Source of the DNA: Blastocatellia bacterium
GTDB taxonomy: Bacteria > Acidobacteriota > Blastocatellia > HR10 > J050
Direction of reading: 5' to 3'
DNA length: 64,000 nucleotides
Assembly: GCA_026985075.1 (NCBI GenBank)
Contig: JALSQX010000053.1
Span: forward strand, 1 to 64,000
Notes under the pieces: model-generated
Database searches by the model: none
What the model saw: the letters and a program-made list of their open reading frames with translations, nothing else
Told to the model about the DNA's origin: nothing
Shown here: positions 1-64,000 of the stretch, piece after piece
How positions within the stretch are numbered: position 1 is the first letter of the stretch
Layout of the letters: each line of letters starts with the position of its first letter
Translations under genes and position numbers: made by a program

Positions 1-1
1 C

Positions 2-121
2 CATCGCGTGGGTTTTGGCGCCCTCCGCCACTTCGAACGTATGTTCAAACGGCTGACCGGCTCCTCCCCCCGCGCCTATCGCCACGCCCATCACCGAACC
101 GCCCGCGCCGGACACCGGTGA
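2..121 (+). CDS. AraC-family transcriptional regulator, C-terminal fragment
   Basis: Frame 2 from the left edge is open to the TGA at 119-121 and reads as the second helix-turn-helix of an AraC/XylS DNA-binding domain: a VGFGALRHFERMFKR stretch followed by LTGSSPRAYR. This is the usual C-terminal end of the family (GF-x-HF-x-F+R-x(4)-G-SP-YR). About 39 residues are visible; the sensor domain and first helix-turn-helix lie outside the window, so the ligand cannot be guessed. The GlxA-like branch is possible because of the short tail after the YR motif. Confidence 0.75.
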   Translation, partial: HRVGFGALRHFERMFKRLTGSSPRAYRHAHHRTARAGHR

Positions 122-624
122 CCCTCCACAGTGAGACCGCCCGCTCAGGCATCAGATGAATGGCCTGTGCCGAACGCAGAAGCAGCCCATCCATGAACAT
201 CTGGCAGAGGCTCGTGAACCCAACGAGTGGCTCGCACCGAACACCGATATCCCCGCTCTCTGCCACAGCCCACGCCCCTCATCTCCCCACGAACCAATGG
301 TCCTGGCCGCTGCAGCCCCTCCACCCCCCATTAACAAACCACACCAAGCATTTAGACGGGCGTCCCTCAACTGCTGAGGCGTTCCTCTGGCTCAGCTGAG
401 ATCTCTCTCACCCCCTGAGACAGAGTGCTCCCATCGCGGTGAGATGCTCTACCCGACAGATAGACAAGACGCCCCTGGTGGAAAGCAGGTCTAAAGGCAT
501 AAAACCCCCGTCGCACTATTTCGCGCTGGCTCTTTCCGATACCGCGCTTGATCTGGACTGAGAGGCCTGCTAAGCTTGGCGGCGAGGTCGACGCAGAATC
601 GAGAAGTGCTATAGAGGAGCGGTC
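122..624. other. Intergenic, no gene seen
   Basis: About 500 bases between the AraC fragment and the permease. It is C-rich in its first third and carries only short shadow reading frames with no recognisable protein. A ribosome-binding site GAGGAG at 614-619 serves the permease start at 625. No convincing -35/-10 pair was found. Confidence 0.5.
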
Positions 625-3051
625 ATGGGAAGCCTGTGGAACAGTGTACGACTTGGAATGCGCATGCTGATGAGAAGACCAGGATTTGCCGCCACCATCA
701 TCCTCGTTCTGGGAGTGGGAATCGGTGCGAACATACTGGTCTTCAGCGTGGTAGACGCCGTCCTGCTGCGCCCTTTACCTTATCCTCAGCCACATCAATT
801 GGTATGGATAAGTCAAGGCGTTTCACCGACCAATGAAGAGTATGTACTCGCTCCCGACTTCCTGGCGTGGCGCTCGCAACTTCGGTCATTCTCTCACATG
901 GCCGCGTTCTTCGAGCAATACCAGAGCCTCGTAGGAGGAGATCAACCCGAGCGGATCATGACGGCTCGGGTCTCTGTGGAGTTTTTATCACTATTGGGAA
1001 TACAACCGCTCGATGGGCGAGGTTTTCTCAGCGAGGAAGATCGCCCCGGCGGCCGCCGGGTCGCCATTCTGACCCACGGCGCTTGGGTGAGGCGGTTCGG
1101 GAGCAGACCGGTCATTGGAGAGACCATCAAACTCGATGATGAGCCATTCGAAGTGATCGGAGTCCTGCCACAGCATTTCCGCTTCCCCGAGCCGCTCGAC
1201 GTGGACGTTCTCGTCCCCTTGGCTCTCGGCGAGGATCAGGCCAGTCGTCAAGCGGCGGCGAAGACGGGGGCAAAGATGGTCAAGGTCATCGCTCGTCTCA
1301 AGCCCGGCGTCACCATCGAACAGGCTCAGGCGGAATTGAACATTCTTCAACAAGCGATTGTGCGGACATCCCCACTTCAGGACGGAAAAGACGTCAAGCT
1401 CCAGTCCCTGCGCGAATACTTGACCGGCGGTATTGAACATACCCTTTTGATCCTCCTGGGAGCGGTCGGCCTGCTATGGATACTGGGCTGCCTCAATGTG
1501 GGACATTTTATGCTGGCGAGAGCGCTCTCTCGGCAAGCCGACGTGGCCGTTCACCTCGCTTTGGGAGCCACACGGAGGCACCTGTTCAGACAACTTCTCA
1601 TAGAGAATGCCGTCCTCACGTTGCTGGGTTGTCTATTAGGCCTGCTCCTCGCTGTTTGGGGACACGATCTCCTCATCTCTATTGTCCCCCATAGAGTGTT
1701 TGGCATCACAGAGATTCATCTGGACGCCTGGATGGGAGGATTCGTCATCCTGAGCTTCATCCTCACCACACTGCTGATCAGCCTTGTGGCCGCTCAGACT
1801 TTTCCCCTTCACCGCATCACGCACTTTCTCAAGTCGGGAGCCGCAGGCGTTATCGGATCACTCAGAGTGCGGCGCCTACTCAATGGTATCGTCGTTGTCG
1901 AACTGGCCCTGGCCGTGCTTCTGCTCGCCGGAGCCGGGCTCATGATTCGAAGCTTCTGGACCTTACGATACCGCCATCTGGGCTTCCAGGCAGATCGCAT
2001 ACTGACACTCCGGCTCGATCTTCCATTCATCAAATATCCTGAACATCGTCAGCAGGCTACTTTTTTTGAGACGGTGATGCAGCGCGTGGCTCAGCTCCCC
2101 GATGTTGATTCGGCGGCGCTGTGTAGCTCTGCTCCGCCAACGCCCGTAGGCAGTATGTTCAGCGTGTCGATCGAAGGGCATCCTCCCTCCCGGTCTGCGG
2201 CCATGAAGATGGCGAGATTTCAGGCCGTCAGCTCAGCCTATTTTCGCGTCTTAGGTATTCCTCTGGTCGAAGGTCGGATGCTCTCGGATCAGGATCGTGA
2301 GCGAAGTCCGCTGGTCGTGGTGGTGAACCGCTCATTCGCCAGATACTATCTGGCCCACGAACGAGTCGTTGGCAAGAGAATAAGAGTTGGCGGCTCCATG
2401 GCTCCCTGGCGCACGATCATTGGGGTGGTGGAGGATTTCAAGAACGTGGGTTTGGCAGCAGATCCCGAACCCGAGGTTTATGCTCCGTATTGGCAATTCC
2501 CCTGGCTCCCGAGCATGTATCTGATCACTCGCGCATCAATAGCCGCTCCCCTCGGTCTTCTACCAGCGATCAGAACCATGATCTGGGCGTCAGATCCTGA
2601 GTTACCCGTCGCTGAAGTTCAGACATTGAACCAGCGCCTCACCGCCTCGGTAGCCGGGCCGCGCTTCACCATGGTTTTGCTGACCGGATTTGCTTCGCTG
2701 GCGCTGCTACTGGCCATAGTGGGCGTTTACGTCTTGATGTCCTTTGTGAGTCAACAGCGACGTCGGGAATTAGCCATTCGGATGGCACTTGGCGCCCCTC
2801 AGAAGGAAGTGGTCTGGATGATCATAAGACGAGGATTACTGTTGAGTGCGCTGGGCGCTTCTCTCGGGATGGCGGGCGCATTAACAGCAGGTCGTCTCCT
2901 GTCGAGTCTGCTCTATGGCGTCACCTCATCCGATCTCTTCACGCTGATCATCGTCCCCAGCCTGATCTTCATGGCGGCGATGGGTGGCTGCTATATTCCG
3001 GCTCGCCGAGCAGCAGAAATCGATCCGATTGAGATTCTGCGATACGAGTAA
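625..3051 (+). CDS. ADOP-type ABC permease (MacB/FtsX family, orphan)
   Basis: An 808-residue inner-membrane permease with two tandem MacB-like halves. Membrane segments are visible near residues 21-43, 267-295, 325-347, 370-392, 417-440, 680-705, 736-757 and 770-793, with large extracytoplasmic MacB_PCD-type regions between the first and second and between the fifth and sixth. FtsX signatures occur in both halves, such as the ALGATRRH and ALGAPQKE loops. No ATPase gene lies next to it, which fits the acidobacterial duplicated orphan permeases (ADOP), found in many copies per genome. GAGGAG sits 5 bases before the ATG. The substrate is unknown; efflux of peptides or antibiotics is only a family-level guess. 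It is followed by a terminator-like hairpin at 3120-3138. Confidence 0.9.
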   Translation: MGSLWNSVRLGMRMLMRRPGFAATIILVLGVGIGANILVFSVVDAVLLRPLPYPQPHQLVWISQGVSPTNEEYVLAPDFLAWRSQLRSFSHMAAFFEQYQSLVGGDQPERIMTARVSVEFLSLLGIQPLDGRGFLSEEDRPGGRRVAILTHGAWVRRFGSRPVIGETIKLDDEPFEVIGVLPQHFRFPEPLDVDVLVPLALGEDQASRQAAAKTGAKMVKVIARLKPGVTIEQAQAELNILQQAIVRTSPLQDGKDVKLQSLREYLTGGIEHTLLILLGAVGLLWILGCLNVGHFMLARALSRQADVAVHLALGATRRHLFRQLLIENAVLTLLGCLLGLLLAVWGHDLLISIVPHRVFGITEIHLDAWMGGFVILSFILTTLLISLVAAQTFPLHRITHFLKSGAAGVIGSLRVRRLLNGIVVVELALAVLLLAGAGLMIRSFWTLRYRHLGFQADRILTLRLDLPFIKYPEHRQQATFFETVMQRVAQLPDVDSAALCSSAPPTPVGSMFSVSIEGHPPSRSAAMKMARFQAVSSAYFRVLGIPLVEGRMLSDQDRERSPLVVVVNRSFARYYLAHERVVGKRIRVGGSMAPWRTIIGVVEDFKNVGLAADPEPEVYAPYWQFPWLPSMYLITRASIAAPLGLLPAIRTMIWASDPELPVAEVQTLNQRLTASVAGPRFTMVLLTGFASLALLLAIVGVYVLMSFVSQQRRRELAIRMALGAPQKEVVWMIIRRGLLLSALGASLGMAGALTAGRLLSSLLYGVTSSDLFTLIIVPSLIFMAAMGGCYIPARRAAEIDPIEILRYE

Positions 3052-3119
3052 AAGGCGCGAAGATGAGAAGAACGAAAGCCCGATATCGCGTTAAGCGGCC
3101 ACACAGTCTGTTTGCTCTG

Positions 3120-3147
3120 GCGAGCGTTTCGCGCTCGCTGTTTTCTG
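3120..3147 (+). terminator. Intrinsic terminator after the ADOP permease
   Basis: A 7-bp perfect stem (GCGAGCG at 3120-3126, CGCTCGC at 3132-3138) with loop TTTCG is followed by TGTTTTCTG. It lies 70 bases after the permease stop and about 170 bases beyond the end of the convergent methyltransferase gene. Confidence 0.65.
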
Positions 3148-3316
3148 TGGAATCGCACATGGCGGACTCTGAGTCCGTCGGATGGCGTCTCGGACTCCCG
3201 GATTCAATTTCGAGAACGTGTCGCACATAAGTGTCGGTAGGCGAGAAGGGTTTCTGTCCTGCACGTTCTGAAAACTTCATCGGATGGAATTCAGAGGTCG
3301 CTCATTCGACGAATTC

Positions 3317-4171
3317 TCAACCTGCCGGCGCGCTCGAGAAGGAGTCCCGGGACGGTTTCTTCCCCATCAGGAGAGCCGCTTTGACTGAAACTTCGAAATA
3401 TGAACTCCGATGCTCGCGATTGATGATCTGGATCATCTTCTTGATCACCCGGCGTCGCGTTGCCTCAGTGGGGAGGAACGCTAACCACCGATCCAGGAAA
3501 TAATCTTCGATGAGAGGCGATTGGAAAACTTCCTCGCCGGAAGCGAAATCGAGCTCTCGCCGCTCGATGAACCATCGGACGCGATGGATTCCCTGCCGTT
3601 TCATCATCTGCTGGAGGTGATCGGCCGTCGGATACTCTCTGATCAGAGCTTCCACATGGGGTACGAGGTCGGTCAGCTCGCAAAGATAGAGCGCTTCCCA
3701 CAGGAGAGAGAACACCTCTCCGAAGCTCCCTTGCGCGAGCACCGTCAAGGCTACCGTTCCATCTTCCTCGGTCAACCGCACCATCTCGGCCAGCATGGGT
3801 TCGACATGCTCCGGCGCTATGAGCGTGGCATCGCCGATGACGAGTTCGAAAGCGTATTCCTCCATCCCCAGATGGGTTGGGTCTTTTTCTAAGAAGTGAA
3901 TGTTATTCAAGTGCTTCATCGAAGCCTTCGCCCGCGCCAGTCTCAGGCGCTCGATGGCCTGATCAGTGGCAATGACATCGCCGCGATCACCGAGCTTCAT
4001 GGCCAACTCGATGGCCAATCCTCCGGTGCCACAGTTGACCGTCAGAATGTTCCCCGTCTGAGGAATGGCGACGCGTTCGAGGATGAATTGATCGAACGCT
4101 TCGCGCCAGTACGGAACGACGTACAGGTCGTACCGATAAGCCAGTTCTTTTGTCGACCTCATGTGCGGCAT
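3317..4171 (-). CDS. SAM-dependent methyltransferase (class I)
   Basis: A 284-residue protein with a Rossmann methyltransferase core. The SAM-binding motif I is the ILTVNCGTGGLAIEL stretch near residues 42-56, followed by an acidic residue at the end of strand 2 (VIATDQA) and a motif around residues 108-113 (ELVIGDA). The UbiE/Methyltransf_11-like core is followed by about 120 residues of helical C-terminus that may bind the acceptor. It is the last gene of the minus-strand signalling block, 140 bases after the phosphatase gene, so it may be co-transcribed with it. The acceptor (quinone, lipid, small molecule) is not evident. Confidence 0.8.
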   Translation of the reverse strand: MPHMRSTKELAYRYDLYVVPYWREAFDQFILERVAIPQTGNILTVNCGTGGLAIELAMKLGDRGDVIATDQAIERLRLARAKASMKHLNNIHFLEKDPTHLGMEEYAFELVIGDATLIAPEHVEPMLAEMVRLTEEDGTVALTVLAQGSFGEVFSLLWEALYLCELTDLVPHVEALIREYPTADHLQQMMKRQGIHRVRWFIERRELDFASGEEVFQSPLIEDYFLDRWLAFLPTEATRRRVIKKMIQIINREHRSSYFEVSVKAALLMGKKPSRDSFSSAPAG

Positions 4172-4311
4172 CTCGTCTCGATGGGAGATGATGAAAACCC
4201 TTTCAGAAAAGCGAATCCCGTGAACCGCTCTCTCCCCTCACATTCGACGCCGAGGGCCCCATCTTCCCGAATCTGTTTTTCGCCTCTCGCGCGGCGTTTT
4301 CATCCTCGCCA

Positions 4312-6024
4312 TCAGTCCGTCCGCTTGACGATGACCAACGTCATATCATCGACCGGTGAAGCTGTTCCCATGAAGTGAAGCAATGACTCGTCGACACGAT
4401 CGCGCAATTGGGAGGCACTGTTCTCAGGATGCTCCCGAACGATCTCGATGAGTCGGTCTCTGGTGAACTCCTCTTCTTGCTGGTTCAACGCCTCGCTGAT
4501 GCCATCGCTATAAATGATCAGCACGTCGCCGGGTTCAAACTCTACGACGCCCTCTTCGTAGTCCACGTTCTGAGCGATTCCTACTGGCAGCCCTCCCATC
4601 TCCAGATCAATGATCTCACCGCGCCGACGAACGAGAATGGGAGGATTATGGCCAGCATTGGTGTACCGAAGGACGTGCTTCTCGGCATCCAACTGACCAC
4701 AAAACAGCGTCACGAACTTATTCGATGGCGTGGATTGATAGAGGTAGTGATTCACCCGGCTGACGAGCTCGGCCACCGTCTGGCTGGTCTCCGCCTGCGC
4801 TCGTATAGTGGCATGGAGACTGGACATCAGGATAGCCGCATCCATTCCTTTCCCCGAGACATCCCCCAGGCTGATGATGAGTCGATGATCTGACTGTTTG
4901 ATGAAGTCGTAATAATCGCCCCCTACTTCATAGCATGGGAAACTGATGCCCGTCATATCGTAGTGGGGGATGGGGGGCGGATTCACCGGCAGGAGTCGGA
5001 ATTGAATGTCCCGGGCGCTGTTAAGCTGCTGCTTGATCCGCTCGTTCTCGATACGCTGCTCCAGCAAACGCACATTTTCAATCTTGATGGCCGCCACGCT
5101 GGCGATGGTCGTAAGCAACCGGAGGTCGTCCTCAGTAAACACATTCACGCTCATGGGGCTATCGACATAAATCATGCCGATGACCTGCTGATGAATAGAG
5201 AGGGGCACGGCCATGACCGAACGAATGCCCGACAGGACGATCGATTGCTGCCCGCGAAAACGCTCATCCTGTTGCGCATCGGAGGTGAGGACAGCTTGTC
5301 CTCGCCCAATGACTTCCTGAATGATGGATTGACTGATACGTACTTGACGATCCTCACTCCCGGGCTGCGGATACCGATAGCTGGCGACCTTGCAGACGAG
5401 TTCGCCGTCCGATCCCTCCCGGAGCAGGAGGAAAGCTCGATCAGCAGGAACACCTTCAAAGATGAGATCGACGATCTGGTTCAAGACTTCGTCCAATGAG
5501 GAAGGCGATAATAGGGCGATTCCGACCTTGCTCATGACGGCGAAGAGATCCTGGCGATGCTCGATCGCCTCCAATTCCTCCTCTTTCGCTCCGGCGGCAT
5601 TGCGCACCGTCTCGATGACCGAGAGGAGATCCGAGGTCACCGGTCCCCGCTCTGGTCGCGGGCGCAACGTTTCCGGACTGGCGATGACCTCCGTCATCAC
5701 GGTCCGTCCTTCTTCTGTCGGTGGCGCACTCTCTTTCGCCGACTGGATGTCGATGACGGTCTCCCCCACCCGAATCCGGTCGCCGGGGAAAACTTGAACC
5801 GTTTCACTGAGGCGCTGACCATTGACGAACGTCCCATTGGCGCTGCCCAAGTCGCTCAAAAAGTAGGTATCGCCCTCGATGCGCAGTTCGGCGTGAAGGC
5901 GAGAGGCGAATGGATCCTCCAGACAAATATCATTGCGCACGGATCGGCCGATCGTCACGCGGCGCTTGGAGATCTCCGCCGTCCATGGTGGTTGTCCCGG
6001 TGTGTGGATATAGAGTTTGATCAT
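4312..6024 (-). CDS. FHA-GAF-PP2C serine phosphatase (RsbU/SpoIIE type)
   Basis: A 570-residue cytoplasmic signalling phosphatase in three parts. An FHA domain spans about residues 1-95 (GRS near 26, SRLHAE near 41, SANGTFVNG). A GAF sensor domain lies at about 160-315. A PPM/SpoIIE phosphatase domain lies at about 345-568, with metal-binding motifs GGDYYDF, LGDVSGKG, NAGHNPP and YSDGISEA. FHA domains bind phosphothreonine, so a natural partner is the Ser/Thr kinase encoded upstream at 6711-8270. Its start overlaps the stop of the RDD gene by four bases (ATGA), showing translational coupling. PP2C enzymes of this class often act on anti-anti-sigma factors, but none is encoded nearby. Confidence 0.9.
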   Translation of the reverse strand: MIKLYIHTPGQPPWTAEISKRRVTIGRSVRNDICLEDPFASRLHAELRIEGDTYFLSDLGSANGTFVNGQRLSETVQVFPGDRIRVGETVIDIQSAKESAPPTEEGRTVMTEVIASPETLRPRPERGPVTSDLLSVIETVRNAAGAKEEELEAIEHRQDLFAVMSKVGIALLSPSSLDEVLNQIVDLIFEGVPADRAFLLLREGSDGELVCKVASYRYPQPGSEDRQVRISQSIIQEVIGRGQAVLTSDAQQDERFRGQQSIVLSGIRSVMAVPLSIHQQVIGMIYVDSPMSVNVFTEDDLRLLTTIASVAAIKIENVRLLEQRIENERIKQQLNSARDIQFRLLPVNPPPIPHYDMTGISFPCYEVGGDYYDFIKQSDHRLIISLGDVSGKGMDAAILMSSLHATIRAQAETSQTVAELVSRVNHYLYQSTPSNKFVTLFCGQLDAEKHVLRYTNAGHNPPILVRRRGEIIDLEMGGLPVGIAQNVDYEEGVVEFEPGDVLIIYSDGISEALNQQEEEFTRDRLIEIVREHPENSASQLRDRVDESLLHFMGTASPVDDMTLVIVKRTD

Positions 6025-6503
6025 GGCTTATTCACCTTCACCACGCGAGTGGCGAATATTTTATCATGCCAGGCCTGCTTCTCCGAATCCCAGAGTGCCC
6101 AGAGAAACCCGATGCCCAATGGCACGCCCGAGATCACGTATCCCAGCGTATGACGACCAAGGGCACGTCGCCATCCCAGCGGACGCCCATCGGCTCGTAC
6201 CACTCGAATCCCCACCACCATCTTCCCAACAGTCTGGCCCGTCAAGGCGCTCAATCCCAAATGATTGAAGAGATACACCAATCCCATCCCCCCGAATCCG
6301 GCAAGGCTGAGCACCGCCACTGTAAGATAGCGACTGAGCAGAGAGCTGATCCATACGAGCAGGAATGCTCCCAGAATAGCCAAGATATAATCGATGAACA
6401 AAGCCTCCAGCCGGAGTCCAAAACCGGCCCGCGGGTCCACCACCGAAGTGGGAGGAATGAACGAAACGGTCTCCCACGATCGCCGCTTTGGCGCTGCGCT
6501 CAT
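6021..6503 (-). CDS. RDD-family membrane protein
   Basis: A 160-residue inner-membrane protein with the RDD layout: a first helix after GFGLRLEALFIDYI, a second helix around residues 65-85, then GKMVVGIRVVRADGRPLGWRRALGR and a last helix before LWDSEKQAWHDKI. RDD proteins have been linked to ion transport and stress, but the function here is not known. It sits inside the kinase/phosphatase block and overlaps the FHA-GAF-PP2C gene by ATGA, so it may be a membrane output or sensor for that pathway (inference). Confidence 0.85.
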   Translation of the reverse strand: MSAAPKRRSWETVSFIPPTSVVDPRAGFGLRLEALFIDYILAILGAFLLVWISSLLSRYLTVAVLSLAGFGGMGLVYLFNHLGLSALTGQTVGKMVVGIRVVRADGRPLGWRRALGRHTLGYVISGVPLGIGFLWALWDSEKQAWHDKIFATRVVKVNKP

Positions 6504-6710
6504 AACCCACTCTTCCCCGCGCTCGCTCGACTGATGCTCTCCGTCATCTCCTTTTGAGATGAATCCATCGGGCCAGTGAGCTGCCCGCCCGGGCGGGGTT
6601 CATCGCTGATCACCAACCGCCCCTTGCTCTCCATGCGCTCCAGATCACCTTCGGGATTCCGGTTGCTCACGAATCGCTCCAGTCAACTTCGCCATCCTCG
6701 CCAAGGCGGC

Positions 6711-8270
6711 TCACTCTTCTTTGAACAGCAACTGGGTCTCTCCCAGTTGCAACACATCACCATCTTTGAGGGCATGCGGTTGACGAGGAGACAACGAGAG
6801 CGTTCCGTTGATCACCGTTCCATTCACGCTGCCCAGATCTTCGACGAAGAAGCGATCCTTCTCGTACCATACGCGGGCATGGCGACGCGATATTTTGGAT
6901 TCGGGATCATAAGGCGAGAGATCGATGTCAGGGAAGATGCCCGAGACAGGATCCATTCGCCCAATGAGACTCGTCTGTTTATCCAAGATGTATGTGCCAC
7001 GAATCTCCCCGGATTGGGGTTCCAGCACGAGCAGTTTGGCCGCCGCCGATCGACCGTAATCGAGCGAAATGGGCTGGCGCGCGCCACAGAAGGCACAAAA
7101 CAGATCCTCTACCCCGATGGGCACGCCACAGTTGCTGCAGAACACGGTCTCTATTGTCGGATGAGAAGAGACTGGTGATCCCAGCGACGGTTTCGGCGCT
7201 GCCGGTGAAGCGGAAGGGCGAACGCGTTCCGGAGTTCCTCCGCGCACCAACTGGCCGAAAGCAATTCGTTGGGCTCGCTCCATCTCCTCTGGTCGCTCGG
7301 TCTCCAGGACGCGCAAGTGGTCCTCCAAGACTCGTTTCATCTCCCGCGCCGACGCAAAGCGCTTCTCCGGCTCATATTCCACGGCTCGCATAATGATCGC
7401 TTCCATCTCCGGGGTGATCTCGGGATTGAGATCGCGAGGCGTCGGACTCTTGGAAAAATCGAAAATCAGGAGCGGCTTATCGCGCGGATCCCTCCCGGTC
7501 AGCAAATGGAACATCGTCGCTCCCAATGAATAGATATCAGAACGAGGTTCGACTTCCCCGGAAAAGAGTTCCGGCGGCGCATATCCCATCGTTCCGATGG
7601 CGGTCACTCCCTTTTGCTGCGGGGCAACCGTCCGAGCGATGCCAAAGTCAATCAACACGATGCGATTCCCCTCGGGATCGACCATGAGATTGGCCGGTTT
7701 CAAGTCGCGATAGATGATGGGTGGCTGACGATGATGCAAATAATCCAGGACATCGCACACCTGAATCGCCCACATGGTCACCGCCAACTCGGGGAACCGC
7801 CCGCCCGCTTGCCGAAGCCGAGTGGCCAAATCGCCGCCCGTGATGTACTCCATCACCAGATAGTAGCGCCCGCCTTCGATGAAATGATCATAAATGATGG
7901 GGATGGAGGGATGTTTGAGGTTGGCCAACAGCTTGGCTTCGCGACGAAAATCTTCCACCGCCTTCTCGCGTTGAGCGGGATCGGAGAACATCTCCATCAT
8001 TTCCTTAACCGCCCGCAGCGCTTGATCGAGATTGCGATCATAGGCCTTGTAGACATTGCCCATGCCGCCGCCGCCGATGCGCTTGATGATTTCATAGCGG
8101 CCCTGAAGGATCGTTCCCGGGGCGAGTTCACTGAGGGGTGATGGACCGGTCCCCGCCATTCCCGCCGACGCAGAAGCCCCAACATTCGACAAGCGGGTGC
8201 CACACTCCCCACAGTACAGATCACCGGGAAGAACGGGCGCTCCGCATTGACGGCAAGTGGTCGCTCCCAT
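6711..8270 (-). CDS. Ser/Thr protein kinase with zinc ribbons and FHA domain
   Basis: A 519-residue Hanks-type kinase. A zinc ribbon opens the protein (C6-x2-C9, C20-x2-C23). The kinase domain runs from about residue 58 to 330: glycine loop IGGGGMGNVY, Lys89 in RAVKE, Glu111 in helix C, catalytic YRDLKPAN at 187-194 and DFG at 208-210. A second zinc ribbon (CSNC...CAFC) lies near 378-396 and a C-terminal FHA domain near 420-515 (SRRHARVW, SVNGTVING). No membrane segment is seen, so it should be cytosolic. It is encoded 10 bases after the small FHA protein, under the promoter at 8870-8897. Known chemistry: phosphorylation of Ser/Thr with FHA recognition of pThr; targets are unknown. Confidence 0.92.
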   Translation of the reverse strand: MGATTCRQCGAPVLPGDLYCGECGTRLSNVGASASAGMAGTGPSPLSELAPGTILQGRYEIIKRIGGGGMGNVYKAYDRNLDQALRAVKEMMEMFSDPAQREKAVEDFRREAKLLANLKHPSIPIIYDHFIEGGRYYLVMEYITGGDLATRLRQAGGRFPELAVTMWAIQVCDVLDYLHHRQPPIIYRDLKPANLMVDPEGNRIVLIDFGIARTVAPQQKGVTAIGTMGYAPPELFSGEVEPRSDIYSLGATMFHLLTGRDPRDKPLLIFDFSKSPTPRDLNPEITPEMEAIIMRAVEYEPEKRFASAREMKRVLEDHLRVLETERPEEMERAQRIAFGQLVRGGTPERVRPSASPAAPKPSLGSPVSSHPTIETVFCSNCGVPIGVEDLFCAFCGARQPISLDYGRSAAAKLLVLEPQSGEIRGTYILDKQTSLIGRMDPVSGIFPDIDLSPYDPESKISRRHARVWYEKDRFFVEDLGSVNGTVINGTLSLSPRQPHALKDGDVLQLGETQLLFKEE

Positions 8271-8280
8271 AAATGTGGCG

Positions 8281-8826
8281 TCACTCGACGATGAACTTCA
8301 AGAAGGTTTTCCCTACGATGATTTCATCGCCATTTCGAATCACATATCGCATGCCGGGCGTCAGCCGCCGGCCTCGATTGATGAATGTCCCATTTGTGCT
8401 GCCCAAATCCTCGATAAGGTAATGACCATTCTGATACCAAATGCGCGCGTGGCGGCGAGAGACGGTCGCTTCGGGATCGACGGGGTCGAGATCCACATCG
8501 GGGAAGATCCCCCGCTCAGGATCCCATCGCCCGATCAACCACTCCGTTCCCTTCAACGGGAATTCATACCCGGTGGAAGTCCCCCGAGCAACCCTCAACC
8601 GAGCCCGCGGCGAAGATGTCGGAGCCCCTCTCTCCGCCGGCCGTTCCCATCGGGCACTGGCTAACGGTTTCTGGGGGCGAGGAATCGCGTCGGTCGTGGA
8701 ATCCCCCGGAGATGGAGGTGACGAATGCCCCGACGCGATTTCCACGATGAGCTCGGCTCCACACTCATCGCAGTACCGAGCCGTATCCAGATTATCGGTG
8801 CCACAGTTTTGGCATCGACGCATCAC
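8281..8826 (-). CDS. Zinc-ribbon/FHA domain protein
   Basis: A 181-residue protein with an N-terminal zinc ribbon (C5-x2-C8, C19-x2-C22), a proline-rich linker and a C-terminal FHA domain (about residues 90-180: GRWDPE, SRRHARIW, STNGTFIN). The ribbon and FHA resemble the two ends of the neighbouring kinase with the kinase domain missing, so it could be a phosphothreonine-binding adaptor or substrate of that kinase. First gene of the minus-strand block, with an AAGGAGGG ribosome-binding site and a good promoter upstream. Confidence 0.88.
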   Translation of the reverse strand: MMRRCQNCGTDNLDTARYCDECGAELIVEIASGHSSPPSPGDSTTDAIPRPQKPLASARWERPAERGAPTSSPRARLRVARGTSTGYEFPLKGTEWLIGRWDPERGIFPDVDLDPVDPEATVSRRHARIWYQNGHYLIEDLGSTNGTFINRGRRLTPGMRYVIRNGDEIIVGKTFLKFIVE

Positions 8827-8869
8827 TATTTGGAATACCCTCCTTACTTAACGAGCCGCCAAATATAAA

Positions 8870-8897
8870 ATTATACCCGATCCCGTCAAGCGAGCAA
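8870..8897 (-). promoter_or_regulatory. Sigma-70 promoter for the FHA/kinase block
   Basis: On the minus strand TTGCTC (8892-8897), a 16-base spacer and a perfect TATAAT (8870-8875). Transcription would start near 8863, leaving a leader of about 40 bases that holds AAGGAGGG before the ATG at 8826. Confidence 0.6.
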
Positions 8898-8965
8898 CCC
8901 ATTGAACGGGCACCCCATCAGGCCTGGCCGGCGATGGAACGGCCTACCCTGACGCCATGGGTCAC

Positions 8966-8994
8966 TTGTGAATCCGCGATCCAGCTCCTATAAT
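8966..8994 (+). promoter_or_regulatory. Sigma-70 promoter for the ferritin-like gene
   Basis: TTGTGA (8966-8971), a 17-base spacer and a perfect TATAAT (8989-8994). The predicted start is near 9001 and the gene starts at 9040 behind AAGGAG. Confidence 0.7.
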
Positions 8995-9010
8995 TCACCA
9001 CTCTGGTGAA
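8994..9010. promoter_or_regulatory. 17-bp inverted repeat over the transcription start
   Basis: TTCACC, five bases, GGTGAA: a perfect 6-bp dyad overlapping the last base of the -10 box and the predicted start site. The position is right for a repressor operator. It could also form a short hairpin in the 5' leader. No regulator is identified. Confidence 0.4.
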
Positions 9011-9039
9011 GTGAGCTTGTCGTCATAAGGAGCAAATAC

Positions 9040-9465
9040 ATGGACAAGGAGAAGGTACTGGAAACCTTGAATGCTCTCCTCGAGCTCGAGCTGGCTGGTG
9101 TCGTGCGCTACACCCATTACTCTTTTATGGTCTTCGGGCCCAATCGCATTCCTATTGTGCACTGGTTGCGAGGACAAGCGCGCGAGTCACTCGCCCACGC
9201 CGAGCAGGTGGGGGAACACATCACCACGCTCGGCGGTCACCCGTCGCTGAAAGTCACCAATCTACTGGAGACGCACAAACATTCGGTCCAGGATATCCTG
9301 CGCGAGAGCATCGAGCACGAGCGGGCGCAACTCGATCTCTACCGTCAACTCCTCCAACTGGTCCAGAATGAGAGCATCAGCCTGGAGGACTTCGCCCGTC
9401 GGATGATCGCTGAAGAAGAGACGCATATTGCCGAAGTGGAAAAGATGCTCCGAACGCCACAATAA
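9040..9465 (+). CDS. Ferritin-like (bacterioferritin-type) protein
   Basis: A 141-residue all-helical protein with a ferritin-like four-helix layout and candidate diiron ligands in each helix: Glu15/Glu17 (LLELELAG), Glu49 and His53 (RESLAHAE), Glu93 (IEHERA) and Glu126/Glu127 with His129 (IAEEETHI). The family includes bacterioferritin-like iron-storage and oxidative-stress proteins; no haem-ligating methionine can be assigned with confidence. It has its own promoter, an operator-like dyad and a good AAGGAG site. Iron storage or detoxification is likely but not proved. Confidence 0.8.
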   Translation: MDKEKVLETLNALLELELAGVVRYTHYSFMVFGPNRIPIVHWLRGQARESLAHAEQVGEHITTLGGHPSLKVTNLLETHKHSVQDILRESIEHERAQLDLYRQLLQLVQNESISLEDFARRMIAEEETHIAEVEKMLRTPQ

Positions 9466-9540
9466 CCTCGGACATCGGGCACTGGTGGTCGGCCATATGA
9501 CTGCCCCTTGAGATTCTGCGTTCGCATGTCGAAGGTTACC

Positions 9541-10545
9541 ATGTTCGATGTCATCGTCGTCGGAGGCGGCCCAACGGGGCTGGCCTGTGCTATCGAGTTG
9601 GAGAAAGCCGGATTCCACTACCTGGTCATCGAGAAAGGATGCCTGGTCAACTCGCTGGCTCATTTCCCGACCAATATGGTCTTTTTCACCACTCCGGAAC
9701 GGCTGGAGATCGGCGGCATGCCTCTGGTCTGCTTGTTTCAAAAGCCCACCCGGGTCGAGGCGCTCACCTACTACCGCAAGGTCGCCGCGGCGTACAATCT
9801 CCGAGTCCACCAGTACGAGAAAGTCACTGATATCGATGGACGGGACGGCGCCTGGCGGGTTCACACGGAGACGCGCGTCGGGGAGCGTCGCACCTACGAG
9901 GCCCAAAAAATCATCATCGCCACCGGCACCTATGACCATCCCAACTTGCTCGGCGTTCCCGGCGAAGATCTTCCCAAGTGTTCACACTACTACACCGAAG
10001 GGCACCCCTACTATGGACAAGAGGTGGCCGTCATCGGGGCGGGCAACTCGGCTGCCGAGGCAGCTCTCGATCTCTTCCGCAGCGGGGCGCGCGTCACCCT
10101 CATTCACCGGGGGGAAGATCTCAGTTCTCACCTGAAGTACTGGATCGCTCCCGACCTGCGAAATCGCATTCGCCAAGGCGAGATTGTCGCTTTTTTCAAC
10201 ACGGTGGTCATCGAGATCACACCACGAAGCCTCATCGTCGAAAATCGGAAGACCGGCGCTCGAGAGGAATTACCCAATGATTTCGTCTTCGCCTTGACCG
10301 GCTATCATGCCGACGTAGGGTTTCTCCAGCGGTTAGGCATTCGCGTCGATCCAGAGACGCTCGTCCCAGCTCACAATCCCCAGACGCTGGAGAGCAATGT
10401 CAAAGGGCTGTACCTGGCCGGCGTCATCTTGGCCGGACGGGAAGCCAACAAGGTGTTCATCGAAAACGGGCGCTTCCACGGGCAACGGATCATCGAGGCG
10501 TTGAAGAGAGAGTTCATGACGCCACGATCAGCAAGTGGCTCGTAG
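9541..10545 (+). CDS. ypdA: YpdA-family FAD/NAD(P) oxidoreductase (putative bacillithiol disulfide reductase)
   Basis: A 334-residue flavoprotein starting directly at the FAD-binding motif (VIVVGGGPTGLACAIELEKAG). A second dinucleotide motif for NAD(P)H is VIGAGNSAAEAALDLF near residue 165, and an ENGRFHG motif lies near the C-terminus. It resembles thioredoxin reductase but lacks the CxxC pair, as expected for YpdA. The start at 9541 is chosen because GAAGG lies 5 bases upstream and the FAD motif follows at once; in-frame ATGs at 9508 and 9526 are alternatives. Its role would be keeping bacillithiol reduced. Confidence 0.82.
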   Translation: MFDVIVVGGGPTGLACAIELEKAGFHYLVIEKGCLVNSLAHFPTNMVFFTTPERLEIGGMPLVCLFQKPTRVEALTYYRKVAAAYNLRVHQYEKVTDIDGRDGAWRVHTETRVGERRTYEAQKIIIATGTYDHPNLLGVPGEDLPKCSHYYTEGHPYYGQEVAVIGAGNSAAEAALDLFRSGARVTLIHRGEDLSSHLKYWIAPDLRNRIRQGEIVAFFNTVVIEITPRSLIVENRKTGAREELPNDFVFALTGYHADVGFLQRLGIRVDPETLVPAHNPQTLESNVKGLYLAGVILAGREANKVFIENGRFHGQRIIEALKREFMTPRSASGS

Positions 10546-10619
10546 TCCTGGATGTGCGTTCATTGGGACGGACCTTCACGACCTCGGCCAGATGGGCATT
10601 CGCCAGGGGATATGAACCC

Positions 10620-11672
10620 ATGAAGGAGAAATCGAACGCCATCACCTATCGAGATGCCGGAGTGGATATCGACGCCGCCGAACGGGCGATGCGGCGAATT
10701 CGGCAACTGGCGCGACGCACGTTCACCGATCGCGTATTGACTGAGATCGGGAGTTTCGGCGCGCTGTTTCGCGCCGATTTCACTGGGATGCGCGAGCCCA
10801 TCCTGGTATCCAGCGTCGATGGTATTGGGACGAAACTGAAAGTTGCCTTCATGACTGGCATTCATACCACGGTCGGTTATGATCTGGTATCTCATTGCGT
10901 CAATGATATTCTCGTTCACGGGGCACGACCACTCTTCTTCATGGACTATATCGCCCTCGGCAAGATGGACCCGGCCATCGTCGCCGAGATCGTGGACGGA
11001 TTGGCGCGCGGATGTCAAGAGACCGGTTGCGCGCTCATTGGCGGAGAGACGGCCGAAATGCCCGGCTTCTATGCGCCGGGAGAATATGACGTAGCCGGAT
11101 TCATCGTCGGCATCGTGGATCGGACCCACCTCATCGATGGCCGAACGATCGCTCCGGGGGATGTTCTCCTCGGTCTGAAATCCCTGGGGCTCCATACCAA
11201 TGGCTTCAGCCTGGCGCGCAAGCTGCTTTTTGAGACGGCGGGTTATGGGGTGGATACTCTCGTGGAAGAACTCGGCTGCACGGTGGGCGAGGAATTGTTG
11301 AAACCCCATCGTAACTACCTGGCCGCGATTTCGGGATTGCTGGAGAGTGGGAAGATCAAGGGACTCGTCCACATTACCGGAGGCGGATTCCAGGGAAACA
11401 TTCCGCGCATCCTGCCCGCCGGATGCGCCGTGGAGATCGAACTCGGCACCTGGCCCGTGCCTCCCGTTTTCGAACTCCTTCAACGGCTTGGCCATCTCGA
11501 TCGACGCGAAATGTACCGCACCTTCAATATGGGTATCGGGATGATCCTGATCGTCGCCCGGGAGGAACTGCCCGCCGTGAAACAGCATTTCGCGGCCCGG
11601 GGCGAAGAGATTTACATGATCGGACGAGTCATAGAGAAAGAGACGTCTGCCGTCACGTTCATCTCATCATGA
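10620..11672 (+). CDS. purM: Phosphoribosylformylglycinamidine cyclo-ligase
   Basis: A 350-residue AIR synthetase catalysing step 5 of purine synthesis (FGAM + ATP to AIR). The N-terminal TYRDAGVDIDA motif, the ATP site SVDGIGTKLKVA and GGETAEMPGFY are all present and the length is normal. The start at 10620 puts TYRDAGVDI at residue 9 as in other PurM proteins; the upstream in-frame ATG at 10554 would add an atypical extension. The stop overlaps the purN start by ATGA (11669-11672), so the two are translationally coupled. Confidence 0.93.
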   Translation: MKEKSNAITYRDAGVDIDAAERAMRRIRQLARRTFTDRVLTEIGSFGALFRADFTGMREPILVSSVDGIGTKLKVAFMTGIHTTVGYDLVSHCVNDILVHGARPLFFMDYIALGKMDPAIVAEIVDGLARGCQETGCALIGGETAEMPGFYAPGEYDVAGFIVGIVDRTHLIDGRTIAPGDVLLGLKSLGLHTNGFSLARKLLFETAGYGVDTLVEELGCTVGEELLKPHRNYLAAISGLLESGKIKGLVHITGGGFQGNIPRILPAGCAVEIELGTWPVPPVFELLQRLGHLDRREMYRTFNMGIGMILIVAREELPAVKQHFAARGEEIYMIGRVIEKETSAVTFISS

Positions 11673-12301
11673 GCGACAAAAAGCGACTCGGCATTCTCAT
11701 CTCCGGTCGGGGCACGAACATGCTCGCTTTAATTGATGCCGCGCAAAGCGGGCGCTTGAACGCTGATGTCGCCCTGGTGGTGAGCAATGTGGAAACGGCT
11801 GCCGGCTTAGAGAAAGCACGCTCGCGGGGCGTAGAGACGATGGTCATTCCCCATCGCGGCTTATCCCGTCAGGACCATGAGCGCAAAATCGTCGCCGAGC
11901 TCAAGCGACGTCGAATTGATCTGGTGTGCCTCGCCGGATACATGCGCTTATTGAGCCCCTATTTCATCGGCGAGTTTCCTCAGCGCATCCTGAATATTCA
12001 TCCTTCATTGTTGCCCGCCTTCCCGGGACTCGATGCGCAACGTCAGGCCCTGGAGCACGGAGTGAAAGTCTCCGGCTGCACCGTCCATTTCGTCGATGAA
12101 ACACTTGACCAGGGTCCGATCATCAAACAGGCGGCCGTCCCCGTCTATGACGATGACACTGTTGAATCCCTCTCGGCGCGCATTTTGAAAGAAGAACATC
12201 GGATTTATGTCGAAGCGGTCGAGCTCGTGTTAAGCGGAGATTATCGGATCGAAGGGCGCCGCGTCCTCTCTCCACGCCACGTTGCGCCGCCCGATGCATG
12301 A
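11669..12301 (+). CDS. purN: Phosphoribosylglycinamide formyltransferase
   Basis: A 210-residue GAR transformylase using 10-formyl-tetrahydrofolate in purine synthesis. Seen: the phosphate-binding ISGRGTNM loop near residue 11, the catalytic Asn and His in LNIHPSLLPAF, and the Asp in DETLDQGPI. It starts inside the purM stop codon. A longer open frame upstream (from 11423) only overlaps purM and is rejected. Confidence 0.93.
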   Translation: MSDKKRLGILISGRGTNMLALIDAAQSGRLNADVALVVSNVETAAGLEKARSRGVETMVIPHRGLSRQDHERKIVAELKRRRIDLVCLAGYMRLLSPYFIGEFPQRILNIHPSLLPAFPGLDAQRQALEHGVKVSGCTVHFVDETLDQGPIIKQAAVPVYDDDTVESLSARILKEEHRIYVEAVELVLSGDYRIEGRRVLSPRHVAPPDA

Positions 12302-12486
12302 TCCTCTCCCGGCCGGATGAGACGTCATCATCCACCCTGCCACTCGTGATGGCGCTCGAAAGAGCGAGGATCAGAACCGGACTTCACAGCGCCTTCGTAC
12401 CGAGTCAACCGTCCCAGAGGGTTCTCCGATCATCTCGATGGTTCAAGGTGAGGAATGACGCGGGAACTCCGAAACTTGATGCCCGA

Positions 12487-12942
12487 TCAACCACCTTGCT
12501 TTTCGTCCTGAGAGATGGCCACGAGCTCGATTTCGAAAAACAAAGTCTGCCCGGCTAATGGATGGTTGGCATCCAACGTGACGGTGGTATCCGTCACCTC
12601 CGTGACCGTGATGGGGATCACCCGACCGGAGTCAGTATGGAGTTCCAAAGACATTCCCTCTCGCAGCTCAAAATCCACATTCAGTTGCGATCGAGGGACG
12701 ATCTTCACGAATTCCTCGACGTACTCCCCATACGCCTGTTCGGGCGGAATCTGAACCGTTTTCTTCTCTCCCACGCGCATGCCAATGACGGCTCGTTCAA
12801 AACCAGGGATGACCGTTCCCGTACCAATGACAAATTGTAGGGGCTCCTGGCCGGTTCGAGACGAATCGAAGACCGTCCCGTCTTTCAATCGCCCGGTGTA
12901 ATGAACCCAGACGGTATTACCTTTCTCGGCCCTTTGCAACAT
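12487..12942 (-). CDS. FKBP-type peptidyl-prolyl isomerase, SlyD-like
   Basis: A 151-residue cytosolic chaperone/isomerase: FKBP half (VWVHYTGRLKDGTVFDSS, then GTGTVIPGFERAVIGMRVGE) interrupted by an insert-in-flap region around residues 70-120 (PPEQAYGEY). The histidine- and cysteine-rich metal-binding tail of E. coli SlyD is absent, as in many SlyD homologues. A 185-base stretch with no gene separates it from the convergent purN gene. Confidence 0.88.
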   Translation of the reverse strand: MLQRAEKGNTVWVHYTGRLKDGTVFDSSRTGQEPLQFVIGTGTVIPGFERAVIGMRVGEKKTVQIPPEQAYGEYVEEFVKIVPRSQLNVDFELREGMSLELHTDSGRVIPITVTEVTDTTVTLDANHPLAGQTLFFEIELVAISQDEKQGG

Positions 12943-13040
12943 GGTTAAACTCCTTCCCTCAATTCCTCAGGACCCGAAGAAAAAGCTCAGCCGCCGCCAC
13001 GTACGCTTTCTTCTTTGGGTCTCTTCGTTAGCGAAAATCT

Positions 13041-13069
13041 AGTTTATCACTTCCTTCAGGCAGGTGCAA
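13041..13069 (-). promoter_or_regulatory. Possible promoter for the SlyD-like gene
   Basis: Minus strand TTGCAC (13064-13069), 17-base spacer, TAAACT (13041-13046), about 100 bases before the start at 12942. The -35 box is weak. Confidence 0.35.
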
Positions 13070-13131
13070 TCGACGCTTCCATGGAGACTCGAGAACAGAT
13101 GGTATCTTCTTTTACTGGTGCGGGTCTTCGT

Positions 13132-13947
13132 TCACTGCGCTCCGATGGTCAGAGTTCTCAGATTGTCCCGGCTGAAGAAAGAGAGCGGCCAGTCCACATC
13201 CGACTCGACGGCCACCGTCTCAAAGACAATATGCTTTTTGTGGCTCACATTATCGATCTCCGTCCGCATGGCTATCCAGTGGTCGTCGATTGATGCCCAC
13301 CGAACATATCGCCTGACCCGAACCACATCACCTTTGAGGTTGTACAGTTCCTGACGCAACGGCAAGAAAGTCTCTCGTTGATAATAGGTGACGACGCGAG
13401 TGAAACGGGAGTCGGCTCTCGCCTTGAGACGACCCTCGACCTTGTAAGCGTCTCGTTGGCCCAGTCGCTCAACGCCGAGCGTCCTATACAGATATAAGTC
13501 ATAGCCGCCCACCGATTCCTGAAGCGAGAGCCCGAAGACAGAATCCTCTCGGCTCAGATTGTGGATCTCGACGAATTTTTGAAATCCCGGTAAGTAAGTG
13601 ATATTTTCAACGGCTTGTCCCGGTCGCTCAATGCAGAGGAGCACGCGAGCTGGTTCATCCCTGGACGCGATGACCTGCCACAACGTATATTGGGTCCCAT
13701 CCACGCATTTCCGGTAGGTCACGATGAGGAATTCTCGCTCAGTGCCATCTTCATCGGTCACGCGAGCTTTGGTTTCCAGTTTCATCGTCTGACATCCTTG
13801 CGAAGCTCGAAAGCGTTCGACAATCTCGCGCCCACTTGGTAAAAGATGAGGATCGGGCGAAAGAGTGTCAGGCTCCGACTGACAGGATGAGAATACCAAC
13901 ATCATCCCTACACCGGCGAAAAAGCTTGGATGGGAGATCAGGCGCAT
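13132..13947 (-). CDS. LolA-like outer-membrane lipoprotein-sorting protein
   Basis: A 271-residue predicted lipoprotein: a short signal peptide ends in a lipobox-like FSSC (Cys22). The rest matches the COG2834 type (REIVERFRASQG, then FLIVTYRK and long beta stretches such as EVHN-type strands and VRRYVRWASIDDHWIAMRTEI). These proteins often pair with MMPL/RND exporters, and here the gene follows one by 33 bases in the same direction. A role in carrying a lipid or hydrophobic cargo across the periplasm is inferred from that pairing. Confidence 0.8.
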   Translation of the reverse strand: MRLISHPSFFAGVGMMLVFSSCQSEPDTLSPDPHLLPSGREIVERFRASQGCQTMKLETKARVTDEDGTEREFLIVTYRKCVDGTQYTLWQVIASRDEPARVLLCIERPGQAVENITYLPGFQKFVEIHNLSREDSVFGLSLQESVGGYDLYLYRTLGVERLGQRDAYKVEGRLKARADSRFTRVVTYYQRETFLPLRQELYNLKGDVVRVRRYVRWASIDDHWIAMRTEIDNVSHKKHIVFETVAVESDVDWPLSFFSRDNLRTLTIGAQ

Positions 13948-13980
13948 AATGCTTTTCCTCTCTTCGAATTATCGCATATC

Positions 13981-16374
13981 TCATACATCGGATGCCGCGC
14001 CAACTGGCTCTGCCTTCTTCTCATCGGCGATCGCCTCTGGCACCATCATCATCGCACGCGATGTCATCAATACGGGCAGGAAAATCAAGTTGGAGATGAA
14101 ACAGGCCAGGATCGTCATGGCCGAGAGAAGCCCTCCAACCCGCACAGGAACGAACGAGGAGAAGGCAAAGATGGCGAATCCGAAAACCAGGGTGAGATTG
14201 GCAAATACGATGGGGCCGCCCGTCTGTCGCAGGGTTTGAATCAACGCCCGTCGACGATCCACCATATCCTTACAGCATCGGAAATAGCGACGGATCAGGT
14301 GAACAGCATTGTCCACGGCCAATCCCAATACAATCGAGGCAACCAGACCAGTATTCATGTTGAGGGGAATAGCCGTCCACCCCATGAATCCAAAAAAGAA
14401 GATGATGGGAACGATGTTAGGCAGGAGCGCTACGAGGCCAACCGTCGCCGAGCGGAAGAAGAGGGCGATCATGACGAAAATCAACAGCAGAGCGATCATC
14501 AGGCTCCGCGCCTGCTGCACGGCAATGCCGTCTGAGGTACGATGAAGAAGGATCAGGAGACCAGTCGGAGAGGCGGTCAACCCCAGTGGCAGATGCGCCC
14601 GACACCAGTCGTCGATCTGCCGAAGCACCGCGTCCATATCACGAGATCCGAACAAATTCGAGCGTACGATAATCTGGGCATGTCGACCATCACCGCTGAT
14701 GAACGTCATCGGCGCGTCATCGGCAGCCTCCGCAAGATAGACGAAGAGGGCGTTGAGCCGCTGTTGAGATGAGGGAATGATCTCATCGCCCGGCCGACCA
14801 CTTCCCAGTATGCGATGACTTCTCATCACCATATCGGCGATGGAGATCGTACCATCCACGCCGGGGAGCGTTTCGATAAACCGCTGTAACCGAATGACGG
14901 CCTTGAGGGCCTCAACGGTCTGAAGTCCCCCAGGGCGATGTCCATCCACGATGATGCGAAAAGTGGCCGCGCCGCCCAAATGCTGATGAACAATCCGCGC
15001 CCCGACGCGCTCCACGGAGTTTTTCGGGTAAAAGGCCAGGAGATCTGAATTGACATTCAATCGTGTGATCCCCATGAGTGCGATGACCGTCCCCATCAGG
15101 ATGATGCCGCAGATCCGGTTCGGTCGCCGGACCACGAGGGTGGCGATCCCGCTCAGCACCTGCTCTCGGAGCAGATGGCCCGTTCCCGTCGCGACACGCC
15201 CCGTCAGCGGCGGCGTCCAGAGCAGGAACCAGGTCGGCACCAAAGTCAGCGAGAGGATCATCGTCGCGCATACGCCGATGGCATTGAATACGCCCATGTC
15301 GCGCACCCCCGGAATGGTGGTGAAGGCGAGAGCGCCAAATCCGGCCATCGTCGTGAGTGCGGAGGCGATGACCGCCGGACCAACAAAGTGGAGCGCATTC
15401 GCGACTGCCGCTCGACGCGCCGCTGGTGAGGCGCCCGGACGCAGTCCCTGGGCGGAGAGCGAAAGTTGGTTGAGGACGTGGATGACATATGAACTTCCGA
15501 TGGCCATGATGATGACAGGGAGCATCATCGTCACCAGAGTGAGCGGTCGGCTCATGAGGGCCATCACTCCCAGCGTCCAGATCAATCCCACGCTGACCGT
15601 AGCGAGCGGCATGAGGACTCCTCGCCAGGAATGAAAGGCGACGTAAAAAGTCATCACGATGAGGAGGACCGCCAAGGGAGCGAATCTCATGAGATCCCTC
15701 GTCACGTGGATATCGTTACGATAGTCCATGTAAGGGAGTCCCACCAAAAATATCGACTCACCGGCGAACTCGGTTCGAACGATCTGCTCGATCTGGGCGA
15801 CGGCTGCTTTCTCCTCATCGGCGTTGATCTCCGAAGCGAAGAAAACAGTGATCGCGGCCACTCGCCGATCGCGCGAGACGAGATTTCCTATGATCAATTG
15901 GTCTCCCTGAACCTCACCGGCAATGCGCTTCAGCTCATCGGCGGTTGAATTCGCGGGGATCAGTCTCGTCACATTGATGCGATCGCCCACCGTTTCGGTC
16001 CGGTCAACATTGGTCAAGCTCACCACGCGCGCGATGCCTGGGACGCTCTCGACGCGACGGGTTAAAGCTCGCAGCCGCTCGATCACTGAGGGGGTGAACA
16101 CATCGTCAACCCTCATGGCCAATGCCATGGTGCGGTCAGCGCCGAATATCTCCACGGCCTCCTGATACTGAGTGAGCGTCTCGTCACTGCTGACCAACAG
16201 GGTGTCCGGCGAATTATCCAATGGCAATCCCTGAGTGGCAAGTTGCACAGCGAAGAAAGCCGTGACGGCCAACAATGCCAACAGAATACCTCGGGGATGT
16301 GCGGGAATACCCTCCCATAGCTTGCTTCCTGTGAGGCTGAATCGTCGCATCAGGAGGTCGTAAGTATAGGTCAT
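13981..16374 (-). CDS. MMPL/RND-family transporter
   Basis: About 797 residues with the two-fold RND layout: a first membrane helix (ILLALLAVTAFFAVQLA), a periplasmic loop, a block of five or six helices (GVLMPLATVSVGLIWTLGVMALM onward), then a repeat with a second periplasmic loop (from NSDLLAFYPKNSVERVG) and C-terminal helices ending near VLMTSRAMMMVPEA. This two-fold form resembles the hydrophobe/amphiphile exporters of COG1033. The start is uncertain: ATGs at 16515, 16374 and 16350 are in frame and none has a good ribosome-binding site; 16374 is chosen as close to the first helix. Operon with the LolA-like gene. Confidence 0.85.
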   Translation of the reverse strand: MTYTYDLLMRRFSLTGSKLWEGIPAHPRGILLALLAVTAFFAVQLATQGLPLDNSPDTLLVSSDETLTQYQEAVEIFGADRTMALAMRVDDVFTPSVIERLRALTRRVESVPGIARVVSLTNVDRTETVGDRINVTRLIPANSTADELKRIAGEVQGDQLIIGNLVSRDRRVAAITVFFASEINADEEKAAVAQIEQIVRTEFAGESIFLVGLPYMDYRNDIHVTRDLMRFAPLAVLLIVMTFYVAFHSWRGVLMPLATVSVGLIWTLGVMALMSRPLTLVTMMLPVIIMAIGSSYVIHVLNQLSLSAQGLRPGASPAARRAAVANALHFVGPAVIASALTTMAGFGALAFTTIPGVRDMGVFNAIGVCATMILSLTLVPTWFLLWTPPLTGRVATGTGHLLREQVLSGIATLVVRRPNRICGIILMGTVIALMGITRLNVNSDLLAFYPKNSVERVGARIVHQHLGGAATFRIIVDGHRPGGLQTVEALKAVIRLQRFIETLPGVDGTISIADMVMRSHRILGSGRPGDEIIPSSQQRLNALFVYLAEAADDAPMTFISGDGRHAQIIVRSNLFGSRDMDAVLRQIDDWCRAHLPLGLTASPTGLLILLHRTSDGIAVQQARSLMIALLLIFVMIALFFRSATVGLVALLPNIVPIIFFFGFMGWTAIPLNMNTGLVASIVLGLAVDNAVHLIRRYFRCCKDMVDRRRALIQTLRQTGGPIVFANLTLVFGFAIFAFSSFVPVRVGGLLSAMTILACFISNLIFLPVLMTSRAMMMVPEAIADEKKAEPVGAASDV

Positions 16375-16783
16375 GGATGGAGCAAAACACAATGAGCTTG
16401 ACGGCCCGCCAGCCTGGGTGCCGGTTATGAGACGAACAAAACGGCCTCGCGGCCGGTTCCCGTTTGTGGCGTATCGGAGAATGGAGCCGCGACTCTCTCC
16501 ACCCGGCGATGTCATATGTATCCATGTGGACCGACGTCTCCCAGCGACGAAAAGGCCCTCGCCCCGAATGATGGAGCAGGGATAAGCCCTGAGGTCCCCT
16601 CCCGCATCACCCGGAGATGGAGGCCTCCGGTTCGTGGCGATCCCCTTCTTTCGCCTCTCGACACGATGGGATGCCGTTCCCCCGCTTGATTTGACCGGCG
16701 GTGTGGCGTATGCTTAGCCGCCTGAAAAACGAGCGGCTCAAGGGGTGGGGCGGCTCGAATCAACAAGACACAGTGGAAGAACG
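16375..16783. other. Divergent intergenic region
   Basis: About 400 bases between the divergent MMPL transporter and homoserine dehydrogenase genes. It holds the hom promoter (16686-16714); no clear minus-strand promoter and no protein-like reading frame were seen. If the transporter starts at 16515, the first 140 bases are coding. Confidence 0.4.
16686..16714 (+). promoter_or_regulatory. Promoter for homoserine dehydrogenase
   Basis: TTGATT (16686-16691), 17-base spacer, TATGCT (16709-16714), 70 bases before the ATG at 16784. Confidence 0.5.
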
Positions 16784-18112
16784 ATGTCCAAGGAAATCCA
16801 CATCGCACTGGCCGGTTTGGGCACCGTTGGCACTGCCGTCGTTCGCCTCCTTCAGGAGGAATGTTCACGCTATCGAGAAAAACTTGGCGTTCCCTTACGC
16901 CTGATCGCGATCCTCGATCGGAGTTATCGGCGCAAAGAGACGAGCTGGATCGATTCATCGGTTAAGCTCACTGACTCTCTCGATGAATTCCTCGGCGCTC
17001 CGGCCGATATCGTGGTGGAGCTCATTGGAGGAACCGAACCGGCCGATTACATCATCTCGACCAATCTCAAACGGGGCAAGGCAGTGGTGACGGCCAACAA
17101 GCTCCTTCTCGCCCAATCGGCACGACGTTATTTTGCACTGGCCAGAGAGCACAACGCTTACCTGGGTTTCGAAGCCGCCGTCGCCGGTGGGATTCCCATC
17201 CTTCGCGTGCTGCGTCGCTCGTTGCTCTCGGACGAGCTCATCCGATTGCGGGGCATCCTGAACGGCACGTGTAATTTCATTCTCTCCGAAATGGCCGAGA
17301 GCGGGCGTCCCTTTCAAGATGTGTTGAAAGAAGCTCAACGGCGCGGCTATGCCGAAGCTGATCCCACCTTGGACATCTCCGGACGCGATACGACTGATAA
17401 GCTAGCCATTCTCGCCCTGTTCGCCTTCGGCCATTTCATCACCCCCGATCACATTCCCACGCAAGGCATCACGGCCATTTCGCCAGTTGATTTTTCGTTC
17501 GCCCGAAAGTTCGACTGCGCCATCAAGCTGTTGGGCGTCGCGGAAAGAATCGACCATGACCTCAGTCTGCGGGTGAGTCCGTTCCTGGTTTCAGAACATC
17601 TGACGCTGTCGGCCGTCTCCGGCGCATTCAACGCCATCGAGGTGACGGGAGCCAGGGTCGGCCCTATTCTGCTGAGTGGCAAAGGAGCGGGCGGTGATCC
17701 AACGGCCGTCTCGGTTGCGGCCGATATTCTCAATGCCGCATTGTGGACACAAGGGGAGCGCCGGTTTCATTTTCAACCGGTTTTGAACTGTCGAACCTCC
17801 GACCACGCCGATGATGGCGAGGGAGCACCCGAGACCCCACCCCTCAACGCCAAAGAAACCTATCCCTACTACATCCGCTTCTTCGTTAAAGATCGCCCCG
17901 GCATCATCGCTGCCGTGGCCAGCGTCCTGGCCCGCTGGGGGATCAACATTCGCTCTGTAGTCCAAGAACCGTGGTCCGATCCGCTGAACCTGCCTTTTGT
18001 CATCACCGTTGAACCCACGCGCTCCTCCATCATGGACAAGGCCGTGGCCGAGTTCCGGGTTCTCGATTTCAACCGTGTCCCTCCTCTGGTCCTTCCCATC
18101 CTCGAACCATGA
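16784..18112 (+). CDS. hom: Homoserine dehydrogenase
   Basis: A 442-residue monofunctional enzyme reducing aspartate semialdehyde to homoserine for threonine and methionine synthesis. The N-terminal Rossmann motif is ALAGLGTVGTAVV, the substrate-domain signature includes ANKLLLA, and GRDTTDKLA lies near residue 205. A C-terminal ACT domain (YYIRFFVKDRPGIIAAVASV) suggests threonine feedback control. The start at 16784 has GGAAGA upstream and leads straight into the NAD motif; the open frame extends to 16745 without a ribosome-binding site. A 6-bp hairpin (18116-18133) follows the stop, without a T run. Confidence 0.93.
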   Translation: MSKEIHIALAGLGTVGTAVVRLLQEECSRYREKLGVPLRLIAILDRSYRRKETSWIDSSVKLTDSLDEFLGAPADIVVELIGGTEPADYIISTNLKRGKAVVTANKLLLAQSARRYFALAREHNAYLGFEAAVAGGIPILRVLRRSLLSDELIRLRGILNGTCNFILSEMAESGRPFQDVLKEAQRRGYAEADPTLDISGRDTTDKLAILALFAFGHFITPDHIPTQGITAISPVDFSFARKFDCAIKLLGVAERIDHDLSLRVSPFLVSEHLTLSAVSGAFNAIEVTGARVGPILLSGKGAGGDPTAVSVAADILNAALWTQGERRFHFQPVLNCRTSDHADDGEGAPETPPLNAKETYPYYIRFFVKDRPGIIAAVASVLARWGINIRSVVQEPWSDPLNLPFVITVEPTRSSIMDKAVAEFRVLDFNRVPPLVLPILEP

Positions 18113-18556
18113 GCCCCGGGGGACAATCCCCGGCAAGCTCTCGCCTTGGAAAGGGCCGCATACAAGTGTCCGGTCACCGTCAGCCACAGGGCGTCGGGCG
18201 GATGGGGAGGGGGCGCGAGAATCAGAGGACCGTCCTCGCCTGAAGATTTTCTTGACTTCGTGGTCGGATTATTGTATACAGAATACTGCACCCGACAATT
18301 GGCAGGAATTTGAAACAGTGGGTGTGGAGCTATTGAGCTTCTGAAGTGTAAAGACGGGGTGGGGATTGCGTCGCAGATCGAAGTGTGGAGCCGAGTTTTG
18401 ACGCGCAGTCGGAGTTGAGCCACGGCAATCCCGGATACAGTCAATTTGGATTTATCTGGGCGGATGCTCGAAGAGTGTTCAGCGGGATTTGTGCACCCTC
18501 ACGGCGGCAGCCTGCCCGGAATAGTGATGGATTGAGCGATTACGGAGGTCTCCATT
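18113..18556. other. Intergenic region with promoter and long leader
   Basis: About 440 bases. A GC hairpin (CCGGGG 18116-18121, CCCCGG 18128-18133) follows hom. A strong promoter lies at 18252-18280 and leaves a leader of about 270 bases before the start at 18557. The leader contains no protein-like frame and I do not recognise a known riboswitch fold in it. Confidence 0.5.
18252..18280 (+). promoter_or_regulatory. Sigma-70 promoter of the redox operon
   Basis: TTGACT (18252-18257), exactly 17 bases, TATACA (18275-18280). The -10 box sits inside an 8-bp palindrome TGTATACA, part of a wider dyad GTATAC-AGA-ATAC. Such GT/AC dyads are typical of GntR-family operators, so repression at this site is plausible. 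Predicted transcription start near 18287. Confidence 0.7.
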
Positions 18557-19147
18557 ATGTCTAAGGCGATGACGTCCTATGCGATGGATCTCCTCAATTT
18601 TGTTGATGTCAATTTCTTCGACGAACGCCATCTCCGCAAGTTCAGCGGATTCATGCCCTGGGGGCGTCACCACATGCTCGGCATTCGTCTCCTCTCGGAA
18701 ACGGGGCGGCCCAATATCATGTACGGGTTGAGGGATGGCCGGCCGGTTCCTCTTGACATTCTTCGCCCGGGCGAGCGCATGGGTTTTCTTCCCGCCGAAC
18801 TCCCCCATCACCTGACGGGCGATTACGGTTGGTGGCACATTAACACGACGGAGGAAATTTACATCCCGGTGAGGCGATCCGATGACAAGATCGCTTTCGT
18901 GATTGTGGAAGCTCTCTTTGATGATCGGTACGACTTCTTCGTTTGGTATTGTCCGGCCTGTTATCGGCGGTTATTCGGGCGAGAAGTCAACACTGGTCGC
19001 GTCGGCATTGATGGATATTGGAAAGCCGAGCGGGATGCGATCCAGGAGTTCAACGGTGATGAACGACATCGCCGATGCCCTGACTGTGGAACCATTCACC
19101 CCAAAGCGTATAGCTTTTTCTCGCCGGAAGAAGAAAAAGTGTGGTAA
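18557..19147 (+). CDS. HAO-like cupin protein with C-terminal rubredoxin-type metal site
   Basis: A 196-residue protein. Its C-terminal third matches the end of bacterial 3-hydroxyanthranilate 3,4-dioxygenase: a WYCPAC motif (C132, C135), then RRCPDCGTIHP (C174, C177), forming a four-cysteine metal site. The middle (about residues 60-120) has cupin-like strands with the LPAELPHHL and WWHINTTEE stretches, but the histidine/glutamate order differs from HAO, so I cannot assign the catalytic iron site. It is the first gene of an operon with two ferredoxins and a diiron protein. A good GGAGG site precedes the ATG. A ring-cleaving or related oxygenase role is inference. Confidence 0.6.
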   Translation: MSKAMTSYAMDLLNFVDVNFFDERHLRKFSGFMPWGRHHMLGIRLLSETGRPNIMYGLRDGRPVPLDILRPGERMGFLPAELPHHLTGDYGWWHINTTEEIYIPVRRSDDKIAFVIVEALFDDRYDFFVWYCPACYRRLFGREVNTGRVGIDGYWKAERDAIQEFNGDERHRRCPDCGTIHPKAYSFFSPEEEKVW

Positions 19148-19175
19148 CATGAGAGCGGCACCGGGAGGATGAGAC

Positions 19176-19460
19176 ATGCCCACGATCACCTTCTTACCCA
19201 CGGGCCGAGTCTGTTCGGTTGATGAAGGAACGACGATCCTTCAAGCCTCGCGGGCCCACGAGGTCGGCCTCTCGCATTGTTGTGGGGGCCGGGCCCTGTG
19301 CACGACCTGCCGCGTCATCGTTCAAGAGGGCATAGAGAATCTCTCCGACATCGAGGAATACGAATACGATATGCTGGAATTGCTCCATCTGGGTCCTTCC
19401 TATCGCCTCGGTTGCCAAGCCAAGATTTATGGCGATGTCGTCGTGCGGATCCCCGATTGA
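19176..19460 (+). CDS. 2Fe-2S ferredoxin (adrenodoxin-like)
   Basis: A 94-residue ferredoxin with the plant/adrenodoxin-type fold and cysteine pattern C36-x5-C42-x2-C45 ... C80 (CCGGRALCTTC, then RLGCQAK). It carries single electrons to oxygenases. Directly downstream is a ferritin-like diiron protein, a likely acceptor. Preceded by a GGGAGGATGAGAC ribosome-binding region. Confidence 0.88.
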   Translation: MPTITFLPTGRVCSVDEGTTILQASRAHEVGLSHCCGGRALCTTCRVIVQEGIENLSDIEEYEYDMLELLHLGPSYRLGCQAKIYGDVVVRIPD

Positions 19461-19538
19461 TGTGGTACACTCTGCTGGCCTCTCTCGCCTATCTGACGCT
19501 CGGCGCGAGGAGAGAATGCCCGACGAAGGAGAAACACC

Positions 19539-20357
19539 ATGGGAAAATTTTCCACCTATAAACGATTCACCCTCGATGATGATGTCGCTCGGTATGAGAC
19601 CGGGAAGACCATGCCGGGCCTGAAGTTCCTGGAAGAAATCGAGCACGATTACGTCGAACCCACGGCCAAAATTCTGCTCGATGATCCCACGCTCGAACTC
19701 ATGGCCAGCCCAGAGTGCACCGACGAGCAATACTTCAAGGTTCTGGCGCAATTCTGGGCGTTTGAACGGGCAGTCGGCGCACTTCATGCTAATTGGCTCC
19801 TCGGGTACAAACTGGGTCCCAATGGCGAGTACCAGGAAGTCGAATACATGGAGGTCCGGCAAATCTGGGAGGAATTCAAACATGCGCGTCTCTATGAAGA
19901 TGCCATCCTCCGCCTCGGCTATCTGGACAGCCGGTGGGAACTCCACTCCCATCCGTGGTGTCAGTTGATTCCCGAAGGTATGGCTCTCCTCAACTTCCTG
20001 CAAGGCATGAGCCGATATCCGATTCCCGTCCGCGCCGCAGCCAATCACCTCGCTTCTGAAGCGCCTTTCGTGTCCTGGTTCGATAAAGCGGGTCGCGTCG
20101 TTTGCAATCGCGTGGTCGCCGATTCGTTCGGTTCACAAGTTCTAGAAGAGACCTGTCACGCCAATATTGGCCGCTACGTGGTGATGAGGTACGCCGACAC
20201 CTCTGAAATCCAAGCCATGACGCGCTGGGCCTGCCAGATGGTCCTGACCTACACCAAAGGGTTTGGCCAGGCACTCTATCAATGGATTCAAACCGAGGAT
20301 GCCGATAAGCTCCAGATCACGGAGCGCTGGCACAGGCGTCGCGGAGGAAAACGGTGA
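19539..20357 (+). CDS. Ferritin-like diiron protein, putative oxygenase
   Basis: A 272-residue helical protein with a complete set of ferritin-like diiron ligands: Glu76 (WAFERA), E112-x2-H115 (EEFKHA), Glu174 (HLASEAPF) and E204-x2-H207 (EETCHA). Spacing of the two ExxH motifs (92 residues) fits a soluble diiron carboxylate enzyme of the R2, BoxB or stearoyl-desaturase class rather than a ferritin shell, which is about 100 residues shorter. It has no transmembrane helix. The two ferredoxin genes on either side suggest an electron supply. The substrate is unknown; I do not recognise the exact family. Confidence 0.7.
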   Translation: MGKFSTYKRFTLDDDVARYETGKTMPGLKFLEEIEHDYVEPTAKILLDDPTLELMASPECTDEQYFKVLAQFWAFERAVGALHANWLLGYKLGPNGEYQEVEYMEVRQIWEEFKHARLYEDAILRLGYLDSRWELHSHPWCQLIPEGMALLNFLQGMSRYPIPVRAAANHLASEAPFVSWFDKAGRVVCNRVVADSFGSQVLEETCHANIGRYVVMRYADTSEIQAMTRWACQMVLTYTKGFGQALYQWIQTEDADKLQITERWHRRRGGKR

Positions 20358-20378
20358 GCTGACCGAGCGAGGGTTCAT

Positions 20379-20621
20379 ATGAGGAAAGAGCATATTCTTT
20401 TCCGCATCGTCGAAGAAAAGTGCATCGACTGTGGCCTCTGCCGCGAGGTATGCCCATACACCGCCGTCTACATAGAGCCCAATCCGCTCAGAATCCGCTT
20501 TGTCGTCGACGAAGCCCGGTGTACGGGTTGTGGGGGCGAAGAGCACGCCCTCTGTGTTCGATTCTGTCCTGCTCCTGGTGCTCTCATGGAGATCCAGCGA
20601 ACGGCCCAGTCCATGGTGTGA
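20379..20621 (+). CDS. 2x[4Fe-4S] ferredoxin
   Basis: An 80-residue ferredoxin with two cluster motifs: C15-x2-C18-x2-C21-x3-C25-P, and C48-x2-C51-x7-C59-x3-C63-P. The second motif has a longer middle spacing, as in Alvin-type bacterial ferredoxins. Last gene of the redox operon, 21 bases after the diiron gene. Likely an electron donor to that enzyme or to the downstream catabolic reductases. Confidence 0.88.
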   Translation: MRKEHILFRIVEEKCIDCGLCREVCPYTAVYIEPNPLRIRFVVDEARCTGCGGEEHALCVRFCPAPGALMEIQRTAQSMV

Positions 20622-20762
20622 TGCCAGCAGTCGACGGACGATCCCCTTCCCGCCCTGATCTCTTCTGATCGAGGAGGCGGCTCCCTTCATTCGTGTGGAA
20701 CGAACAGTCGCCGTTCAACCGCGGGGCCTCCACTGCTGGTCGGCCATTTCGATCACTCACCG

Positions 20763-21728
20763 ATGACGCGAGAACGCCAGGGCGAACTGCTCCTCTTGAC
20801 CGTCGCTCTCATCTGGGCGGGCACGTATTCTGTTGACGGAGCGATGGTCGAGCGCGCCTCGCCGTTCATTTACCTGAGCGCGCGCTTCGCCGTGGCGGCG
20901 GCGCTCTTTCTGCTGATCTTCCACCGCTGTCTGCGCGGAGTGACTCGGCAAGCCGTCAGGCACGGAACCTGGCTCGGTTTCTATCTCTACCTGGAGTTCT
21001 TTCTCCAACTGCAGGGCCTCGTCTACACCTCGCCGGCCAAGATGGGATTCATCACGGGATTATTCATCGTCATCACACCCGTGCTGAGCGTGTGGCTCAC
21101 CCGGGCGCGATTGACGCGCGAAAACGTCCTGGGCATTCTTCTGGCCATGACGGGGTTCGGCTTACTGGCGTACCCTGGGGATACGGGCGAGATCAATATT
21201 GGCGACTTCCTCGGCCTGGGAGCGGCCATCGCCTCTTCCCTTCACATTCTTTATATGGGCATTTACGTCCGCCGACACGATGTGAATCAACTCAACATCA
21301 TTCAAATTGCGGCCACCGCCATGTTCTTCATTCTCACCGCTGGAGCGACGCAGGGGCTCATTCGTTTCATCGAACCCCTCCCGATGTTTCTCGTTCCCGA
21401 GACGCGAGGCATTCCCTCATCGGCTCAGTTTCCGCTCTCCGTACTGTATACGGCGGTATTGGCAACCGTCCTCCTCTTTTCCCTGCAAGCCCGCGGCCAA
21501 CGCCATGTCTCGGCAACCCGCACCGTGATCATCTTCAGCCTCTCTCCCGTTTTCGCCGCCATCATTTCGTATCTCACGCTCGGCGATTGGATTGGGTGGC
21601 GTGGCTATGTGGGCGGATTATTCACCGTGGCTGGAGTGATGATCTCGGAATCGAGGATTCTCACACCAGCAGAATCGACCATGGAACTGGCCCATTCGGT
21701 TTCCTCTTCAGACAAGGAGAACGCCTGA
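20763..21728 (+). CDS. EamA/DMT-family transporter
   Basis: A 321-residue inner-membrane protein with about ten hydrophobic helices in two EamA repeats (first from LLLLTVALIWAGTYSVDGAMV, second from GDFLGLGAAIASSLHILYMG). Members move amino acids, nucleosides, sugars and other metabolites. The stop overlaps the start of the M20 hydrolase (TGATG), so import of its substrate or export of its product is likely. First gene of the 15-kb catabolic operon, 141 bases after the ferredoxin, so read-through from the promoter at 18252 is possible. Confidence 0.88.
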   Translation: MTRERQGELLLLTVALIWAGTYSVDGAMVERASPFIYLSARFAVAAALFLLIFHRCLRGVTRQAVRHGTWLGFYLYLEFFLQLQGLVYTSPAKMGFITGLFIVITPVLSVWLTRARLTRENVLGILLAMTGFGLLAYPGDTGEINIGDFLGLGAAIASSLHILYMGIYVRRHDVNQLNIIQIAATAMFFILTAGATQGLIRFIEPLPMFLVPETRGIPSSAQFPLSVLYTAVLATVLLFSLQARGQRHVSATRTVIIFSLSPVFAAIISYLTLGDWIGWRGYVGGLFTVAGVMISESRILTPAESTMELAHSVSSSDKENA

Positions 21729-22903
21729 TGCTCACCGAAGCGGAAACGCAAGAGCTCATTCGCCTGCGGCGGTATTTTCATCGCCGACCAGAATTGGGAT
21801 TTCAAGAACGAGCGACGGCCGAGGCGATCGCGGCGCGACTCCGAGAATACGGATATACGGTACGAACAGGCGTGGGAGGAACCGGGGTCGTCGGAGAGCT
21901 GAACGGGCATGAGGACGGCCCGACGGTCTTGCTCCGGGCGGACATCGATGCCCTTCCCATTCAAGAAGAAAACGACGTGGCGTACAGGTCGATGCATCCA
22001 GGGATCATGCACGCCTGTGGTCATGATGGGCATATGGCCATCGCCCTCACGGTAGCCCGGCGCTTGATGCGGCTTCGATCTCGCCTCCCCGGACGCGTGA
22101 AGGTCGTCTTCCAACCGGCCGAAGAGCTATTAAGCGGGGCCAGGAAAATGGTCGAGGATGGCGTGTTGGAACATCCGCATGTAGATGCGGCGTTCGGGTT
22201 GCATCTCTGGAATAACTTGGATGTCGGTATGGTTGGCGTCGTCGCCGGTCCGATGATGGCTTCGGTGGATCGATTCGAAATCGTCATTGAAGGAAGAGGG
22301 GGGCATGGGGCGATGCCCCATCAAACGGTAGATGCCATCGTGGTGGCCAGTCATGTTGTCGCCGCCCTTCAAACCGTGGTCAGTCGGAATACTGATCCTC
22401 TCGACGCCGCTGTCGTGACAATAGGAACCATTCGAGGGGGCCAGGCGTTCAATATCATCGCCGAGCGGTCCACGCTCACGGGCACGGTTCGAACATTCGA
22501 CCCCACGACTTACGAGACGATCCCGAACATGATCGAGCGCGTGGTGGCGGGCGTTTGCCACTCCTTGGGAGCCCGGTATACGATGAGGTATGACCGCCTC
22601 TGCCAACCCACGGTCAACGATCCGGAGATGGCCGAACTGGCCCGCCAAGCGGCCAGCGAAGTCGTCGGACCCGAAAATATCGTACAGACGAAAGAGGCGC
22701 GCACCATGGGAGGGGAGGATATGTCGGTCTTTCTCCAACGCGTTCCCGGCTGCTACTTCTTTGTCGGCTCGCGCAATCGCGCCAAGGGGCTCGATCGGCC
22801 TCATCATTCGTCGCGGTTCGATTTCGACGAAGCCGCCCTCTCTATTGGCGTCGAGATTCTGGAGCGTCTCACGATGAATTACCTCGCGCGCGCGGCATCA
22901 TGA
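21728..22903 (+). CDS. M20-family amidohydrolase (hippurate/IAA-amino acid hydrolase type)
   Basis: A 391-residue dinuclear metallopeptidase that splits N-acyl amino acids. Metal-binding motifs: HACGHDGHMA near residue 97-106, QPAEE near 133, GLHLWN near 157 and GGEDMSVF near 329. The lid/dimerisation domain spans about residues 180-290. The start at 21728 overlaps the transporter stop and has AAGGAGA upstream; the longer open frame from 21092 only shadows the transporter. It supplies a hydrolytic step such as release of an amino acid from an amide-linked compound. Confidence 0.9.
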   Translation: MLTEAETQELIRLRRYFHRRPELGFQERATAEAIAARLREYGYTVRTGVGGTGVVGELNGHEDGPTVLLRADIDALPIQEENDVAYRSMHPGIMHACGHDGHMAIALTVARRLMRLRSRLPGRVKVVFQPAEELLSGARKMVEDGVLEHPHVDAAFGLHLWNNLDVGMVGVVAGPMMASVDRFEIVIEGRGGHGAMPHQTVDAIVVASHVVAALQTVVSRNTDPLDAAVVTIGTIRGGQAFNIIAERSTLTGTVRTFDPTTYETIPNMIERVVAGVCHSLGARYTMRYDRLCQPTVNDPEMAELARQAASEVVGPENIVQTKEARTMGGEDMSVFLQRVPGCYFFVGSRNRAKGLDRPHHSSRFDFDEAALSIGVEILERLTMNYLARAAS

Positions 22904-23634
22904 TGAATAGCATGGACTTATGGCGCTTTCTCCGCACGAGGCGGCGGGTGGACCTGACGCACCCGCTCGCCGAAGGCATGCCTTATTGGCCCGGTCGGCT
23001 TCAGGAACCGTTCAGCCATACGGTGGAGGAAGTGCGCGCCCGGGTGTGGGGAGGCTGCTTTGCCATGGCCGAACATATGGGTACGCATATCGATGCTCCC
23101 CGGCACTTCGTAGCCCACGGGCGCACTGCCGAGGAACTCCGTTTGGATGAGATGATTTCCTTGGGCATCGTCGTGGACATCAGCGACCGGGTGGAACGCG
23201 ATCCCGATTATTCGCTCACCATCGATGATCTCCGACGATGGGAACGCGAGCACGGTCGGATTCCATCTGAAGCCACAGTCCTCCTTCACAGCGGATGGGG
23301 GCGACGTTGGACTGATGCTCGATCTTACCTCAACGAGGATGCCGAGGGGGTCCTCCATTTCCCCGACTTCTCCGGCGACGCCGCCCGCTTTCTCGTCCAA
23401 GAGCGTGGCGTCACGACGTTGGGGTTGGATACGCTGAGCGCCGACAACATGATTCACACCATAGAGGCGGATTCCCCGGTTCACCGCCTCGTGCACGAAG
23501 CCGACGGTCGCATCATCGAGAACCTGGCTCGACTCGACGAACTTCCACCGAAAGATTTCATCCTCATCCTCGCTCCCCTGCCCATCGAAGGGGGTACGGG
23601 CGCGCCAATTCGCATCTTCGCAGTCATTCCATGA
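22900..23634 (+). CDS. Cyclase-family protein (kynurenine-formamidase-like metal hydrolase)
   Basis: A 244-residue protein of the KynB/cyclase family. The signature VDLTHPLAEGMPYWPG is followed by the metal-binding HMGTHIDAPRHF motif near residue 50 and a GLDTLSAD stretch near residue 177. Family members hydrolyse N-formylkynurenine, isatin or other cyclic amides and lactones using zinc or manganese. Overlaps the M20 gene by four bases. The length is 30-40 residues above typical KynB, so a non-kynurenine substrate is quite possible. Confidence 0.88.
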   Translation: MMNSMDLWRFLRTRRRVDLTHPLAEGMPYWPGRLQEPFSHTVEEVRARVWGGCFAMAEHMGTHIDAPRHFVAHGRTAEELRLDEMISLGIVVDISDRVERDPDYSLTIDDLRRWEREHGRIPSEATVLLHSGWGRRWTDARSYLNEDAEGVLHFPDFSGDAARFLVQERGVTTLGLDTLSADNMIHTIEADSPVHRLVHEADGRIIENLARLDELPPKDFILILAPLPIEGGTGAPIRIFAVIP

Positions 23635-23658
23635 TCGAGGAAGAAGTCCCATCTTGAG

Positions 23659-24966
23659 ATGGCGATGATCGCGCATCGCGCAGAACGAAAAATATACTAT
23701 GGTTGGTGGGTGGTACTCAGTTCGGCCATCGTCCTGTTCGTCGGCCTGGGATTCGGCCTCTACACATTCCCCGTCTTCTATCCCGCTCTCATCGAGTCGT
23801 TCGGTTGGAGTCGTGGCGAGGTGGTCACCGGAGGCGCTCTCCTGATGGTCATCCTGGGCATCATGAGTCCGTTCACGGGCATGACCATCGACCGCTACGG
23901 AGCGAAGAGGATTGTGATGTTCGGCGTGGTGATGGTCGGAACGGCGCTGTTGTTGTTCACGCTCGTCCATTCGCTCTGGCAATTCTATGCGGCCTGCTTC
24001 TTACTGGGACTGGGGCTCTGCGGCGTTTCGCATATGCCCAATCAGGTTCTCATCGCCAACTGGTTCGTTCAAAAGCGCGGACTCGCCGTGGGTCTCATCA
24101 GCGCCGGAGTGGGGTTGGGTGGGGCAGTTGGTCCATTATGGGTCACTTCTCTCATTGACCATCACGGATGGCGCGCCGGATTCGCCGGCATGGGCGTGGC
24201 GGTGTGGGCCATTCCATTAGTCCTGGCGGCCGTGGTCATCAAGAATCGTCCTCAAGACATGGGCCTCTTGCCCGACGGCGCGGCCACTCCCCCTCCCCGA
24301 TCAAGGGCGCACTCCCGCCACCGACTTCGATGGGCGAGCGCGACGTTCGGTCAAGCCGTGCGGACGGGCGACTTCTGGATTCTCTTCTCGGCCATTTTCC
24401 TGATTTCCGCGATGATGTACACGATCAGCCAACATCTCTTCGTTCACCTGCGCGATAAAGGGTTCCCCTCGACGCAAGCTGCCGGCGCCCTGAGCATTAT
24501 TCTCGGCACGAGTTCGGCGGGCAAACTGCTATTCGGCGCATTGAGCGATCGGCTCGACAAACGAAATGTTATGCTGATCACGTTCATTCTGTTGGCCGGA
24601 TCATCCCTGGCCCTGCTCATGCCGCCGCGGTTGAGTCTCATTTATGCTTTTGCCCTGACGTTCGGATTGGGGTATGGAGGGATTTTCAGTTGCATGCCGG
24701 TCGTCGCCGCCGAGTATTTTGGGTTAGGCGCCCTGGGCAAGATTCTCGGCCTCATTTTCTTGAGTTTCAATCTAGGGGGCTCATTGTGGCCGATTGCCGC
24801 CGGGTATCTTTTCGATGCTGTGGGAAACTACGACCTCGTCTTCGCGCTCAATCCCCTGATGGGATTCACCGCGGCTGGCCTCCTTCTCTTCCTCTCCGAT
24901 CCCCGTTCCGTTCGCCGGCCGGTGGAAGGAGAAGGAGCCATAGAGTTCAGCAATGTCGGGCGCTGA
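23659..24966 (+). CDS. MFS transporter
   Basis: A 435-residue major facilitator with 12 predicted helices, the first being WWVVLSSAIVLFVGLGFGLYTF. The loop 2-3 region carries a DRYGAKR motif and the mid-protein loop a DRLDKRN motif. It resembles the oxalate/formate and monocarboxylate branch of MFS, so an organic acid is a plausible cargo. Sits in the operon between the cyclase and amidohydrolase genes. Confidence 0.88.
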   Translation: MAMIAHRAERKIYYGWWVVLSSAIVLFVGLGFGLYTFPVFYPALIESFGWSRGEVVTGGALLMVILGIMSPFTGMTIDRYGAKRIVMFGVVMVGTALLLFTLVHSLWQFYAACFLLGLGLCGVSHMPNQVLIANWFVQKRGLAVGLISAGVGLGGAVGPLWVTSLIDHHGWRAGFAGMGVAVWAIPLVLAAVVIKNRPQDMGLLPDGAATPPPRSRAHSRHRLRWASATFGQAVRTGDFWILFSAIFLISAMMYTISQHLFVHLRDKGFPSTQAAGALSIILGTSSAGKLLFGALSDRLDKRNVMLITFILLAGSSLALLMPPRLSLIYAFALTFGLGYGGIFSCMPVVAAEYFGLGALGKILGLIFLSFNLGGSLWPIAAGYLFDAVGNYDLVFALNPLMGFTAAGLLLFLSDPRSVRRPVEGEGAIEFSNVGR

Positions 24967-24999
24967 GCATGTCGTCTCTGCCTGGAGGGAGCTTCATTC

Positions 25000-26397
25000 A
25001 TGACGGCTGAACCTCAACGCATCGATTTACTCATCACCCATGGTCTCCTGGTGACGATGGATAGGGAACGGCGCGTCATCACCGATGGCGCGCTGGCCAT
25101 TGCCGGAGATCGCATTCTGGACGTGGGGAAGACGCACGCGCTTCAGAGTAAGTACCAGCCTCGACGCCTCATCGATGCTTCGGAGAAGGTGATCACGCCC
25201 GGCTTCATCAATGGTCACGTCCATTGTACGGGCGAGCCGTTGACCAAAGGATTCGTCCCCGATGACACGCCCTTCGAAGAGAATGTCTTCGAATGGTTGT
25301 GTCCCATCTATGCGGCGCACGAGCCGGATGACGAATACTTGTCGGCTCTGCTCATTGCCATAGAGATGTTGAAGACGGGGACGACCTGCTTCCTGGAGGC
25401 AGGAACCGTCCGATTCGTGGACCATGTCGTTCGTGCGCTGACCGAAGTGGGCATTCGTGCCCGGATCGGTCGATGGGTCTGGGACATCCCGCCCGAGCCT
25501 CGAGTGTATCGGCAAACGACCGATGAGGCCATCCGCCATTTGGAAGAAACCCTACAGCAGTTCCGCCGTCGCGCCAATGGGCGCATCCAGGCCTGGTCGA
25601 TGATCATCGGGCACACCACCTGTTCCGATGCGTTGATGAGAGCGGCCAAACAATTGGCCGATGAATATGAGGTGGGATTGAATATGCACATGTCACCGGC
25701 GGCCATGGACCCCCAGGGTTTTCTGGAACGTACCGGGCATCGGCCCATCGAGCACTTGGCCGCTCTCGAGGTGCTGGATCGCAACGTTGTTCTCGTCCAC
25801 ATGGTCCACGTGGATGACAATGAACTGCGATTGGTGAAACAAAAGGAGGCTCACATCGTGCACTGCCCGACCACGGCACTCAAAGTGGCCTATGGCGTGA
25901 CCCAGATTGGCAAGTTCCCGGAGATGCTGGCCATGGGCATCAACGTCGCTCTGGGATGCGACGGCTCGAATGCCGCCAACTCTATGGATATGCTCCGAGC
26001 GACCTATCTGGCTGCCGGACTGTTCAAGGACGCCCGTCGTGATCCCACGATGATCCCCGCTGAGACAGCCCTGGAGATGGCCACGTTGAATGGGGCGAAA
26101 GCACTGCTGCTGGAGAATGAGATCGGATCGTTGGAAGCCGGAAAGAAAGCGGACATCGTGCTCTTTGACCGTGCGCGACCCGAATGGGTTCCCCTCCATA
26201 ATGTGGCCAATGCGCTCGTCTATTCGGCCGATGGGCGGAGCGTGGATACGGTGATCGTCGATGGGAACATCGTCGTGGAAAATGGTCGGTGTACGCGCGT
26301 CGATGAGCGGGATATCTATCAACGGGCCCAACGAGCCGGTCAGGCTATCGTGGCCCGCACCGGTCTCCCTCGGAGAATGAAGTGGCCGGTCATCTGA
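25000..26397 (+). CDS. Amidohydrolase (chlorohydrolase/SAH-deaminase family)
   Basis: A 465-residue metal-dependent hydrolase of the ATZ/TRZ/MtaD family. Metal ligands: HVHC after GFING near residue 72, HMSPAAM in the middle, HMVHVDD near residue 270 and the Asp in GCDGSNAANSMD near residue 317. These enzymes deaminate or dechlorinate heterocycles such as adenosine derivatives, guanine and triazines. The exact substrate is not clear. Ribosome-binding site GGAGGGAG about 20 bases upstream is distant, but the next start codon would cut the N-terminal composite domain. Confidence 0.88.
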   Translation: MTAEPQRIDLLITHGLLVTMDRERRVITDGALAIAGDRILDVGKTHALQSKYQPRRLIDASEKVITPGFINGHVHCTGEPLTKGFVPDDTPFEENVFEWLCPIYAAHEPDDEYLSALLIAIEMLKTGTTCFLEAGTVRFVDHVVRALTEVGIRARIGRWVWDIPPEPRVYRQTTDEAIRHLEETLQQFRRRANGRIQAWSMIIGHTTCSDALMRAAKQLADEYEVGLNMHMSPAAMDPQGFLERTGHRPIEHLAALEVLDRNVVLVHMVHVDDNELRLVKQKEAHIVHCPTTALKVAYGVTQIGKFPEMLAMGINVALGCDGSNAANSMDMLRATYLAAGLFKDARRDPTMIPAETALEMATLNGAKALLLENEIGSLEAGKKADIVLFDRARPEWVPLHNVANALVYSADGRSVDTVIVDGNIVVENGRCTRVDERDIYQRAQRAGQAIVARTGLPRRMKWPVI

Positions 26398-26412
26398 GAG
26401 CCGAGTGGAGAG

Positions 26413-27468
26413 ATGAGGATGAAGGCGATCATCTACTACGAGTTCGGTGATATCGACGTTCTCCGTTACGAGGATGTTCCCGTGCCGGAGATCAACGACG
26501 ATGAGGTCTTGATTCGCGTGCGTTCCGTTTCGCTCAATCATCTGGATCACCTGCAGCGCCGCGTCCCCATCCTCCCCGGCTTTTCCCTTCCTCACATCGC
26601 GGGCATGGACGTGGCCGGGGACGTGGAACGCGTCGGTCGCGGCGTCGAGCGAGTGCATCCGGGCGATCGCGTCGTGATCAATCCGTCGATCAATTGCCAG
26701 CGCTGTGTGCGCTGTGCCAGAGGTCAAGATAACTACTGCGTCTCGTTGAAGGTCTTGGGAGGCAACGTTGATGGGGGCTTTGCCGAATTCGTGAAAGCCC
26801 CCGCCTCTCACGTTTACCGATTGCCGGATCATCTCTCCTATGACCTGGCGGCATGCATGCCTACGGTGTATTTGACCGCCTGGCACGCTCTGATAGACCG
26901 CGCCCAGCTCCGGGTCGGTGAAGATGTGCTCATCCATGCGGCCGGCAGTGGCGTGAGCATGGCGGCGATTCAGATCGCCAAGCTCTGCGGCGCTCGCGTC
27001 ATCGCCACCGCCGGCACGGAGTATAAGGTGGAGCGAGCCAGGCAACTGGGTGCCGATGTGGCAATCAACTATACGCGGGATGATTTCCCGGATATCGTCC
27101 GCCAGGTGACCAATGGCAAGGGCGTAGAGGTCGTCCTCGATCACGTGGGACCGGCGACCTGGGAGAAGAGCGTCCTCAGTCTCGCACCGAGGGGGCGTCT
27201 CGTCTATTGCGGGACAACAACGGGCACGCGGGCATCGATTGATCTTCCCCAGACCTACCACCTGGGCATCACGTTTATTGGTTCGGATGGATTCACTCTC
27301 TCTGAGTTCGAAGACGTGTTCGCTCTGTTCATCCAAGGGAAATTTCAGCCGGTGATCGACAGTATCTTCCCCCTGGAGCGGGCGGCCGAAGCACAGCGCC
27401 GCATGGCGGAACGCAAGATTTTCGGCAAAGTCATCTTGCACCCGGACGGATCTGACCGCCCCCTGTAA
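26413..27468 (+). CDS. Zinc-type alcohol dehydrogenase/quinone oxidoreductase family protein
   Basis: A 351-residue medium-chain dehydrogenase. The structural-zinc cysteines (CQRCVRCARGQDNYC, near residues 95-109) and the GroES-like catalytic half are followed by a Rossmann motif (AAGSGVSMAAIQIAK near residue 176). The catalytic-zinc pattern is incomplete: instead of the GHE signature, the equivalent region reads PHIAGMDVAG. It may thus act as an enoyl/quinone reductase or a crotonyl-CoA reductase-like enzyme. Start could be at 26419, one codon later. Confidence 0.85.
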   Translation: MRMKAIIYYEFGDIDVLRYEDVPVPEINDDEVLIRVRSVSLNHLDHLQRRVPILPGFSLPHIAGMDVAGDVERVGRGVERVHPGDRVVINPSINCQRCVRCARGQDNYCVSLKVLGGNVDGGFAEFVKAPASHVYRLPDHLSYDLAACMPTVYLTAWHALIDRAQLRVGEDVLIHAAGSGVSMAAIQIAKLCGARVIATAGTEYKVERARQLGADVAINYTRDDFPDIVRQVTNGKGVEVVLDHVGPATWEKSVLSLAPRGRLVYCGTTTGTRASIDLPQTYHLGITFIGSDGFTLSEFEDVFALFIQGKFQPVIDSIFPLERAAEAQRRMAERKIFGKVILHPDGSDRPL

Positions 27469-27543
27469 ACAGAAGCCGAATACGTTTAGAATTATCTTGC
27501 CCGGCCGGCGAGGAGAGCGACCGAGGCAAAAGGAGGAACCACT

Positions 27544-28020
27544 ATGGAGAAGGAAAGAACCATGGAAGTCGCGGGGAGAGTCGTCGGCGTTCAGAAGAAA
27601 ACCCAATGGACGCATCTGGCCCTTCACATCCGGGATTTGGATAGGAGCATCGCCTTCTATACCGATTTCACGCCCTTGAAGAAAATCCATGAACGGTATG
27701 ATGAAGTGACCCGGATGCGGACCGCCTGGTTGAGCGATCGACCCGAAGGTCGCGAAACGGAATTCGTGCTCGTGTTGATCGAAGGTGATCCTCCGATGAT
27801 TGAGGATGCACACCCACAACAGCCGATTGCGCCGGTGAGTCATTTAGGATTTTCGGTGGAATCCCGCGAAGAGGTGGACCGCATTGCCGAGCGGGCGCGA
27901 GCCGCCGGCATCTTGAGATTCGGCCCCACCTATCTGGATGATGTCGTCGGTTACATCTGTATCATCGCCGATCCTGACGGCCATCAACTCGAGTTCTCCT
28001 ACGGGCAAGTGCTCGGATGA
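27544..28020 (+). CDS. VOC-family (glyoxalase/dioxygenase) protein
   Basis: A 158-residue vicinal-oxygen-chelate protein with two beta-alpha-beta-beta-beta modules. First module starts at THLALHIRDLDRSIAFY; second at SHLGFSVESREEVDRI and ends with the metal-ligand region DPDGHQLEFSYG. Predicted metal ligands are the histidines of THLAL and SHLGF plus the C-terminal Glu of QLEFS. Activities in the family include lyase, isomerase, epimerase and ring dioxygenase; none can be chosen here. AGGAGG precedes the start. Confidence 0.85.
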   Translation: MEKERTMEVAGRVVGVQKKTQWTHLALHIRDLDRSIAFYTDFTPLKKIHERYDEVTRMRTAWLSDRPEGRETEFVLVLIEGDPPMIEDAHPQQPIAPVSHLGFSVESREEVDRIAERARAAGILRFGPTYLDDVVGYICIIADPDGHQLEFSYGQVLG

Positions 28021-28026
28021 ACGCGC

Positions 28027-28329
28027 ATGATCGAACACATCGCCCTCTTCAAATTCAAGCCCACGACTTCGATCGCCGAGCAGCAACAGCTCGCGGCGCA
28101 ACTCCGGCAATTGCCCGAGATGGTGGACGGCATCGTCAGACTCACCATCCGACGAGATATTCTGAGAACGGATGATTCGTTCGACATGGGACTGTTCGTC
28201 ACGCTGGTTGATCGCACCAGTCTCCGACGATATGGAGCGTCGGCACAGCGTCGGGCGGTGAGTACCTATGCGCGCATGCTCTGCGAGCAGGTAGTCCTCT
28301 TCGATTACGAACTGGACGAAGCCGAGTGA
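28027..28329 (+). CDS. Dabb (stress-responsive alpha/beta-barrel) domain protein
   Basis: A 100-residue dimeric ferredoxin-like fold protein; MIEHIALFKFKP at the start and the FDMGLFVTLVDRTSLRRY stretch are typical of Dabb proteins. Related small enzymes include cyclases and decarboxylase-like proteins, others have no known activity. Six bases after the VOC gene and ten before grdC, so firmly inside the operon. Confidence 0.8.
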   Translation: MIEHIALFKFKPTTSIAEQQQLAAQLRQLPEMVDGIVRLTIRRDILRTDDSFDMGLFVTLVDRTSLRRYGASAQRRAVSTYARMLCEQVVLFDYELDEAE

Positions 28330-28339
28330 GGATCGCTCC

Positions 28340-29785
28340 ATGAATTTCCCGGTCATCAAAGCGGTATCCTACGCGCTCGCCCATACACCGGATCTCGTTC
28401 CCTATGGATCGAAACCGGAGCGCGAACTTCGTAAGACCCCCGCATTGTGTGGGCGCTTGGCGGCTCATTTACGGACATTCGATCAAGCTTGCGCCTATCC
28501 TCCTCACCAGGTGTTCATTGGCCGCACTCCCCCGGAAGCGCTGTGGGACAGAGAGACGCCTTGGTGGCGCCATCAGGATGCCATGGCGGAGCGGTGGGGG
28601 CCTTATGGGGAGATCATGCCGGAAGCCGAATTTTATGGACTCCTCCGGTTCAGCGACGAATTCGATCTCGTCTGGCTGGAACCGGCCTTCCTGGCCACTG
28701 TTCGTCAACGGTTACGCGCCCACCCGCTCTTTCGGACCGAGGACCTCGATCGACTGGGGGATGGCCATGCGTTGGACCGCATCCGATCGAAGATCACCGA
28801 TGAAGGCGCTCTCCCCCTTCGCCACCGGGATCGCCTGGTTGGCTGTGTTCGCCGCGGTCACGATGAAGATTCATTCCTCACTGCTAACATCCTGCTCGAG
28901 AATGTAGCGTGTAAGGCGACGGGCATGTTAGCCATTCGGTGGCTGTTTGAGCACCACCGGGAGGAAGGCATTCGCCCCGAAATCATCGATTACGTGATCA
29001 ACGCTGGCGAAGAAGCGGTGGGGGATCGTTATCAGCGAGGTGCCGGGAACCTGGCCAAAGCGATGGCGGAGCGCTCTGGATGTGTGAACAGTACCGGGGG
29101 CGATGTGAAAGCGTTTTGTTGTGGACCGATCCACAGTTTGATCATCGCGGCCGGACTCGTTCATTCCGGGATCTTCGAGCACGTCCTTGTGGTTGGTGGA
29201 GGAGCGCTGGCCAAGCTGGGGATGAAGTTTCGCGGGCATCTGAAGCACGACATGCCCATCCTGGAAGATGTCCTGGCCAGCTTCGCCATTCTCGTCGGGC
29301 CGCCGGATGATCGCAATCCCCGCATTCGACTCGACGCCATTGGCAAGCACGATGTGCGCTATAGCGGGTCGGCCCAAAGCATTGCTCGAGCGCTCATCGC
29401 CAATCCCCTGGATGCCCTGGGGCGCAGGGTCACCGACATCGATCGGTACGCTGTAGAATTGCACAATCCCGAAATCACCGAGCCGGCGGGAAGTGGAAAT
29501 GTCCCACGACACAACTATCGCACCATCGCCAGCTTGGGCGTGATGCGTGGAGAGTGGTCGCGCCATGCCATCGCCGAGTTCGAACGATGGCACGGACTGC
29601 CGGGATTTTCGCCGACACAGGGCCACGTCGCCTCGGCCGTGCCCTACCTGGGACATGCGCGCGATGCCATGCGGCGAGGAGACCTCCGAACGGCGATGTT
29701 CATTGGCAAGGGAAGCCTCTTTCTGGGGAAAATGACGCATCTCTCCGATGGGATGTCCTTCATTCTCGAGGCCCCGAATTCCTGA
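28340..29785 (+). CDS. grdC: Glycine-reductase component C beta-subunit homologue (GrdC-like)
   Basis: A 481-residue protein with the GrdC opening (NFPVIKAVSYALAHTPDLVPYGSKP) and a thiolase/FabH-like second half. The likely acyl-binding cysteine is in KAFCCGP (C260-C261), followed by VLVVGGGALAKLGMKF. In clostridia GrdC and GrdD together take the acetyl group from GrdA and release acetyl phosphate. No grdD (PlsX-like) gene is seen in this window, so GrdC may work alone, with a distant GrdD, or hand the acyl group to another acceptor. The gene starts the Grd block and is followed 70 bases later by thioredoxin. Confidence 0.85.
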   Translation: MNFPVIKAVSYALAHTPDLVPYGSKPERELRKTPALCGRLAAHLRTFDQACAYPPHQVFIGRTPPEALWDRETPWWRHQDAMAERWGPYGEIMPEAEFYGLLRFSDEFDLVWLEPAFLATVRQRLRAHPLFRTEDLDRLGDGHALDRIRSKITDEGALPLRHRDRLVGCVRRGHDEDSFLTANILLENVACKATGMLAIRWLFEHHREEGIRPEIIDYVINAGEEAVGDRYQRGAGNLAKAMAERSGCVNSTGGDVKAFCCGPIHSLIIAAGLVHSGIFEHVLVVGGGALAKLGMKFRGHLKHDMPILEDVLASFAILVGPPDDRNPRIRLDAIGKHDVRYSGSAQSIARALIANPLDALGRRVTDIDRYAVELHNPEITEPAGSGNVPRHNYRTIASLGVMRGEWSRHAIAEFERWHGLPGFSPTQGHVASAVPYLGHARDAMRRGDLRTAMFIGKGSLFLGKMTHLSDGMSFILEAPNS

Positions 29786-29855
29786 TCCGCGTTCTCTCGA
29801 CGGGTTCTGGCCGGAAATCTCGGCAGGGAAGCCAACGAAAAGGAGACGATGCCCG

Positions 29856-30191
29856 ATGATGACTGTGACGACGGAAACGTTCGATCCGGAGGTCGTGCGA
29901 GCGGAACAACCCGTTCTCGTCGATTTCTGGGGACCACGCTGTGGTCCCTGTCTGGCGCTCATGCCCGTTGTCGAAGAACTCGCCAGGGAGTATGATGGAA
30001 GGCTGAAGATTGTGAAAATCAATGCTCAGGAGAATCGAAAACTCTGCGTGCGATTGAAGGTGATCGGCCTTCCCACGTTTCTCTTCTTCGGTCGCGGCCG
30101 GGAAATGGGCCGACTCACCGGTCCCATTACAGCTGACGAGCTCAGAGAATGGGTTCAACGAGTGTTGTCGCGCGCACGTGGAATACGCTGA
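29856..30191 (+). CDS. Thioredoxin
   Basis: A 111-residue thioredoxin. The active site reads WGPRCGPC, with the CGPC pair intact and an Arg before the first Cys. The cis-proline loop is IGLPTFLFF. It lies between grdC and grdA, the place where clostridial grd operons carry their own thioredoxin to re-reduce GrdA, so that role is expected. Start at 29856 chosen by distance from AAGGAG (29840-29845); ATG at 29859 is an alternative. No thioredoxin reductase gene is next to it. Confidence 0.9.
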   Translation: MMTVTTETFDPEVVRAEQPVLVDFWGPRCGPCLALMPVVEELAREYDGRLKIVKINAQENRKLCVRLKVIGLPTFLFFGRGREMGRLTGPITADELREWVQRVLSRARGIR

Positions 30192-30207
30192 TGGGAGGAA
30201 GGCAACC

Positions 30208-30678
30208 ATGAAACTCGCCGGAAAGAAAGTCATCGTTCTTGGGGAACGGGACGGCGTGCAGGGGACGGCGCTCAGCCAGTGCGTGAAGGCCGCTGGTGGT
30301 GAAGTCGTGCTCACCGTCGATCAGTGCTTCGTCTGAACGGCGGCCGGTGCCATGGACCTGGAGGATCAAGGGGCGATCAAGGCCACGGTTGAGGAACTCG
30401 GCTCGGACGATATCGTGGTCATCTTGGGATCGCCCGATCCGGACGCCGCCGAGATGTACGCCGAAACGGTCACCCTGGGCGATCCGACCTATGCTGGTCC
30501 ATTGGCCGGAGTCTCGTTGAGACTCCCCGTCTACAACATCTTTGAACCGGAGATCAAAGAACAAATTCCCCCAGAGGTCTACCAGGAGCAGGTGGCGATG
30601 ATGGAGATGGTGCTGCCGGCTGAGGAGATCTGTGCCCGCGTCAGAGCGGTGAGAGAGAAAGCCGGAGTGTCCTCATGA
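30208..30678 (+). CDS. grdA: Glycine reductase selenoprotein A (GrdA), UGA read as selenocysteine
   Basis: Reading through the TGA at 30334-30336 gives a 156-residue protein, close to the family length of about 158. The N-terminus (GKKVIVLGERDGVQG) and the redox motif C40-F-V-U43 followed by TAAGAMDLE match GrdA closely. Sec43 carries the carboxymethyl group in the known reaction and forms a selenide-sulfide with Cys40, later reduced by thioredoxin. Conventional translation would call only the fragment from 30352. Ribosome-binding site GGGAGGAAGG lies 5-14 bases upstream. A possible SECIS stem is described separately. Confidence 0.93.
30337..30361 (+). promoter_or_regulatory. Possible bacterial SECIS element of grdA
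   Basis: After the UGA, CCGGT (30344-30348) can pair with ACC (30356-30358) and GG (30360-30361), leaving a bulged T at 30359 and a 7-base loop. The stem is short and is not the same shape as those in the grdB genes, so this is tentative. Confidence 0.35.
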
Positions 30679-30735
30679 CAGTCCACGACGTTATCCCCTC
30701 TGGCGTGGCGCTCAGTGGTCGAGAAGGAGCAGGCG

Positions 30736-32064
30736 ATGACCCATCCCATTCGGATCATTCATTATCTGAATCAATTTTTTGGTGGCATCGGCGGGGAAGA
30801 TAAGGCCGATGTGGGTTTAGAGATCCGCCGCGGTCCAGTGGGCCCGGGGCTCGGCCTCCAGCACGCTTTGGGCCCTGACGGAGAGATCATCGCCACGCTC
30901 ATTTGTGGCGATAATTATTTCCATATGCAGATGGCCACTGTGCGGACCGCTGTTCTGGACATCGTTGGAGATCTCCGGCCGGATATCCTCGTCGCTGGTC
31001 CGGCCTTCAATGCCGGTCGCTATGGCATGGCGTGTGGCGAGGTGTGCAAGGTCGTCGCCGAACGGGCGCACATGCCAACCGTCACGGCCATGTATCCCGA
31101 GAATCCCGCCGTTGAGACGTACCGTCGTGTTCCCAATCTCTGGATTCTCCCCACGGGGGCGACGGCAGCCGATATGCGAGCGGTCCTCCCGCGACTGGCG
31201 ACATTGATACGGAAACTGGGGCGTGGCCAACCCCTCGGCCCCGCCCGAGCGGAAGGCCTCATCCCCCGCGGACAACGGGTTCTCACCACCGCCTCGCGCC
31301 CGGGCGCCGAGCGCGCCGTCACCATGCTTCTGGCCAAACTGCGTGGCCAGCCGTTCCAGACGGAACTCCCCCTGTACCAACTGGAATCGGTTCCACCGGC
31401 CTCACCGGTCGCCGATCTCCGGACGGCGCGGCTCGCCACCATCACCACGGCGGGCCTCGTCCCCCGCGGCAATCCCGACGGGTTCAAAGTCTTCAATGCT
31501 ACCCGCTGGAGTCGCTATCGGCTCCCGGATGCTCCCGCGCTGAACGGCGAGGACTGGGAGATCATTCACGGTGGATTCAACACGGCATACGCTCAGGCGA
31601 ATCCGAACCTCGTTCTTCCCCTCGATGTTCTCCGGGAACTCGTTGGGGAGATGATCGGCGAACTGGACGAGTATTTTTACTCCATCACTGGTGTGGGGAC
31701 GAGCTTGGCTGTGGCCAAGCAGGCGGGCGAAGCGATAGCGGCGTCGCTCGGCGAGGATCACGTCGATGCCGCCCTGTTAGTGGCCACCTGAGGAACCTGC
31801 ACGCGCTGCGGCGCAGCGCTGGCCAAGGAGTTGGATCGCGCCGGTATTCCCGTGGTGCTCATCTCAGCCATGGCTCAACTGGCCCATCAGGTGGGAGCGT
31901 CGCGCATCGTTGTCGGACGGAAAATTCCTCATCCCTGTGGTGATCCCCTACTCCCTCCGGAATTCGATCGCGCCGTGCGAAGGGAGATCGTCATCACGGC
32001 ACTCCACGCATTGCAGACGCCCGTCTCCGCGCCCACGCTCTTTCGCCCCCGATATGCCCTGTAA
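30736..32064 (+). CDS. grdB: Glycine/sarcosine/betaine reductase component B selenoprotein (GrdB-like, copy 1)
   Basis: Reading the TGA at 31789-31791 as selenocysteine gives 442 residues with Sec352, matching clostridial GrdB (about 436 residues, Sec near 350). The N-terminus IRIIHYLNQFFGGIGGE and the post-Sec motif U-GTCTRCGAALAKE are family hallmarks. GrdB, with GrdE, binds the substrate and splits its C-N (or other C-X) bond, passing a carboxymethyl group to GrdA. Start at 30736 is set by GGAG at 30726-30729 and by alignment with copy 2. Conventional translation would stop at 31791 and miss the last 90 residues. Confidence 0.93.
31789..31819 (+). promoter_or_regulatory. Bacterial SECIS element of grdB copy 1
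   Basis: TGA, then 11 bases, then a 6-bp stem (GCGCTG 31803-31808, CAGCGC 31814-31819) closing the 5-base loop CGGCG. The copy in grdB2 has the same spacing and loop with two compensated base pairs. Confidence 0.65.
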
Positions 32065-32196
32065 CAGGCTGATGACGTCTGACGCGCCGACGAGAGACTA
32101 TCACCACTCGAGCCGCCGACTCAGGGACCGTCGATCACGCCCAGGTCGCGGTCGAGAGATCTCGCTCGGGCCACCTGCTCTGAGAGGCAAGCCACC

Positions 32197-33495
32197 ATGC
32201 AATTGGACGTAGGGACCTTTCCGATCAACAGCATCGTTTTCGACCATCACACGCGACTGGATGGCGATACGCTCCGGATCAACCGGCACGAGCTGATCCA
32301 GATGATCCAGGAAGACCCGTGCATCGAGCGCGCCGAGATCGAGCTGGCTATACCGGGCGAATCGACGCGCATCATTCACGTATGTGATGCGATCGAACCG
32401 CGGATCAAGGTATCCGGGCCGGGAGTGTGCTATCCGGGCTTGATGGGCCCCGTCGATACGGTCGGTCGTGGCGTCACGCATCGGCTGGGGGGAATGGCCG
32501 TCGTGCTCTCGGCCGAGTACCCGAGGCTTATCGAGACGGGCGTGGGCGCAGCTCACGAGGCGATCCTGGATATGTCGGGTCCCGGTGCGCTCGGCCCGAT
32601 CGCCCACACGCTCAATCTGGTGCTCGTTCTCGCGCTGGCTTCGGGGTACTCCCAAGGAGATTATAATCGAGCCGTACAACTGGCCGGTCTGAAGGTAGCC
32701 CACCGATTAGCGCAAACGACGGAGGGGAAAGCGCCTCCTCTCCGACGCCGATATGAACTCACTCCCGTCGATACCACACTCCCCAAGGTCGTGTACATCA
32801 GTCAGTTTTACACCCAGCTCAACTTGCCCGCTCCCTATCTGACGTGGTACGGAATGTACATCACCGACTGGATGCCCCTTTGGGTCCATCCCAACGAGAT
32901 CCTCGACGGAGCCCTCATCCCCGGAGCCGTCGGCGGTGACGCCGTGAGGCCGAGTTCCTGGGAATACGTCAACAACCCCATCATCGCGCGTCTGTATGAG
33001 GCCCACGGTGAGGCTCTCGCGTTTCTCGGCGTCATTGTGCACCGGACGCGATTCGAAGTCTTTGAAGAGAAGCAACTCTCGGCCAACCAGGCAGCGAAGT
33101 TGGCCAAGCTCATGGGCGCTGATGGAGCCATCGTCACTTGGATTGGAGCCGGAAATGCATTCATCGAGGGGATGTTGACCGTCCAGGCGCTCGAACGAGA
33201 AGGCATCAAGACCGTGTTCATGACCTATGAACATGGCGGTCAAGAGGGATGGGAAGCGCCACTCATGTTCACTGTGCCCGAGGCTGACGCCATCATCTCG
33301 GTGGGGAGTCTCGACCGGGCGATCACCCTCCCGGCCGTGGAACGGGTCATCGGCGGAGATGAGCTGTGTTTAGATCCCGAAGCCAGTGGCGAGCGCGTGC
33401 CCGCCGCTGGCGAACTCCGACTCCCGTGGCGCCTCCCCATCGCCAGTGGCATCGATCATTGGGGATTTGGCCGACTCACCTGCATCGAGTATTGA
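32197..33495 (+). CDS. grdE: GrdE-like component B subunit (copy 1)
   Basis: A 432-residue protein of the GrdE family (clostridial GrdE about 428): MQLDVGTFPIN start, the ARIIH-type RIIHVCDAIEPRIKV motif near residue 58-72, and the HPNEILDGAL motif at 231-240. In classical GrdE the chain is cut before a cysteine around residue 242 to give a pyruvoyl group that binds the substrate amine. Here the matching stretch reads IPGAVGGDAV and has no cysteine, so processing seems impossible. Lies 132 bases after grdB1. Function as the substrate-binding partner of GrdB1 is inferred. Confidence 0.85.
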   Translation: MQLDVGTFPINSIVFDHHTRLDGDTLRINRHELIQMIQEDPCIERAEIELAIPGESTRIIHVCDAIEPRIKVSGPGVCYPGLMGPVDTVGRGVTHRLGGMAVVLSAEYPRLIETGVGAAHEAILDMSGPGALGPIAHTLNLVLVLALASGYSQGDYNRAVQLAGLKVAHRLAQTTEGKAPPLRRRYELTPVDTTLPKVVYISQFYTQLNLPAPYLTWYGMYITDWMPLWVHPNEILDGALIPGAVGGDAVRPSSWEYVNNPIIARLYEAHGEALAFLGVIVHRTRFEVFEEKQLSANQAAKLAKLMGADGAIVTWIGAGNAFIEGMLTVQALEREGIKTVFMTYEHGGQEGWEAPLMFTVPEADAIISVGSLDRAITLPAVERVIGGDELCLDPEASGERVPAAGELRLPWRLPIASGIDHWGFGRLTCIEY

Positions 33496-33504
33496 GTTCC
33501 GGAT

Positions 33505-34854
33505 ATGCGCACAACGCATGACCAGATGACCTCGCCCATTCGCATCGTTCACTACGTGAACCAGTTCTTCGGCGGAATCGGCGGCGAAGAACGCGCCGAT
33601 ACGGAACTGCTCATCCGAGAGCATCCGGTGGGCCCGGGAGTGGGCATCGCTCGGGCGCTCGGCGAGCGAGGACGCATCGTGGCGACCCTCATCGGCGGCG
33701 ACAATTATTTCACCGAGCGAATGGATGTGGCGCGATCGGCCGCGCTGGAGGCGATCGAAAGATACCGACCCGATGTCGTCATCGCCGGACCGGCGTTCAA
33801 TGCCGGTCGTTACGGCATGGCCTGCGGCGAGGTATGTAAGGCCGTCACGGAAACGCTTCGTATTCCCTCGGTCACGGCGATGTCTCCGCACAATCCGGCC
33901 GTTTCGCTCTATCGCCGGTCCACATATATTCTCCCCACAGGAGAATCGGCAGCGAGCATGCCACACATCCTTCCCCGCCTGACGGCATTCGCGCATCGAC
34001 TCGCCATTGGCGACGCCATTGGGCCAGCCGAACGCGAGGGCTATATGCCGCGCGGCATTCGTGGCATCATTTTGGATGAACGCTCTGCTGCCCAGCGCGC
34101 CGCTGAGATGCTCAAGGCTAAACTCACCGGCGAGCCTTACCAGACGGAAATTCCCGTTGAAGTCTTCCAGCCGGTCAGTCCAGCCGCTCCACTTCAGGAT
34201 CTCACCACGGCGACCATTGCGCTGGTGACCACCTCCGGACTGGTCCCTCGAGGGAATCCTGACGGATTCAAAAGTATGAATGAATCCCGCTGGGCGACCT
34301 ACCCGGTGAAGCACCTGGACGCGCTCGCCCCCGACGAATGGGAACCGATTCACGGGGGTTACGATGCGCGATTCGCGCGAGAGAATCCCAACCGCGTCGT
34401 CCCCCTGGACGTGTTGCGGGAGTTAGAGAACGAAGGCGTGATCGGACGACTTCACGCTGATCTCATCGTCACCGTCGGTGTTGGAACGCCCGTCGAAGTG
34501 TGCCAGCGGATGGGCGAAGAGATCGTCGACGAACTTCATCGCGCCAATGTGAGTGCCGCTATTTTCACGTCCAATTGAGCGACGTGTTCTCGTTGCGGCG
34601 CAACGATGGCCAAAGTCATGGAAGCATCTGGGATTCCGGTGGCGTTGATCACGGCGTTGACCACGCTGGCCAAAGATGTGGGCGCTCCCCGTATTGTCCA
34701 GGGCGTACGCATCCCTCACCCCTGCGGCAATCCGGCGCTCCCGTCCGATCGCGATCGGGCCGTGCGCCGGCGCATCGTCATGATGGCCTTGAAAGCCCTG
34801 CAGACGTCCGTCGTGAACCCCACCAGCTTCGTCGATCCCAGCGTCCTCATATGA
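33505..34854 (+). CDS. grdB: Component B selenoprotein (GrdB-like, copy 2)
   Basis: A second selenoprotein B. Reading the TGA at 34576-34578 as selenocysteine gives 449 residues with Sec358 (351 if the start is the ATG at 33526, the position matching copy 1). It is strongly similar to copy 1 throughout, including IRIVHYVNQFFGGIGGEE and the post-Sec U-ATCSRCGATMAK. It ends in an ATGA overlap with the frame of the next gene. Two B selenoproteins suggest two substrates or a heteromeric enzyme. The ribosome-binding site is weak for both start codons; coupling to grdE1, nine bases upstream, is likely. Confidence 0.92.
34576..34606 (+). promoter_or_regulatory. Bacterial SECIS element of grdB copy 2
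   Basis: TGA, 11 bases, then a 6-bp stem (TCGTTG 34590-34595, CAACGA 34601-34606) closing the loop CGGCG. Compared with grdB1, the first pair changes from G-C to T-A and the fourth from C-G to T-A, both keeping the stem. Confidence 0.65.
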
Positions 34855-34862
34855 GAGAGACG

Positions 34863-36161
34863 ATGCGTCTTGAAATGGGAACGTTCCCGATCACCGAGGC
34901 GACGTTCGGTCCCCGGACAGAGCTCGACGGAACGCGCCTGGTCATCGACCACGACGAACTGGCGGCCCTCGTCCTGGAGAACGGTTTCTTCCGCCGCGTT
35001 CGGATAGAGATCGTCTCTCCGGGCGAGAGCGCGCGCATCATCCATCTCCTGGACGCCATCGAACCACGCATCAAGGTTGAGGGACCGGGCGAGACGTTCC
35101 CCGGCTTCCTGGGCTCGGTGGAGACAGTGGGTGAAGGCCGCACGCACCGACTGGGGGGCGTGGCCGTGATGCAATCGGCGGAGATCCCCGGGCGCGGAAA
35201 GGGCGGATTGCTGATGGTCCGAGAAGGGATCGTCGATATGACGGGACCCGGAGCCGCGTACAGTCCCTTCTCGCAAACGATCAACATCGTCCTCACCTTA
35301 GAACTCGAGCCGAATTTCTCCGATGAGGAATACGACCGTACAATCCGCCTGGCGGGCCTGAAAGCGGCTCGCTATCTCGCTCGGACCACAGTTGACCGAC
35401 GGGCCCCTCAGTACCGAACGTATGATCTGACGATCTCTTGTCCCGCACTCCCGCGCGTCGTCTACGTTCACCAGATTCAATCTCAAGGAACGTTCGCGCG
35501 GACGTTCTTCTACGGAAAGCCCTTGGACCATCTGATCCCTACGCTCGTTCATCCCAACGAGCTGCTCGATGGGGCTCTGGTCAGTGGCAACTATGCGTAC
35601 CAGAGCATGAAAACGCCCACCTGGCTTCATGGCAATAATCCGGTGATCGAGCAATTGTACGACCGACATGGCCGGGACTGGAACTTCGTCGGCGTGATTC
35701 TCTCGCGCGGTCACTTCTACGGGATTAGCGAAAAACAGCACAGCGCCAATCACGTGGCGAAACTGGCGCGGATGTGGAATGCTGATGGGGCGATGATCAC
35801 CTGGGAAGGTGGCGGGAATTCTATCATTGAAGCCATGCTCACCATCCAGGCATTAGAGCGCGCCGGGATCAAGACGACGGCCATTTCTTACGAGTTGGGC
35901 GGAGCCGACGGAACGGGGACGCCGTTGCTTCTCTATTCGGTGCCCGAAGCTGACGCCTTGGTCAGTTGTGGCACGTATGAGCGACCTCTTCGACTCCCTT
36001 CCGTGAAGCGCGTCGTGGGCGGACGAACGATCCGATGCGACCCAGCGAAGGGAGGGCACCACCTTCCGGCTCACCAATCCCTCCAATTGGATACCAGCCT
36101 GCAGATGTATTGTGGTACCAATCAAGTGGGTTTCGGACGACGGCGGGGCATCGATTTCTGA
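34863..36161 (+). CDS. grdE: GrdE-like component B subunit (copy 2)
   Basis: A 432-residue GrdE homologue, the same length as copy 1: MRLEMGTFPIT start, RIIHLLDAIEPRIKVEG, HPNELLDGAL and the NNPVIEQLYDRHG block. At the position of the pyruvoyl-forming cysteine the sequence reads SGNY, where I recall clostridial GrdE having SGNC; no cysteine lies nearby. Start at 34863 matches copy 1; an ATG at 34851 overlaps the grdB2 stop and is also possible. The open frame runs back to 34500 but that part only shadows grdB2. Last gene of the Grd operon. Confidence 0.85.
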   Translation: MRLEMGTFPITEATFGPRTELDGTRLVIDHDELAALVLENGFFRRVRIEIVSPGESARIIHLLDAIEPRIKVEGPGETFPGFLGSVETVGEGRTHRLGGVAVMQSAEIPGRGKGGLLMVREGIVDMTGPGAAYSPFSQTINIVLTLELEPNFSDEEYDRTIRLAGLKAARYLARTTVDRRAPQYRTYDLTISCPALPRVVYVHQIQSQGTFARTFFYGKPLDHLIPTLVHPNELLDGALVSGNYAYQSMKTPTWLHGNNPVIEQLYDRHGRDWNFVGVILSRGHFYGISEKQHSANHVAKLARMWNADGAMITWEGGGNSIIEAMLTIQALERAGIKTTAISYELGGADGTGTPLLLYSVPEADALVSCGTYERPLRLPSVKRVVGGRTIRCDPAKGGHHLPAHQSLQLDTSLQMYCGTNQVGFGRRRGIDF

Positions 36162-36336
36162 CCAACGGGGGATTCGCCGAAGCCGACCGAGTGCCTCTCC
36201 GAGCGCGCCTCTTTGGCTTGAAAGACGACCTGGTCATCATAATGATCGGCACTCTTGTTTTTCCTTCCTTCAAGGACCTGAAACCCTCTCCGGTCCTTCA
36301 TCGAAATCCCGTTAACACTACATGAAGGAGGTCACT

Positions 36337-39300
36337 ATGTCTCACACGAAGAGACGCAGTTTATTTCTCTCGGTCGTCACCAACATGGCTTTCCTGCTGT
36401 TTGTTCTCCTGGGTGCCCCGTCACATTCCCCGGTACGGGGTCAAGAGTTCACGGCGAATATCGAAGGCGTCGTCGTCGATCCAGCTGGAGCGGTGATCGT
36501 GGGGGCCACGCTCACTCTGGAGAACGAAGCGACGGGATTGCAGAGGCAAACCAAGACCGATGGTGACGGATTTTTCACTTTCCGTTTGCTCCCGGTCGGG
36601 GCCTATCGGCTGACGGTCGAAGCTCAAGGATTTGCGCGGAAGGTGCTGACGGATATCACCCTGGAAATCGATCAAATTGCTCGCGTGGATGTGACGCTTC
36701 CCGTCGCGGGCACGGTCGAAGAACAGACGGTCATCGCCAACGCGCCACTTGTGGAATCTCGTTCTGCGGCCATCGGGGATGTCATTGACAATCGGCGCGT
36801 CACCGAGCTCCCGCTCAACGGTCGGAACTTCATCCAGTTGGCGCTCCTCGTGGCCGGAACCACGCTCCCGCCTCAAGGGGGCACGACAGAACAATGGAAT
36901 ACGGGCGGCGGACGATTAGGGTTTTCCTCCAACGGCCAGCGAGATGACCGCAATGTGTTCAACCTCGATGGCGTGACGATTCAAGACCCCACGCTCTATA
37001 CCGTCTCGGTCAATCCGGCCCCGGATGCCATTCAGGAGTTCAAAGTTTTGCAAAACAGCTACTCAGCAGAAGCCGGATTCACCGGTGGGGGACAGGTGAA
37101 CATCACCACCCGCTCGGGAACGAACGAATTTCACGGCACTGTCTACGAGTTCTTGCGCAATGACAAGCTGGATGCCAAGAACTTCTTCGACGATCCCGAT
37201 CAGCCCATTCCTCCTTTCAAGCGGAACCAGTTCGGGTTCTCCCTGGGGGGGCCCATCGTCAAGGATCGCACGTTCTTTTTCGGAAACTACGAGGGCTTAC
37301 GCGAAGTGTTCTCACCGACCAACGTGACGCGGCTTCCCACGCTTGAAGAGCGAAACGGGGATTTCTCCGGCGTGAACCCTCTGACCGGACAGCCCTATCG
37401 AACCATCTTTGATCCCGATACCTGCCCGTTCAACTGCACGCCGTTTCCCGACAACCGCATTCCCCCGGAACGCATTCATCCGCTCGCCCGCGCGGTGCTC
37501 GAGCGCATTCCCCTGCCCAACTTCGCCACCACGCAACCAGGCTTCAATCACCTGAATGTAGGTCGCGATGAGACGGACGTGGATCAATTCACCATTCGCG
37601 TCGACCATCAGTTGAGTGCCAAGCACCTGTTATTCGGTCGATTTGCTTTCCTCGATTCCAACATTCTGGACGATTTTGTCGGCAACTTATTCGAGTCGAA
37701 TCCACCCCCTCCATCCGGATTTGGTACGGAGCGGAATGACGCGGGACGGAATCTGGCCATCGGCCTCACCTCGATTCTCACGCCGGCCGTGGTCAATGAG
37801 TTTCGCTTCGGTTATAACCGCTTCCGCGGACCCCGCATTCACAAAAACTGCGATTCCGGATTCCTCGATGAGTTCGTTCCCTTCCGTTCCCCTGGTGGTG
37901 AGTGCACGTCGATGCCCTCATTCGCCATCGGCGCCGGATTCGCCGATATCGGCGATACGGACATCTTCGTTCCCAATATTCGCCGTTCAGACATCTTTCA
38001 GTTCGTTGACAACGTCGTGTGGACGAAGGGACGGCACACGGTGAAGGTGGGAGCGGACTGGCGGTACATCAAGTTCCGTCAGACAGTGGAGAATTTCGCC
38101 ACCGGGATTTTCACCTTTCAGGGCGATACGCCGGCGGCGGCGACGGGCAGCCTGTTCACCGGTCAAGGAGGGCTGGCCTTCGCCGATTTCCTTCTGGGAC
38201 GGCCCTTCCTCTCCTTCTACTTCGCCGGGGACGGCACGACCAACATGCGGCTCCAATATCTCGGTTTTTACATCAACGACGAGTTTCGTCTCCATCCCCG
38301 CCTGACGCTCACATTCGGCATCCGGGAGGAATTCTATACCGGCCCGGTAGACCAGGATGGACAAGCCGCTCTCCTGGATCCGGCAGGTGGAAACCGTGTC
38401 ATCGTCTCGGCTCCCGATGGCCAGATTGATCCGGCGCTGCTCAATGATCCCTTGACCCAGTTGATCGCGTCGCGATTTGGCTTCACGTTCGTCACTCATC
38501 AAGAAGCGGGCTTACCCAGCTCGCTCGTGCGGCCCGATTACAGCAACTGGCAACCCCGGGTGGGGCTGGCCTGGGATGTGTTCGGCACGGGCAAGACGGT
38601 CATCCGAGCGGGCTTCGGCGTGTACAACTCTTTGCTCGGATTGGGATACAGCTCGGATATCCAGGCTCCCCCGATCGCCTACAATCTTCTGGGACTGGAT
38701 CTGGGCCGATTCCTCGTCCCCGGATTCGACCAGCCGTTGAGCTACGAGGTGGCCTACACGACGGGCAATGCGGGCACATTCCCCATCGTGTACGATCCGG
38801 ACATTCGCAACGGCTATCTCTATCAGTGGTCGTTCGACATCCAGCAGGAAATCGCTCCCAATCTCGTCTTCACCGCCGCTTACTCCGGCTCGCATGCGCT
38901 CAAACTGGCCCGTCGTTCCCAATTCAATCCCGGCGTGGCCAACGAACCATGCGAGGGCGTGCCCGATCCGGAAGTTCCCCGACGAACCATTTGCACGGGT
39001 CCCAGCGGACGACATGGTCAGGCGCTCAAGCCGGGAGGCTCGGCCTTCTTCCGCGTCTCGGATGCTACATCGGATTATCACGGCGTCATCGTCCGCGTGG
39101 AGAAGCGATTCAGCCAAGGATTGGCCTTCACCGCCGGTTACACGTTCTCCAAGTCTCTGGACATCGCTTCATCGCTCAATGAGACGCGCAGCAACCCGAC
39201 GCAAGCGGTGAACGAATTCCGGCTCGATCTGGAACGCGGGCGCTCAGATTTCGATACCACTCACCGATTCGTAGTGAGCGGTCTCTGGGAATTACCGTTC

Positions 39301-39828
39301 GGCTCCAACAAGCGCTGGCTTCGAGAAGGCGTGGCCAGTCACATCCTGGGAGGCTGGCAACTCGGTGGCATCCTGACGCTTCAATCCGGTTTCCCCATGA
39401 CCGCTCTCATCCCCGGTCTGGAACAGAGCGTCGGCACCAACAAAGCGGGCGCCGATGTGCAGCGCCCCGATCTCATCTGCGACCCCAATCTTCCCGCCAG
39501 TCAACGCCGGCCCGAGCGATGGTTCAACACCGGGTGCTTCGTCGAGATGCGCTCGTTCGTCGATGACCAAGGCGTCTATCACATCCAAGGAAACGCTGGC
39601 CGCAGCATCATCGATGGACCCGGATTCTCGAATTTCGACTTGTCCATTCAAAAGAACATCCGCTGGGCCGAACGACACGCGATCACTTTCCGAGCCGACT
39701 TCTTCAATCTCACCAATCATCCCAATTTCATCAATCCGGGACTGGAAATGGGCACGCCCAACTTCGGCGTGATTACCGAAGCGAGGACGCCCCGCCAGAT
39801 TCAATTCTCGCTGAGGTATTCGTTCTGA
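36337..39828 (+). CDS. TonB-dependent receptor, Oar-like with carboxypeptidase-regulatory domain
   Basis: An outer-membrane protein of 1163 residues. A signal peptide (hydrophobic run MAFLLFVLLGAP) is followed by a CarboxypepD_reg-type beta-sandwich (about residues 38-120), a plug domain (ELPLNGRNFIQL near residue 155) and a long beta-barrel that ends, as usual, in an aromatic residue (QFSLRYSF). Such Oar-like receptors are abundant in Acidobacteriota. A strong AAGGAGG (36325-36331) lies before the ATG at 36337; the in-frame ATG at 36322 would contain that site and is rejected. It sits right after the Grd genes, so it may import the operon's substrate or a precursor. Confidence 0.9.
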   Translation: MSHTKRRSLFLSVVTNMAFLLFVLLGAPSHSPVRGQEFTANIEGVVVDPAGAVIVGATLTLENEATGLQRQTKTDGDGFFTFRLLPVGAYRLTVEAQGFARKVLTDITLEIDQIARVDVTLPVAGTVEEQTVIANAPLVESRSAAIGDVIDNRRVTELPLNGRNFIQLALLVAGTTLPPQGGTTEQWNTGGGRLGFSSNGQRDDRNVFNLDGVTIQDPTLYTVSVNPAPDAIQEFKVLQNSYSAEAGFTGGGQVNITTRSGTNEFHGTVYEFLRNDKLDAKNFFDDPDQPIPPFKRNQFGFSLGGPIVKDRTFFFGNYEGLREVFSPTNVTRLPTLEERNGDFSGVNPLTGQPYRTIFDPDTCPFNCTPFPDNRIPPERIHPLARAVLERIPLPNFATTQPGFNHLNVGRDETDVDQFTIRVDHQLSAKHLLFGRFAFLDSNILDDFVGNLFESNPPPPSGFGTERNDAGRNLAIGLTSILTPAVVNEFRFGYNRFRGPRIHKNCDSGFLDEFVPFRSPGGECTSMPSFAIGAGFADIGDTDIFVPNIRRSDIFQFVDNVVWTKGRHTVKVGADWRYIKFRQTVENFATGIFTFQGDTPAAATGSLFTGQGGLAFADFLLGRPFLSFYFAGDGTTNMRLQYLGFYINDEFRLHPRLTLTFGIREEFYTGPVDQDGQAALLDPAGGNRVIVSAPDGQIDPALLNDPLTQLIASRFGFTFVTHQEAGLPSSLVRPDYSNWQPRVGLAWDVFGTGKTVIRAGFGVYNSLLGLGYSSDIQAPPIAYNLLGLDLGRFLVPGFDQPLSYEVAYTTGNAGTFPIVYDPDIRNGYLYQWSFDIQQEIAPNLVFTAAYSGSHALKLARRSQFNPGVANEPCEGVPDPEVPRRTICTGPSGRHGQALKPGGSAFFRVSDATSDYHGVIVRVEKRFSQGLAFTAGYTFSKSLDIASSLNETRSNPTQAVNEFRLDLERGRSDFDTTHRFVVSGLWELPFGSNKRWLREGVASHILGGWQLGGILTLQSGFPMTALIPGLEQSVGTNKAGADVQRPDLICDPNLPASQRRPERWFNTGCFVEMRSFVDDQGVYHIQGNAGRSIIDGPGFSNFDLSIQKNIRWAERHAITFRADFFNLTNHPNFINPGLEMGTPNFGVITEARTPRQIQFSLRYSF

Positions 39829-39840
39829 AGGCCACTCCTT

Positions 39841-39884
39841 GAAGCGCGCGAGGGGTGACTCCTCCCCATCTCCTCGCGCGCTTC
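39841..39884 (+). terminator. Terminator-like hairpin after the TonB receptor
   Basis: A 13-bp perfect stem: GAAGCGCGCGAGG at 39841-39853 pairs with CCTCGCGCGCTTC at 39872-39884. It starts 12 bases after the receptor stop. There is no T run, so termination would need Rho or rely on stem strength. Its right arm touches the next promoter. Confidence 0.6.
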
Positions 39885-39910
39885 ACCGGCAACCGGATGG
39901 GTGTTATACT
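39882..39910 (+). promoter_or_regulatory. Promoter for the aldolase gene
   Basis: TTCACC (39882-39887), 17-base spacer, TATACT (39905-39910). A start near 39917 leaves a very short leader before the ATG at 39931, with a G-rich ribosome-binding stretch at 39915-39922, so the transcript may begin just inside or before it. Confidence 0.5.
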
Positions 39911-39930
39911 GGCGAGGGGGGAATGAGCTT

Positions 39931-40746
39931 ATGTCCATTGACGCTCTATTCACCTTGAGGAGAATGTATCGGATCTTCCGAGACGACGGGCGCAGCCTGA
40001 TCGTGGCCATGGACCATGGCAGCGGACTGGACGTCTATCCGGCGCTCGTCGATCCGGCTCGCGTCCTCGATGCCGTGATCGCCGGAGGAGCGGATGCCAT
40101 TTTGACCACGCCCGGTATTCTCAAGCGATTCGCCTCTCGCTTGAAATCGGCGGGCGTCATCCTGCGGGTCGATGGCGGAAATACTCAACTGGGAGAAAAT
40201 GCGGGAGCTTACCGACTGTTATATTCGGTCGAAGAGGCCCTCCAATGGGGAGCCGATGCCGTCGCCTGTATGGGGTTTCCTGGCTCGCCATTCGAACAGG
40301 AGACATTGGAGAATCTGGCCGCCCTCGCCGGCCAATGCCACACCTGGGGCGTCCCCGTCATGGCGGAGATGGTGCCCGGGGGATTCTCCAACGTCCATCT
40401 CTACACGCCGGAGAATATTCGTCTGGCCGTGCGCGTCGGTATCGAGCTGGGAGCCGATTTCGTGAAAACGGCATACACGGGATCGAAGGAGAGTTTTCGA
40501 TCAGTCATCGAGCACGCCTATCGACCGGTCCTCGTCCTGGGAGGAGGAAAAGTCGATGACGCGCGAGCATTCTTCACCATGGTGAGAGAGGCTCTCGACG
40601 CGGGAGCGGCCGGGGTGGCTGTCGGGCGCAACATTTGGGGACACGAACATCCTCGAGCCATGGTGGCCGCGTTGAACTCTCTGATTCACGAGAAAGCGGC
40701 GCCGGATGAGGCCCTGGACATATTGGCCAATGAGTCTCCCCGATGA
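39931..40746 (+). CDS. DhnA/LsrF-type class I aldolase
   Basis: A 271-residue TIM-barrel aldolase of the DeoC/FbaB superfamily. Seen: VAMDHGSGLDVY near residue 25, GADAILTTPG near 55, the Schiff-base lysine in ADFVKTAYTGS near residue 180, and the phosphate-binding GGGK and GVAVGRNIWGH. Related enzymes are class I fructose-bisphosphate aldolase, LsrF and sulfofructose-phosphate aldolase. Together with the sugar kinase, dehydrogenase and aldehyde dehydrogenase downstream, it most likely cleaves a phosphorylated sugar made by that pathway. ATG 39931 follows GGGGGGA. Confidence 0.85.
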   Translation: MSIDALFTLRRMYRIFRDDGRSLIVAMDHGSGLDVYPALVDPARVLDAVIAGGADAILTTPGILKRFASRLKSAGVILRVDGGNTQLGENAGAYRLLYSVEEALQWGADAVACMGFPGSPFEQETLENLAALAGQCHTWGVPVMAEMVPGGFSNVHLYTPENIRLAVRVGIELGADFVKTAYTGSKESFRSVIEHAYRPVLVLGGGKVDDARAFFTMVREALDAGAAGVAVGRNIWGHEHPRAMVAALNSLIHEKAAPDEALDILANESPR

Positions 40747-40943
40747 ACCATCGATATCCCCTTGCCCCACTTCTGACATTGGAGAGGAGCAACGCCGGTT
40801 GGAGAGTCACTTCATGCCGGAATCTTCCGCACGCGCATGCCGTGTATATACACGTCGGGCGGCAGTCGCTCGATGTTCAACTCTGGCAGCGCGGCGACTC
40901 TGAGTCACAGAGCAGTTCCCTCCCTTTCGCCCACCGAAGGTGA
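40743..40943 (+). CDS. Possible small ORF, unknown
   Basis: A 66-residue frame that starts in an ATGA overlap with the aldolase stop. The protein has no recognisable motif and the frame ends within what otherwise looks like the leader of the dehydrogenase gene. It may simply be chance. It contains the palindrome at 40841-40854. Confidence 0.2.
   Translation: MNHRYPLAPLLTLERSNAGWRVTSCRNLPHAHAVYIHVGRQSLDVQLWQRGDSESQSSSLPFAHRR
40841..40854. promoter_or_regulatory. Perfect 14-bp palindrome, candidate GntR operator
   Basis: CGTGTATATACACG contains GTATATAC, which fits the GTMTAKAC type of dyad reported for GntR-family regulators. A GntR/FCD regulator gene lies 9 kb downstream. It sits about 130 bases upstream of the dehydrogenase -10 box. 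Confidence 0.4.
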
Positions 40944-40982
40944 CGGACCCCGTATTCGTCGACTCCGTCGAGCCCCTCGGTG

Positions 40983-40991
40983 TGTTACAAT
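40983..40991 (+). promoter_or_regulatory. Extended -10 promoter for the dehydrogenase gene
   Basis: TG-T-TACAAT with no clear -35 box; predicted start near 40998, ahead of AAGGAGAG and the ATG at 41030. Confidence 0.4.
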
Positions 40992-41029
40992 GTCGTTGGC
41001 GCGTTCCAATGGAAGAAGGAGAGAACACG

Positions 41030-42073
41030 ATGAGCAGTGCGGAACTGATGAGAGCCGTCATTATCACCGGTCCTCGAACGGCCACACTGGAGCGAATTCG
41101 ACGCTGGTCGCCAGAGCCGGGCGAAGTCCTGGTGCGCTGTAAAACGGCGGCCATTTGCACGACTGAGCGCCGGATTTTTCTTGGAGACCGCGCCCTCTAT
41201 CCGACCATTGGCGGTCACGAATTCGCCGGCATCGTCGAGTGGGTCGATGAAGATGATCCCGAACTGAAGCCCGGCGATTACGTCGCCATCGATGCCGTCA
41301 ACCGGTGTGGACACTGCTACTATTGCATCCGAGGGCATGATAATCTTTGCGTGGACATGTACAAACCGCGGAAAGATTACGGCTACATCCTCATCGGAGG
41401 CGGGTTCGCCGAGTACGTCACGCCATTGAGGAGTCAGGTGGTGAAACTCCCTCCAACGGTGAATCTGGAAGAAGCCAGCCTCATCGAACCGCTGGCCTGT
41501 TGCATCCATAGCATCAAAAAGGCGCAACTCGCCCTGGGCGAGACAATGGCCATCATCGGCGCGGGAACGATGGGCGCGATGCACATCATGTTGGCTAAAC
41601 TCATGGGAGCGAGGGTCATCGTCAGCGACGTTGATGAGGCACGGCTCGATCTGGCTCGGCGCGTCGGCGCCGACGTCGTCGTGAATCCGCGGCGCGATGA
41701 TCCGGTCAAGCTGGTCAGGGATTACACGGAGGGCCGCGGCGCAGATGCCGTCATCGTCGCGGCCAGCGCGAAAGAAGCGGGTCAGCAAGGATTGGCTCTG
41801 GTCGGGCGACTGGGTCGCCTCGTCCTCTACGCCTCGCTCTACCCCCCGGAGAATCTGGAAATTGACTGGAATCACATTCACTACGAAGAGATCACGATCA
41901 CGGGAACGGAGGGGAAGTCGGGCGAAGATTTTCGCCAAGCGGCCGCGCTGCTGGGAAGTGGCGCGATCAGTCTTCGCCCTCTCATTTCCAAGGTGATCCC
42001 ATTACACGAACTGCCTCAAGAATTGGCCCTCAAACCGACGGGCGAAACGCAACGGGTGGTCGTCAGACTGTGA
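41030..42073 (+). CDS. Zinc-dependent alcohol/polyol dehydrogenase
   Basis: A 347-residue medium-chain dehydrogenase of the sorbitol/threonine dehydrogenase group. Catalytic-zinc signature GGHEFAGIVEW (near residue 61) and structural-zinc cysteines CGHCYYCIRGHDNLC (near 93-107) are both present. The Rossmann loop reads AIIGAGTMGAMHIM near residue 175. It should oxidise a secondary alcohol of a sugar or polyol with NAD(P)+. Start at 41030 has AAGGAGAG upstream; the longer frame from 40940 lacks a ribosome-binding site. First gene of the second catabolic set. Confidence 0.88.
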   Translation: MSSAELMRAVIITGPRTATLERIRRWSPEPGEVLVRCKTAAICTTERRIFLGDRALYPTIGGHEFAGIVEWVDEDDPELKPGDYVAIDAVNRCGHCYYCIRGHDNLCVDMYKPRKDYGYILIGGGFAEYVTPLRSQVVKLPPTVNLEEASLIEPLACCIHSIKKAQLALGETMAIIGAGTMGAMHIMLAKLMGARVIVSDVDEARLDLARRVGADVVVNPRRDDPVKLVRDYTEGRGADAVIVAASAKEAGQQGLALVGRLGRLVLYASLYPPENLEIDWNHIHYEEITITGTEGKSGEDFRQAAALLGSGAISLRPLISKVIPLHELPQELALKPTGETQRVVVRL

Positions 42074-42134
42074 GGAGCACTGAAGAGGCGCATCGACCCA
42101 ACTGCCCGAGCGATCGCTCGTCACCACGCATTCC

Positions 42135-43106
42135 ATGATGCATGAGAGACAGCATGCTGCCATCGTCGCGAAGCCGAAGTCGCTCGCTCAGATCGGCGAA
42201 TTGTGGGCGCTCATCGGCGTCCTCGGGTACGCTTCGGCAAACGTCTTCGAGGGCGCGGCCGTGCGGAGCGCCGATCCACTCATCGGCCCGCTCATTCGAG
42301 GAATCCCCACCTTGGCCCTGGCCCTCGTTTTGCTCATCACCCGGAGGACGTATCGGCAACTCCACCCCGGCTCTGAGCACTACATCGGGAAGAGCACCAT
42401 CTTGATCTTCGTCATCCCCGGGGTGCTCTCCAGCCTGGGATTGTTCACTTACTTCTACGCGCTTCAAGTGGGAGGCGTGGTGATTACCATCCCGGTTCAG
42501 CAGTCCTACATTCTCTGGGGAGCCTTGGCCAGTTGGATCTATCTCAAGGAACGATTCAGCCGTCAGAGCCTCCTGGGAGTGGCCTTGCTCATCATCGGAC
42601 TCATCACCCTCGCTCTCGGCCAGATGCGGGGAACGCCGGTGACCGGACGCTGGTACTATGCCATTCCGCTGGCGCTGTTCACCGCCCTCGCTTTCGGCAT
42701 CTCCGGCGTTTTCTGGCGCGAAGGGCAACTGCGTGGTGCCGATCAGTCGACGGGCATCTTCATCAACATTATCGCCACCGAGATCGTCGCTTTTCTCGGA
42801 CTGACCTGGTTCGGCCGAATCGAATCGTTGTTGGAGACCTCTCCACATGACCTGGGAGCGCTACTGGCTGGTGGCGTCCTCTCCGGCATCGTCGGATTGT
42901 ACGGATTGTTCACGTCGCTCAAGTTGATGAGTGTGACGCGCGCCTACGCGCTCGCTTCGCTGACGCCCCTGGCGGCCGCTCTGTTGGCGTACCTCACCCT
43001 GAACGAGCAAATGAACGGGCAGATGTTGACCGGCATATTGATGGTATGCTTTGGCGTGGCTCTGGTACAGATTTACAAACCCCAGGAAGACGCCGAGCGC
43101 CGATAA
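42135..43106 (+). CDS. EamA/DMT-family transporter
   Basis: A 323-residue inner-membrane protein with ten helices in two EamA repeats (from LWALIGVLGYASANVFEGAAV, and from YAIPLALFTALAFGISGVFW). It lies between the polyol dehydrogenase and the sugar kinase, so it probably carries a substrate or product of this pathway. No strong ribosome-binding site is seen; the second codon is also ATG and gives an equivalent start at 42138. Confidence 0.85.
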   Translation: MMHERQHAAIVAKPKSLAQIGELWALIGVLGYASANVFEGAAVRSADPLIGPLIRGIPTLALALVLLITRRTYRQLHPGSEHYIGKSTILIFVIPGVLSSLGLFTYFYALQVGGVVITIPVQQSYILWGALASWIYLKERFSRQSLLGVALLIIGLITLALGQMRGTPVTGRWYYAIPLALFTALAFGISGVFWREGQLRGADQSTGIFINIIATEIVAFLGLTWFGRIESLLETSPHDLGALLAGGVLSGIVGLYGLFTSLKLMSVTRAYALASLTPLAAALLAYLTLNEQMNGQMLTGILMVCFGVALVQIYKPQEDAERR

Positions 43107-43133
43107 CAGGATTCATTCCTGGAGAATCTCCTC

Positions 43134-44633
43134 ATGGATACACGCCAACTTCTGCTGGCCATCGATCTGGGAACGTCCGGGGTGAAAGTCGGCGCCTTCG
43201 AGAGCGATGGCCGGTTGGTCGCCAAGCGGCGCCGGGCGTACCCGGCGATGAGTCCACGCCCAGAATGGATGGAACAGGACCCCGAAACCTGGTGGGCGGC
43301 TTGCCGTCAGGCCATCAAGGAGGTCGTCCGAGCGACACCTGCGGACCGATATCACGGGATCGCCGTGACGGGATTGGCACCGGCTCTCGTCTGCCTCGAC
43401 GAGCATGGTCGCCCGGTGCGCCCCGCTCCGATCTGGTCTGATCGGCGTGCCGTCGCCGAAATAACCGAACTGACTGAGCGATTAGGCTATGATACGAACT
43501 TCAGCCTTCTTCCGCGATTACAGTGGTTAAGACGCCACGAGTCCGAAGAATACCGTCGCACTCGCTGGGTGTGTCAATCGTTTGAATATCTCAGCTTCAA
43601 GCTGACCGGGGAGGTGGTCTCCATCGCCCCGACGGATCAACTCCGTCCCTGGTCTGAACGGGACATTGAGGTGGCGGAGTTGGACTTGGACAAGTTCCCA
43701 TCCCGGATGTGTAAGCTGGGGGAACGGCTGGGCGCGCTCTCGTTGGATGTCGCCGCCGACCTGGAACTCCCTGCGGGATTGCCGGTGATTGCAGGCACCG
43801 TGGACACGTTCGCCGCCTGGCTGGGGACGGGGACGACGGAGAAAGGAATCTTATGCAACACCGTGGGAACATCTGACGGGATTGCCCTCGTGTGGGACGA
43901 ACCGGTGAGCGATCCGGCCGGCCCGGTTTATGCGATGCCCCACATAACCGGCCGAGGGTGGATCATTGGCGGTGCCCTCTCCAGCGGGGGGCTCCTGTTG
44001 GATTGGTTTGCGCGCCGGTTCTACAGTCACCTCACCCGGCCGTTCGCCGAGATTGAAAAAGAGGCTCGCTCCGTTCCTGCTGGCGCTGAAGGGGTGATCA
44101 TTCTCCCTTATCTGGTCGGGGAACGTTGGCCCCTGTTCGATCCCCACGCCCGCGGCGTTTTTTTCGGTCTCGCCGAGAGCCACACCCGGGCTCATCTGGC
44201 TCGAGCGGTGTTGGAATCGGTGGCCTTCGCCATTCGCCACGTCTGTGAAGCCATCGAGACGACGGGGGCGCGGATAGAGGACGTGCGTATTGCCGGGCGC
44301 GCCGCCCACAACGAGGTGTGGAGTCAGATCAAAGCTGATGTTCTCGGACAACCGGTCCTCATTCCCGAAATTGCTGATTCGGGACTGCTCGGCGCCGCCA
44401 TCATCGCCGGTTGGGGCGTAGGGTGGTTTTCCGATCTCGCTCAGGCAACCACCTCGATGGTGCGATTCCGCGCCCGTCTAGAGCCCGATGCCGAACGCCA
44501 TGAGGTCTACACTCGGATATTCGCGCTATACCGAGACCTCTATGCTCATTTGAAACAGGATTTCCTCAGGTTGTTCAATCTGAACGCCTCCTGTCTGAGG
44601 CAGCGAAAGTGGAGGCCAGAGCCCGGGCAGTGA
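43134..44633 (+). CDS. FGGY-family carbohydrate kinase (xylulokinase-like)
   Basis: A 499-residue sugar kinase with the actin-like ATPase fold: LLAIDLGTSGVKVGAF at the N-terminus, the WMEQDPETWW substrate loop near residue 44, GTVDTFAAWLGTG near 220 and the C-terminal GRAAHNEVW-Q-KADVLGQPV signature near 386. It phosphorylates a sugar or polyol; xylulose is the closest known substrate but others (ribulose, erythritol-like) are possible. The product could feed the aldolase at 39931. AGGAG-like GGAGAAT lies before the ATG. Confidence 0.9.
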   Translation: MDTRQLLLAIDLGTSGVKVGAFESDGRLVAKRRRAYPAMSPRPEWMEQDPETWWAACRQAIKEVVRATPADRYHGIAVTGLAPALVCLDEHGRPVRPAPIWSDRRAVAEITELTERLGYDTNFSLLPRLQWLRRHESEEYRRTRWVCQSFEYLSFKLTGEVVSIAPTDQLRPWSERDIEVAELDLDKFPSRMCKLGERLGALSLDVAADLELPAGLPVIAGTVDTFAAWLGTGTTEKGILCNTVGTSDGIALVWDEPVSDPAGPVYAMPHITGRGWIIGGALSSGGLLLDWFARRFYSHLTRPFAEIEKEARSVPAGAEGVIILPYLVGERWPLFDPHARGVFFGLAESHTRAHLARAVLESVAFAIRHVCEAIETTGARIEDVRIAGRAAHNEVWSQIKADVLGQPVLIPEIADSGLLGAAIIAGWGVGWFSDLAQATTSMVRFRARLEPDAERHEVYTRIFALYRDLYAHLKQDFLRLFNLNASCLRQRKWRPEPGQ

Positions 44634-44676
44634 ACGGCTGGTCCCCTCACCTCTTCTTCCCGGAGGACGTGCGAAT

Positions 44677-46134
44677 ATGACCAACAAGCGTTACGGTCAC
44701 TTCATTGATGGCCAGTGGGCGGAGCCCGCTGGGGGAGAGTATTTCCCTTCCATCGATCCCTCTACCGGCCAACCAATTGCCGACGTCGCTCGCGGGAATG
44801 CCGAAGATGTCGATCGAGCCGTGCGAGCGGCCCGCCGTGCGCTCCGGTCCTGGCGTCGGGTTGAGCCCAGCGAACGCGGTCGTTTCCTTCAGCGCGTGGC
44901 CGGTCGGCTCCTCGCAGAGATGGAGGACCTCGCCCGTCTGGAATCTCGAGATACGGGATTCCCTTTGAAGGATTGCTTGTCCACGGTGAAGAACGTGGCC
45001 GCCCGACGATTCGAGTATTACAGTGGGCTGGCCGATAAGCTGATGGGAGAGACCATCCCCGTTCCCGGAAATCACCTGGACTATACGATCCGCGAACCCC
45101 TGGGCGTCGTCGGCCAGATCATTCCCTGGAATAGCCCGCTCTGGGAGGGGAGTCGATGCATCGCGCCGGCGCTGGCCGCGGGCAACACGATTGTGCTCAA
45201 ACCGGCCGAGGAGGCCATGCTCACCATGTTGCGATTAGCCGAAATCATGGTCGAGGAGGGGCTCCCCCCGGGCGTCTTCAATGTCGTCACCGGCTACGGA
45301 CCGGAGGCGGGCGCGGCACTGGCCGATCATTCGGGCATCAATGGTCTCTCGTTCACCGGCTCGGTCGAGGTCGGCGCCCAGGTGATGAAGCGAGCGGCCG
45401 ATCACGTCATCCCCGCCATTCTGGAGCTTGGTGGCAAGTCAGCGAACATCGTCTTTCCTGATGCCGATCTGGAGGCGGCGGTGACCTGGGCCATGATCGC
45501 TATTTTTGCTGGCTCCGGTCAGATATGCGTCGCCGGATCTCGTCTCCTTCTTCATCGACAGATCCACGATGTCTTCCTGGAAAAATTGGTCGAACGAACC
45601 GAGCGACTGCGGGTGGGTCCGGCATTGGACGATCCCGATATGGGCCCCCTCATCTCCGAGGCTCATCTGAAGCGCGTGCTGAATTATATCCAGATCGGCA
45701 GAGATGAAGGAGCGACCGTCGTCACCGGCGGACGACGATTGACCGATGGTCGGCTGGCGGCCGGATACTTCGTGGCCCCTACGATCTTCGACAAGGTCAC
45801 ACATCACATGCGCATTGCCCAGGAAGAAATTTTCGGACCGGTGCTCTCGATCATCACGTTTGAGGAGGAAGACGAAGCCATCGAGATAGCCAATGCGACG
45901 CCTTACGGGTTGGCCGCCGCCGTGTGGACCAACCGCTTGAGGACGGCCCATTACATGGCTCGGCGCCTGGAGGTGGGAAGTGTGTATATCAACCGGTACT
46001 TCCCCAGTGGCATCGAAGCGCCGGCCGGAGGCGTCAAGCGCAGCGGTTTCGGACGCGTTGATGGGATTGAGGTGCTGCGACACTACACGCAGCTCAAGAA
46101 CGTGGTCATCAATCTGGATGAAATGACGACCTGA
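44677..46134 (+). CDS. Aldehyde dehydrogenase (NAD(P)+)
   Basis: A 485-residue ALDH-superfamily enzyme. Seen: the cofactor-binding IIPWNSPLW and KPAEEAM, the general-base glutamate in LELGGKSANIVF near residue 250, and the catalytic cysteine in GSGQICVAGSR near residue 284. It oxidises an aldehyde to the acid, perhaps the aldehyde released by the aldolase. Similar in length and motifs to betaine-aldehyde, lactaldehyde and 5-carboxymethyl-2-hydroxymuconate semialdehyde dehydrogenases. Confidence 0.92.
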   Translation: MTNKRYGHFIDGQWAEPAGGEYFPSIDPSTGQPIADVARGNAEDVDRAVRAARRALRSWRRVEPSERGRFLQRVAGRLLAEMEDLARLESRDTGFPLKDCLSTVKNVAARRFEYYSGLADKLMGETIPVPGNHLDYTIREPLGVVGQIIPWNSPLWEGSRCIAPALAAGNTIVLKPAEEAMLTMLRLAEIMVEEGLPPGVFNVVTGYGPEAGAALADHSGINGLSFTGSVEVGAQVMKRAADHVIPAILELGGKSANIVFPDADLEAAVTWAMIAIFAGSGQICVAGSRLLLHRQIHDVFLEKLVERTERLRVGPALDDPDMGPLISEAHLKRVLNYIQIGRDEGATVVTGGRRLTDGRLAAGYFVAPTIFDKVTHHMRIAQEEIFGPVLSIITFEEEDEAIEIANATPYGLAAAVWTNRLRTAHYMARRLEVGSVYINRYFPSGIEAPAGGVKRSGFGRVDGIEVLRHYTQLKNVVINLDEMTT

Positions 46135-46149
46135 TTGGGAGAGGCCACC

Positions 46150-46452
46150 ATGATCGTCAAATCACGAGAAGCGAAAAGCGGTCCCTTCGGCGAGAAACTT
46201 CACGTCCGCGGGAAGAATATGGAGATGAGATACTGGGAGAACATCCCGCCGGGCTTTCACTTCGATCCTCATGACTTCCCCGTTGACATCGCCGGATTCG
46301 TCGTCAAAGGAAAGGCCAAGTGGACTATTGATGGCCGGGAGTATATCACCAGCGCGGGCGATAGCTACTATCTCCCCCGGGGATGCGTCTATGGTCTGGA
46401 CGTGATCGAAGAGTTCTCGGTCGTCGAGGTCCTCAGTCCACCCCGGGACTGA
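46150..46452 (+). CDS. Small cupin-domain protein
   Basis: A 100-residue single-cupin protein: motif 1 region PPGFHFDPHDFPVDIAGFVVKG and motif 2 region AGDSYYLPRGCVYG. The expected metal-binding HxH pattern is only partly kept (H at FHF and PHD), so it may be a sugar-binding or isomerase-type cupin without tight metal binding. A GGGAGAGG site lies just before the ATG at 46150, 15 bases after the aldehyde dehydrogenase stop. Confidence 0.8.
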   Translation: MIVKSREAKSGPFGEKLHVRGKNMEMRYWENIPPGFHFDPHDFPVDIAGFVVKGKAKWTIDGREYITSAGDSYYLPRGCVYGLDVIEEFSVVEVLSPPRD

Positions 46453-46589
46453 CCGAGAGGCGCCGCGAGAGCGCGGCCATCGAGCCGGAGTGACTGCCTC
46501 GCTCCGGAGAGCGAAAGGATCTCGACGAGCGATGCGCGAGGCTGAGAGGGCCCTCCCTAAGCTCCCCACATGATGGTGGCGTATTTGAG

Positions 46590-46703
46590 ATGAATCCCAT
46601 GGACGGAACGGATATCACTTCCGTCGCCTTCCTCACCGTCTGCGGCTTGTTGGTGGCCATCTCCATCCTCGTCGCATGGAAAGGTAAATCATTTTTCAGT
46701 TAG
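46590..46703 (+). CDS. Symporter small accessory protein (37 aa, one membrane helix)
   Basis: A 37-residue frame: an acidic N-terminus (MDGTD), a single hydrophobic helix (VAFLTVCGLLVAISILVAW) and a short basic end (KGKSFFS). It ends 40 bases before an SSS-family symporter gene. Tiny one-helix proteins next to sodium:solute symporters are a known pattern (symporter small accessory proteins). A GGTGG at 46575-46579 could serve as ribosome-binding site. Confidence 0.65.
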   Translation: MNPMDGTDITSVAFLTVCGLLVAISILVAWKGKSFFS

Positions 46704-46743
46704 TCACTCCTGGACCACCATCTACACCAACGGCGTCTTCCTC

Positions 46744-48237
46744 ATGGGTCACACCACGCTCCTCGTCATCGTTTCACTACTCCTGCTGGTGGGACCGCTC
46801 TGGTATGCCCGCCGCCGATCGACGACGCTCAGCGGGTATCTCATCGCCGACCGATCATTAGGGGGGGTGGTGAGTGCGTTCACCTATTCATCGGCGGCGG
46901 TGAGCGCCGGACTCTTCCTGGGGGGAGCCGGATTCGCCTACGTCTATGGTTGGGCGGGAGCGACCTATCAACTCGGAGCGCTGGTGGGCATTCTCCTCAC
47001 CTGGATGCTCATCGCGCCGCGGGTGAGGAAAATGGCCGCCTCGGTGGGCGCCCTGTCGACGCCCCGGTTCCTGGCCGAGCGATTCGAATGTCCCGCCCTT
47101 CGGACGATCACATCGGCTCTGACGGTCATTTTTGTGCTCCCCATGGTCATCGTGCAATTCCGCGGGGCGGGACTCCTCTTTCAGAATTTCCTGGGTCTGG
47201 ATTACACGTGGTCGGTGATCATCTTTGGTCTCCTGGTGGGCTTCTTCACCGCTCTGGGTGGGAATTTCGCCGTCTCCTATCTGGATACCATTCAGGGGAG
47301 CATCATGATCATGGGATCGATCGTCTGCGTGGTCGTGGGACTCTCCGATGTGGGTGGGTTGTACCATCTGAATGCCCAATTGGCCCGAGTGGATATGGAT
47401 TTGGTGAGATTCATGGGCGAGGTTCCCCGGCCCATCTGGTGGAATCTTCTGGTGATTTTCGGATTGGCTCAATTCAGCAATCCTCATCTCATCCCTCGCT
47501 TCTTCAGCTTGCGAGATCATCGCGCCGTGCGCTGGGCTCTTCCTCTCTCGGTGAGCATCAATTGCCTCTGGGTGTGCGCCGCTGTTTTAATCGGTCTCGT
47601 GGCCAGGGTGAAGTATCCGGGGTTGGCCAGTGGGGATGAGGCGATGCCCGTTTTTTTACAATCCCTTTCGCCGGTGATGAGCTTCGTCATCCTGCTGGCA
47701 CTGCTCTCAGCGATATTTTCGACCGCCGATTCGCTCCTGTTGACGGCGGGCACCAATGTCGCTCACGATATCGTCCGGGGCATGTTCTGGCCAGGGTTGT
47801 CCGAACGAGGCGAACTCTGGCTGGCCAAGTGGTCCATGTTCGTCCTCTGCGGCATCTGTTTCACTCTCTCGCTGCTGGATCTCCCATTGATCACCCTGAT
47901 GAACAGTTTCGCGATGGGAGCCTTCGTCTTGATCTTCGGGCTCCCCCTCGTCTTTGGCATCTTCTCCCGCCGGGCGACCAAAGAAGCGGCGCTCACGGCG
48001 GTCATTGCTGGCCCCATCATTTACCTCGGTTGGAAATACTGGCTCGTTCCAGTGACGGGCATCGGTGAGATGATGGCGTCGCTCTTGATTCTCATCCCAA
48101 CGATGATCGTGGTCAGCATGGTGACCGAACCGAACAGTGCATCTTGCCTGGAGAGATTCGAACTCACCTCCAGGCGAAAGATGCGCACCGTCAGCGCACC
48201 TCTCCCATCCGATGGAGCATCGGCCCTGCCGCGGTGA
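46744..48237 (+). CDS. Sodium:solute symporter (SSS family)
   Basis: A 497-residue inner-membrane carrier with about 12-13 helices. Typical SSS stretches: RSLGGVVSAFTYSSAAVSAG near residue 40, GLLVGFFTALGGNFAVSYLD near 160-180 (GG-F-AV-TD motif region), and LLALLSAIFSTADSLLLTAG near 318, which holds the sodium-binding serines. The C-terminal 35 residues are hydrophilic. Related carriers take up sugars, carboxylates, proline or pantothenate; given the kinase and aldolase nearby, a sugar or sugar acid is likely. Confidence 0.9.
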   Translation: MGHTTLLVIVSLLLLVGPLWYARRRSTTLSGYLIADRSLGGVVSAFTYSSAAVSAGLFLGGAGFAYVYGWAGATYQLGALVGILLTWMLIAPRVRKMAASVGALSTPRFLAERFECPALRTITSALTVIFVLPMVIVQFRGAGLLFQNFLGLDYTWSVIIFGLLVGFFTALGGNFAVSYLDTIQGSIMIMGSIVCVVVGLSDVGGLYHLNAQLARVDMDLVRFMGEVPRPIWWNLLVIFGLAQFSNPHLIPRFFSLRDHRAVRWALPLSVSINCLWVCAAVLIGLVARVKYPGLASGDEAMPVFLQSLSPVMSFVILLALLSAIFSTADSLLLTAGTNVAHDIVRGMFWPGLSERGELWLAKWSMFVLCGICFTLSLLDLPLITLMNSFAMGAFVLIFGLPLVFGIFSRRATKEAALTAVIAGPIIYLGWKYWLVPVTGIGEMMASLLILIPTMIVVSMVTEPNSASCLERFELTSRRKMRTVSAPLPSDGASALPR

Positions 48238-48269
48238 ATTCCGGTCACCAACTGTACGGAGGTCTGATC

Positions 48270-49577
48270 ATGGAGGACACGAAGAAAGAACTGGAAGAGC
48301 GATTCAAGAAACAACGATTGGAAACGGTCACCTCTCTGTTCAGCTACTCGCACCTGCCGCCGGGCACGGAGTACGAAATCGCTCAACTCCGCGCCGAGGA
48401 TGGCGCTGGATCATGGGGCGTCTTATACAAGAAGGGATGTCCGAAAACGGCCATCATCATCATGCACCAACGGACCGACAATTCCAGGCATTACGCCATC
48501 CCCTACCTGGTAGAAGCCGGGTTTGCCGCTTTTGGTCATAACAACCGATATGTCGGGAATGATGTGGAAACGATCCACGAGAACATCGTCCTCGACATTG
48601 CAGCGGGCATTCGATGGTTGAAACAGGATCGAGGATTTGAGCGCGTCATTCTCCTCGGCGCCAGCGGGGGAGGAGCATTGTTCTCATTCTACCAGTCACA
48701 AGCTCAGACGATGCCACCTCATCGATTGACCCAGACCCCCGCCGGCGATCCGCCGGATTTGAATCAATACGACCTGCCACCGGCCGATGGCATGATCCAT
48801 TTGGCCGCCCACATTGGACAGGGGAAGTTCCTCATGCTCAATATCGATCCCAGCGTCGTCGACGAGCACGATCCGCTCTCCACTGATCCCACCCTGGACA
48901 TGTACAATCCAGCCAATGGATTCCGCTTCCCGCCCGAGGAGACGCGGTACAGCCAGGAATTTCTCGCGCGATATCGTCAGGCCCAGAGAGCGCGCGTCGC
49001 GCGAATCGATGCCATCGCCCGGAATCACATTCACCAGCAGCACATTTTCAAGGAACTGATGCGAGAGGCGAGCTTCCGACGTCTCCCCTTCGAGCACCAG
49101 CTCGCTATCCGTCGGCGCGCAATTCTAGGAACCTATATGTTGATCAATCGGACTATGGCCAATCCCGCTTGCGTGGACCTGTCCATTGATCCCTCGGATC
49201 GAGAGCGGGGAACCCTCCGCTCATCGGAACCGGAAGTCTACAATTTCACTGAATACGGATATGCGCGATATCTCACGCCCCGAGCTTGGCTCAGCTCCTG
49301 GTCGGGGCTTTCGTCCAACGCCTCCACGGTCGATTGTAGCCGGAAGATCACCGTGCCCATACTCATGGTGTATGGCACGGCCGATAAAGAGGTGCTCCCC
49401 CAACAGGATGCCTGGCCCATCTTCAATGCCACCGCGAGTCGGGACAAGCAACTCCTCTTCATCGAAGGGGCGGGACACTGGTTCACCCCCGAAGGCCCGA
49501 AAGCAGGTAAAGGCGATCAACGCGAACGCACGATGGAAACGATCATCAATTGGCTATGTGAGCGATTTCCCATCTGA
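48270..49577 (+). CDS. Alpha/beta-hydrolase
   Basis: A 435-residue alpha/beta-hydrolase without a signal peptide. Nucleophile elbow GASGGG (Ser near residue 132), acid Asp in VYGTADKEV near 372 and His in EGAGHWF near 405 form a plausible triad. A large insert of about 190 residues between strands 6 and 7 makes it longer than most hydrolases and may form a lid. It could remove ester or acyl groups from the pathway substrate. GGAGG lies before the ATG; the open frame continues back to 48144 over the symporter end and is rejected. Confidence 0.82.
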   Translation: MEDTKKELEERFKKQRLETVTSLFSYSHLPPGTEYEIAQLRAEDGAGSWGVLYKKGCPKTAIIIMHQRTDNSRHYAIPYLVEAGFAAFGHNNRYVGNDVETIHENIVLDIAAGIRWLKQDRGFERVILLGASGGGALFSFYQSQAQTMPPHRLTQTPAGDPPDLNQYDLPPADGMIHLAAHIGQGKFLMLNIDPSVVDEHDPLSTDPTLDMYNPANGFRFPPEETRYSQEFLARYRQAQRARVARIDAIARNHIHQQHIFKELMREASFRRLPFEHQLAIRRRAILGTYMLINRTMANPACVDLSIDPSDRERGTLRSSEPEVYNFTEYGYARYLTPRAWLSSWSGLSSNASTVDCSRKITVPILMVYGTADKEVLPQQDAWPIFNATASRDKQLLFIEGAGHWFTPEGPKAGKGDQRERTMETIINWLCERFPI

Positions 49578-49842
49578 TCACGGCACCGAAGGCCCCTCGA
49601 TAAGGGGTGAACGTGATGCCACCGTCATGACGGAGCATTGATTCTCGTTCACCAACCATGATCCGGTTCAGCGTCTGCTTTTCACAATCGCCGAATCCGC
49701 GGCATCCACAACTCCTTCACGGCGTATCGCTCCAGACGAGACGACCGTTCCTGCCATATTGCGCCTCTCACCATGATTTGGCATACTATCACTCCATTCG
49801 GCCCAAGGAGTGCGAGACGGAATGCAAAGGAGAATCGAACCA

Positions 49843-50565
49843 ATGGCTGATTCAACTCCATTGCCTCGGCTGCCGAGTAAGCGATTGGATGCCGTGGAAG
49901 CCTATCACACAATTCGACGTTCGATCATCGACGGCGTCCTCAAGCCTGGTGAACGATTGGTCGAAGAACGATTGGCCCGCCACCTGGGGGTGAGTCGTAC
50001 ACCCATTCGAGAGGCGTTGGCCATGCTGGAAGTGGAAGGGCTCGTCAAATCGATCCCCAAAAAAGGGACGATCGTACGCACATTCAGTCGCAAGGAGATC
50101 AAAGATATCTATGACCTGCGGATCGTTCTGGAAGGATATGCTGCTCGGCAAGCCACCGAACACATCACCGAACAGGAATTGCGTCACATGCGAGCTCTCT
50201 ATGAGGAAATGGAAAGTTGCATCCATCGCCCCTGGCGCTCTCCGGAAGAGCGCGCTCAGCGGGTCCGTTACCTCACCAGCAAGAACAACGAATTTCATGG
50301 TCTCATCACCAAAGCGAGCCGGAACTCGCGTCTGGAGGCTGTATTGACTCAGATCGTCGAACTCCCGCTCATTTTTCGAGCCTTCTTCTGGTATAGTCAG
50401 GAACAACTCGTCCAATCGAACTGTCACCATCTGGAAATTATCAAGGCCCTGGAGGCGCGCGATGCCGAGCGAGCCGAGCGGATCATGGAAAGGCACATCG
50501 GCGTGGCCCGAGATCTCCTCCTCAACGAGTTCTTCGACGCACAACCTCAGTCCGGCACCGTCTGA
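49843..50565 (+). CDS. GntR-family regulator, FCD subgroup
   Basis: A 240-residue repressor. Winged helix at about residues 15-80 (GERLVEERLARHLGVSRTPIREAL), then an all-helical FCD effector domain with metal-ligand-like residues: Asp near DIYDLR, His in NEFHGLI, His in SNCHHLEII and His in MERHI. FCD regulators usually sense small organic acids or sugars of the neighbouring pathway. Start at 49843 follows AAGGAGA (49826-49832); ATGs at 49810 and 49822 are in frame. Candidate targets are the dyads at 18271-18284 and 40841-40854 (inference). Confidence 0.9.
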   Translation: MADSTPLPRLPSKRLDAVEAYHTIRRSIIDGVLKPGERLVEERLARHLGVSRTPIREALAMLEVEGLVKSIPKKGTIVRTFSRKEIKDIYDLRIVLEGYAARQATEHITEQELRHMRALYEEMESCIHRPWRSPEERAQRVRYLTSKNNEFHGLITKASRNSRLEAVLTQIVELPLIFRAFFWYSQEQLVQSNCHHLEIIKALEARDAERAERIMERHIGVARDLLLNEFFDAQPQSGTV

Positions 50566-51000
50566 GATGAAGCCCGCGCTCCTCAGGTTCCGAGATCGGT
50601 CCGCTTTCTCTCCTCGCCCTCGGACATGCGAGGCGCGAAAGAGCGATGGATCAACGCAATGTGAATCGGCAACGAGGAGCAGGAGCGCGATCCTCGACTC
50701 ACAGGAAGTCCCGACAATGCCCGTCGAACGAGCGTCCGACGGAGAAGGAACGAGCCGATCGATCAATTTCCACAACGCACTCCACCAAGAGAGCATTCTG
50801 CTCGCGGTGGACCGACACGAGTGTCACCCGACCGGGCGATGGAAATGACCCCTCCCGGGACCGAGAGGTGAGGCGATGGATCTCGCCATCTCGACGATCA
50901 TATCCCGGAGCCCTGTGAGAACGCCTCTATGGACCTCCACGCGCCCGGACGCACAGAGCCTCGAGAGAGCCGCCCGACGGCTCTCGCCTCACCCCGCCTC
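50566..51000. other. Intergenic region, no gene seen
   Basis: About 435 bases between the GntR gene and the convergent SelW-like gene. Only shadow frames with no recognisable protein. It contains the hairpin at 50965-50985. Confidence 0.5.
50965..50985 (-). terminator. Hairpin, likely terminator of the SelW-like gene
   Basis: An 8-bp perfect stem (GAGAGCCG 50965-50972, CGGCTCTC 50978-50985) with loop CCCGA, 15 bases beyond the minus-strand stop at 51001. No T run follows. Confidence 0.45.
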
Positions 51001-51243
51001 TCATCCTCCCCGCCCACGATGCACAATGTGATTGAGGATGTCCTGCTCATCCGGGAACTCGCCCGTCTCTAACTTGGAGTAGATTCGTTCTCCATCGACG
51101 AACACCTCGAAGCATCCTCCCTTGGAAGGGATGAGCTTCAAGGAGGCGAGATCCTGTTTGAGCGCGCTGAGAATTTTTTCCGTCAAACTGACGGCTCGTG
51201 GTTCGTAGTTTCAAACGGCACAATATTCGATGGTCACCTCCAT
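51001..51243 (-). CDS. SelW/Rdx-family selenoprotein, UGA read as selenocysteine
   Basis: Reading the minus-strand TGA at 51211-51213 as selenocysteine gives 80 residues starting MEVTIEYCAVU. The redox motif is C8-A-V-U11, followed by NYEPRA, the same layout as the CxxU of SelW/SelT/SelH (Rdx) proteins. The rest fits: LIPSKGGCFEVFVDGERIYSK and the C-terminal FPDEQDI. The start at 51243 has an excellent GAGGAGGAAGGAG upstream. Conventional translation would report only the 61-residue tail. Rdx proteins are thioredoxin-like small redox proteins of uncertain role, perhaps peroxide defence. It stands alone, away from the Grd cluster. Confidence 0.9.
51180..51213 (-). promoter_or_regulatory. Bacterial SECIS element of the SelW-like gene
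   Basis: On the minus strand, UGA, 16 bases, then CCGTCA (51189-51194), loop GTT and TGACGG (51180-51185): a perfect 6-bp stem. The distance is within the usual bacterial SECIS range. Confidence 0.55.
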
Positions 51244-51302
51244 GCTACTCCTTCCTCCTCGACATCGAACGTGTGAACCCGACGCGCTTCGGTCACTGCC
51301 CA

Positions 51303-52859
51303 TCATGGCGCTCTGAAATGACGAGCTTCCAATGAGGCATGACTGAGGCGCGATGCCCTCTCCCATGATGCTCCGAATTCGATGCCTATGGCGGCCAACG
51401 CATCCACAATACCCCAACCCATGAGGCGATCTGGTCGAGTCGCCTGACTCGCCGTGCGATGCAAGGCATCCAGCACCTGCCATGGCGACCACTCAGGATG
51501 CGCCGAGAGGAGTAAGGCCGCCGTCCCCGCCACCAATGGGCAGGCGAATGACGTGCCCGAAAGCGCTCGATAGGCTCGCGGGTGATTGGCGCTCGCCACC
51601 CACACCCCAACGCCACGCGCCATCACATCGGGTTTGATGCGGCCGTCAATGGTCGGCCCGACGGAACTGAATCTCGCTCGTGCTCCGCGATCGTCGACGG
51701 CCCCCACAGTGATGACGCCATCTCCATCGGCCGGCGCCATCAAGGTATTATGGAACGGATGATGACCTGAATTACCGGCCGCATTCACCACCACCACACC
51801 TCGCTCCACGGCCATCACGGCCGCTCGCGTGATCGCCGCCGTCTGGCCGTCCATATCCCTCCAAGTGTATCCCTCGAACGGAGGCTCGAATTCCAGATAC
51901 CCCACCGAACTGCTGACCACATCAACGCCCAGCCCTTCAGCCCATTCGAGGGCGGCGATCCAGTTGTCTTCTTCCCGCGGCGTCTCGCTTTCAGTATTCT
52001 CGGTCTTGGCCAGGATATACTCGGCGCCGAATGCCGGCCCAATCAACTGGCCCGGGGCGAACCCACCGATGACCGAAAGCACCCAGGTTCCATGGGCTCC
52101 CCGGCCCATATCATCTCCATCGCTCACATCATCGTCTCCATTCACAAAATCATGCGTGGCGACGATGCGCATCGATTCCAGCGCCCGATGCTGCAGATTG
52201 AAGCCGGTATCGAAAACACCGATGACGACGCCCTCTCCCGTGAATCCCAGATCGTGAACGGCGGGGACATTGATTTGCTCTAATTGCTCCAGCGACGCCC
52301 CATAATCAATGGCGTGATCCGCTCTGACCTGAACCATCTCTCCCGATGACCCCTCATCATCTGCGGGCGCGTCCATCGTGTCCGGATCAGGACGAGTGAA
52401 CCGGGCGACGAGATCGATGCGCTTCACCCATTTGAACTGACGAAGTTGATCGATCTGCCGCTTGGTTGCCCGGGCGCTCACGGCGTTCAACCACTTGGAG
52501 ATATGCCGGACCCGACGGACGCGCCGTCGCACCTCGGAGACATACGCGGGTTCCACCGGCAGGTCATCCCAATCGATCAACTGATCCGGGGCTCGCACAG
52601 TGAGGCGTCGTTGTCGAGATTTCGGCGTGAGAGAAGCCCACGCCGCTCGATACTTGTCCCCCAGATGCCGACCTTTGTCAGAGAAGTAAATCCAGACGAG
52701 GAATTCATCGTCGGCTTGAGCCACCTGATAGGCGCGCCACAATCGCTGACCGAGCTTCGGCGGCGCGGCCTGACGTGCTCCACTGAAGGGGAGACTGAAC
52801 AGCAGAAGTAACACTCCCCCACACACGCATTTCATCATCCCGTTCCTCACCGTTGCCAT
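51303..52859 (-). CDS. Subtilisin-like serine protease (S8), secreted
   Basis: A 518-residue protease with a signal peptide (hydrophobic run GGVLLLLFSLPFSGA, residues about 14-28), an inhibitor-like propeptide up to about residue 195, and the S8 catalytic domain. Triad: Asp in VFDTGFN near residue 217, His in GAHGTWV near 255 and Ser in GTSFACPLVAGT near 435. It is probably exported to the periplasm or outside. It has no C-terminal anchor or repeat domains. ATG at 52838 is an alternative start. Confidence 0.9.
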   Translation of the reverse strand: MATVRNGMMKCVCGGVLLLLFSLPFSGARQAAPPKLGQRLWRAYQVAQADDEFLVWIYFSDKGRHLGDKYRAAWASLTPKSRQRRLTVRAPDQLIDWDDLPVEPAYVSEVRRRVRRVRHISKWLNAVSARATKRQIDQLRQFKWVKRIDLVARFTRPDPDTMDAPADDEGSSGEMVQVRADHAIDYGASLEQLEQINVPAVHDLGFTGEGVVIGVFDTGFNLQHRALESMRIVATHDFVNGDDDVSDGDDMGRGAHGTWVLSVIGGFAPGQLIGPAFGAEYILAKTENTESETPREEDNWIAALEWAEGLGVDVVSSSVGYLEFEPPFEGYTWRDMDGQTAAITRAAVMAVERGVVVVNAAGNSGHHPFHNTLMAPADGDGVITVGAVDDRGARARFSSVGPTIDGRIKPDVMARGVGVWVASANHPRAYRALSGTSFACPLVAGTAALLLSAHPEWSPWQVLDALHRTASQATRPDRLMGWGIVDALAAIGIEFGASWERASRLSHASLEARHFRAP

Positions 52860-52867
52860 CGCCGATC

Positions 52868-54979
52868 TCAGTACCGGTGCAGCTCTCTCACCTTGTGCAC
52901 AATGTCATCGACTTGAGGGAGGATGGCATTTTCCAGATCCGGACAGTAGGCCACGAAGGTATCCAGCGCGCCAATCCGCTCCACGGGCCCATCTAGCCAA
53001 TCGAACAACTCGTCGGCGATGCGGGCAGCGATCTCAGCGCCGTAGCCCCAGGAGAGCATATCTTCGTGGGCAACGATGACTTTGTTCGTCTTTTTGACCG
53101 AGGTCACGATGGCCTCCCAATCGTACGGGTTCAACGTTCGCAGGTCGACAACCTCGACATCAATGCCCTCTTCCTGTAGCTGGGTGGCCGCCAGCAGCGA
53201 GCGATGCACCAACGCCCCGTAGGTGATGATGGTGACGTCCCGCCCCGATCGCACGACCTTTGCTTTGCCAAAGGGGATCATGTAATTGGGGCCTGGATAG
53301 GGGCTCTTATTGTAAGGCTGGCGATAGAGATGCTTGTGTTCGAGAAAGAGTACCGGATCATCGCAGCGAATCGCCGTACGCAGCAAGCCATTGGCATCAA
53401 GAGCATTGGACGGCATCACGACCCACATGCCCGGCGTATGGGTGAATAGCACCTCGCCCGATTGGCTATGATAGATGGCGCCGCCTTGGAGATAGCCGCC
53501 AATCGTCACCCGAATCACCATCGGACACTTCCAGTTGTTGTTCGAGCGCCATCGCACCAGCGGCACTTCGTTCCTCAGTTGCATCATGGCAGGCCAGATA
53601 TAATCGAAGAATTGAATTTCAGCCACCGGCTTCAATCCACGCAGGGCCATTCCGACCGCTCGGCCAATGATGCTGGCTTCGGCCAACGGCGTATTGAACA
53701 CGCGATGACTGCCAAATCGCCGTTGAAGATTATGGGTCACTTTGAAAACGCCTCCCTTCCCCTTCACCCGGTCCAGGTACTGCTCGCGGCTACAATCGGC
53801 GACATCTTCGCCAAATACGACGATGCGGGGATCGCGAGCCATTTCATCACGAAGGCAGGCATTCAGCAACTCCACCATCGTCCGGGGATCGCCCTCAAAT
53901 TCCGGCTCCGTCTGGAACGCTGCCGACGTGGGATCCACATCCGGCGAGTACACATAAAGATGGACCGTTTCCGGCGACGGCTTCGGACTGGCCAGAGCTT
54001 CGTCGGCGGCCCGATTGACCTCCTCATCCACCACGGCCTTCATCTTGGCCAATTCCTCTTCGGTGATGAGCCCTTCCTCGAGCAAGAATGCGGCATAGGT
54101 CCGGACTGGATCGCGCGCCGCTTCCGCTTGACGCTCCTCGGGAGGCTTGTAGAGTCGCTCGTCATCCGAGAGCGAGTGCGAATAAGGCCGAATGACATGA
54201 GCATGAACCAAGGCCGGTCCCTGCCGCTCTCTGACATAGGCTATGGCCCGGCGCAATGCGGCATAGCTCTCCAAGGGATCGCATCCATCCACTTCCTGCA
54301 CCAGCAAGTTGGGAAAACTACGCACCAGCTGAGAAATGCTCCCTCCAGCCGTTTGAACCTCCACGGGGACGGAAATGGCATATCCATTATCCTGGATGAG
54401 ATACAGAACCGGGAGCTTCAAATTGCAGGCCACGTTCAGCGATTCCCAAAACTCGCCTTCACTGACGGCTCCATCTCCCGATGAGACGAGAACGACTTCA
54501 TCCTCTTTGAAATAGCGGGTTCGATCCTCGATCTCCTCTATCAAGCTGTACCGCCATCCCGCTTCAGCGCATCCCACCGCCTGGAGAAATTGGGTCCCCG
54601 TGGGACTCGAAGAAGACGGCACGTGAAGACGCCGAAATCCCCAATGAGAAGGCATTTGGCGGCCACCCGAACTGGGATCATCGGCGGCTCCCACGGCCTG
54701 CAAAAACATCTCTTTGGGCGTCGCGCCCAGAGTGAGCATCAGCGCTCGATCACGATAATAGGGAAACACCCAATCGTAGCCAGGCTTGAGCAGGAGCCCG
54801 GCCGCCACCTGTACCGCTTCATGCCCCACTCCATTGATTTGGAAGAAGATTTTCTGCTGGCGTTTGAGCTGGATTTCCTTGTCGTCAACGCGGCGCGACA
54901 GATAAATGAGCCGATACATATCCACCAGCGTTTGACGATCCAAGCCATGATACTTCTCAACAGCCACTCTTGTCGCCAT
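52868..54979 (-). CDS. Fused E1 alpha-beta subunit of a 2-oxoacid dehydrogenase
   Basis: A 703-residue thiamine-diphosphate enzyme with alpha and beta halves in one chain. Alpha half: TPP motif beginning [15 protein letters not shown] near residue 180-195 with the matching DN about 25 residues on. Beta half from about residue 375: [28 protein letters not shown], and a C-terminal domain with [11 protein letters not shown]. Resembles branched-chain 2-oxoacid E1 (BkdA/BkdB fused), but pyruvate is also possible. No E2 or E3 gene is close. Start at 54979 follows AAGGGGGG; the frame extends to 55027 without such a site. Confidence 0.9.
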
Positions 54980-55059
54980 AAGACCCCCCTTCAATGAAAG
55001 TCGGACGCGGCTCCCTGCGCTCACCATGACGTCTGAGGCAGTCTGAACTCTCGAGCCGG

Positions 55060-55092
55060 ATCATTTAGGATATTTATCATAACATAAATGAT
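55060..55092. promoter_or_regulatory. AT-rich inverted repeat upstream of E1
   Basis: ATCATTTA (55060-55067) and TAAATGAT (55085-55092), perfect 8-bp arms 17 bases apart in an AT-rich island of an otherwise GC-rich region. It lies about 80-110 bases upstream of the E1 start on the minus strand and includes promoter-like sequence; it may be an operator. Confidence 0.4.
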
Positions 55093-55179
55093 TCGCAATG
55101 ACAGCCCCGATTCTGTCCGTCCGCCATGATGACCGCCACCCGCTCGATGACACGGGGGAGAAGGCAGGGGATGAACTTG

Positions 55180-55500
55180 TCACTCCAACTTCACCGCCGT
55201 CCCACTGGCACTGACCATGAGCATGGAGTTCGCCTGTCCCAGCACCTCATAATCCAGGTCGATGCCGACGACGGCGTCGGCTCCCAGAGCGGCGGCGTGC
55301 TCTTGCAACTCTTGAAGCGCGATATCCTTGGCGCGGATCAGTTCTTGCTCGTAGGCCGCCGAACGCCCACCGACGATATCTCTGATCCCGGCGAAGAAAT
55401 CTTTAAAGAGATTGGCGCCCATGATGGCTTCTCCGGTCACGATGCCCAAGTAGGCCTTGATTCGCCGTCCTTCAATGGATGGAGTTGTAGTGAGAATCAT
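55180..55500 (-). CDS. YbjQ-family (UPF0145) heavy-metal-binding-domain protein
   Basis: A 106-residue protein of the YbjQ/UPF0145 family, recognised by [22 protein letters not shown] and the C-terminal [16 protein letters not shown]. Family members form pentamers; their role is unknown. GAGGAGG lies just before the ATG. A TATAAT on the minus strand (55533-55538) gives a likely promoter. Confidence 0.88.
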
Positions 55501-55532
55501 GCGATGTCCTCCTCGGTGAGATATGGTCTTTC

Positions 55533-55538
55533 ATTATA
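55533..55538 (-). promoter_or_regulatory. -10 box of the ybjQ-like gene
   Basis: A perfect TATAAT on the minus strand, about 33 bases upstream of the start codon. No good -35 was found at the right distance. Confidence 0.35.
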
Positions 55539-55899
55539 CGCGGAAAAGAGGGAGAAACGCACCCTCGGGTTGCGATCGAGATGAAGCGTACGAGGAACGC
55601 CACTGCAGGTGTTCAGTGAAGGACGGGGGAGGACTTCCATCGCCTGGATTGATGACGAGCGAGAGCCGGGCATGAGTGCCATGAATGACCGACGCCGTCT
55701 CCCAGATGGGCGCGCGAATTTCGCATTCGATCGTCGGCGAGTGGAGTTCGCCCGAAGGGGCGCGTCGAGGCGCTCCGAACTCCCCGACCGGTGGATGATT
55801 CCCCGTTCGGTTCGAGGTCTGTGAACGGCCCTTTCGTCGTCGCACTCTGAGAGGTGAGCGATCCCCTCTCCGATGAGACCATGAGCGGAACGCGCGTTG
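55539..55899. other. Intergenic region, nothing recognised
   Basis: About 360 bases between the HAD gene (ending at 55900) and the ybjQ-like promoter. Only shadow frames on both strands. Confidence 0.4.
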
Positions 55900-56739
55900 T
55901 CAGGTGGCACGGTTTCTGGGGGACGGCGAAGGTGACAGCGAATCGCCGCGCGACTGAAGCCACTCGGGGAGTTGGCTGACGTCCTCGAGGACTACATTCA
56001 CCGACGACGTCACCGTGGTCAAAACCTCCGGGCGAAACTTCCCCGTTTTCACCAACGCCCCTTGCATTCCACACCGTTGCGCGGCCAGAACGTCGAATTC
56101 TACATCATCACCGACCATGAGCACCCGTTCAGGGGAAGCCCCCACGTCCAGAAGCGCCATACGGAAAAAGACCGGGTTGGGCTTCCCGAACACCATCTCG
56201 CACTGAACGTCCGCTCCATACTCGAGGGCGGTCACAAATGCTCCAGCATCCAGACGATACCCCTCACGAGCGCGCCAGCGCCGATTACGCTGCAGGGCGA
56301 CCAGCTTCGCGCCGTTCAGCAAGGCCCGCAGTCCCCGATTCAAAAGATGAATACTCCACGCTTCATCCATATCGCCGATGAGAACGAAATCGGCCACCTC
56401 GGTGGACACGAGGGGGAGATCCTGAAGATCCTCGAGTACATCGGGGTGCACCAAAGCGAGAATCCCCTGAAGCACTTCCTGTTGGTGAAACCACCGAGAG
56501 GCGGCTCGAGCGGGCGTGAAAAACCAGGTGCGAGGGACGTCCAGATGCTGCTCCCGGAAGCGGCGCTGTAGGTGTTGACGACTCCTCGTCGTCGTATTGG
56601 TGATGAATCGGACAGGCCAGTCGCGCTGCAGGAGCCAGCGTACCGCATCCACTGCTCCCGGAATCCACTGTCCCTCAACATACAGGGTCCCGTCCAGATC
56701 CAAGAAGATCGCTTCAATCGGTGCGCGCGCTCGTTGCAT
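55900..56739 (-). CDS. HAD-superfamily IIA phosphatase
   Basis: A 279-residue HAD hydrolase of subclass IIA (NagD/LHPP/p-nitrophenylphosphatase-like). Motif I DLDGTLYVEG (nucleophile Asp near residue 13), motif II ITNTTT near 46, motif III KPNPVFF and motif IV GDDVEFDVLAAQRCG. It should dephosphorylate small phospho-metabolites. Start at 56739 has GGAGAGG upstream; an ATG at 56763 is less well placed. Confidence 0.9.
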   Translation of the reverse strand: MQRARAPIEAIFLDLDGTLYVEGQWIPGAVDAVRWLLQRDWPVRFITNTTTRSRQHLQRRFREQHLDVPRTWFFTPARAASRWFHQQEVLQGILALVHPDVLEDLQDLPLVSTEVADFVLIGDMDEAWSIHLLNRGLRALLNGAKLVALQRNRRWRAREGYRLDAGAFVTALEYGADVQCEMVFGKPNPVFFRMALLDVGASPERVLMVGDDVEFDVLAAQRCGMQGALVKTGKFRPEVLTTVTSSVNVVLEDVSQLPEWLQSRGDSLSPSPSPRNRAT

Positions 56740-56809
56740 GGGCACCTCTCCGCAGGGTCTCAACTGAGATCACCCACCCCATTGCAAACCACACGGTCCA
56801 TGCACAAAA

Positions 56810-56837
56810 AGGATACACGCCGAACACCGGATGTCAA
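56810..56837 (-). promoter_or_regulatory. Promoter for the HAD phosphatase
   Basis: Minus strand: perfect TTGACA (56832-56837), 16-base spacer, TATCCT (56810-56815), about 70 bases upstream of the start. Confidence 0.55.
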
Positions 56838-56932
56838 CGCGTCCCCACGGGCTGGTCGATGAACGCGCTCCTCTCAACGAGCAGAGCCCCTATGGATAGG
56901 TCGGCCAAGGCCCCCGAGGCGCATGACGTTGC

Positions 56933-56961
56933 TTGACGCTGTCACTCGAAGATGGTAGACT
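56933..56961 (+). promoter_or_regulatory. Promoter for carD
   Basis: TTGACG (56933-56938), 17 bases, TAGACT (56956-56961). Start near 56968 gives a leader of about 110 bases before the GTG at 57082. It is divergent from the HAD promoter. Confidence 0.65.
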
Positions 56962-57081
56962 AAAAATGCAATCAACACTCATGGTGAAATCGATTTATCA
57001 GTGGCGAGCGAGGTTACATCACCAGAGAGTCAAGGTTTCTCTTGCTCTCGATACGTACTTTCTACTGTCGAGGAGGTAGCT

Positions 57082-57627
57082 GTGGGGTTCAAAGTTGGTC
57101 AAAAAGTCGTGTATCCCAATCACGGTATCGGTATTATTGAGGAGATTTGTACCCGCGAGGTGTGCGATGGAGAATCCAGTGTCTTCTACCACATGCGCAT
57201 TCTATCCACCAATTCGCGGGTCATGGTTCCGGTGAACAACGTCGAAGAGGTGGGATTACGGCCGCCCATCTCCTCGAAGGAATGCGCCCGCTTATTGAAA
57301 GCTCTCGCCGACGACTTTGTGGAACCGGCTAGTGATTGGAAGGATCGGTATAAGACGTTCCTGGAGAAGATGCAGACGGGCGACATCTTCGAAGTTGCGG
57401 AGGTTCTCAAGACACTCGCCTATTTGAACCAGATCAAGCCCCTCTCGTTCCGAGAGAAACGGCTCTTTGAGAAGGCCAGGTACCTCATCGTCTCAGAGAT
57501 TGCCCTCGTCTCCCGTAAGCCAGCCGAGCAGATCGATCCCAAAGTGGAGAATGCCCTTCGGAGCGCGTGCCAGAAGCACTTTGCGCGAAACGGGAAAGCG
57601 CGAGCGGCGGCGGCTTCGACCAAATGA
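57082..57627 (+). CDS. carD: CarD-family transcriptional regulator
   Basis: A 181-residue RNA-polymerase-binding protein. The N-terminal Tudor-like RID domain reads KVGQKVVYPNHGIGIIEEI, followed by an MVPVNNVEEVGLRP strand and a helical DNA-binding C-terminus (FREKRLFEKARYLIVSEIA). CarD proteins stabilise the open complex at rRNA and other housekeeping promoters. The GTG at 57082 is chosen because AGGAGG lies 5 bases upstream and the protein then begins at the RID domain; an upstream in-frame GTG at 57001 would add 27 atypical residues. Confidence 0.9.
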   Translation: MGFKVGQKVVYPNHGIGIIEEICTREVCDGESSVFYHMRILSTNSRVMVPVNNVEEVGLRPPISSKECARLLKALADDFVEPASDWKDRYKTFLEKMQTGDIFEVAEVLKTLAYLNQIKPLSFREKRLFEKARYLIVSEIALVSRKPAEQIDPKVENALRSACQKHFARNGKARAAAASTK

Positions 57628-57694
57628 CGCCGACGAGGGATATCCGAACCTATGACTGCCCTCCTCGAAGAGGGTTGTGTTATCCTTTACATTT

Positions 57695-59059
57695 ATGGAT
57701 GACCCATCGAGTTTCGTCGGATTGATCATCAAAGGGGTTCTCATCCTCCTCCTCGTCTTGGCCAATGGGTTTTTCGTCATTTCCGAGTTTGCGTTCGTCA
57801 CCGTGCGGAAATCTTGGGTGGAGACGTTGTCCCAGAGGGGCGAGCGTCGCGCCAAGACCCTGCTCCGCGTCATTCATAATTTGGACGATTACATTGCCGC
57901 CACCCAGTTGGGCATCACCATCGCCAGTATTGGATTGGGATGGATTGGTGAGCCAGCCCTGGCCGAATTGATTGCTCCACTCTTCGAAGGGCTTCCCTCC
58001 TCACTCCTGACCGTGGGCGCTCGCCACACCGTTGCGGTGGGACTGGCCTTCGCACTGATCACATTCCTTCACGTTGTTCTCGGCGAACTCGCCCCTAAGA
58101 CGCTAGCGCTAGAGCGAACGGAGAAGCTCGCTCTGGCCGTGGCCCGCCCGATGGTCATCTTTTATTATTCGTTCTATCCATTCATCAAGATGCTCAATCG
58201 CTCCGGGGTGCTCTTCCTCAGACTGTTGAATCTCCCTCCCGTTGGGGAGCATCGGGCGATGTACGCCGAAGAGATTCGGCAAATGATCAATATCAGCCGA
58301 GAGCGTGGGCTGCTGGAGGCGCACGCTCACCAATTGATGACGAACGTGTTCGACTTCTCCGATCTGGTCGTTCGCGAAGTGATGCGTTCCCGAGGCGAAG
58401 TCACGGTCATCGAAATCTCGACGCCTCTGGATGAGATCATTGATATCTTCGCGCGAACCGGATACTCGCGATTGCCCGTCTACCGGGGGCAACTGGACAA
58501 CATTGTCGGCGTCCTCTACAGTAAGGACTTGCTGCCCTTGCTGCGGCATCCGGAAAAGATTCGTATCGAATCCCTCCTTCGTTCCCCCTTCTTCGTTCCC
58601 GATGGGGCCTCAGTGGGCGAGGTGTTGCGTGAGATGCTGCAATCAAAGACGCACTTCGCCATCGTCGTCGACGAGTATGGGGCGTTCGAGGGCATCGTCA
58701 CTCTGGAAGACCTTCTGGAAGAACTGGTCGGCGAGATTCGAGACGAACACGACGTGGAAGAGGAAACGCCTATCATGCGGCAACTGGACGGCTCCTGGTT
58801 GATCGATGGAACGCTCAGCGTCCGCGAGGTGAATCGACGTCTCAAGGTGAACATTCCAGAATCCGATGAATACACGACTGTGGCCGGCTTCTTAATGGCC
58901 AAGACGGGGAAACTCCCCACAGTGGGAGAGAAAATCAGGCACGAGAATCTATGTTTCACCATTCGACAGGTCAGGGGACGCCGCCTGTCCCGCATCGAAT
59001 TGAAGGTGCTCCCCCAGACCTGGATGCGATCATCTCCGCCCATCGAGGCCGCTCGATGA
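57695..59059 (+). CDS. CNNM/HlyC-CorC family membrane protein
   Basis: A 454-residue inner-membrane protein. DUF21/CNNM domain with three or four helices ([22 protein letters not shown], then [25 protein letters not shown]), two CBS domains (about residues 205-330; [12 protein letters not shown] and [13 protein letters not shown]), and a C-terminal CorC_HlyC domain ([16 protein letters not shown]). Members are implicated in magnesium or cobalt efflux and resistance. There is no good ribosome-binding site before ATG 57695 or the GTG at 57677. Follows carD by 67 bases, with a short hairpin between. Confidence 0.88.
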
Positions 59060-59149
59060 GCGCGCTCGCCAGTGGGCATCGCTCTGCTGTGGAACCCAAG
59101 CGGGAGAGGAGCGTTTAATACTATCCTATCCGATTCGAGGAAAGGAAGA

Positions 59150-60340
59150 ATGATACAACTCAGTCTACGACAGGCTCTTCTCATCGCCCTGGTCTCGGCC
59201 GTCATTGCGGCTGGCCTGGTTATCGGATATGACCGTTGGATCGAGCGCCATGGCTTGATGGAACCGATGCCGTCCGGCGGTCAGGTTCCCGCCCGCACGG
59301 AGCCAGCGACGCTGAACCCGTCGGATGTCGGAGCCATCACCGATGATGAGCGCAATAATATCGAGGTGTATCAGAAGGTGGCCCCGGGAGTGGTGAACAT
59401 CAGCACGGTGACCTACGTCCGGGATTTCTTCGCCGTCTATCAACGTGAAGGGGGAGGATCCGGCTCCATTATCGACGCGCGGGGATATATCCTCACCAAC
59501 TATCACGTCGTGGAGGGGGCTCGGCGACTCACCGTCACGCTGGCCAACGGACATCAATATCCGGCCCGATATATCGGCGGTGACATCGATACTGACCTGG
59601 CCGTCATCAAGATCGATGCCCCGGAGGAAAAGCTCACTGTCGTCAAGATGGGCGACTCCGACCGGCTGGCGGTGGGACAGAAGGTACTGGCCATTGGGAA
59701 TCCGTTCGGTTTCGCTCATACCCTCACTGAGGGCATCATCAGTGCCCTGGAACGTCCCATCCGGGCACAGAACGGTCAGATCATCGAAGGTGCCATTCAA
59801 ACGGATGCTTCCATCAATCCCGGAAATTCTGGTGGACCCCTCCTCAACTCTCGAGGAGAGATGATCGGTATCAATTCCCAAATCATCACCCCGAACGAGG
59901 GGAGTGTGGGCATCGGATTCGCCATCCCGGTCAATCTCGCCAAACGCATCGTACCCGACCTGATTCAATATGGGCACGTCATTCGTCCCTGGCTGGGCAT
60001 CGTCCCGCTCCCCGTCCCCGTCTCGCTCATCGCCAGCGAACTGGATTTGCCGGTGGACTATGGGGTCATGATCTCGGAGGTGATCGAGGGCGAGGCGGCT
60101 GATCGTGCCGGGATTCGTGGCGGCACGACCCCGGTTCGCTTTCGCGGGCGATTCGTTGGCTACCTGGGCGGCGACATCATCATTGGACTCGCTGGAGAAA
60201 AAGTCACTTCGCTCGATGATATCCGCCGCATCCTCAATCGATATCGGCCCGGCGATACCATTCCCGTGGAGATCGTGCGTCAGGGACGCCGCTTGACGGT
60301 GAACGTCAAACTGACGGCGAAACCTTATCGGGGACAATGA
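59150..60340 (+). CDS. HtrA/DegP-like serine protease (S1C)
   Basis: A 396-residue envelope protease. One N-terminal membrane anchor ([18 protein letters not shown]), trypsin-like domain with triad His in LTNYHVVEG, Asp in DTDLAVIK and Ser in NPGNSGGPL, and one C-terminal PDZ domain (about residues 280-390; [18 protein letters not shown]). It degrades or refolds damaged periplasmic proteins. AAGGAAG lies before the ATG at 59150; the frame extends to 59072 without a ribosome-binding site. Confidence 0.92.
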
Positions 60341-60405
60341 TCTCGGCGCCCGACCACAGGGCGATGAAGAGGGAGCAGCTCAGGAGAGATCAAAGTGATG
60401 CCCGT

Positions 60406-62148
60406 CTATGATTTGGACTTGGATTCCGATTTGTTCTTGGTGCTCGGACGGACGTCGAGGAATACGCTGAGCCGCTCGCTCCGCTTGGGCCGCCGGAGTT
60501 TCTCCAGGGCTTTGGTCTCGATCTGGCGGATGCGCTCGCGGGTGACGGCGAAGTGACGGCCGATCTCCTCCAACGTATGTTCGACGCCGTCCGGGTCGAG
60601 CCCGAACCGCATTTTGATGACCTTCTCCTCGCGGGCGGTGAGCGTTTTCAACACTTCCTCGATGACATATCGGAGGTTATTGGCCATCACCAGATCGATG
60701 GGATTCGGTGATGTGACATCTTCGATGAACTCGCCGAGGTGATTCCCTTCATCTTCTCCGATCGGCGTCTCCAGGGAAATGGGATCCTGAGCGACTTTGA
60801 GAATCTTGCGCACTTTCCACGAAGGAAGACCAACCCGTTCGGCAACCTCTTCAACAGTGGGCTCGCGCCCCAGTTCCTGGATCAATGAGCGCGTGGCTCG
60901 GGCGATGCGATTCAACGATTCAATCATATGGACGGGCACGCGAATCGTCCGCGCCTGATCGGCGATGGCTCGCGTAATGGCTTGACGGATCCACCAGGTC
61001 GCGTAAGTGGAGAACTTGTGTCCGCGCCGATACTCGAAGCGCTCAACGGCCTTCATCAATCCGATATTCCCCTCCTGGATGAGATCCAGGAACTGAAGAC
61101 CACGATTGGTGTATTTTCGCGCAATAGACACCACCAACCGCAAATTCGCCTCCACCAGCTCATTCTTCGCCTTGGTCACTTCCGCTTCGCTCGTCGTGAT
61201 GATTTCCAGCGAGCGCTTCAGTTCTTCCCGCGACGCCCGACAGCGGTGCTCCAGCTCCACCAGCTTCTGCCGCACGGCGCGCTGTTGTTGCAACCAGCGG
61301 TTGGTCTCGGCACCTTCGCGCCGGGCCCGCTGAATGCGGCGCGTCAATCGCCGATCTTCGCGTTCGGCGGCTTCGATCTCTTTGACCAGGCGCTCGAGGG
61401 ATTCGATCAGGTGATTATAAAACGCGCGCGTGAAATCCAGTCGTCGAATATGTCGCGACATTTCGACGCGCGCTCGCGCCAGTTTCCAGCGACGAGCGCG
61501 GCGCGTTTTCTCGTTTCGCCCCAGCGAAGAGGTCCTCTGCTGTTGATCGTATAATCGCCGCCACCGCCGAGCAGCTCGCTTGATGGCTTCGATCGTCTGG
61601 AAGAACTCTCGATGCGCCCCCCGATCGCTGAGGCCATTCTCTGCCGGGCCCGACTCGGGAAGGTGGATGACGTCACGGAGATGGAGATCTCCTCGGGCCA
61701 CGCGTTGTCCGGCATCGACCACCCATTCAGCGACGATGCCCAGTCGGGAGAGCGTCTTGCGCGCGCGTCGACGACCGCGCTCGATTCGCTTGGCAATAGC
61801 GATTTCCCCCTGGCGATCGAGGAGCGGGACGACCGCCATCTCGCGCAAGTAGATGCGCACCGGATCATTCAGATTCTCCGGTTCCTCCAGAGGAGGCAAC
61901 TCGCTTCGCTCTTCGGACACGCCCTCTCGATCGCTGGTGAAGGTCTCTCCGATCTCATCATCCTCCACGGGAATCCCCGCGGCATCGATCCTCTCCAGAA
62001 TGGCCTCAATATCATCGGGCGAATCGATCTCTTCTGGGAGAATCCGATTGATGTCATCATAGGTGAGATAGGATTTCTCCCTTCCCAATTCGAGCAAGCG
62101 ATCGATCTCGTCGCGGTATCTGTCCTCCGGTGCCATCTCCAACCCCAT
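60406..62148 (-). CDS. rpoD: RNA polymerase primary sigma factor RpoD (sigma-70)
   Basis: A 580-residue housekeeping sigma factor. Region 1.1-like start ([20 protein letters not shown]), region 1.2 ([17 protein letters not shown]), a non-conserved region rich in Arg, region 2 ([25 protein letters not shown] and the RPODML-type [14 protein letters not shown]), region 3 and region 4 helix-turn-helix ([18 protein letters not shown]). It lies 30 bases downstream of dnaG in the same direction, the classical dnaG-rpoD order. ATG at 62136 is an alternative start. Confidence 0.96.
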
Positions 62149-62178
62149 TACTCCGCCATATTATGCTGAGGCGACAGA

Positions 62179-64000
62179 CTACGCGTCAACCTCGACCATT
62201 GGTCGCGAACGCATCTGGGCAAGCCGGTTGGAGAGTTCCAGCTTGCGCAACAGCAATTGATTATATGATGCCACATCGTGCCGTTGTTGAGCCTGTTCGA
62301 TCTCCCACTGCACTTTGTTCAAGTCATGTTCCAACTGTCGCTGCTGGAGACTGACCAGACACCCTCGAGCCTCACGATAGACCCTCTCCTCATCGGGCTC
62401 TCCCCCGGTGATCAACGCCCTCTCCAACACATCGAGCAGCATTCGATCTTGCTCGAATGCGGACGCCAGTGTGGCATAGGTCAATGGCTCTCCGCGCTCC
62501 AGACGAGCGAGAATCTCCTCGAATAAAGGATAGGTCGTCGTCATGGCGAGAGCCGCGCGACTCGCCCGCAACTCATCTTTGAGCCGAGTGGCCACCGAGG
62601 GATGATGCAACAAGATGCGGAGCAGCAATGTCTCCGCCTGCGTCACCAGCCCGCGCGAGGTGACCGCTTCCTCGGCCGTCGGTTCCTGCTGATCGGACGT
62701 CGCCGAACGAGATCCTGGTTCGCGCAGACGGCGCATCGAGCGACGGATCTCTTCTTGGACGAGTTGAGGGTCAAGCATCAGACGGCGGGCGACGCGATCC
62801 CCACTGGCGGCCCGCTCAATGCGATCGGGAATGAGCACCAGATAGGGCAGAATCTCGCTCAATGCTCGAGCTCGAGCCCGGGGCTCGCTGAGATCTACAG
62901 CCTCGGTCGCTTGAGCGATGACGAAATCGAGGTAAGTTGGCGCTCGATCGACCAACTGTTCGTAGGCGGCACGGCCAGAGCGACGAATGAACGAGTCGGG
63001 GTCTTCTCCTCGGGGAAGCGTGAGCACGCGAACGTCGAATCCATGTTGGACCAGCATTTGTAGACTTCTCAGCACCGCCGCGCGGCCCGCCGGATCCGGA
63101 TCGAAGTTCACCACAACCTTACGCGCGTAGCGCCTCAAGAGCATCGCCTGAGCCTCGGTCAAGGCCGTTCCCAACGAGGCGACAACATGCTGTATGCCCG
63201 CCTGAAAGGGGATGAGAAAATCGAAATAGCCTTCGACGAGAATGACATACCCAGCCTGACGAATGGCCTCGCGCGCATAACTCAATCCGAACAGATGGTG
63301 TCCCTTGGTGTAGACGGCGGTATCGGGCGAGTTGACATACTTGGGGACGCGATCGGACGATGCGTCGTCCAGGATGCGCCCACCAAAGGCGACCACGCGT
63401 CCCTGTGAATCAGTGATGGGCATCATAATCCGCCCGCGAAAGCGATCATAATATCCTCGCCCATCGGATCGCCGGACGACGAGTCCACTGCGGATGAGAT
63501 GCTCTTCGGGCACACCCCGCCGTCGCAAGAACGTCGATAGAGCATCCCAGCTGGATGGGGCATATCCCAAACCCATCTGTTCGATGAGGTCGGCGCTCAC
63601 CCCACGTCGATGCCAATATTGAAGCGCTTTTTGACCCTGAGGAGTCTGAAGGTTTTGGTGAAAAAAATCTCGCGCCCACTCATTGATGCGCAGCAACTGC
63701 TCGCGCCACTGACGGCGCTGTTGGGCTCGGTCATATTCTGACCCTTTCGATGGCATCGGGATGGGAATGCCGCTCTTCTCGGCGACCAGACGAACGGCCT
63801 CGGGGAAGTCACACCCCTCCATGCGCATCACGAAGCTGAACACATCTCCCCCTTGACCGCATCCGAAGCACTTGAAGATCTGCTTCCCAGGATGCACGTG
63901 GAACGACGGCGTTTTCTCTCGGTGAAAGGGACACAAAGCTACATAGTTGGCCCCGCGCTTCTTGAGAGTGACATAGTCTGAGATAATTCGAACTATATCC
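62179..64000 (-). CDS. dnaG: DNA primase DnaG, N-terminus cut by window edge
   Basis: At least 606 residues; the frame is open to the right edge, so about ten N-terminal residues are missing. CHC2 zinc finger (CPFH, then CFGCGQGG), catalytic core, TOPRIM region (VILVEGYFDFL then NFDPDPAGRAA) and a C-terminal DnaB-binding region. It makes RNA primers for replication. The first visible residues read DIVRIISDYVTLKKRG, so starting at the TTG at 63936 would be wrong. Confidence 0.95.
   Translation of the reverse strand, partial: DIVRIISDYVTLKKRGANYVALCPFHREKTPSFHVHPGKQIFKCFGCGQGGDVFSFVMRMEGCDFPEAVRLVAEKSGIPIPMPSKGSEYDRAQQRRQWREQLLRINEWARDFFHQNLQTPQGQKALQYWHRRGVSADLIEQMGLGYAPSSWDALSTFLRRRGVPEEHLIRSGLVVRRSDGRGYYDRFRGRIMMPITDSQGRVVAFGGRILDDASSDRVPKYVNSPDTAVYTKGHHLFGLSYAREAIRQAGYVILVEGYFDFLIPFQAGIQHVVASLGTALTEAQAMLLRRYARKVVVNFDPDPAGRAAVLRSLQMLVQHGFDVRVLTLPRGEDPDSFIRRSGRAAYEQLVDRAPTYLDFVIAQATEAVDLSEPRARARALSEILPYLVLIPDRIERAASGDRVARRLMLDPQLVQEEIRRSMRRLREPGSRSATSDQQEPTAEEAVTSRGLVTQAETLLLRILLHHPSVATRLKDELRASRAALAMTTTYPLFEEILARLERGEPLTYATLASAFEQDRMLLDVLERALITGGEPDEERVYREARGCLVSLQQRQLEHDLNKVQWEIEQAQQRHDVASYNQLLLRKLELSNRLAQMRSRPMVEVDA

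Follow-up and report, generated by a model that had tools for sequence, protein, structure and literature searches.

A predicted divergent heme-oxygenase-like iron protein, encoded between two ferredoxin genes, heads a gene run ending in a selenoprotein glycine/sarcosine-reductase set in Blastocatellia

Profile comparisons place an uncharacterised 272-residue protein of an Acidobacteriota lineage in the heme-oxygenase-like (HDO) superfamily of iron proteins, as a divergent member. Its gene belongs to a set of four that opens an 18-gene run on one strand, and the run ends in a selenocysteine-containing sarcosine/glycine-reductase (Grd) set, which was absent from the original prediction for this DNA. 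The stretch analysed, referred to below as the window, comprises 64,000 nt of Blastocatellia bacterium (GTDB lineage Bacteria; Acidobacteriota; Blastocatellia; HR10; J050), assembly GCA_026985075.1, contig JALSQX010000053.1, positions 1 to 64,000 of the forward strand. We propose, as a reading for which the chances are about even, that the four genes encode a ferredoxin-fed, atypical HDO oxidase or oxygenase which opens the breakdown of a nitrogen compound, the product of which would end at Grd. The four genes had been described as standing directly upstream of a catabolic operon; they do adjoin those genes, but as the first members of the same run and not as a separate operon.

The four adjacent open reading frames that were predicted are all present, on the plus strand. 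They encode a 196-aa protein with a C-terminal Cys4 (rubredoxin-like) domain of the type found in 3-hydroxyanthranilate 3,4-dioxygenase (HAO) and an N-terminal part that is possibly an unusual cupin (18557..19147), a 94-aa [2Fe-2S] ferredoxin of the ISC/adrenodoxin type (19176..19460), the 272-aa HDO protein (19539..20357), and an 80-aa 2[4Fe-4S] ferredoxin (20379..20621). The intergenic gaps are 28, 78, and 21 bases, and short purine-rich stretches of the GGAG type lie upstream of the first three genes. Protein identity to the orthologues of a second genus (genome G002) is 81, 69, 86, and 80% in gene order, with pS of 0.76–0.97 and pN of 0.10–0.19. Since synonymous sites are saturated while the proteins remain this similar, the four genes are conserved and under purifying selection. 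The 272-aa protein is the best conserved of the set, compared with 66% for the adjoining EamA transporter, and a closer orthologue is 97% (272-aa protein) and 96% (196-aa protein) identical.

Direct searches with the 272-aa protein against Pfam, NCBIfam, PHROGs, and PDB sequences gave no match, in keeping with the earlier description of the operon as uncharacterised; the protein has no named family. Candidate relatives for profile comparison were drawn from genomes of the same class. With hhalign, the protein matched 24 PF14518 (HDO) sequences at 96.5% over residues 30-262, with a score of 73; an independent run against the HDO profile gave 97.2%, and scores over the runs were 73–74.5. Column shuffles of the query (n = 60) had a mean of 15.4 and a maximum of 23.8. 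An HMM trained only on 20 HDOs assigned 33.1–37.6 bits to the three orthologues, ≤5.9 bits to 2,000 shuffles, and 9.3 bits at most to ferritin-like proteins. Profiles of class I RNR R2, PaaA/PaaC, and remote PF05138 proteins reached 0.2–0.5% in hhalign, at scores of 14–19 that equal the shuffle level, and ≤3.9 bits as HMMs. A joint profile of the HDOs and the 272-aa protein retrieved CADD/pABA synthase, UndA, BesC, PqqC, FlcD, HrmI, SznF, and RohS from the PDB, which confirms that the reference sequences are HDOs. Identity to the aligned HDOs is 13–24%. AlphaFold2 models from 2-sequence alignments had pLDDT values of 45 for the 272-aa and 39 for the 196-aa protein, too low to judge the seven-helix HO fold expected of HDOs, and a Foldseek search with the 272-aa model returned noise. 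Of the earlier proposal of a diiron oxygenase, the iron-oxygenase character is retained and the implied ferritin-type fold is not.

The source genome contains several further PF14518 proteins (G000:C60:27877-33071, L059 and nearby; G000:C67; G000:C3), which are related to the HDO of the window at the superfamily level only. No class I RNR R2 (PF00268) was found in the order to which the window belongs (ten genomes, G000 to G009), whereas many genomes elsewhere in the class have one.

Residues E76, E112xxH115, E174, and E204xxH207 of the 272-aa protein are invariant in the three orthologues. E112 and H115 lie on helix alpha1, E174 on alpha2, and Q200, E204, and H207 on alpha3. Five of these, E112, H115, E174, E204, and H207, align with HDO ligands that read E, H, E, D/E, and H in 20/20 HDOs, whereas position 200 is Gln in all three orthologues and His in every one of the 20. 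The published HDO motif is E-H-E-H-(D/E)-H, and ∼85% of the analysed groups fit E-H-X-H-(D/E)-H (PMC11363339); the sequence E112-H115-E174-Q200-E204-H207 departs from the canonical motif at one of six residues. Having Gln instead of His as the fourth motif residue, it counts as divergent within the superfamily and not as a canonical dimetal HDO. The E/ExxH/E/ExxH set of the original prediction is present and invariant, but it is not the standard full ligand set for this family.

We assigned Fe1 and Fe2 by analogy to AetD and SznF. In AetD, H79 and H172 bind Fe1, D76, E140, and H179 bind Fe2, and E176 bridges (PMC11611611). The ligands of SznF are E215/H225/E281/H311/D315/H318 (PMC11705231), and E189, 26 residues ahead of E215, is an extra Fe1 ligand (PMC11705231, PMC11611611). 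A carboxylate at this extra position accompanies O2 activation without a need for substrate (PMC11611611). Judged against these structures, the predicted Fe2 half-site is intact (E112, E174, bridging E204, and H207), and the predicted Fe1 half-site keeps H115 and has lost one His, replaced by Gln200. The Fe1 half-site may gain E76, from the helix preceding alpha1. In the alignment column of E76, the residue of one HDO (L054) sits 26 residues before the alpha1 Glu; SznF is aligned downstream of this column only, and because it is unaligned across that part we infer, rather than read from the alignment, that E76 corresponds to the extra Glu of SznF. The 272-aa protein also carries an insertion of ∼10 residues ahead of alpha1 relative to HDOs. 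By sequence comparison, then, all residues singled out originally probably lie near the metal, in another fold than the one implied.

The 196-aa protein had been described as an HAO-like cupin with a Cys4 end. Its relation to HAO holds for the tail: hhalign against four HAOs gave 98.1%, restricted to residues 104-184 (the last strand and the Cys4 domain), where C132, C135, C174, and C177 correspond to the HAO Cys4 end. NCBIfam HAO models scored far below their cut-offs (39 bits against 220, and 26.9 against 146), and cupin and 3-HAO Pfam models did not match the protein even at E ≤ 1. A PF06052 search of the source genome gave no hit, nor did the control genomes give one, so this result does not speak for absence. 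H84, H94, and E99/E100 are conserved in the N-terminal part. A box-1-like segment at residues 90-108 and a box-2-like segment at 64-89 stand in the reverse of the usual order of H-x5-E and then H (p about 0.06 and 0.09), and this part of the protein (window 18557-18870) is possibly a permuted cupin, with box 2 before box 1 as if circularly permuted. Ring cleavage by an HAO-like cupin, which the original prediction raised, is unsupported, the likeness being confined to the Cys4 tail.

Both ferredoxins proved to be as predicted. The 94-aa protein matches Fer2 above the Pfam cut-off (42 bits) and ISC-type ferredoxin structures of Pseudomonas and E. coli at 1e-15 to 1e-14, and its cluster cysteines C36, C42, C45, and C80 are conserved in the second genus. 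The 80-aa protein matches Fer4 families above the Pfam cut-off; its cysteines C15, C18, C21, C25, C48, C51, C59, and C63 are likewise kept in the second genus, and the second motif is a long CxxCx7CxxxC. Ferredoxins with a long second motif tend toward very low potentials. The best NCBIfam match of this protein is the YfhL family dicluster ferredoxin, below cut-off. The four genes include no reductase for the ferredoxins. That the HDO would have dedicated electron carriers, as suggested earlier, is consistent with two ferredoxin genes flanking its gene; the electron route itself we infer. To our knowledge the natural electron donors of HDOs are mostly unknown, and we know of no precedent for a route from ferredoxin to an HDO. 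Ferredoxins go unmentioned in a review of HDOs (PMC13108848), so the route would lack a known precedent there as well.

The four genes are followed on the plus strand by an EamA/DMT transporter (20763..21728; PF00892, 112 bits), which is syntenic in the second genus, an M20 amidohydrolase (21728..22903; TIGR01891, 380 bits, above cut-off), a PF04199 cyclase that is arylformamidase-like (22900..23634; 143 bits, with the arylformamidase model at 64 bits, below cut-off), an MFS transporter (23659..24966; Pfam), a TRZ/ATZ-type, deaminase-like amidohydrolase (25000..26397; PF01979, 187 bits), a member of the Zn-type alcohol dehydrogenase/quinone reductase family (26413..27468; Pfam), and a VOC (glyoxalase) protein (27544..28020). 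The Grd set then comprises glycine/sarcosine/betaine reductase component C beta (28340..29785; NF040746, 626 bits, cut-off 450), a thioredoxin (29856..30191), the selenoprotein GrdA with Sec (UGA) at residue 43 (30208..30678; NF040748, 215 bits, cut-off 130), a GrdB-type selenoprotein with Sec (UGA) at residue 352 (30736..32064; TIGR01918, 456 bits, cut-off 65) and a GrdE/GrdG-type component B subunit (32197..33495; PF09338, 332 bits), and a second pair of these, with Sec (UGA) at residue 351 of the GrdB-type protein (33526..34854; TIGR01918, 478 bits) and its GrdE/GrdG-type partner at 34863..36161 (PF09338, 418 bits), all on the plus strand. In GrdA and both GrdB-type genes the UGA is in frame at the Sec position, and standard ORF calling truncates all three there. 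A tRNA-Sec with anticodon TCA is also encoded in the genome (72.8 bits against a gathering score of 47). No component C alpha was identified within the run, and the substrate-specific GrdB/F/H models all scored below their own cut-offs. Gaps of 141 bases before the EamA gene and 319 bases before the component C beta gene leave room for separate transcripts; promoter and terminator scans were near chance level and do not define the operon. Selenoprotein Grd enzymes are normally known from anaerobes, and cytochrome c oxidase (COX1) is encoded in the same genome.

A DeoC/LacD-type aldolase and an FGGY-type kinase are found near Grd genes in both genera (window 39901-44633; L049 7190-9003), and in G002 the pair sits beside GrdB1 on a separate contig. 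This arrangement hints at a shared regulon of the aldolase/kinase pair and Grd.

A search of the class genomes recovered an orthologue of the 272-aa protein in 3 of 162, and none was found outside its own bacterial family in 396 genomes sampled across the phylum. Plasmid and viral collections held no relative, and an exact-peptide-pattern scan of species genomes recovered the same-genus copy alone. Weak matches in two genomes (G095 and G286) had stops inside and scored 20 bits, and were rejected as chance. Whether the four genes travel together had been left to a neighbourhood survey, and they are adjacent in all three genomes with the 272-aa protein. The complete gene order was read in two of these. 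The order of the four-gene cluster, EamA, M20, and cyclase is common to both genera; in G002 the order diverges after the VOC gene, and part of the Grd set is on another contig. Selenoprotein-type GrdB (>360 bits) occurs only in the same 3 of the 162 class genomes as the HDO gene, and in no other of the 396 phylum genomes. Because there are three orthologues, from one bacterial family, 'invariant' and 'co-occurring' here describe a single lineage, and the co-occurrence of HDO and Grd may reflect a single evolutionary event.

From this gene content we propose the following scheme. Electrons from the two ferredoxins, whose genes flank that of the HDO, would most likely reduce the HDO iron centre, which would then activate O2 and oxidise a nitrogen-containing substrate; by the example of known HDOs, the attack would probably fall at nitrogen or next to a carboxylate. 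The Cys4-tailed, cupin-like protein may act together with the HDO or on what the HDO forms. Hydrolases and the dehydrogenase encoded in the row could turn the product into an N-substituted glycine, and the selenoprotein Grd complex would cleave it to acetyl phosphate, the normal outcome of the Grd reaction. The type of reaction is a guess from the HDO relatives, which when characterised have mostly fatty-acid and amino-acid type substrates (PMC13108848). A further reading, possible rather than probable, is that the protein represents a separate HDO subclass with a rebuilt Fe1 site (Gln200 for His, E76 added) and its own ferredoxins; such a protein would use O2 to start a catabolic route that ends in an oxygen-sensitive selenoprotein reductase.

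Other explanations concern either the protein or the role of the module. The pattern and spacings of the residues (35, 58, and 29) resemble E-ExxH-E-ExxH hydroxylases, and suggested a ferritin-like diiron oxygenase of the R2/PaaA/monooxygenase type, with E76, E112/H115, E174, and E204/H207 on a four-helix bundle. We dropped this candidate after the HDO profile and HMM scores and consider it highly improbable: the R2, PaaA/PaaC, and PF05138 profiles are noise, whereas the HDO match is at 97%, full-length, and colinear. If the fold is that of HDOs, the site could hold a single iron, in the Fe2 half only. FlcD, whose motif reads E-H-E-H-V-R, contains one iron, having kept Fe1 and lost Fe2 (PMC11363339); a mononuclear HDO of the present kind would be its mirror image. 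The complete Fe2 ligands, the lost Fe1 His, and the FlcD precedent agree with this reading, but H115 is kept, and E76, at a spacing compatible with E189 of SznF, could restore Fe1. We regard a single-iron site as doubtful, and it would be compatible with the scheme proposed above.

The module might instead protect the oxygen-sensitive selenoenzymes. Rubredoxin-rubrerythrin pairs reduce O2 or peroxide, and in a comparable way the ferredoxins and the Cys4 protein would feed an O2- or peroxide-reducing iron site on the heme-oxygenase-like fold. In favour of this are the strict co-occurrence of the HDO gene with Grd, the cytochrome oxidase of the host, and the presence of a rubredoxin-like Cys4 domain beside the ferredoxins; an Fe1 site changed in this way could also serve a reductase. 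However, we know of no HDO that acts as a protective reductase, and EamA and the hydrolases stand between the module and Grd, so we judge a protective role quite unlikely. An independent biosynthetic module, for cofactor or small-molecule maturation, merely neighbouring catabolic genes, would fit the 141-base gap after the fourth gene, the better conservation of the four genes than of the next one (69–86% against 66%), and the biosynthetic role of SznF, an HDO-plus-cupin enzyme (PMC11705231). It would not account for the presence of the module only where Grd is, nor for the cluster, EamA, M20, and cyclase keeping the same order in both genera, and it too appears rather unlikely.

Characterised HDOs number about a dozen and are mostly biosynthetic (PMC13108848). 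The 272-aa protein shares with HDOs (UndA, CADD/pABA synthase, BesC, AetD, SznF, RohS, and FlcD) full-length profile similarity and five of the six metal ligands, and with AetD the short ExxH spacing on alpha1 (DxxH in AetD). It differs from them in the Gln at the place of the invariant alpha3 His, the insertion before alpha1, the two adjoining ferredoxin genes, and a catabolic-looking setting. As in SznF, in which an HDO domain is fused to a cupin, an HDO stands beside a cupin-like protein, possibly with an extra Glu (E76 against E189); unlike SznF, the two are encoded by separate genes, the partner has an HAO-type Cys4 tail, and only two His ligands are kept. HAO and the 196-aa protein have in common the C-terminal Cys4 domain and the preceding strand, but catalytic cupin boxes in the usual order were not found in the latter. 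The Grd genes resemble the loci of amino-acid-fermenting anaerobes in GrdA and GrdB with in-frame UGA, component C beta, and thioredoxin. They differ in their occurrence in Acidobacteriota with cytochrome c oxidase, in the upstream O2-type iron module and hydrolases, and in having two GrdB/GrdE pairs.

We know of no described pathway that combines O2 chemistry with a selenoprotein Grd, and a literature search of partial coverage found none that joins the two. For an HDO, the locus supplies two candidate electron donors and an altered Fe1 ligand, each open to direct test. It also brings probable O2 chemistry together with a selenoprotein glycine/sarcosine reductase, in a lineage of Acidobacteriota that has cytochrome oxidase. 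If the protein does represent a subclass with a rebuilt Fe1 site, oxidative and Stickland-type reductive chemistry would be combined in one gene row.

Follow-up and report, generated by a model that had tools for sequence, protein, structure and literature searches.

The window, a 64,000-nucleotide stretch from the genome of a Blastocatellia bacterium, carries a closely spaced, operon-like run of seven genes, all on the + strand, in the order grdC-trx-grdA(Sec)-grdB1(Sec)-grdE1-grdB2(Sec)-grdE2. Reading frames, together with NCBIfam and Pfam models, bear out the gene order and coordinates of the original prediction. The first gene, grdC (28340..29785), encodes a tail-less component C beta of 481 residues with a FabH/thiolase fold, and scores 626 bits against NF040746 (cut-off 450 bits). 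It is followed by a thioredoxin with the motif WGPRCGPC (29856..30191; PF00085, 90 bits), whose closest model is NF047697 at 100.8 bits, under the cut-off of 140, and which is the likely electron donor. The next gene, grdA (30208..30678), encodes selenoprotein A (NF040748, 215 bits, cut-off 130 bits; PF04723, 209 bits), with selenocysteine in CFVUTAAGAMDLE at the TGA at 30334-30336. Two component B pairs complete the run. Selenoprotein B is encoded by grdB1 (30736..32064; TIGR01918, 456 bits; UGTCTRCG, Sec at TGA 31789-31791) and grdB2 (33526..34854; TIGR01918, 478 bits; UATCSRCG, Sec at TGA 34576-34578), and both pass the model's cut-off. Their partners, grdE1 (32197..33495; PF09338, 332 bits; HPNEILDGALIPGAVGGDAVRPSSW), a component B alpha-type subunit, and grdE2 (34851..36161; PF09338, 419 bits; HPNELLDGALVSGNYAYQSMKTPTW), likewise pass theirs, and both lack the pyruvoyl cysteine. 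The last 4 bases of grdB2 are shared with the start of grdE2, and an upstream ATG at 33505 is a possible alternative start for grdB2. The hallmarks of the Grd superfamily are all present: GrdA selenocysteine in CFVU, UxxCxxC in GrdB with a GrdE partner, and GrdC.

The TGA position is kept in the 123 related GrdB checked, and also in the related GrdA sequences compared, which excludes chance in-frame TGA codons. The genome-wide search for selenocysteine machinery that the original prediction called for recovered tRNA-Sec (72.8 bits, anticodon tca), SelA (479 bits) and SelB (371 bits). Within the 54 nt 3′ of each TGA, folding was no better than in shuffled sequence (z 0.12, 1.07 and -0.71), and no SECIS signal was found.

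None of the window proteins reaches an equivalog cut-off among the models for glycine, sarcosine, betaine, fluoroacetate or D-proline reductase. For glycine reductase, TIGR01917 gives 413 and 449 bits against a cut-off of 602, the cysteine is absent, and the proteins fall outside the clade. The sarcosine GrdF/GrdG models give 480/488 bits against 800 (NF040794) and 239/305 against 780 (NF040793). With the betaine GrdH/GrdI models, the B proteins score 412/417 against 775 (NF040795), and the E proteins occupy a separate clade from GrdI. The fluoroacetate FarE model (NF053623) gives 115/139 against 675, and both GrdB keep UxxCxxC. The D-proline PrdA/PrdB models stay at or below 41 bits (TIGR04480, cut-off 700) and 87 bits (TIGR04483, cut-off 300). 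A dehalogenase or fluoroacetate assignment had also been considered, and was ruled out by the FarE scores. The arrangement most resembles clostridial glycine reductase (GrdA-GrdBE-GrdCD) in clustering a CFVU GrdA, a UxxCxxC GrdB, GrdE, GrdC and thioredoxin. It differs in having two B/E pairs, in lacking GrdD, the GrdC tail and the pyruvoyl cysteine of GrdE, and in an operon without trxB, which lies beside grd in loci L110 and L107. Judged by sequence, the window system truly belongs to the Grd superfamily, but it sits outside every named reductase and is not a complete acetyl-phosphate-forming complex.

Glycine- and sarcosine-type GrdE carry SGNCVxACDK or a close variant at the pyruvoyl site, and the cysteine of this motif becomes the pyruvoyl group. 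In alignment, this cysteine is missing from both window GrdE (IPGAVGGDAVRP; VSGNYAYQSMKTP) and from their relatives. As neither GrdE has it, the substrate chemistry should differ as well. Betaine GrdI and fluoroacetate FarE of Cloacibacillus also lack the pyruvoyl cysteine (PMC10838667). The window proteins thus resemble betaine reductase GrdH/GrdI in having an E-type subunit that forms no Schiff base, but GrdI branches as the sister group of the pyruvoyl-type proteins (SGSFMPCSSKWSTYD at the site). The 24 Cys-bearing proteins group together in the GrdE tree (support 96-99), with GrdI adjoining, and E1 and E2 lie within a separate group of 40 Cys-less GrdE (support 99). There, E1 adjoins a 27-row Delta/Binatia expansion, and E2 is placed in the region of GrdE from Chloroflexi, Desulfosporosinus, Geosporobacter and Synergistales. 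The GrdB tree agrees, with both B proteins outside the glycine, sarcosine and betaine clades. The original prediction had weighed the prospect that both B pairs belong to these known groups, and neither does. Its suggestion of two substrates is plausible, as E1 and E2 are 47% identical and fall in different subclades.

In the textbook Grd system, GrdCD makes acetyl phosphate, and the pathway is regarded as the ATP-yielding trick of fermenters. The source genome (5.2 Mb, 98.66% complete) contains one PF02504 gene, a plsX in the housekeeping order DUF177-plsX-fabH. Against the whole genome, the GrdD model NF040747 (cut-off 350 bits) finds only this plsX, at 30 bits, compared with 490-614 bits in fermenters. 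The absence of GrdD, first claimed for the window, can therefore be widened to the genome; no grdD was found elsewhere by the profile search, and the genome does not encode a complete acetyl-phosphate-forming complex with GrdD as component C alpha.

The GrdD-less form of Grd recurs in several bacterial groups. Nothing near 350 bits was found with NF040747 in G000, in G132 (a relative from a second genus of the same family, 99% complete), in Acidobacteria J050, in Desulfosporosinus sp. BG or in others. Among carriers of GrdA and/or GrdC, GrdD is absent from the two related Acidobacteria G132 and J050, from Desulfosporosinus sp. BG, from several Delta/Binatia genomes and from one acidimicrobial genome, and is present in Geosporobacter, one Synergistales and one Selenomonadales genome. 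Among sampled Clostridia, to which Geosporobacter belongs, 34 genomes exceed the GrdC cut-off or carry GrdC, and GrdD exceeds its own cut-off in 32; of the other two, one shows fragments of GrdD at contig ends and one has a contig that breaks off just after grdC. GrdD accordingly occurs in 33 of 33 evaluable clostridial GrdC genomes versus 3 of 15 in the phylum of genome G399 (Fisher p 6.5e-9, with related genomes not being independent). Assembly gaps do not explain this pattern, because the GrdD-less cases include one 2.3-Mb single-contig genome and another with grdC on a 1.1-Mb contig.

This distribution bears on the idea that the locus is a conventional glycine or betaine reductase of clostridial type, acquired by transfer, whose grdD was lost or left unassembled. 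Every component is a true Grd homologue, and a genome of this completeness could have a gap. Nevertheless, the idea is largely refuted and has very little left to recommend it: three acidobacterial genomes alike lack GrdD, GrdE and GrdB keep outside the named clades and below every equivalog cut-off, and of 396 genomes of the phylum only two, members of one family, carry GrdA. Any transfer must be old, since the shared genes of these two genomes have diverged to ~70% identity. A search of the open-access literature turned up no description of Grd without GrdD, nor of any Grd system from Acidobacteria or Binatota.

Presence or absence of GrdD and of the pyruvoyl cysteine occur in all four combinations. 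GrdD-bearing genomes with Cys-less GrdE include Geosporobacter and Acidobacteria gp3. Loss of GrdD and loss of the pyruvoyl group are not one package, because there are also GrdD-less genomes with pyruvoyl-type GrdE (L173, L175, L177, L180 and L183), and a coupling of the two losses was rejected.

The presence of GrdD does correspond with the length of GrdC. Beyond the conserved SDGxSF, GrdC extends by at least 37 residues (~38) in 40 of 40 GrdD-bearing genomes and by 5-20 residues in 18 of 18 GrdD-less ones; the window GrdC has a tail of 7. The tail of GrdD-bearing GrdC is typically helix-like (ISxEEIRxxIAEAMRDFA), and in L060 and L033 it runs straight into a fused GrdD. The contrast may reflect a single evolutionary split: one clade uniting all GrdD-less GrdC is not rejected by an AU test (p 0.72), so the 58 genomes cannot be counted as independent tests. 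The first GrdC tree placed Desulfosporosinus inside the GrdD-bearing group, suggesting that tail and GrdD had been lost there separately; this argument was dropped after the AU test. The missing tail also speaks against the housekeeping PlsX, or some other unlinked enzyme, standing in for GrdD. PlsX is homologous to GrdD and is the sole PF02504 protein available, but with its normal chromosomal place, its low score against the GrdD model and a GrdC without the tail that accompanies GrdD, we regard such a substitution as improbable.

Cys260, Asn392 and His429 are invariant in 62 of 62 GrdC proteins compared. An AlphaFold2 model of the window GrdC (pLDDT 91.9) has OleA, FabH, PqsBC and thiolase as its best PDB matches in Foldseek, with partial coverage (TM by query ~0.35-0.40), and a profile search with GrdC also finds FabH. 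Lys25 and Lys296 occur in 17 of 17 GrdD-less GrdC outside Desulfosporosinus, while GrdD-bearing GrdC have Thr (36/40) and Asn (40/40) at these sites. The two lysines could suit a phosphorylated acceptor, although they are confounded with ancestry and Desulfosporosinus lacks them.

The genomic setting extends well beyond the seven genes. Upstream (18557..28329, + strand) lie an HAAO-like cupin, a 272-aa protein, EamA, an M20 amidohydrolase, an arylformamidase-like cyclase, an MFS transporter, an amidohydrolase, an MDR dehydrogenase, VOC and Dabb. Except for the MFS gene, which is replaced by EamA, these recur in G132 (L109) in the same order, at 52-86% identity. In that genome, the cupin-to-Dabb set leads into grdE1-grdB2-grdE2 on one contig, and another contig carries grdC-trx-grdA-grdB1 with aldolase, FGGY kinase and aldehyde dehydrogenase immediately behind. 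The 272-aa protein matches nothing in Pfam, NCBIfam or the PDB by sequence (AF2 pLDDT 38) and is 86% identical in G132. Downstream in the window (39931..46134, + strand) are a DeoC/LacD-family aldolase, a Zn-ADH, EamA, an FGGY kinase and a BADH-like aldehyde dehydrogenase, the last being closest to the betaine-aldehyde dehydrogenase model (537 bits, cut-off 669). The aldolase and aldehyde dehydrogenase may supply X-CH2-COO-, the kind of compound that Grd reduces, through release and oxidation of X-CH2-CHO. The locus had been read as a probable acidobacterial catabolic operon, and both parts of that reading hold: it is 93% identical in 'Acidobacteria bacterium J050' (GrdBE 86-93%), and much of the gene set is conserved in the second genus. 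The cupin scores 39 bits against a cut-off of 220, and Rieske oxygenases adjoin the acidimicrobial grd cluster; together these give a faint hint of oxygen-using organisms.

Further downstream, a sodium:solute symporter (SSF; 46744..48237, + strand) shares 38-40% identity with the SSF that immediately precedes grdBE in Geosporobacter, Desulfosporosinus, Thermincola and a Synergistales genome, and 23-29% with other SSF near grd genes. The uncharacterised SSF-GrdB-GrdE(-A-C) cluster of Desulfosporosinus and Geosporobacter (L017-L019, L034) resembles the window in this related SSF and in a Cys-less GrdE near E2. Desulfosporosinus sp. BG further shares the lack of GrdD and of the GrdC tail. Unlike the window, the cluster has one B/E pair and no thioredoxin.

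In the clostridial precedent, the GrdB selenocysteine attacks the carbon bearing the substituent, and the GrdA selenocysteine then takes over the carboxymethyl group; thioredoxin reduces the selenide-sulfide that forms, and acetyl becomes bound on component C (PMC10298544). The window system probably works like such a reductase up to the acetyl-GrdC stage. We propose that two substrate-specific B/E pairs would each bind a 2-substituted acetate (X-CH2-COO-) without a Schiff base, since GrdE lacks the pyruvoyl group; betaine and fluoroacetate reductases likewise do without one. X would be displaced by the selenolate of GrdB to give a carboxymethyl-selenoether, and the carboxymethyl group would move to the selenocysteine of the shared GrdA, where a neighbouring cysteine and thioredoxin would complete the reduction. 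The acetyl group would then reach the active-site Cys of GrdC, and the tail-less GrdC would pass it to coenzyme A, so that acetyl-CoA enters central metabolism and no acetyl phosphate is made. The order of chemical steps is drawn from clostridial Grd biochemistry, and the acceptor and substrates are inferred. CoA is the most likely acceptor because GrdC has the fold of acyl-CoA/ACP-exchanging enzymes. We lean, by a modest degree, towards this GrdD-independent scheme as a whole, with two non-pyruvoyl B/E pairs, a shared GrdA and a tail-less GrdC. The proposal resembles FarB/FarE in its 2-substituted acetate and non-amine leaving group; unlike both window GrdB, FarB lacks CxxC, and FarEB depend on host GrdA/C encoded elsewhere (PMC10838667).

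GrdC alone might instead use phosphate or water as the acetyl acceptor, yielding acetyl phosphate or free acetate, in which case the system would serve for reductive detoxification or as an electron sink and would conserve no energy. The tail-less GrdC retains Cys, His and Asn, no CoA-specific enzyme takes the place of GrdD in the GrdD-less loci read, and fluoroacetate reduction leads to acetate (PMC10838667). This outcome nonetheless seems unlikely to us, as the fold family uses CoA or ACP thioesters and the operon, with its aldolase, kinase and aldehyde dehydrogenase, looks assimilatory. Moreover, clostridial work by Kohlstock in 2001 reportedly assigned phosphorolysis to GrdD.

The Grd superfamily and the Cys-less GrdI and FarE were already known; what goes beyond the original prediction is that neither window GrdE has the pyruvoyl cysteine and that the lack of GrdD recurs together with a GrdC signature. 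The recurring GrdD-less form makes it a testable question whether GrdC alone transfers acetyl to CoA. If it does, selenium-dependent reductive cleavage would be extended to bacteria that respire in soil and groundwater, as well as to substrates unable to form a Schiff base, with a bearing on the removal of substituted acetates. Further, annotations of 'glycine reductase' outside fermenters may be wrong on both substrate and product. More tentatively, and with somewhat less than even confidence, we speculate that these systems represent a deep GrdD-independent branch, in which a CoA-acetylating, tail-less GrdC serves non-glycine 2-substituted acetates as a modular catabolic route in respirers, possibly beside O2-dependent enzymes. 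In such a route, one A/C module would be common to many B/E pairs; one genome has 27 GrdE matches.

Reductase loci that lack GrdD are found in several lineages. Pyruvoyl-type GrdE, carrying the cysteine that becomes the pyruvoyl group (SGNCVxACDK or SGNCAAPCHK), is encoded in GrdD-less genomes at loci L173, L175, L177, L180 and L183. These loci, from the same phylum as the deltaproteobacterial groundwater genome G399, apparently represent glycine-type reductases without GrdD. Among the Acidimicrobiales, a grdE-B-C-A cluster (L050, 5877-19673) contains selenocysteine and is likewise without GrdD. Its neighbours encode Rieske oxygenases, BKACE, a GcvT-like protein and adenosine deaminase.

GrdE has many copies in one deltaproteobacterial groundwater genome. 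G399 alone has 27 GrdE-family matches (loci L021, L029, L030 and L039) and one detected GrdC; the other genomes (G407, G400 and G401) have 9, 7 and 5 GrdE-family matches. None of these four genomes encodes a GrdD scoring over the 350-bit cut-off (model NF040747). At loci L021, L022 and L026, NMT1/SBP substrate-binding proteins are interleaved with the B/E genes, and UbiD and hydantoinase A/B genes lie close by in L022. GrdC and GrdD are fused at a pair of loci (L060 and L033), as an 879-aa protein in a Synergistales genome and as a protein truncated by the contig end in Acidobacteria gp3.

Two further proteins of the window merit description. The first (272 aa, 19539-20357) has no sequence match in Pfam, NCBIfam or PDB, and shares 86% identity with its counterpart in the related acidobacterial genome G132, exceeding the conservation of the Grd proteins. 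It contains two ExxH motifs and is perhaps a diiron enzyme. The second (1168 aa, 36322-39828), between grdE2 and the aldolase gene, has a repeat-like N-terminus, a beta-barrel-like end and a 97% identical counterpart at L016; in our own reading, it is probably a TonB-dependent receptor. Within the G132 grd loci, additional genes encode an allophanate hydrolase C-terminal-domain protein between grdE1 and grdB2 (L109, 12205-12630) and a gamma-glutamyltranspeptidase before grdC (L014, 1646-3274).
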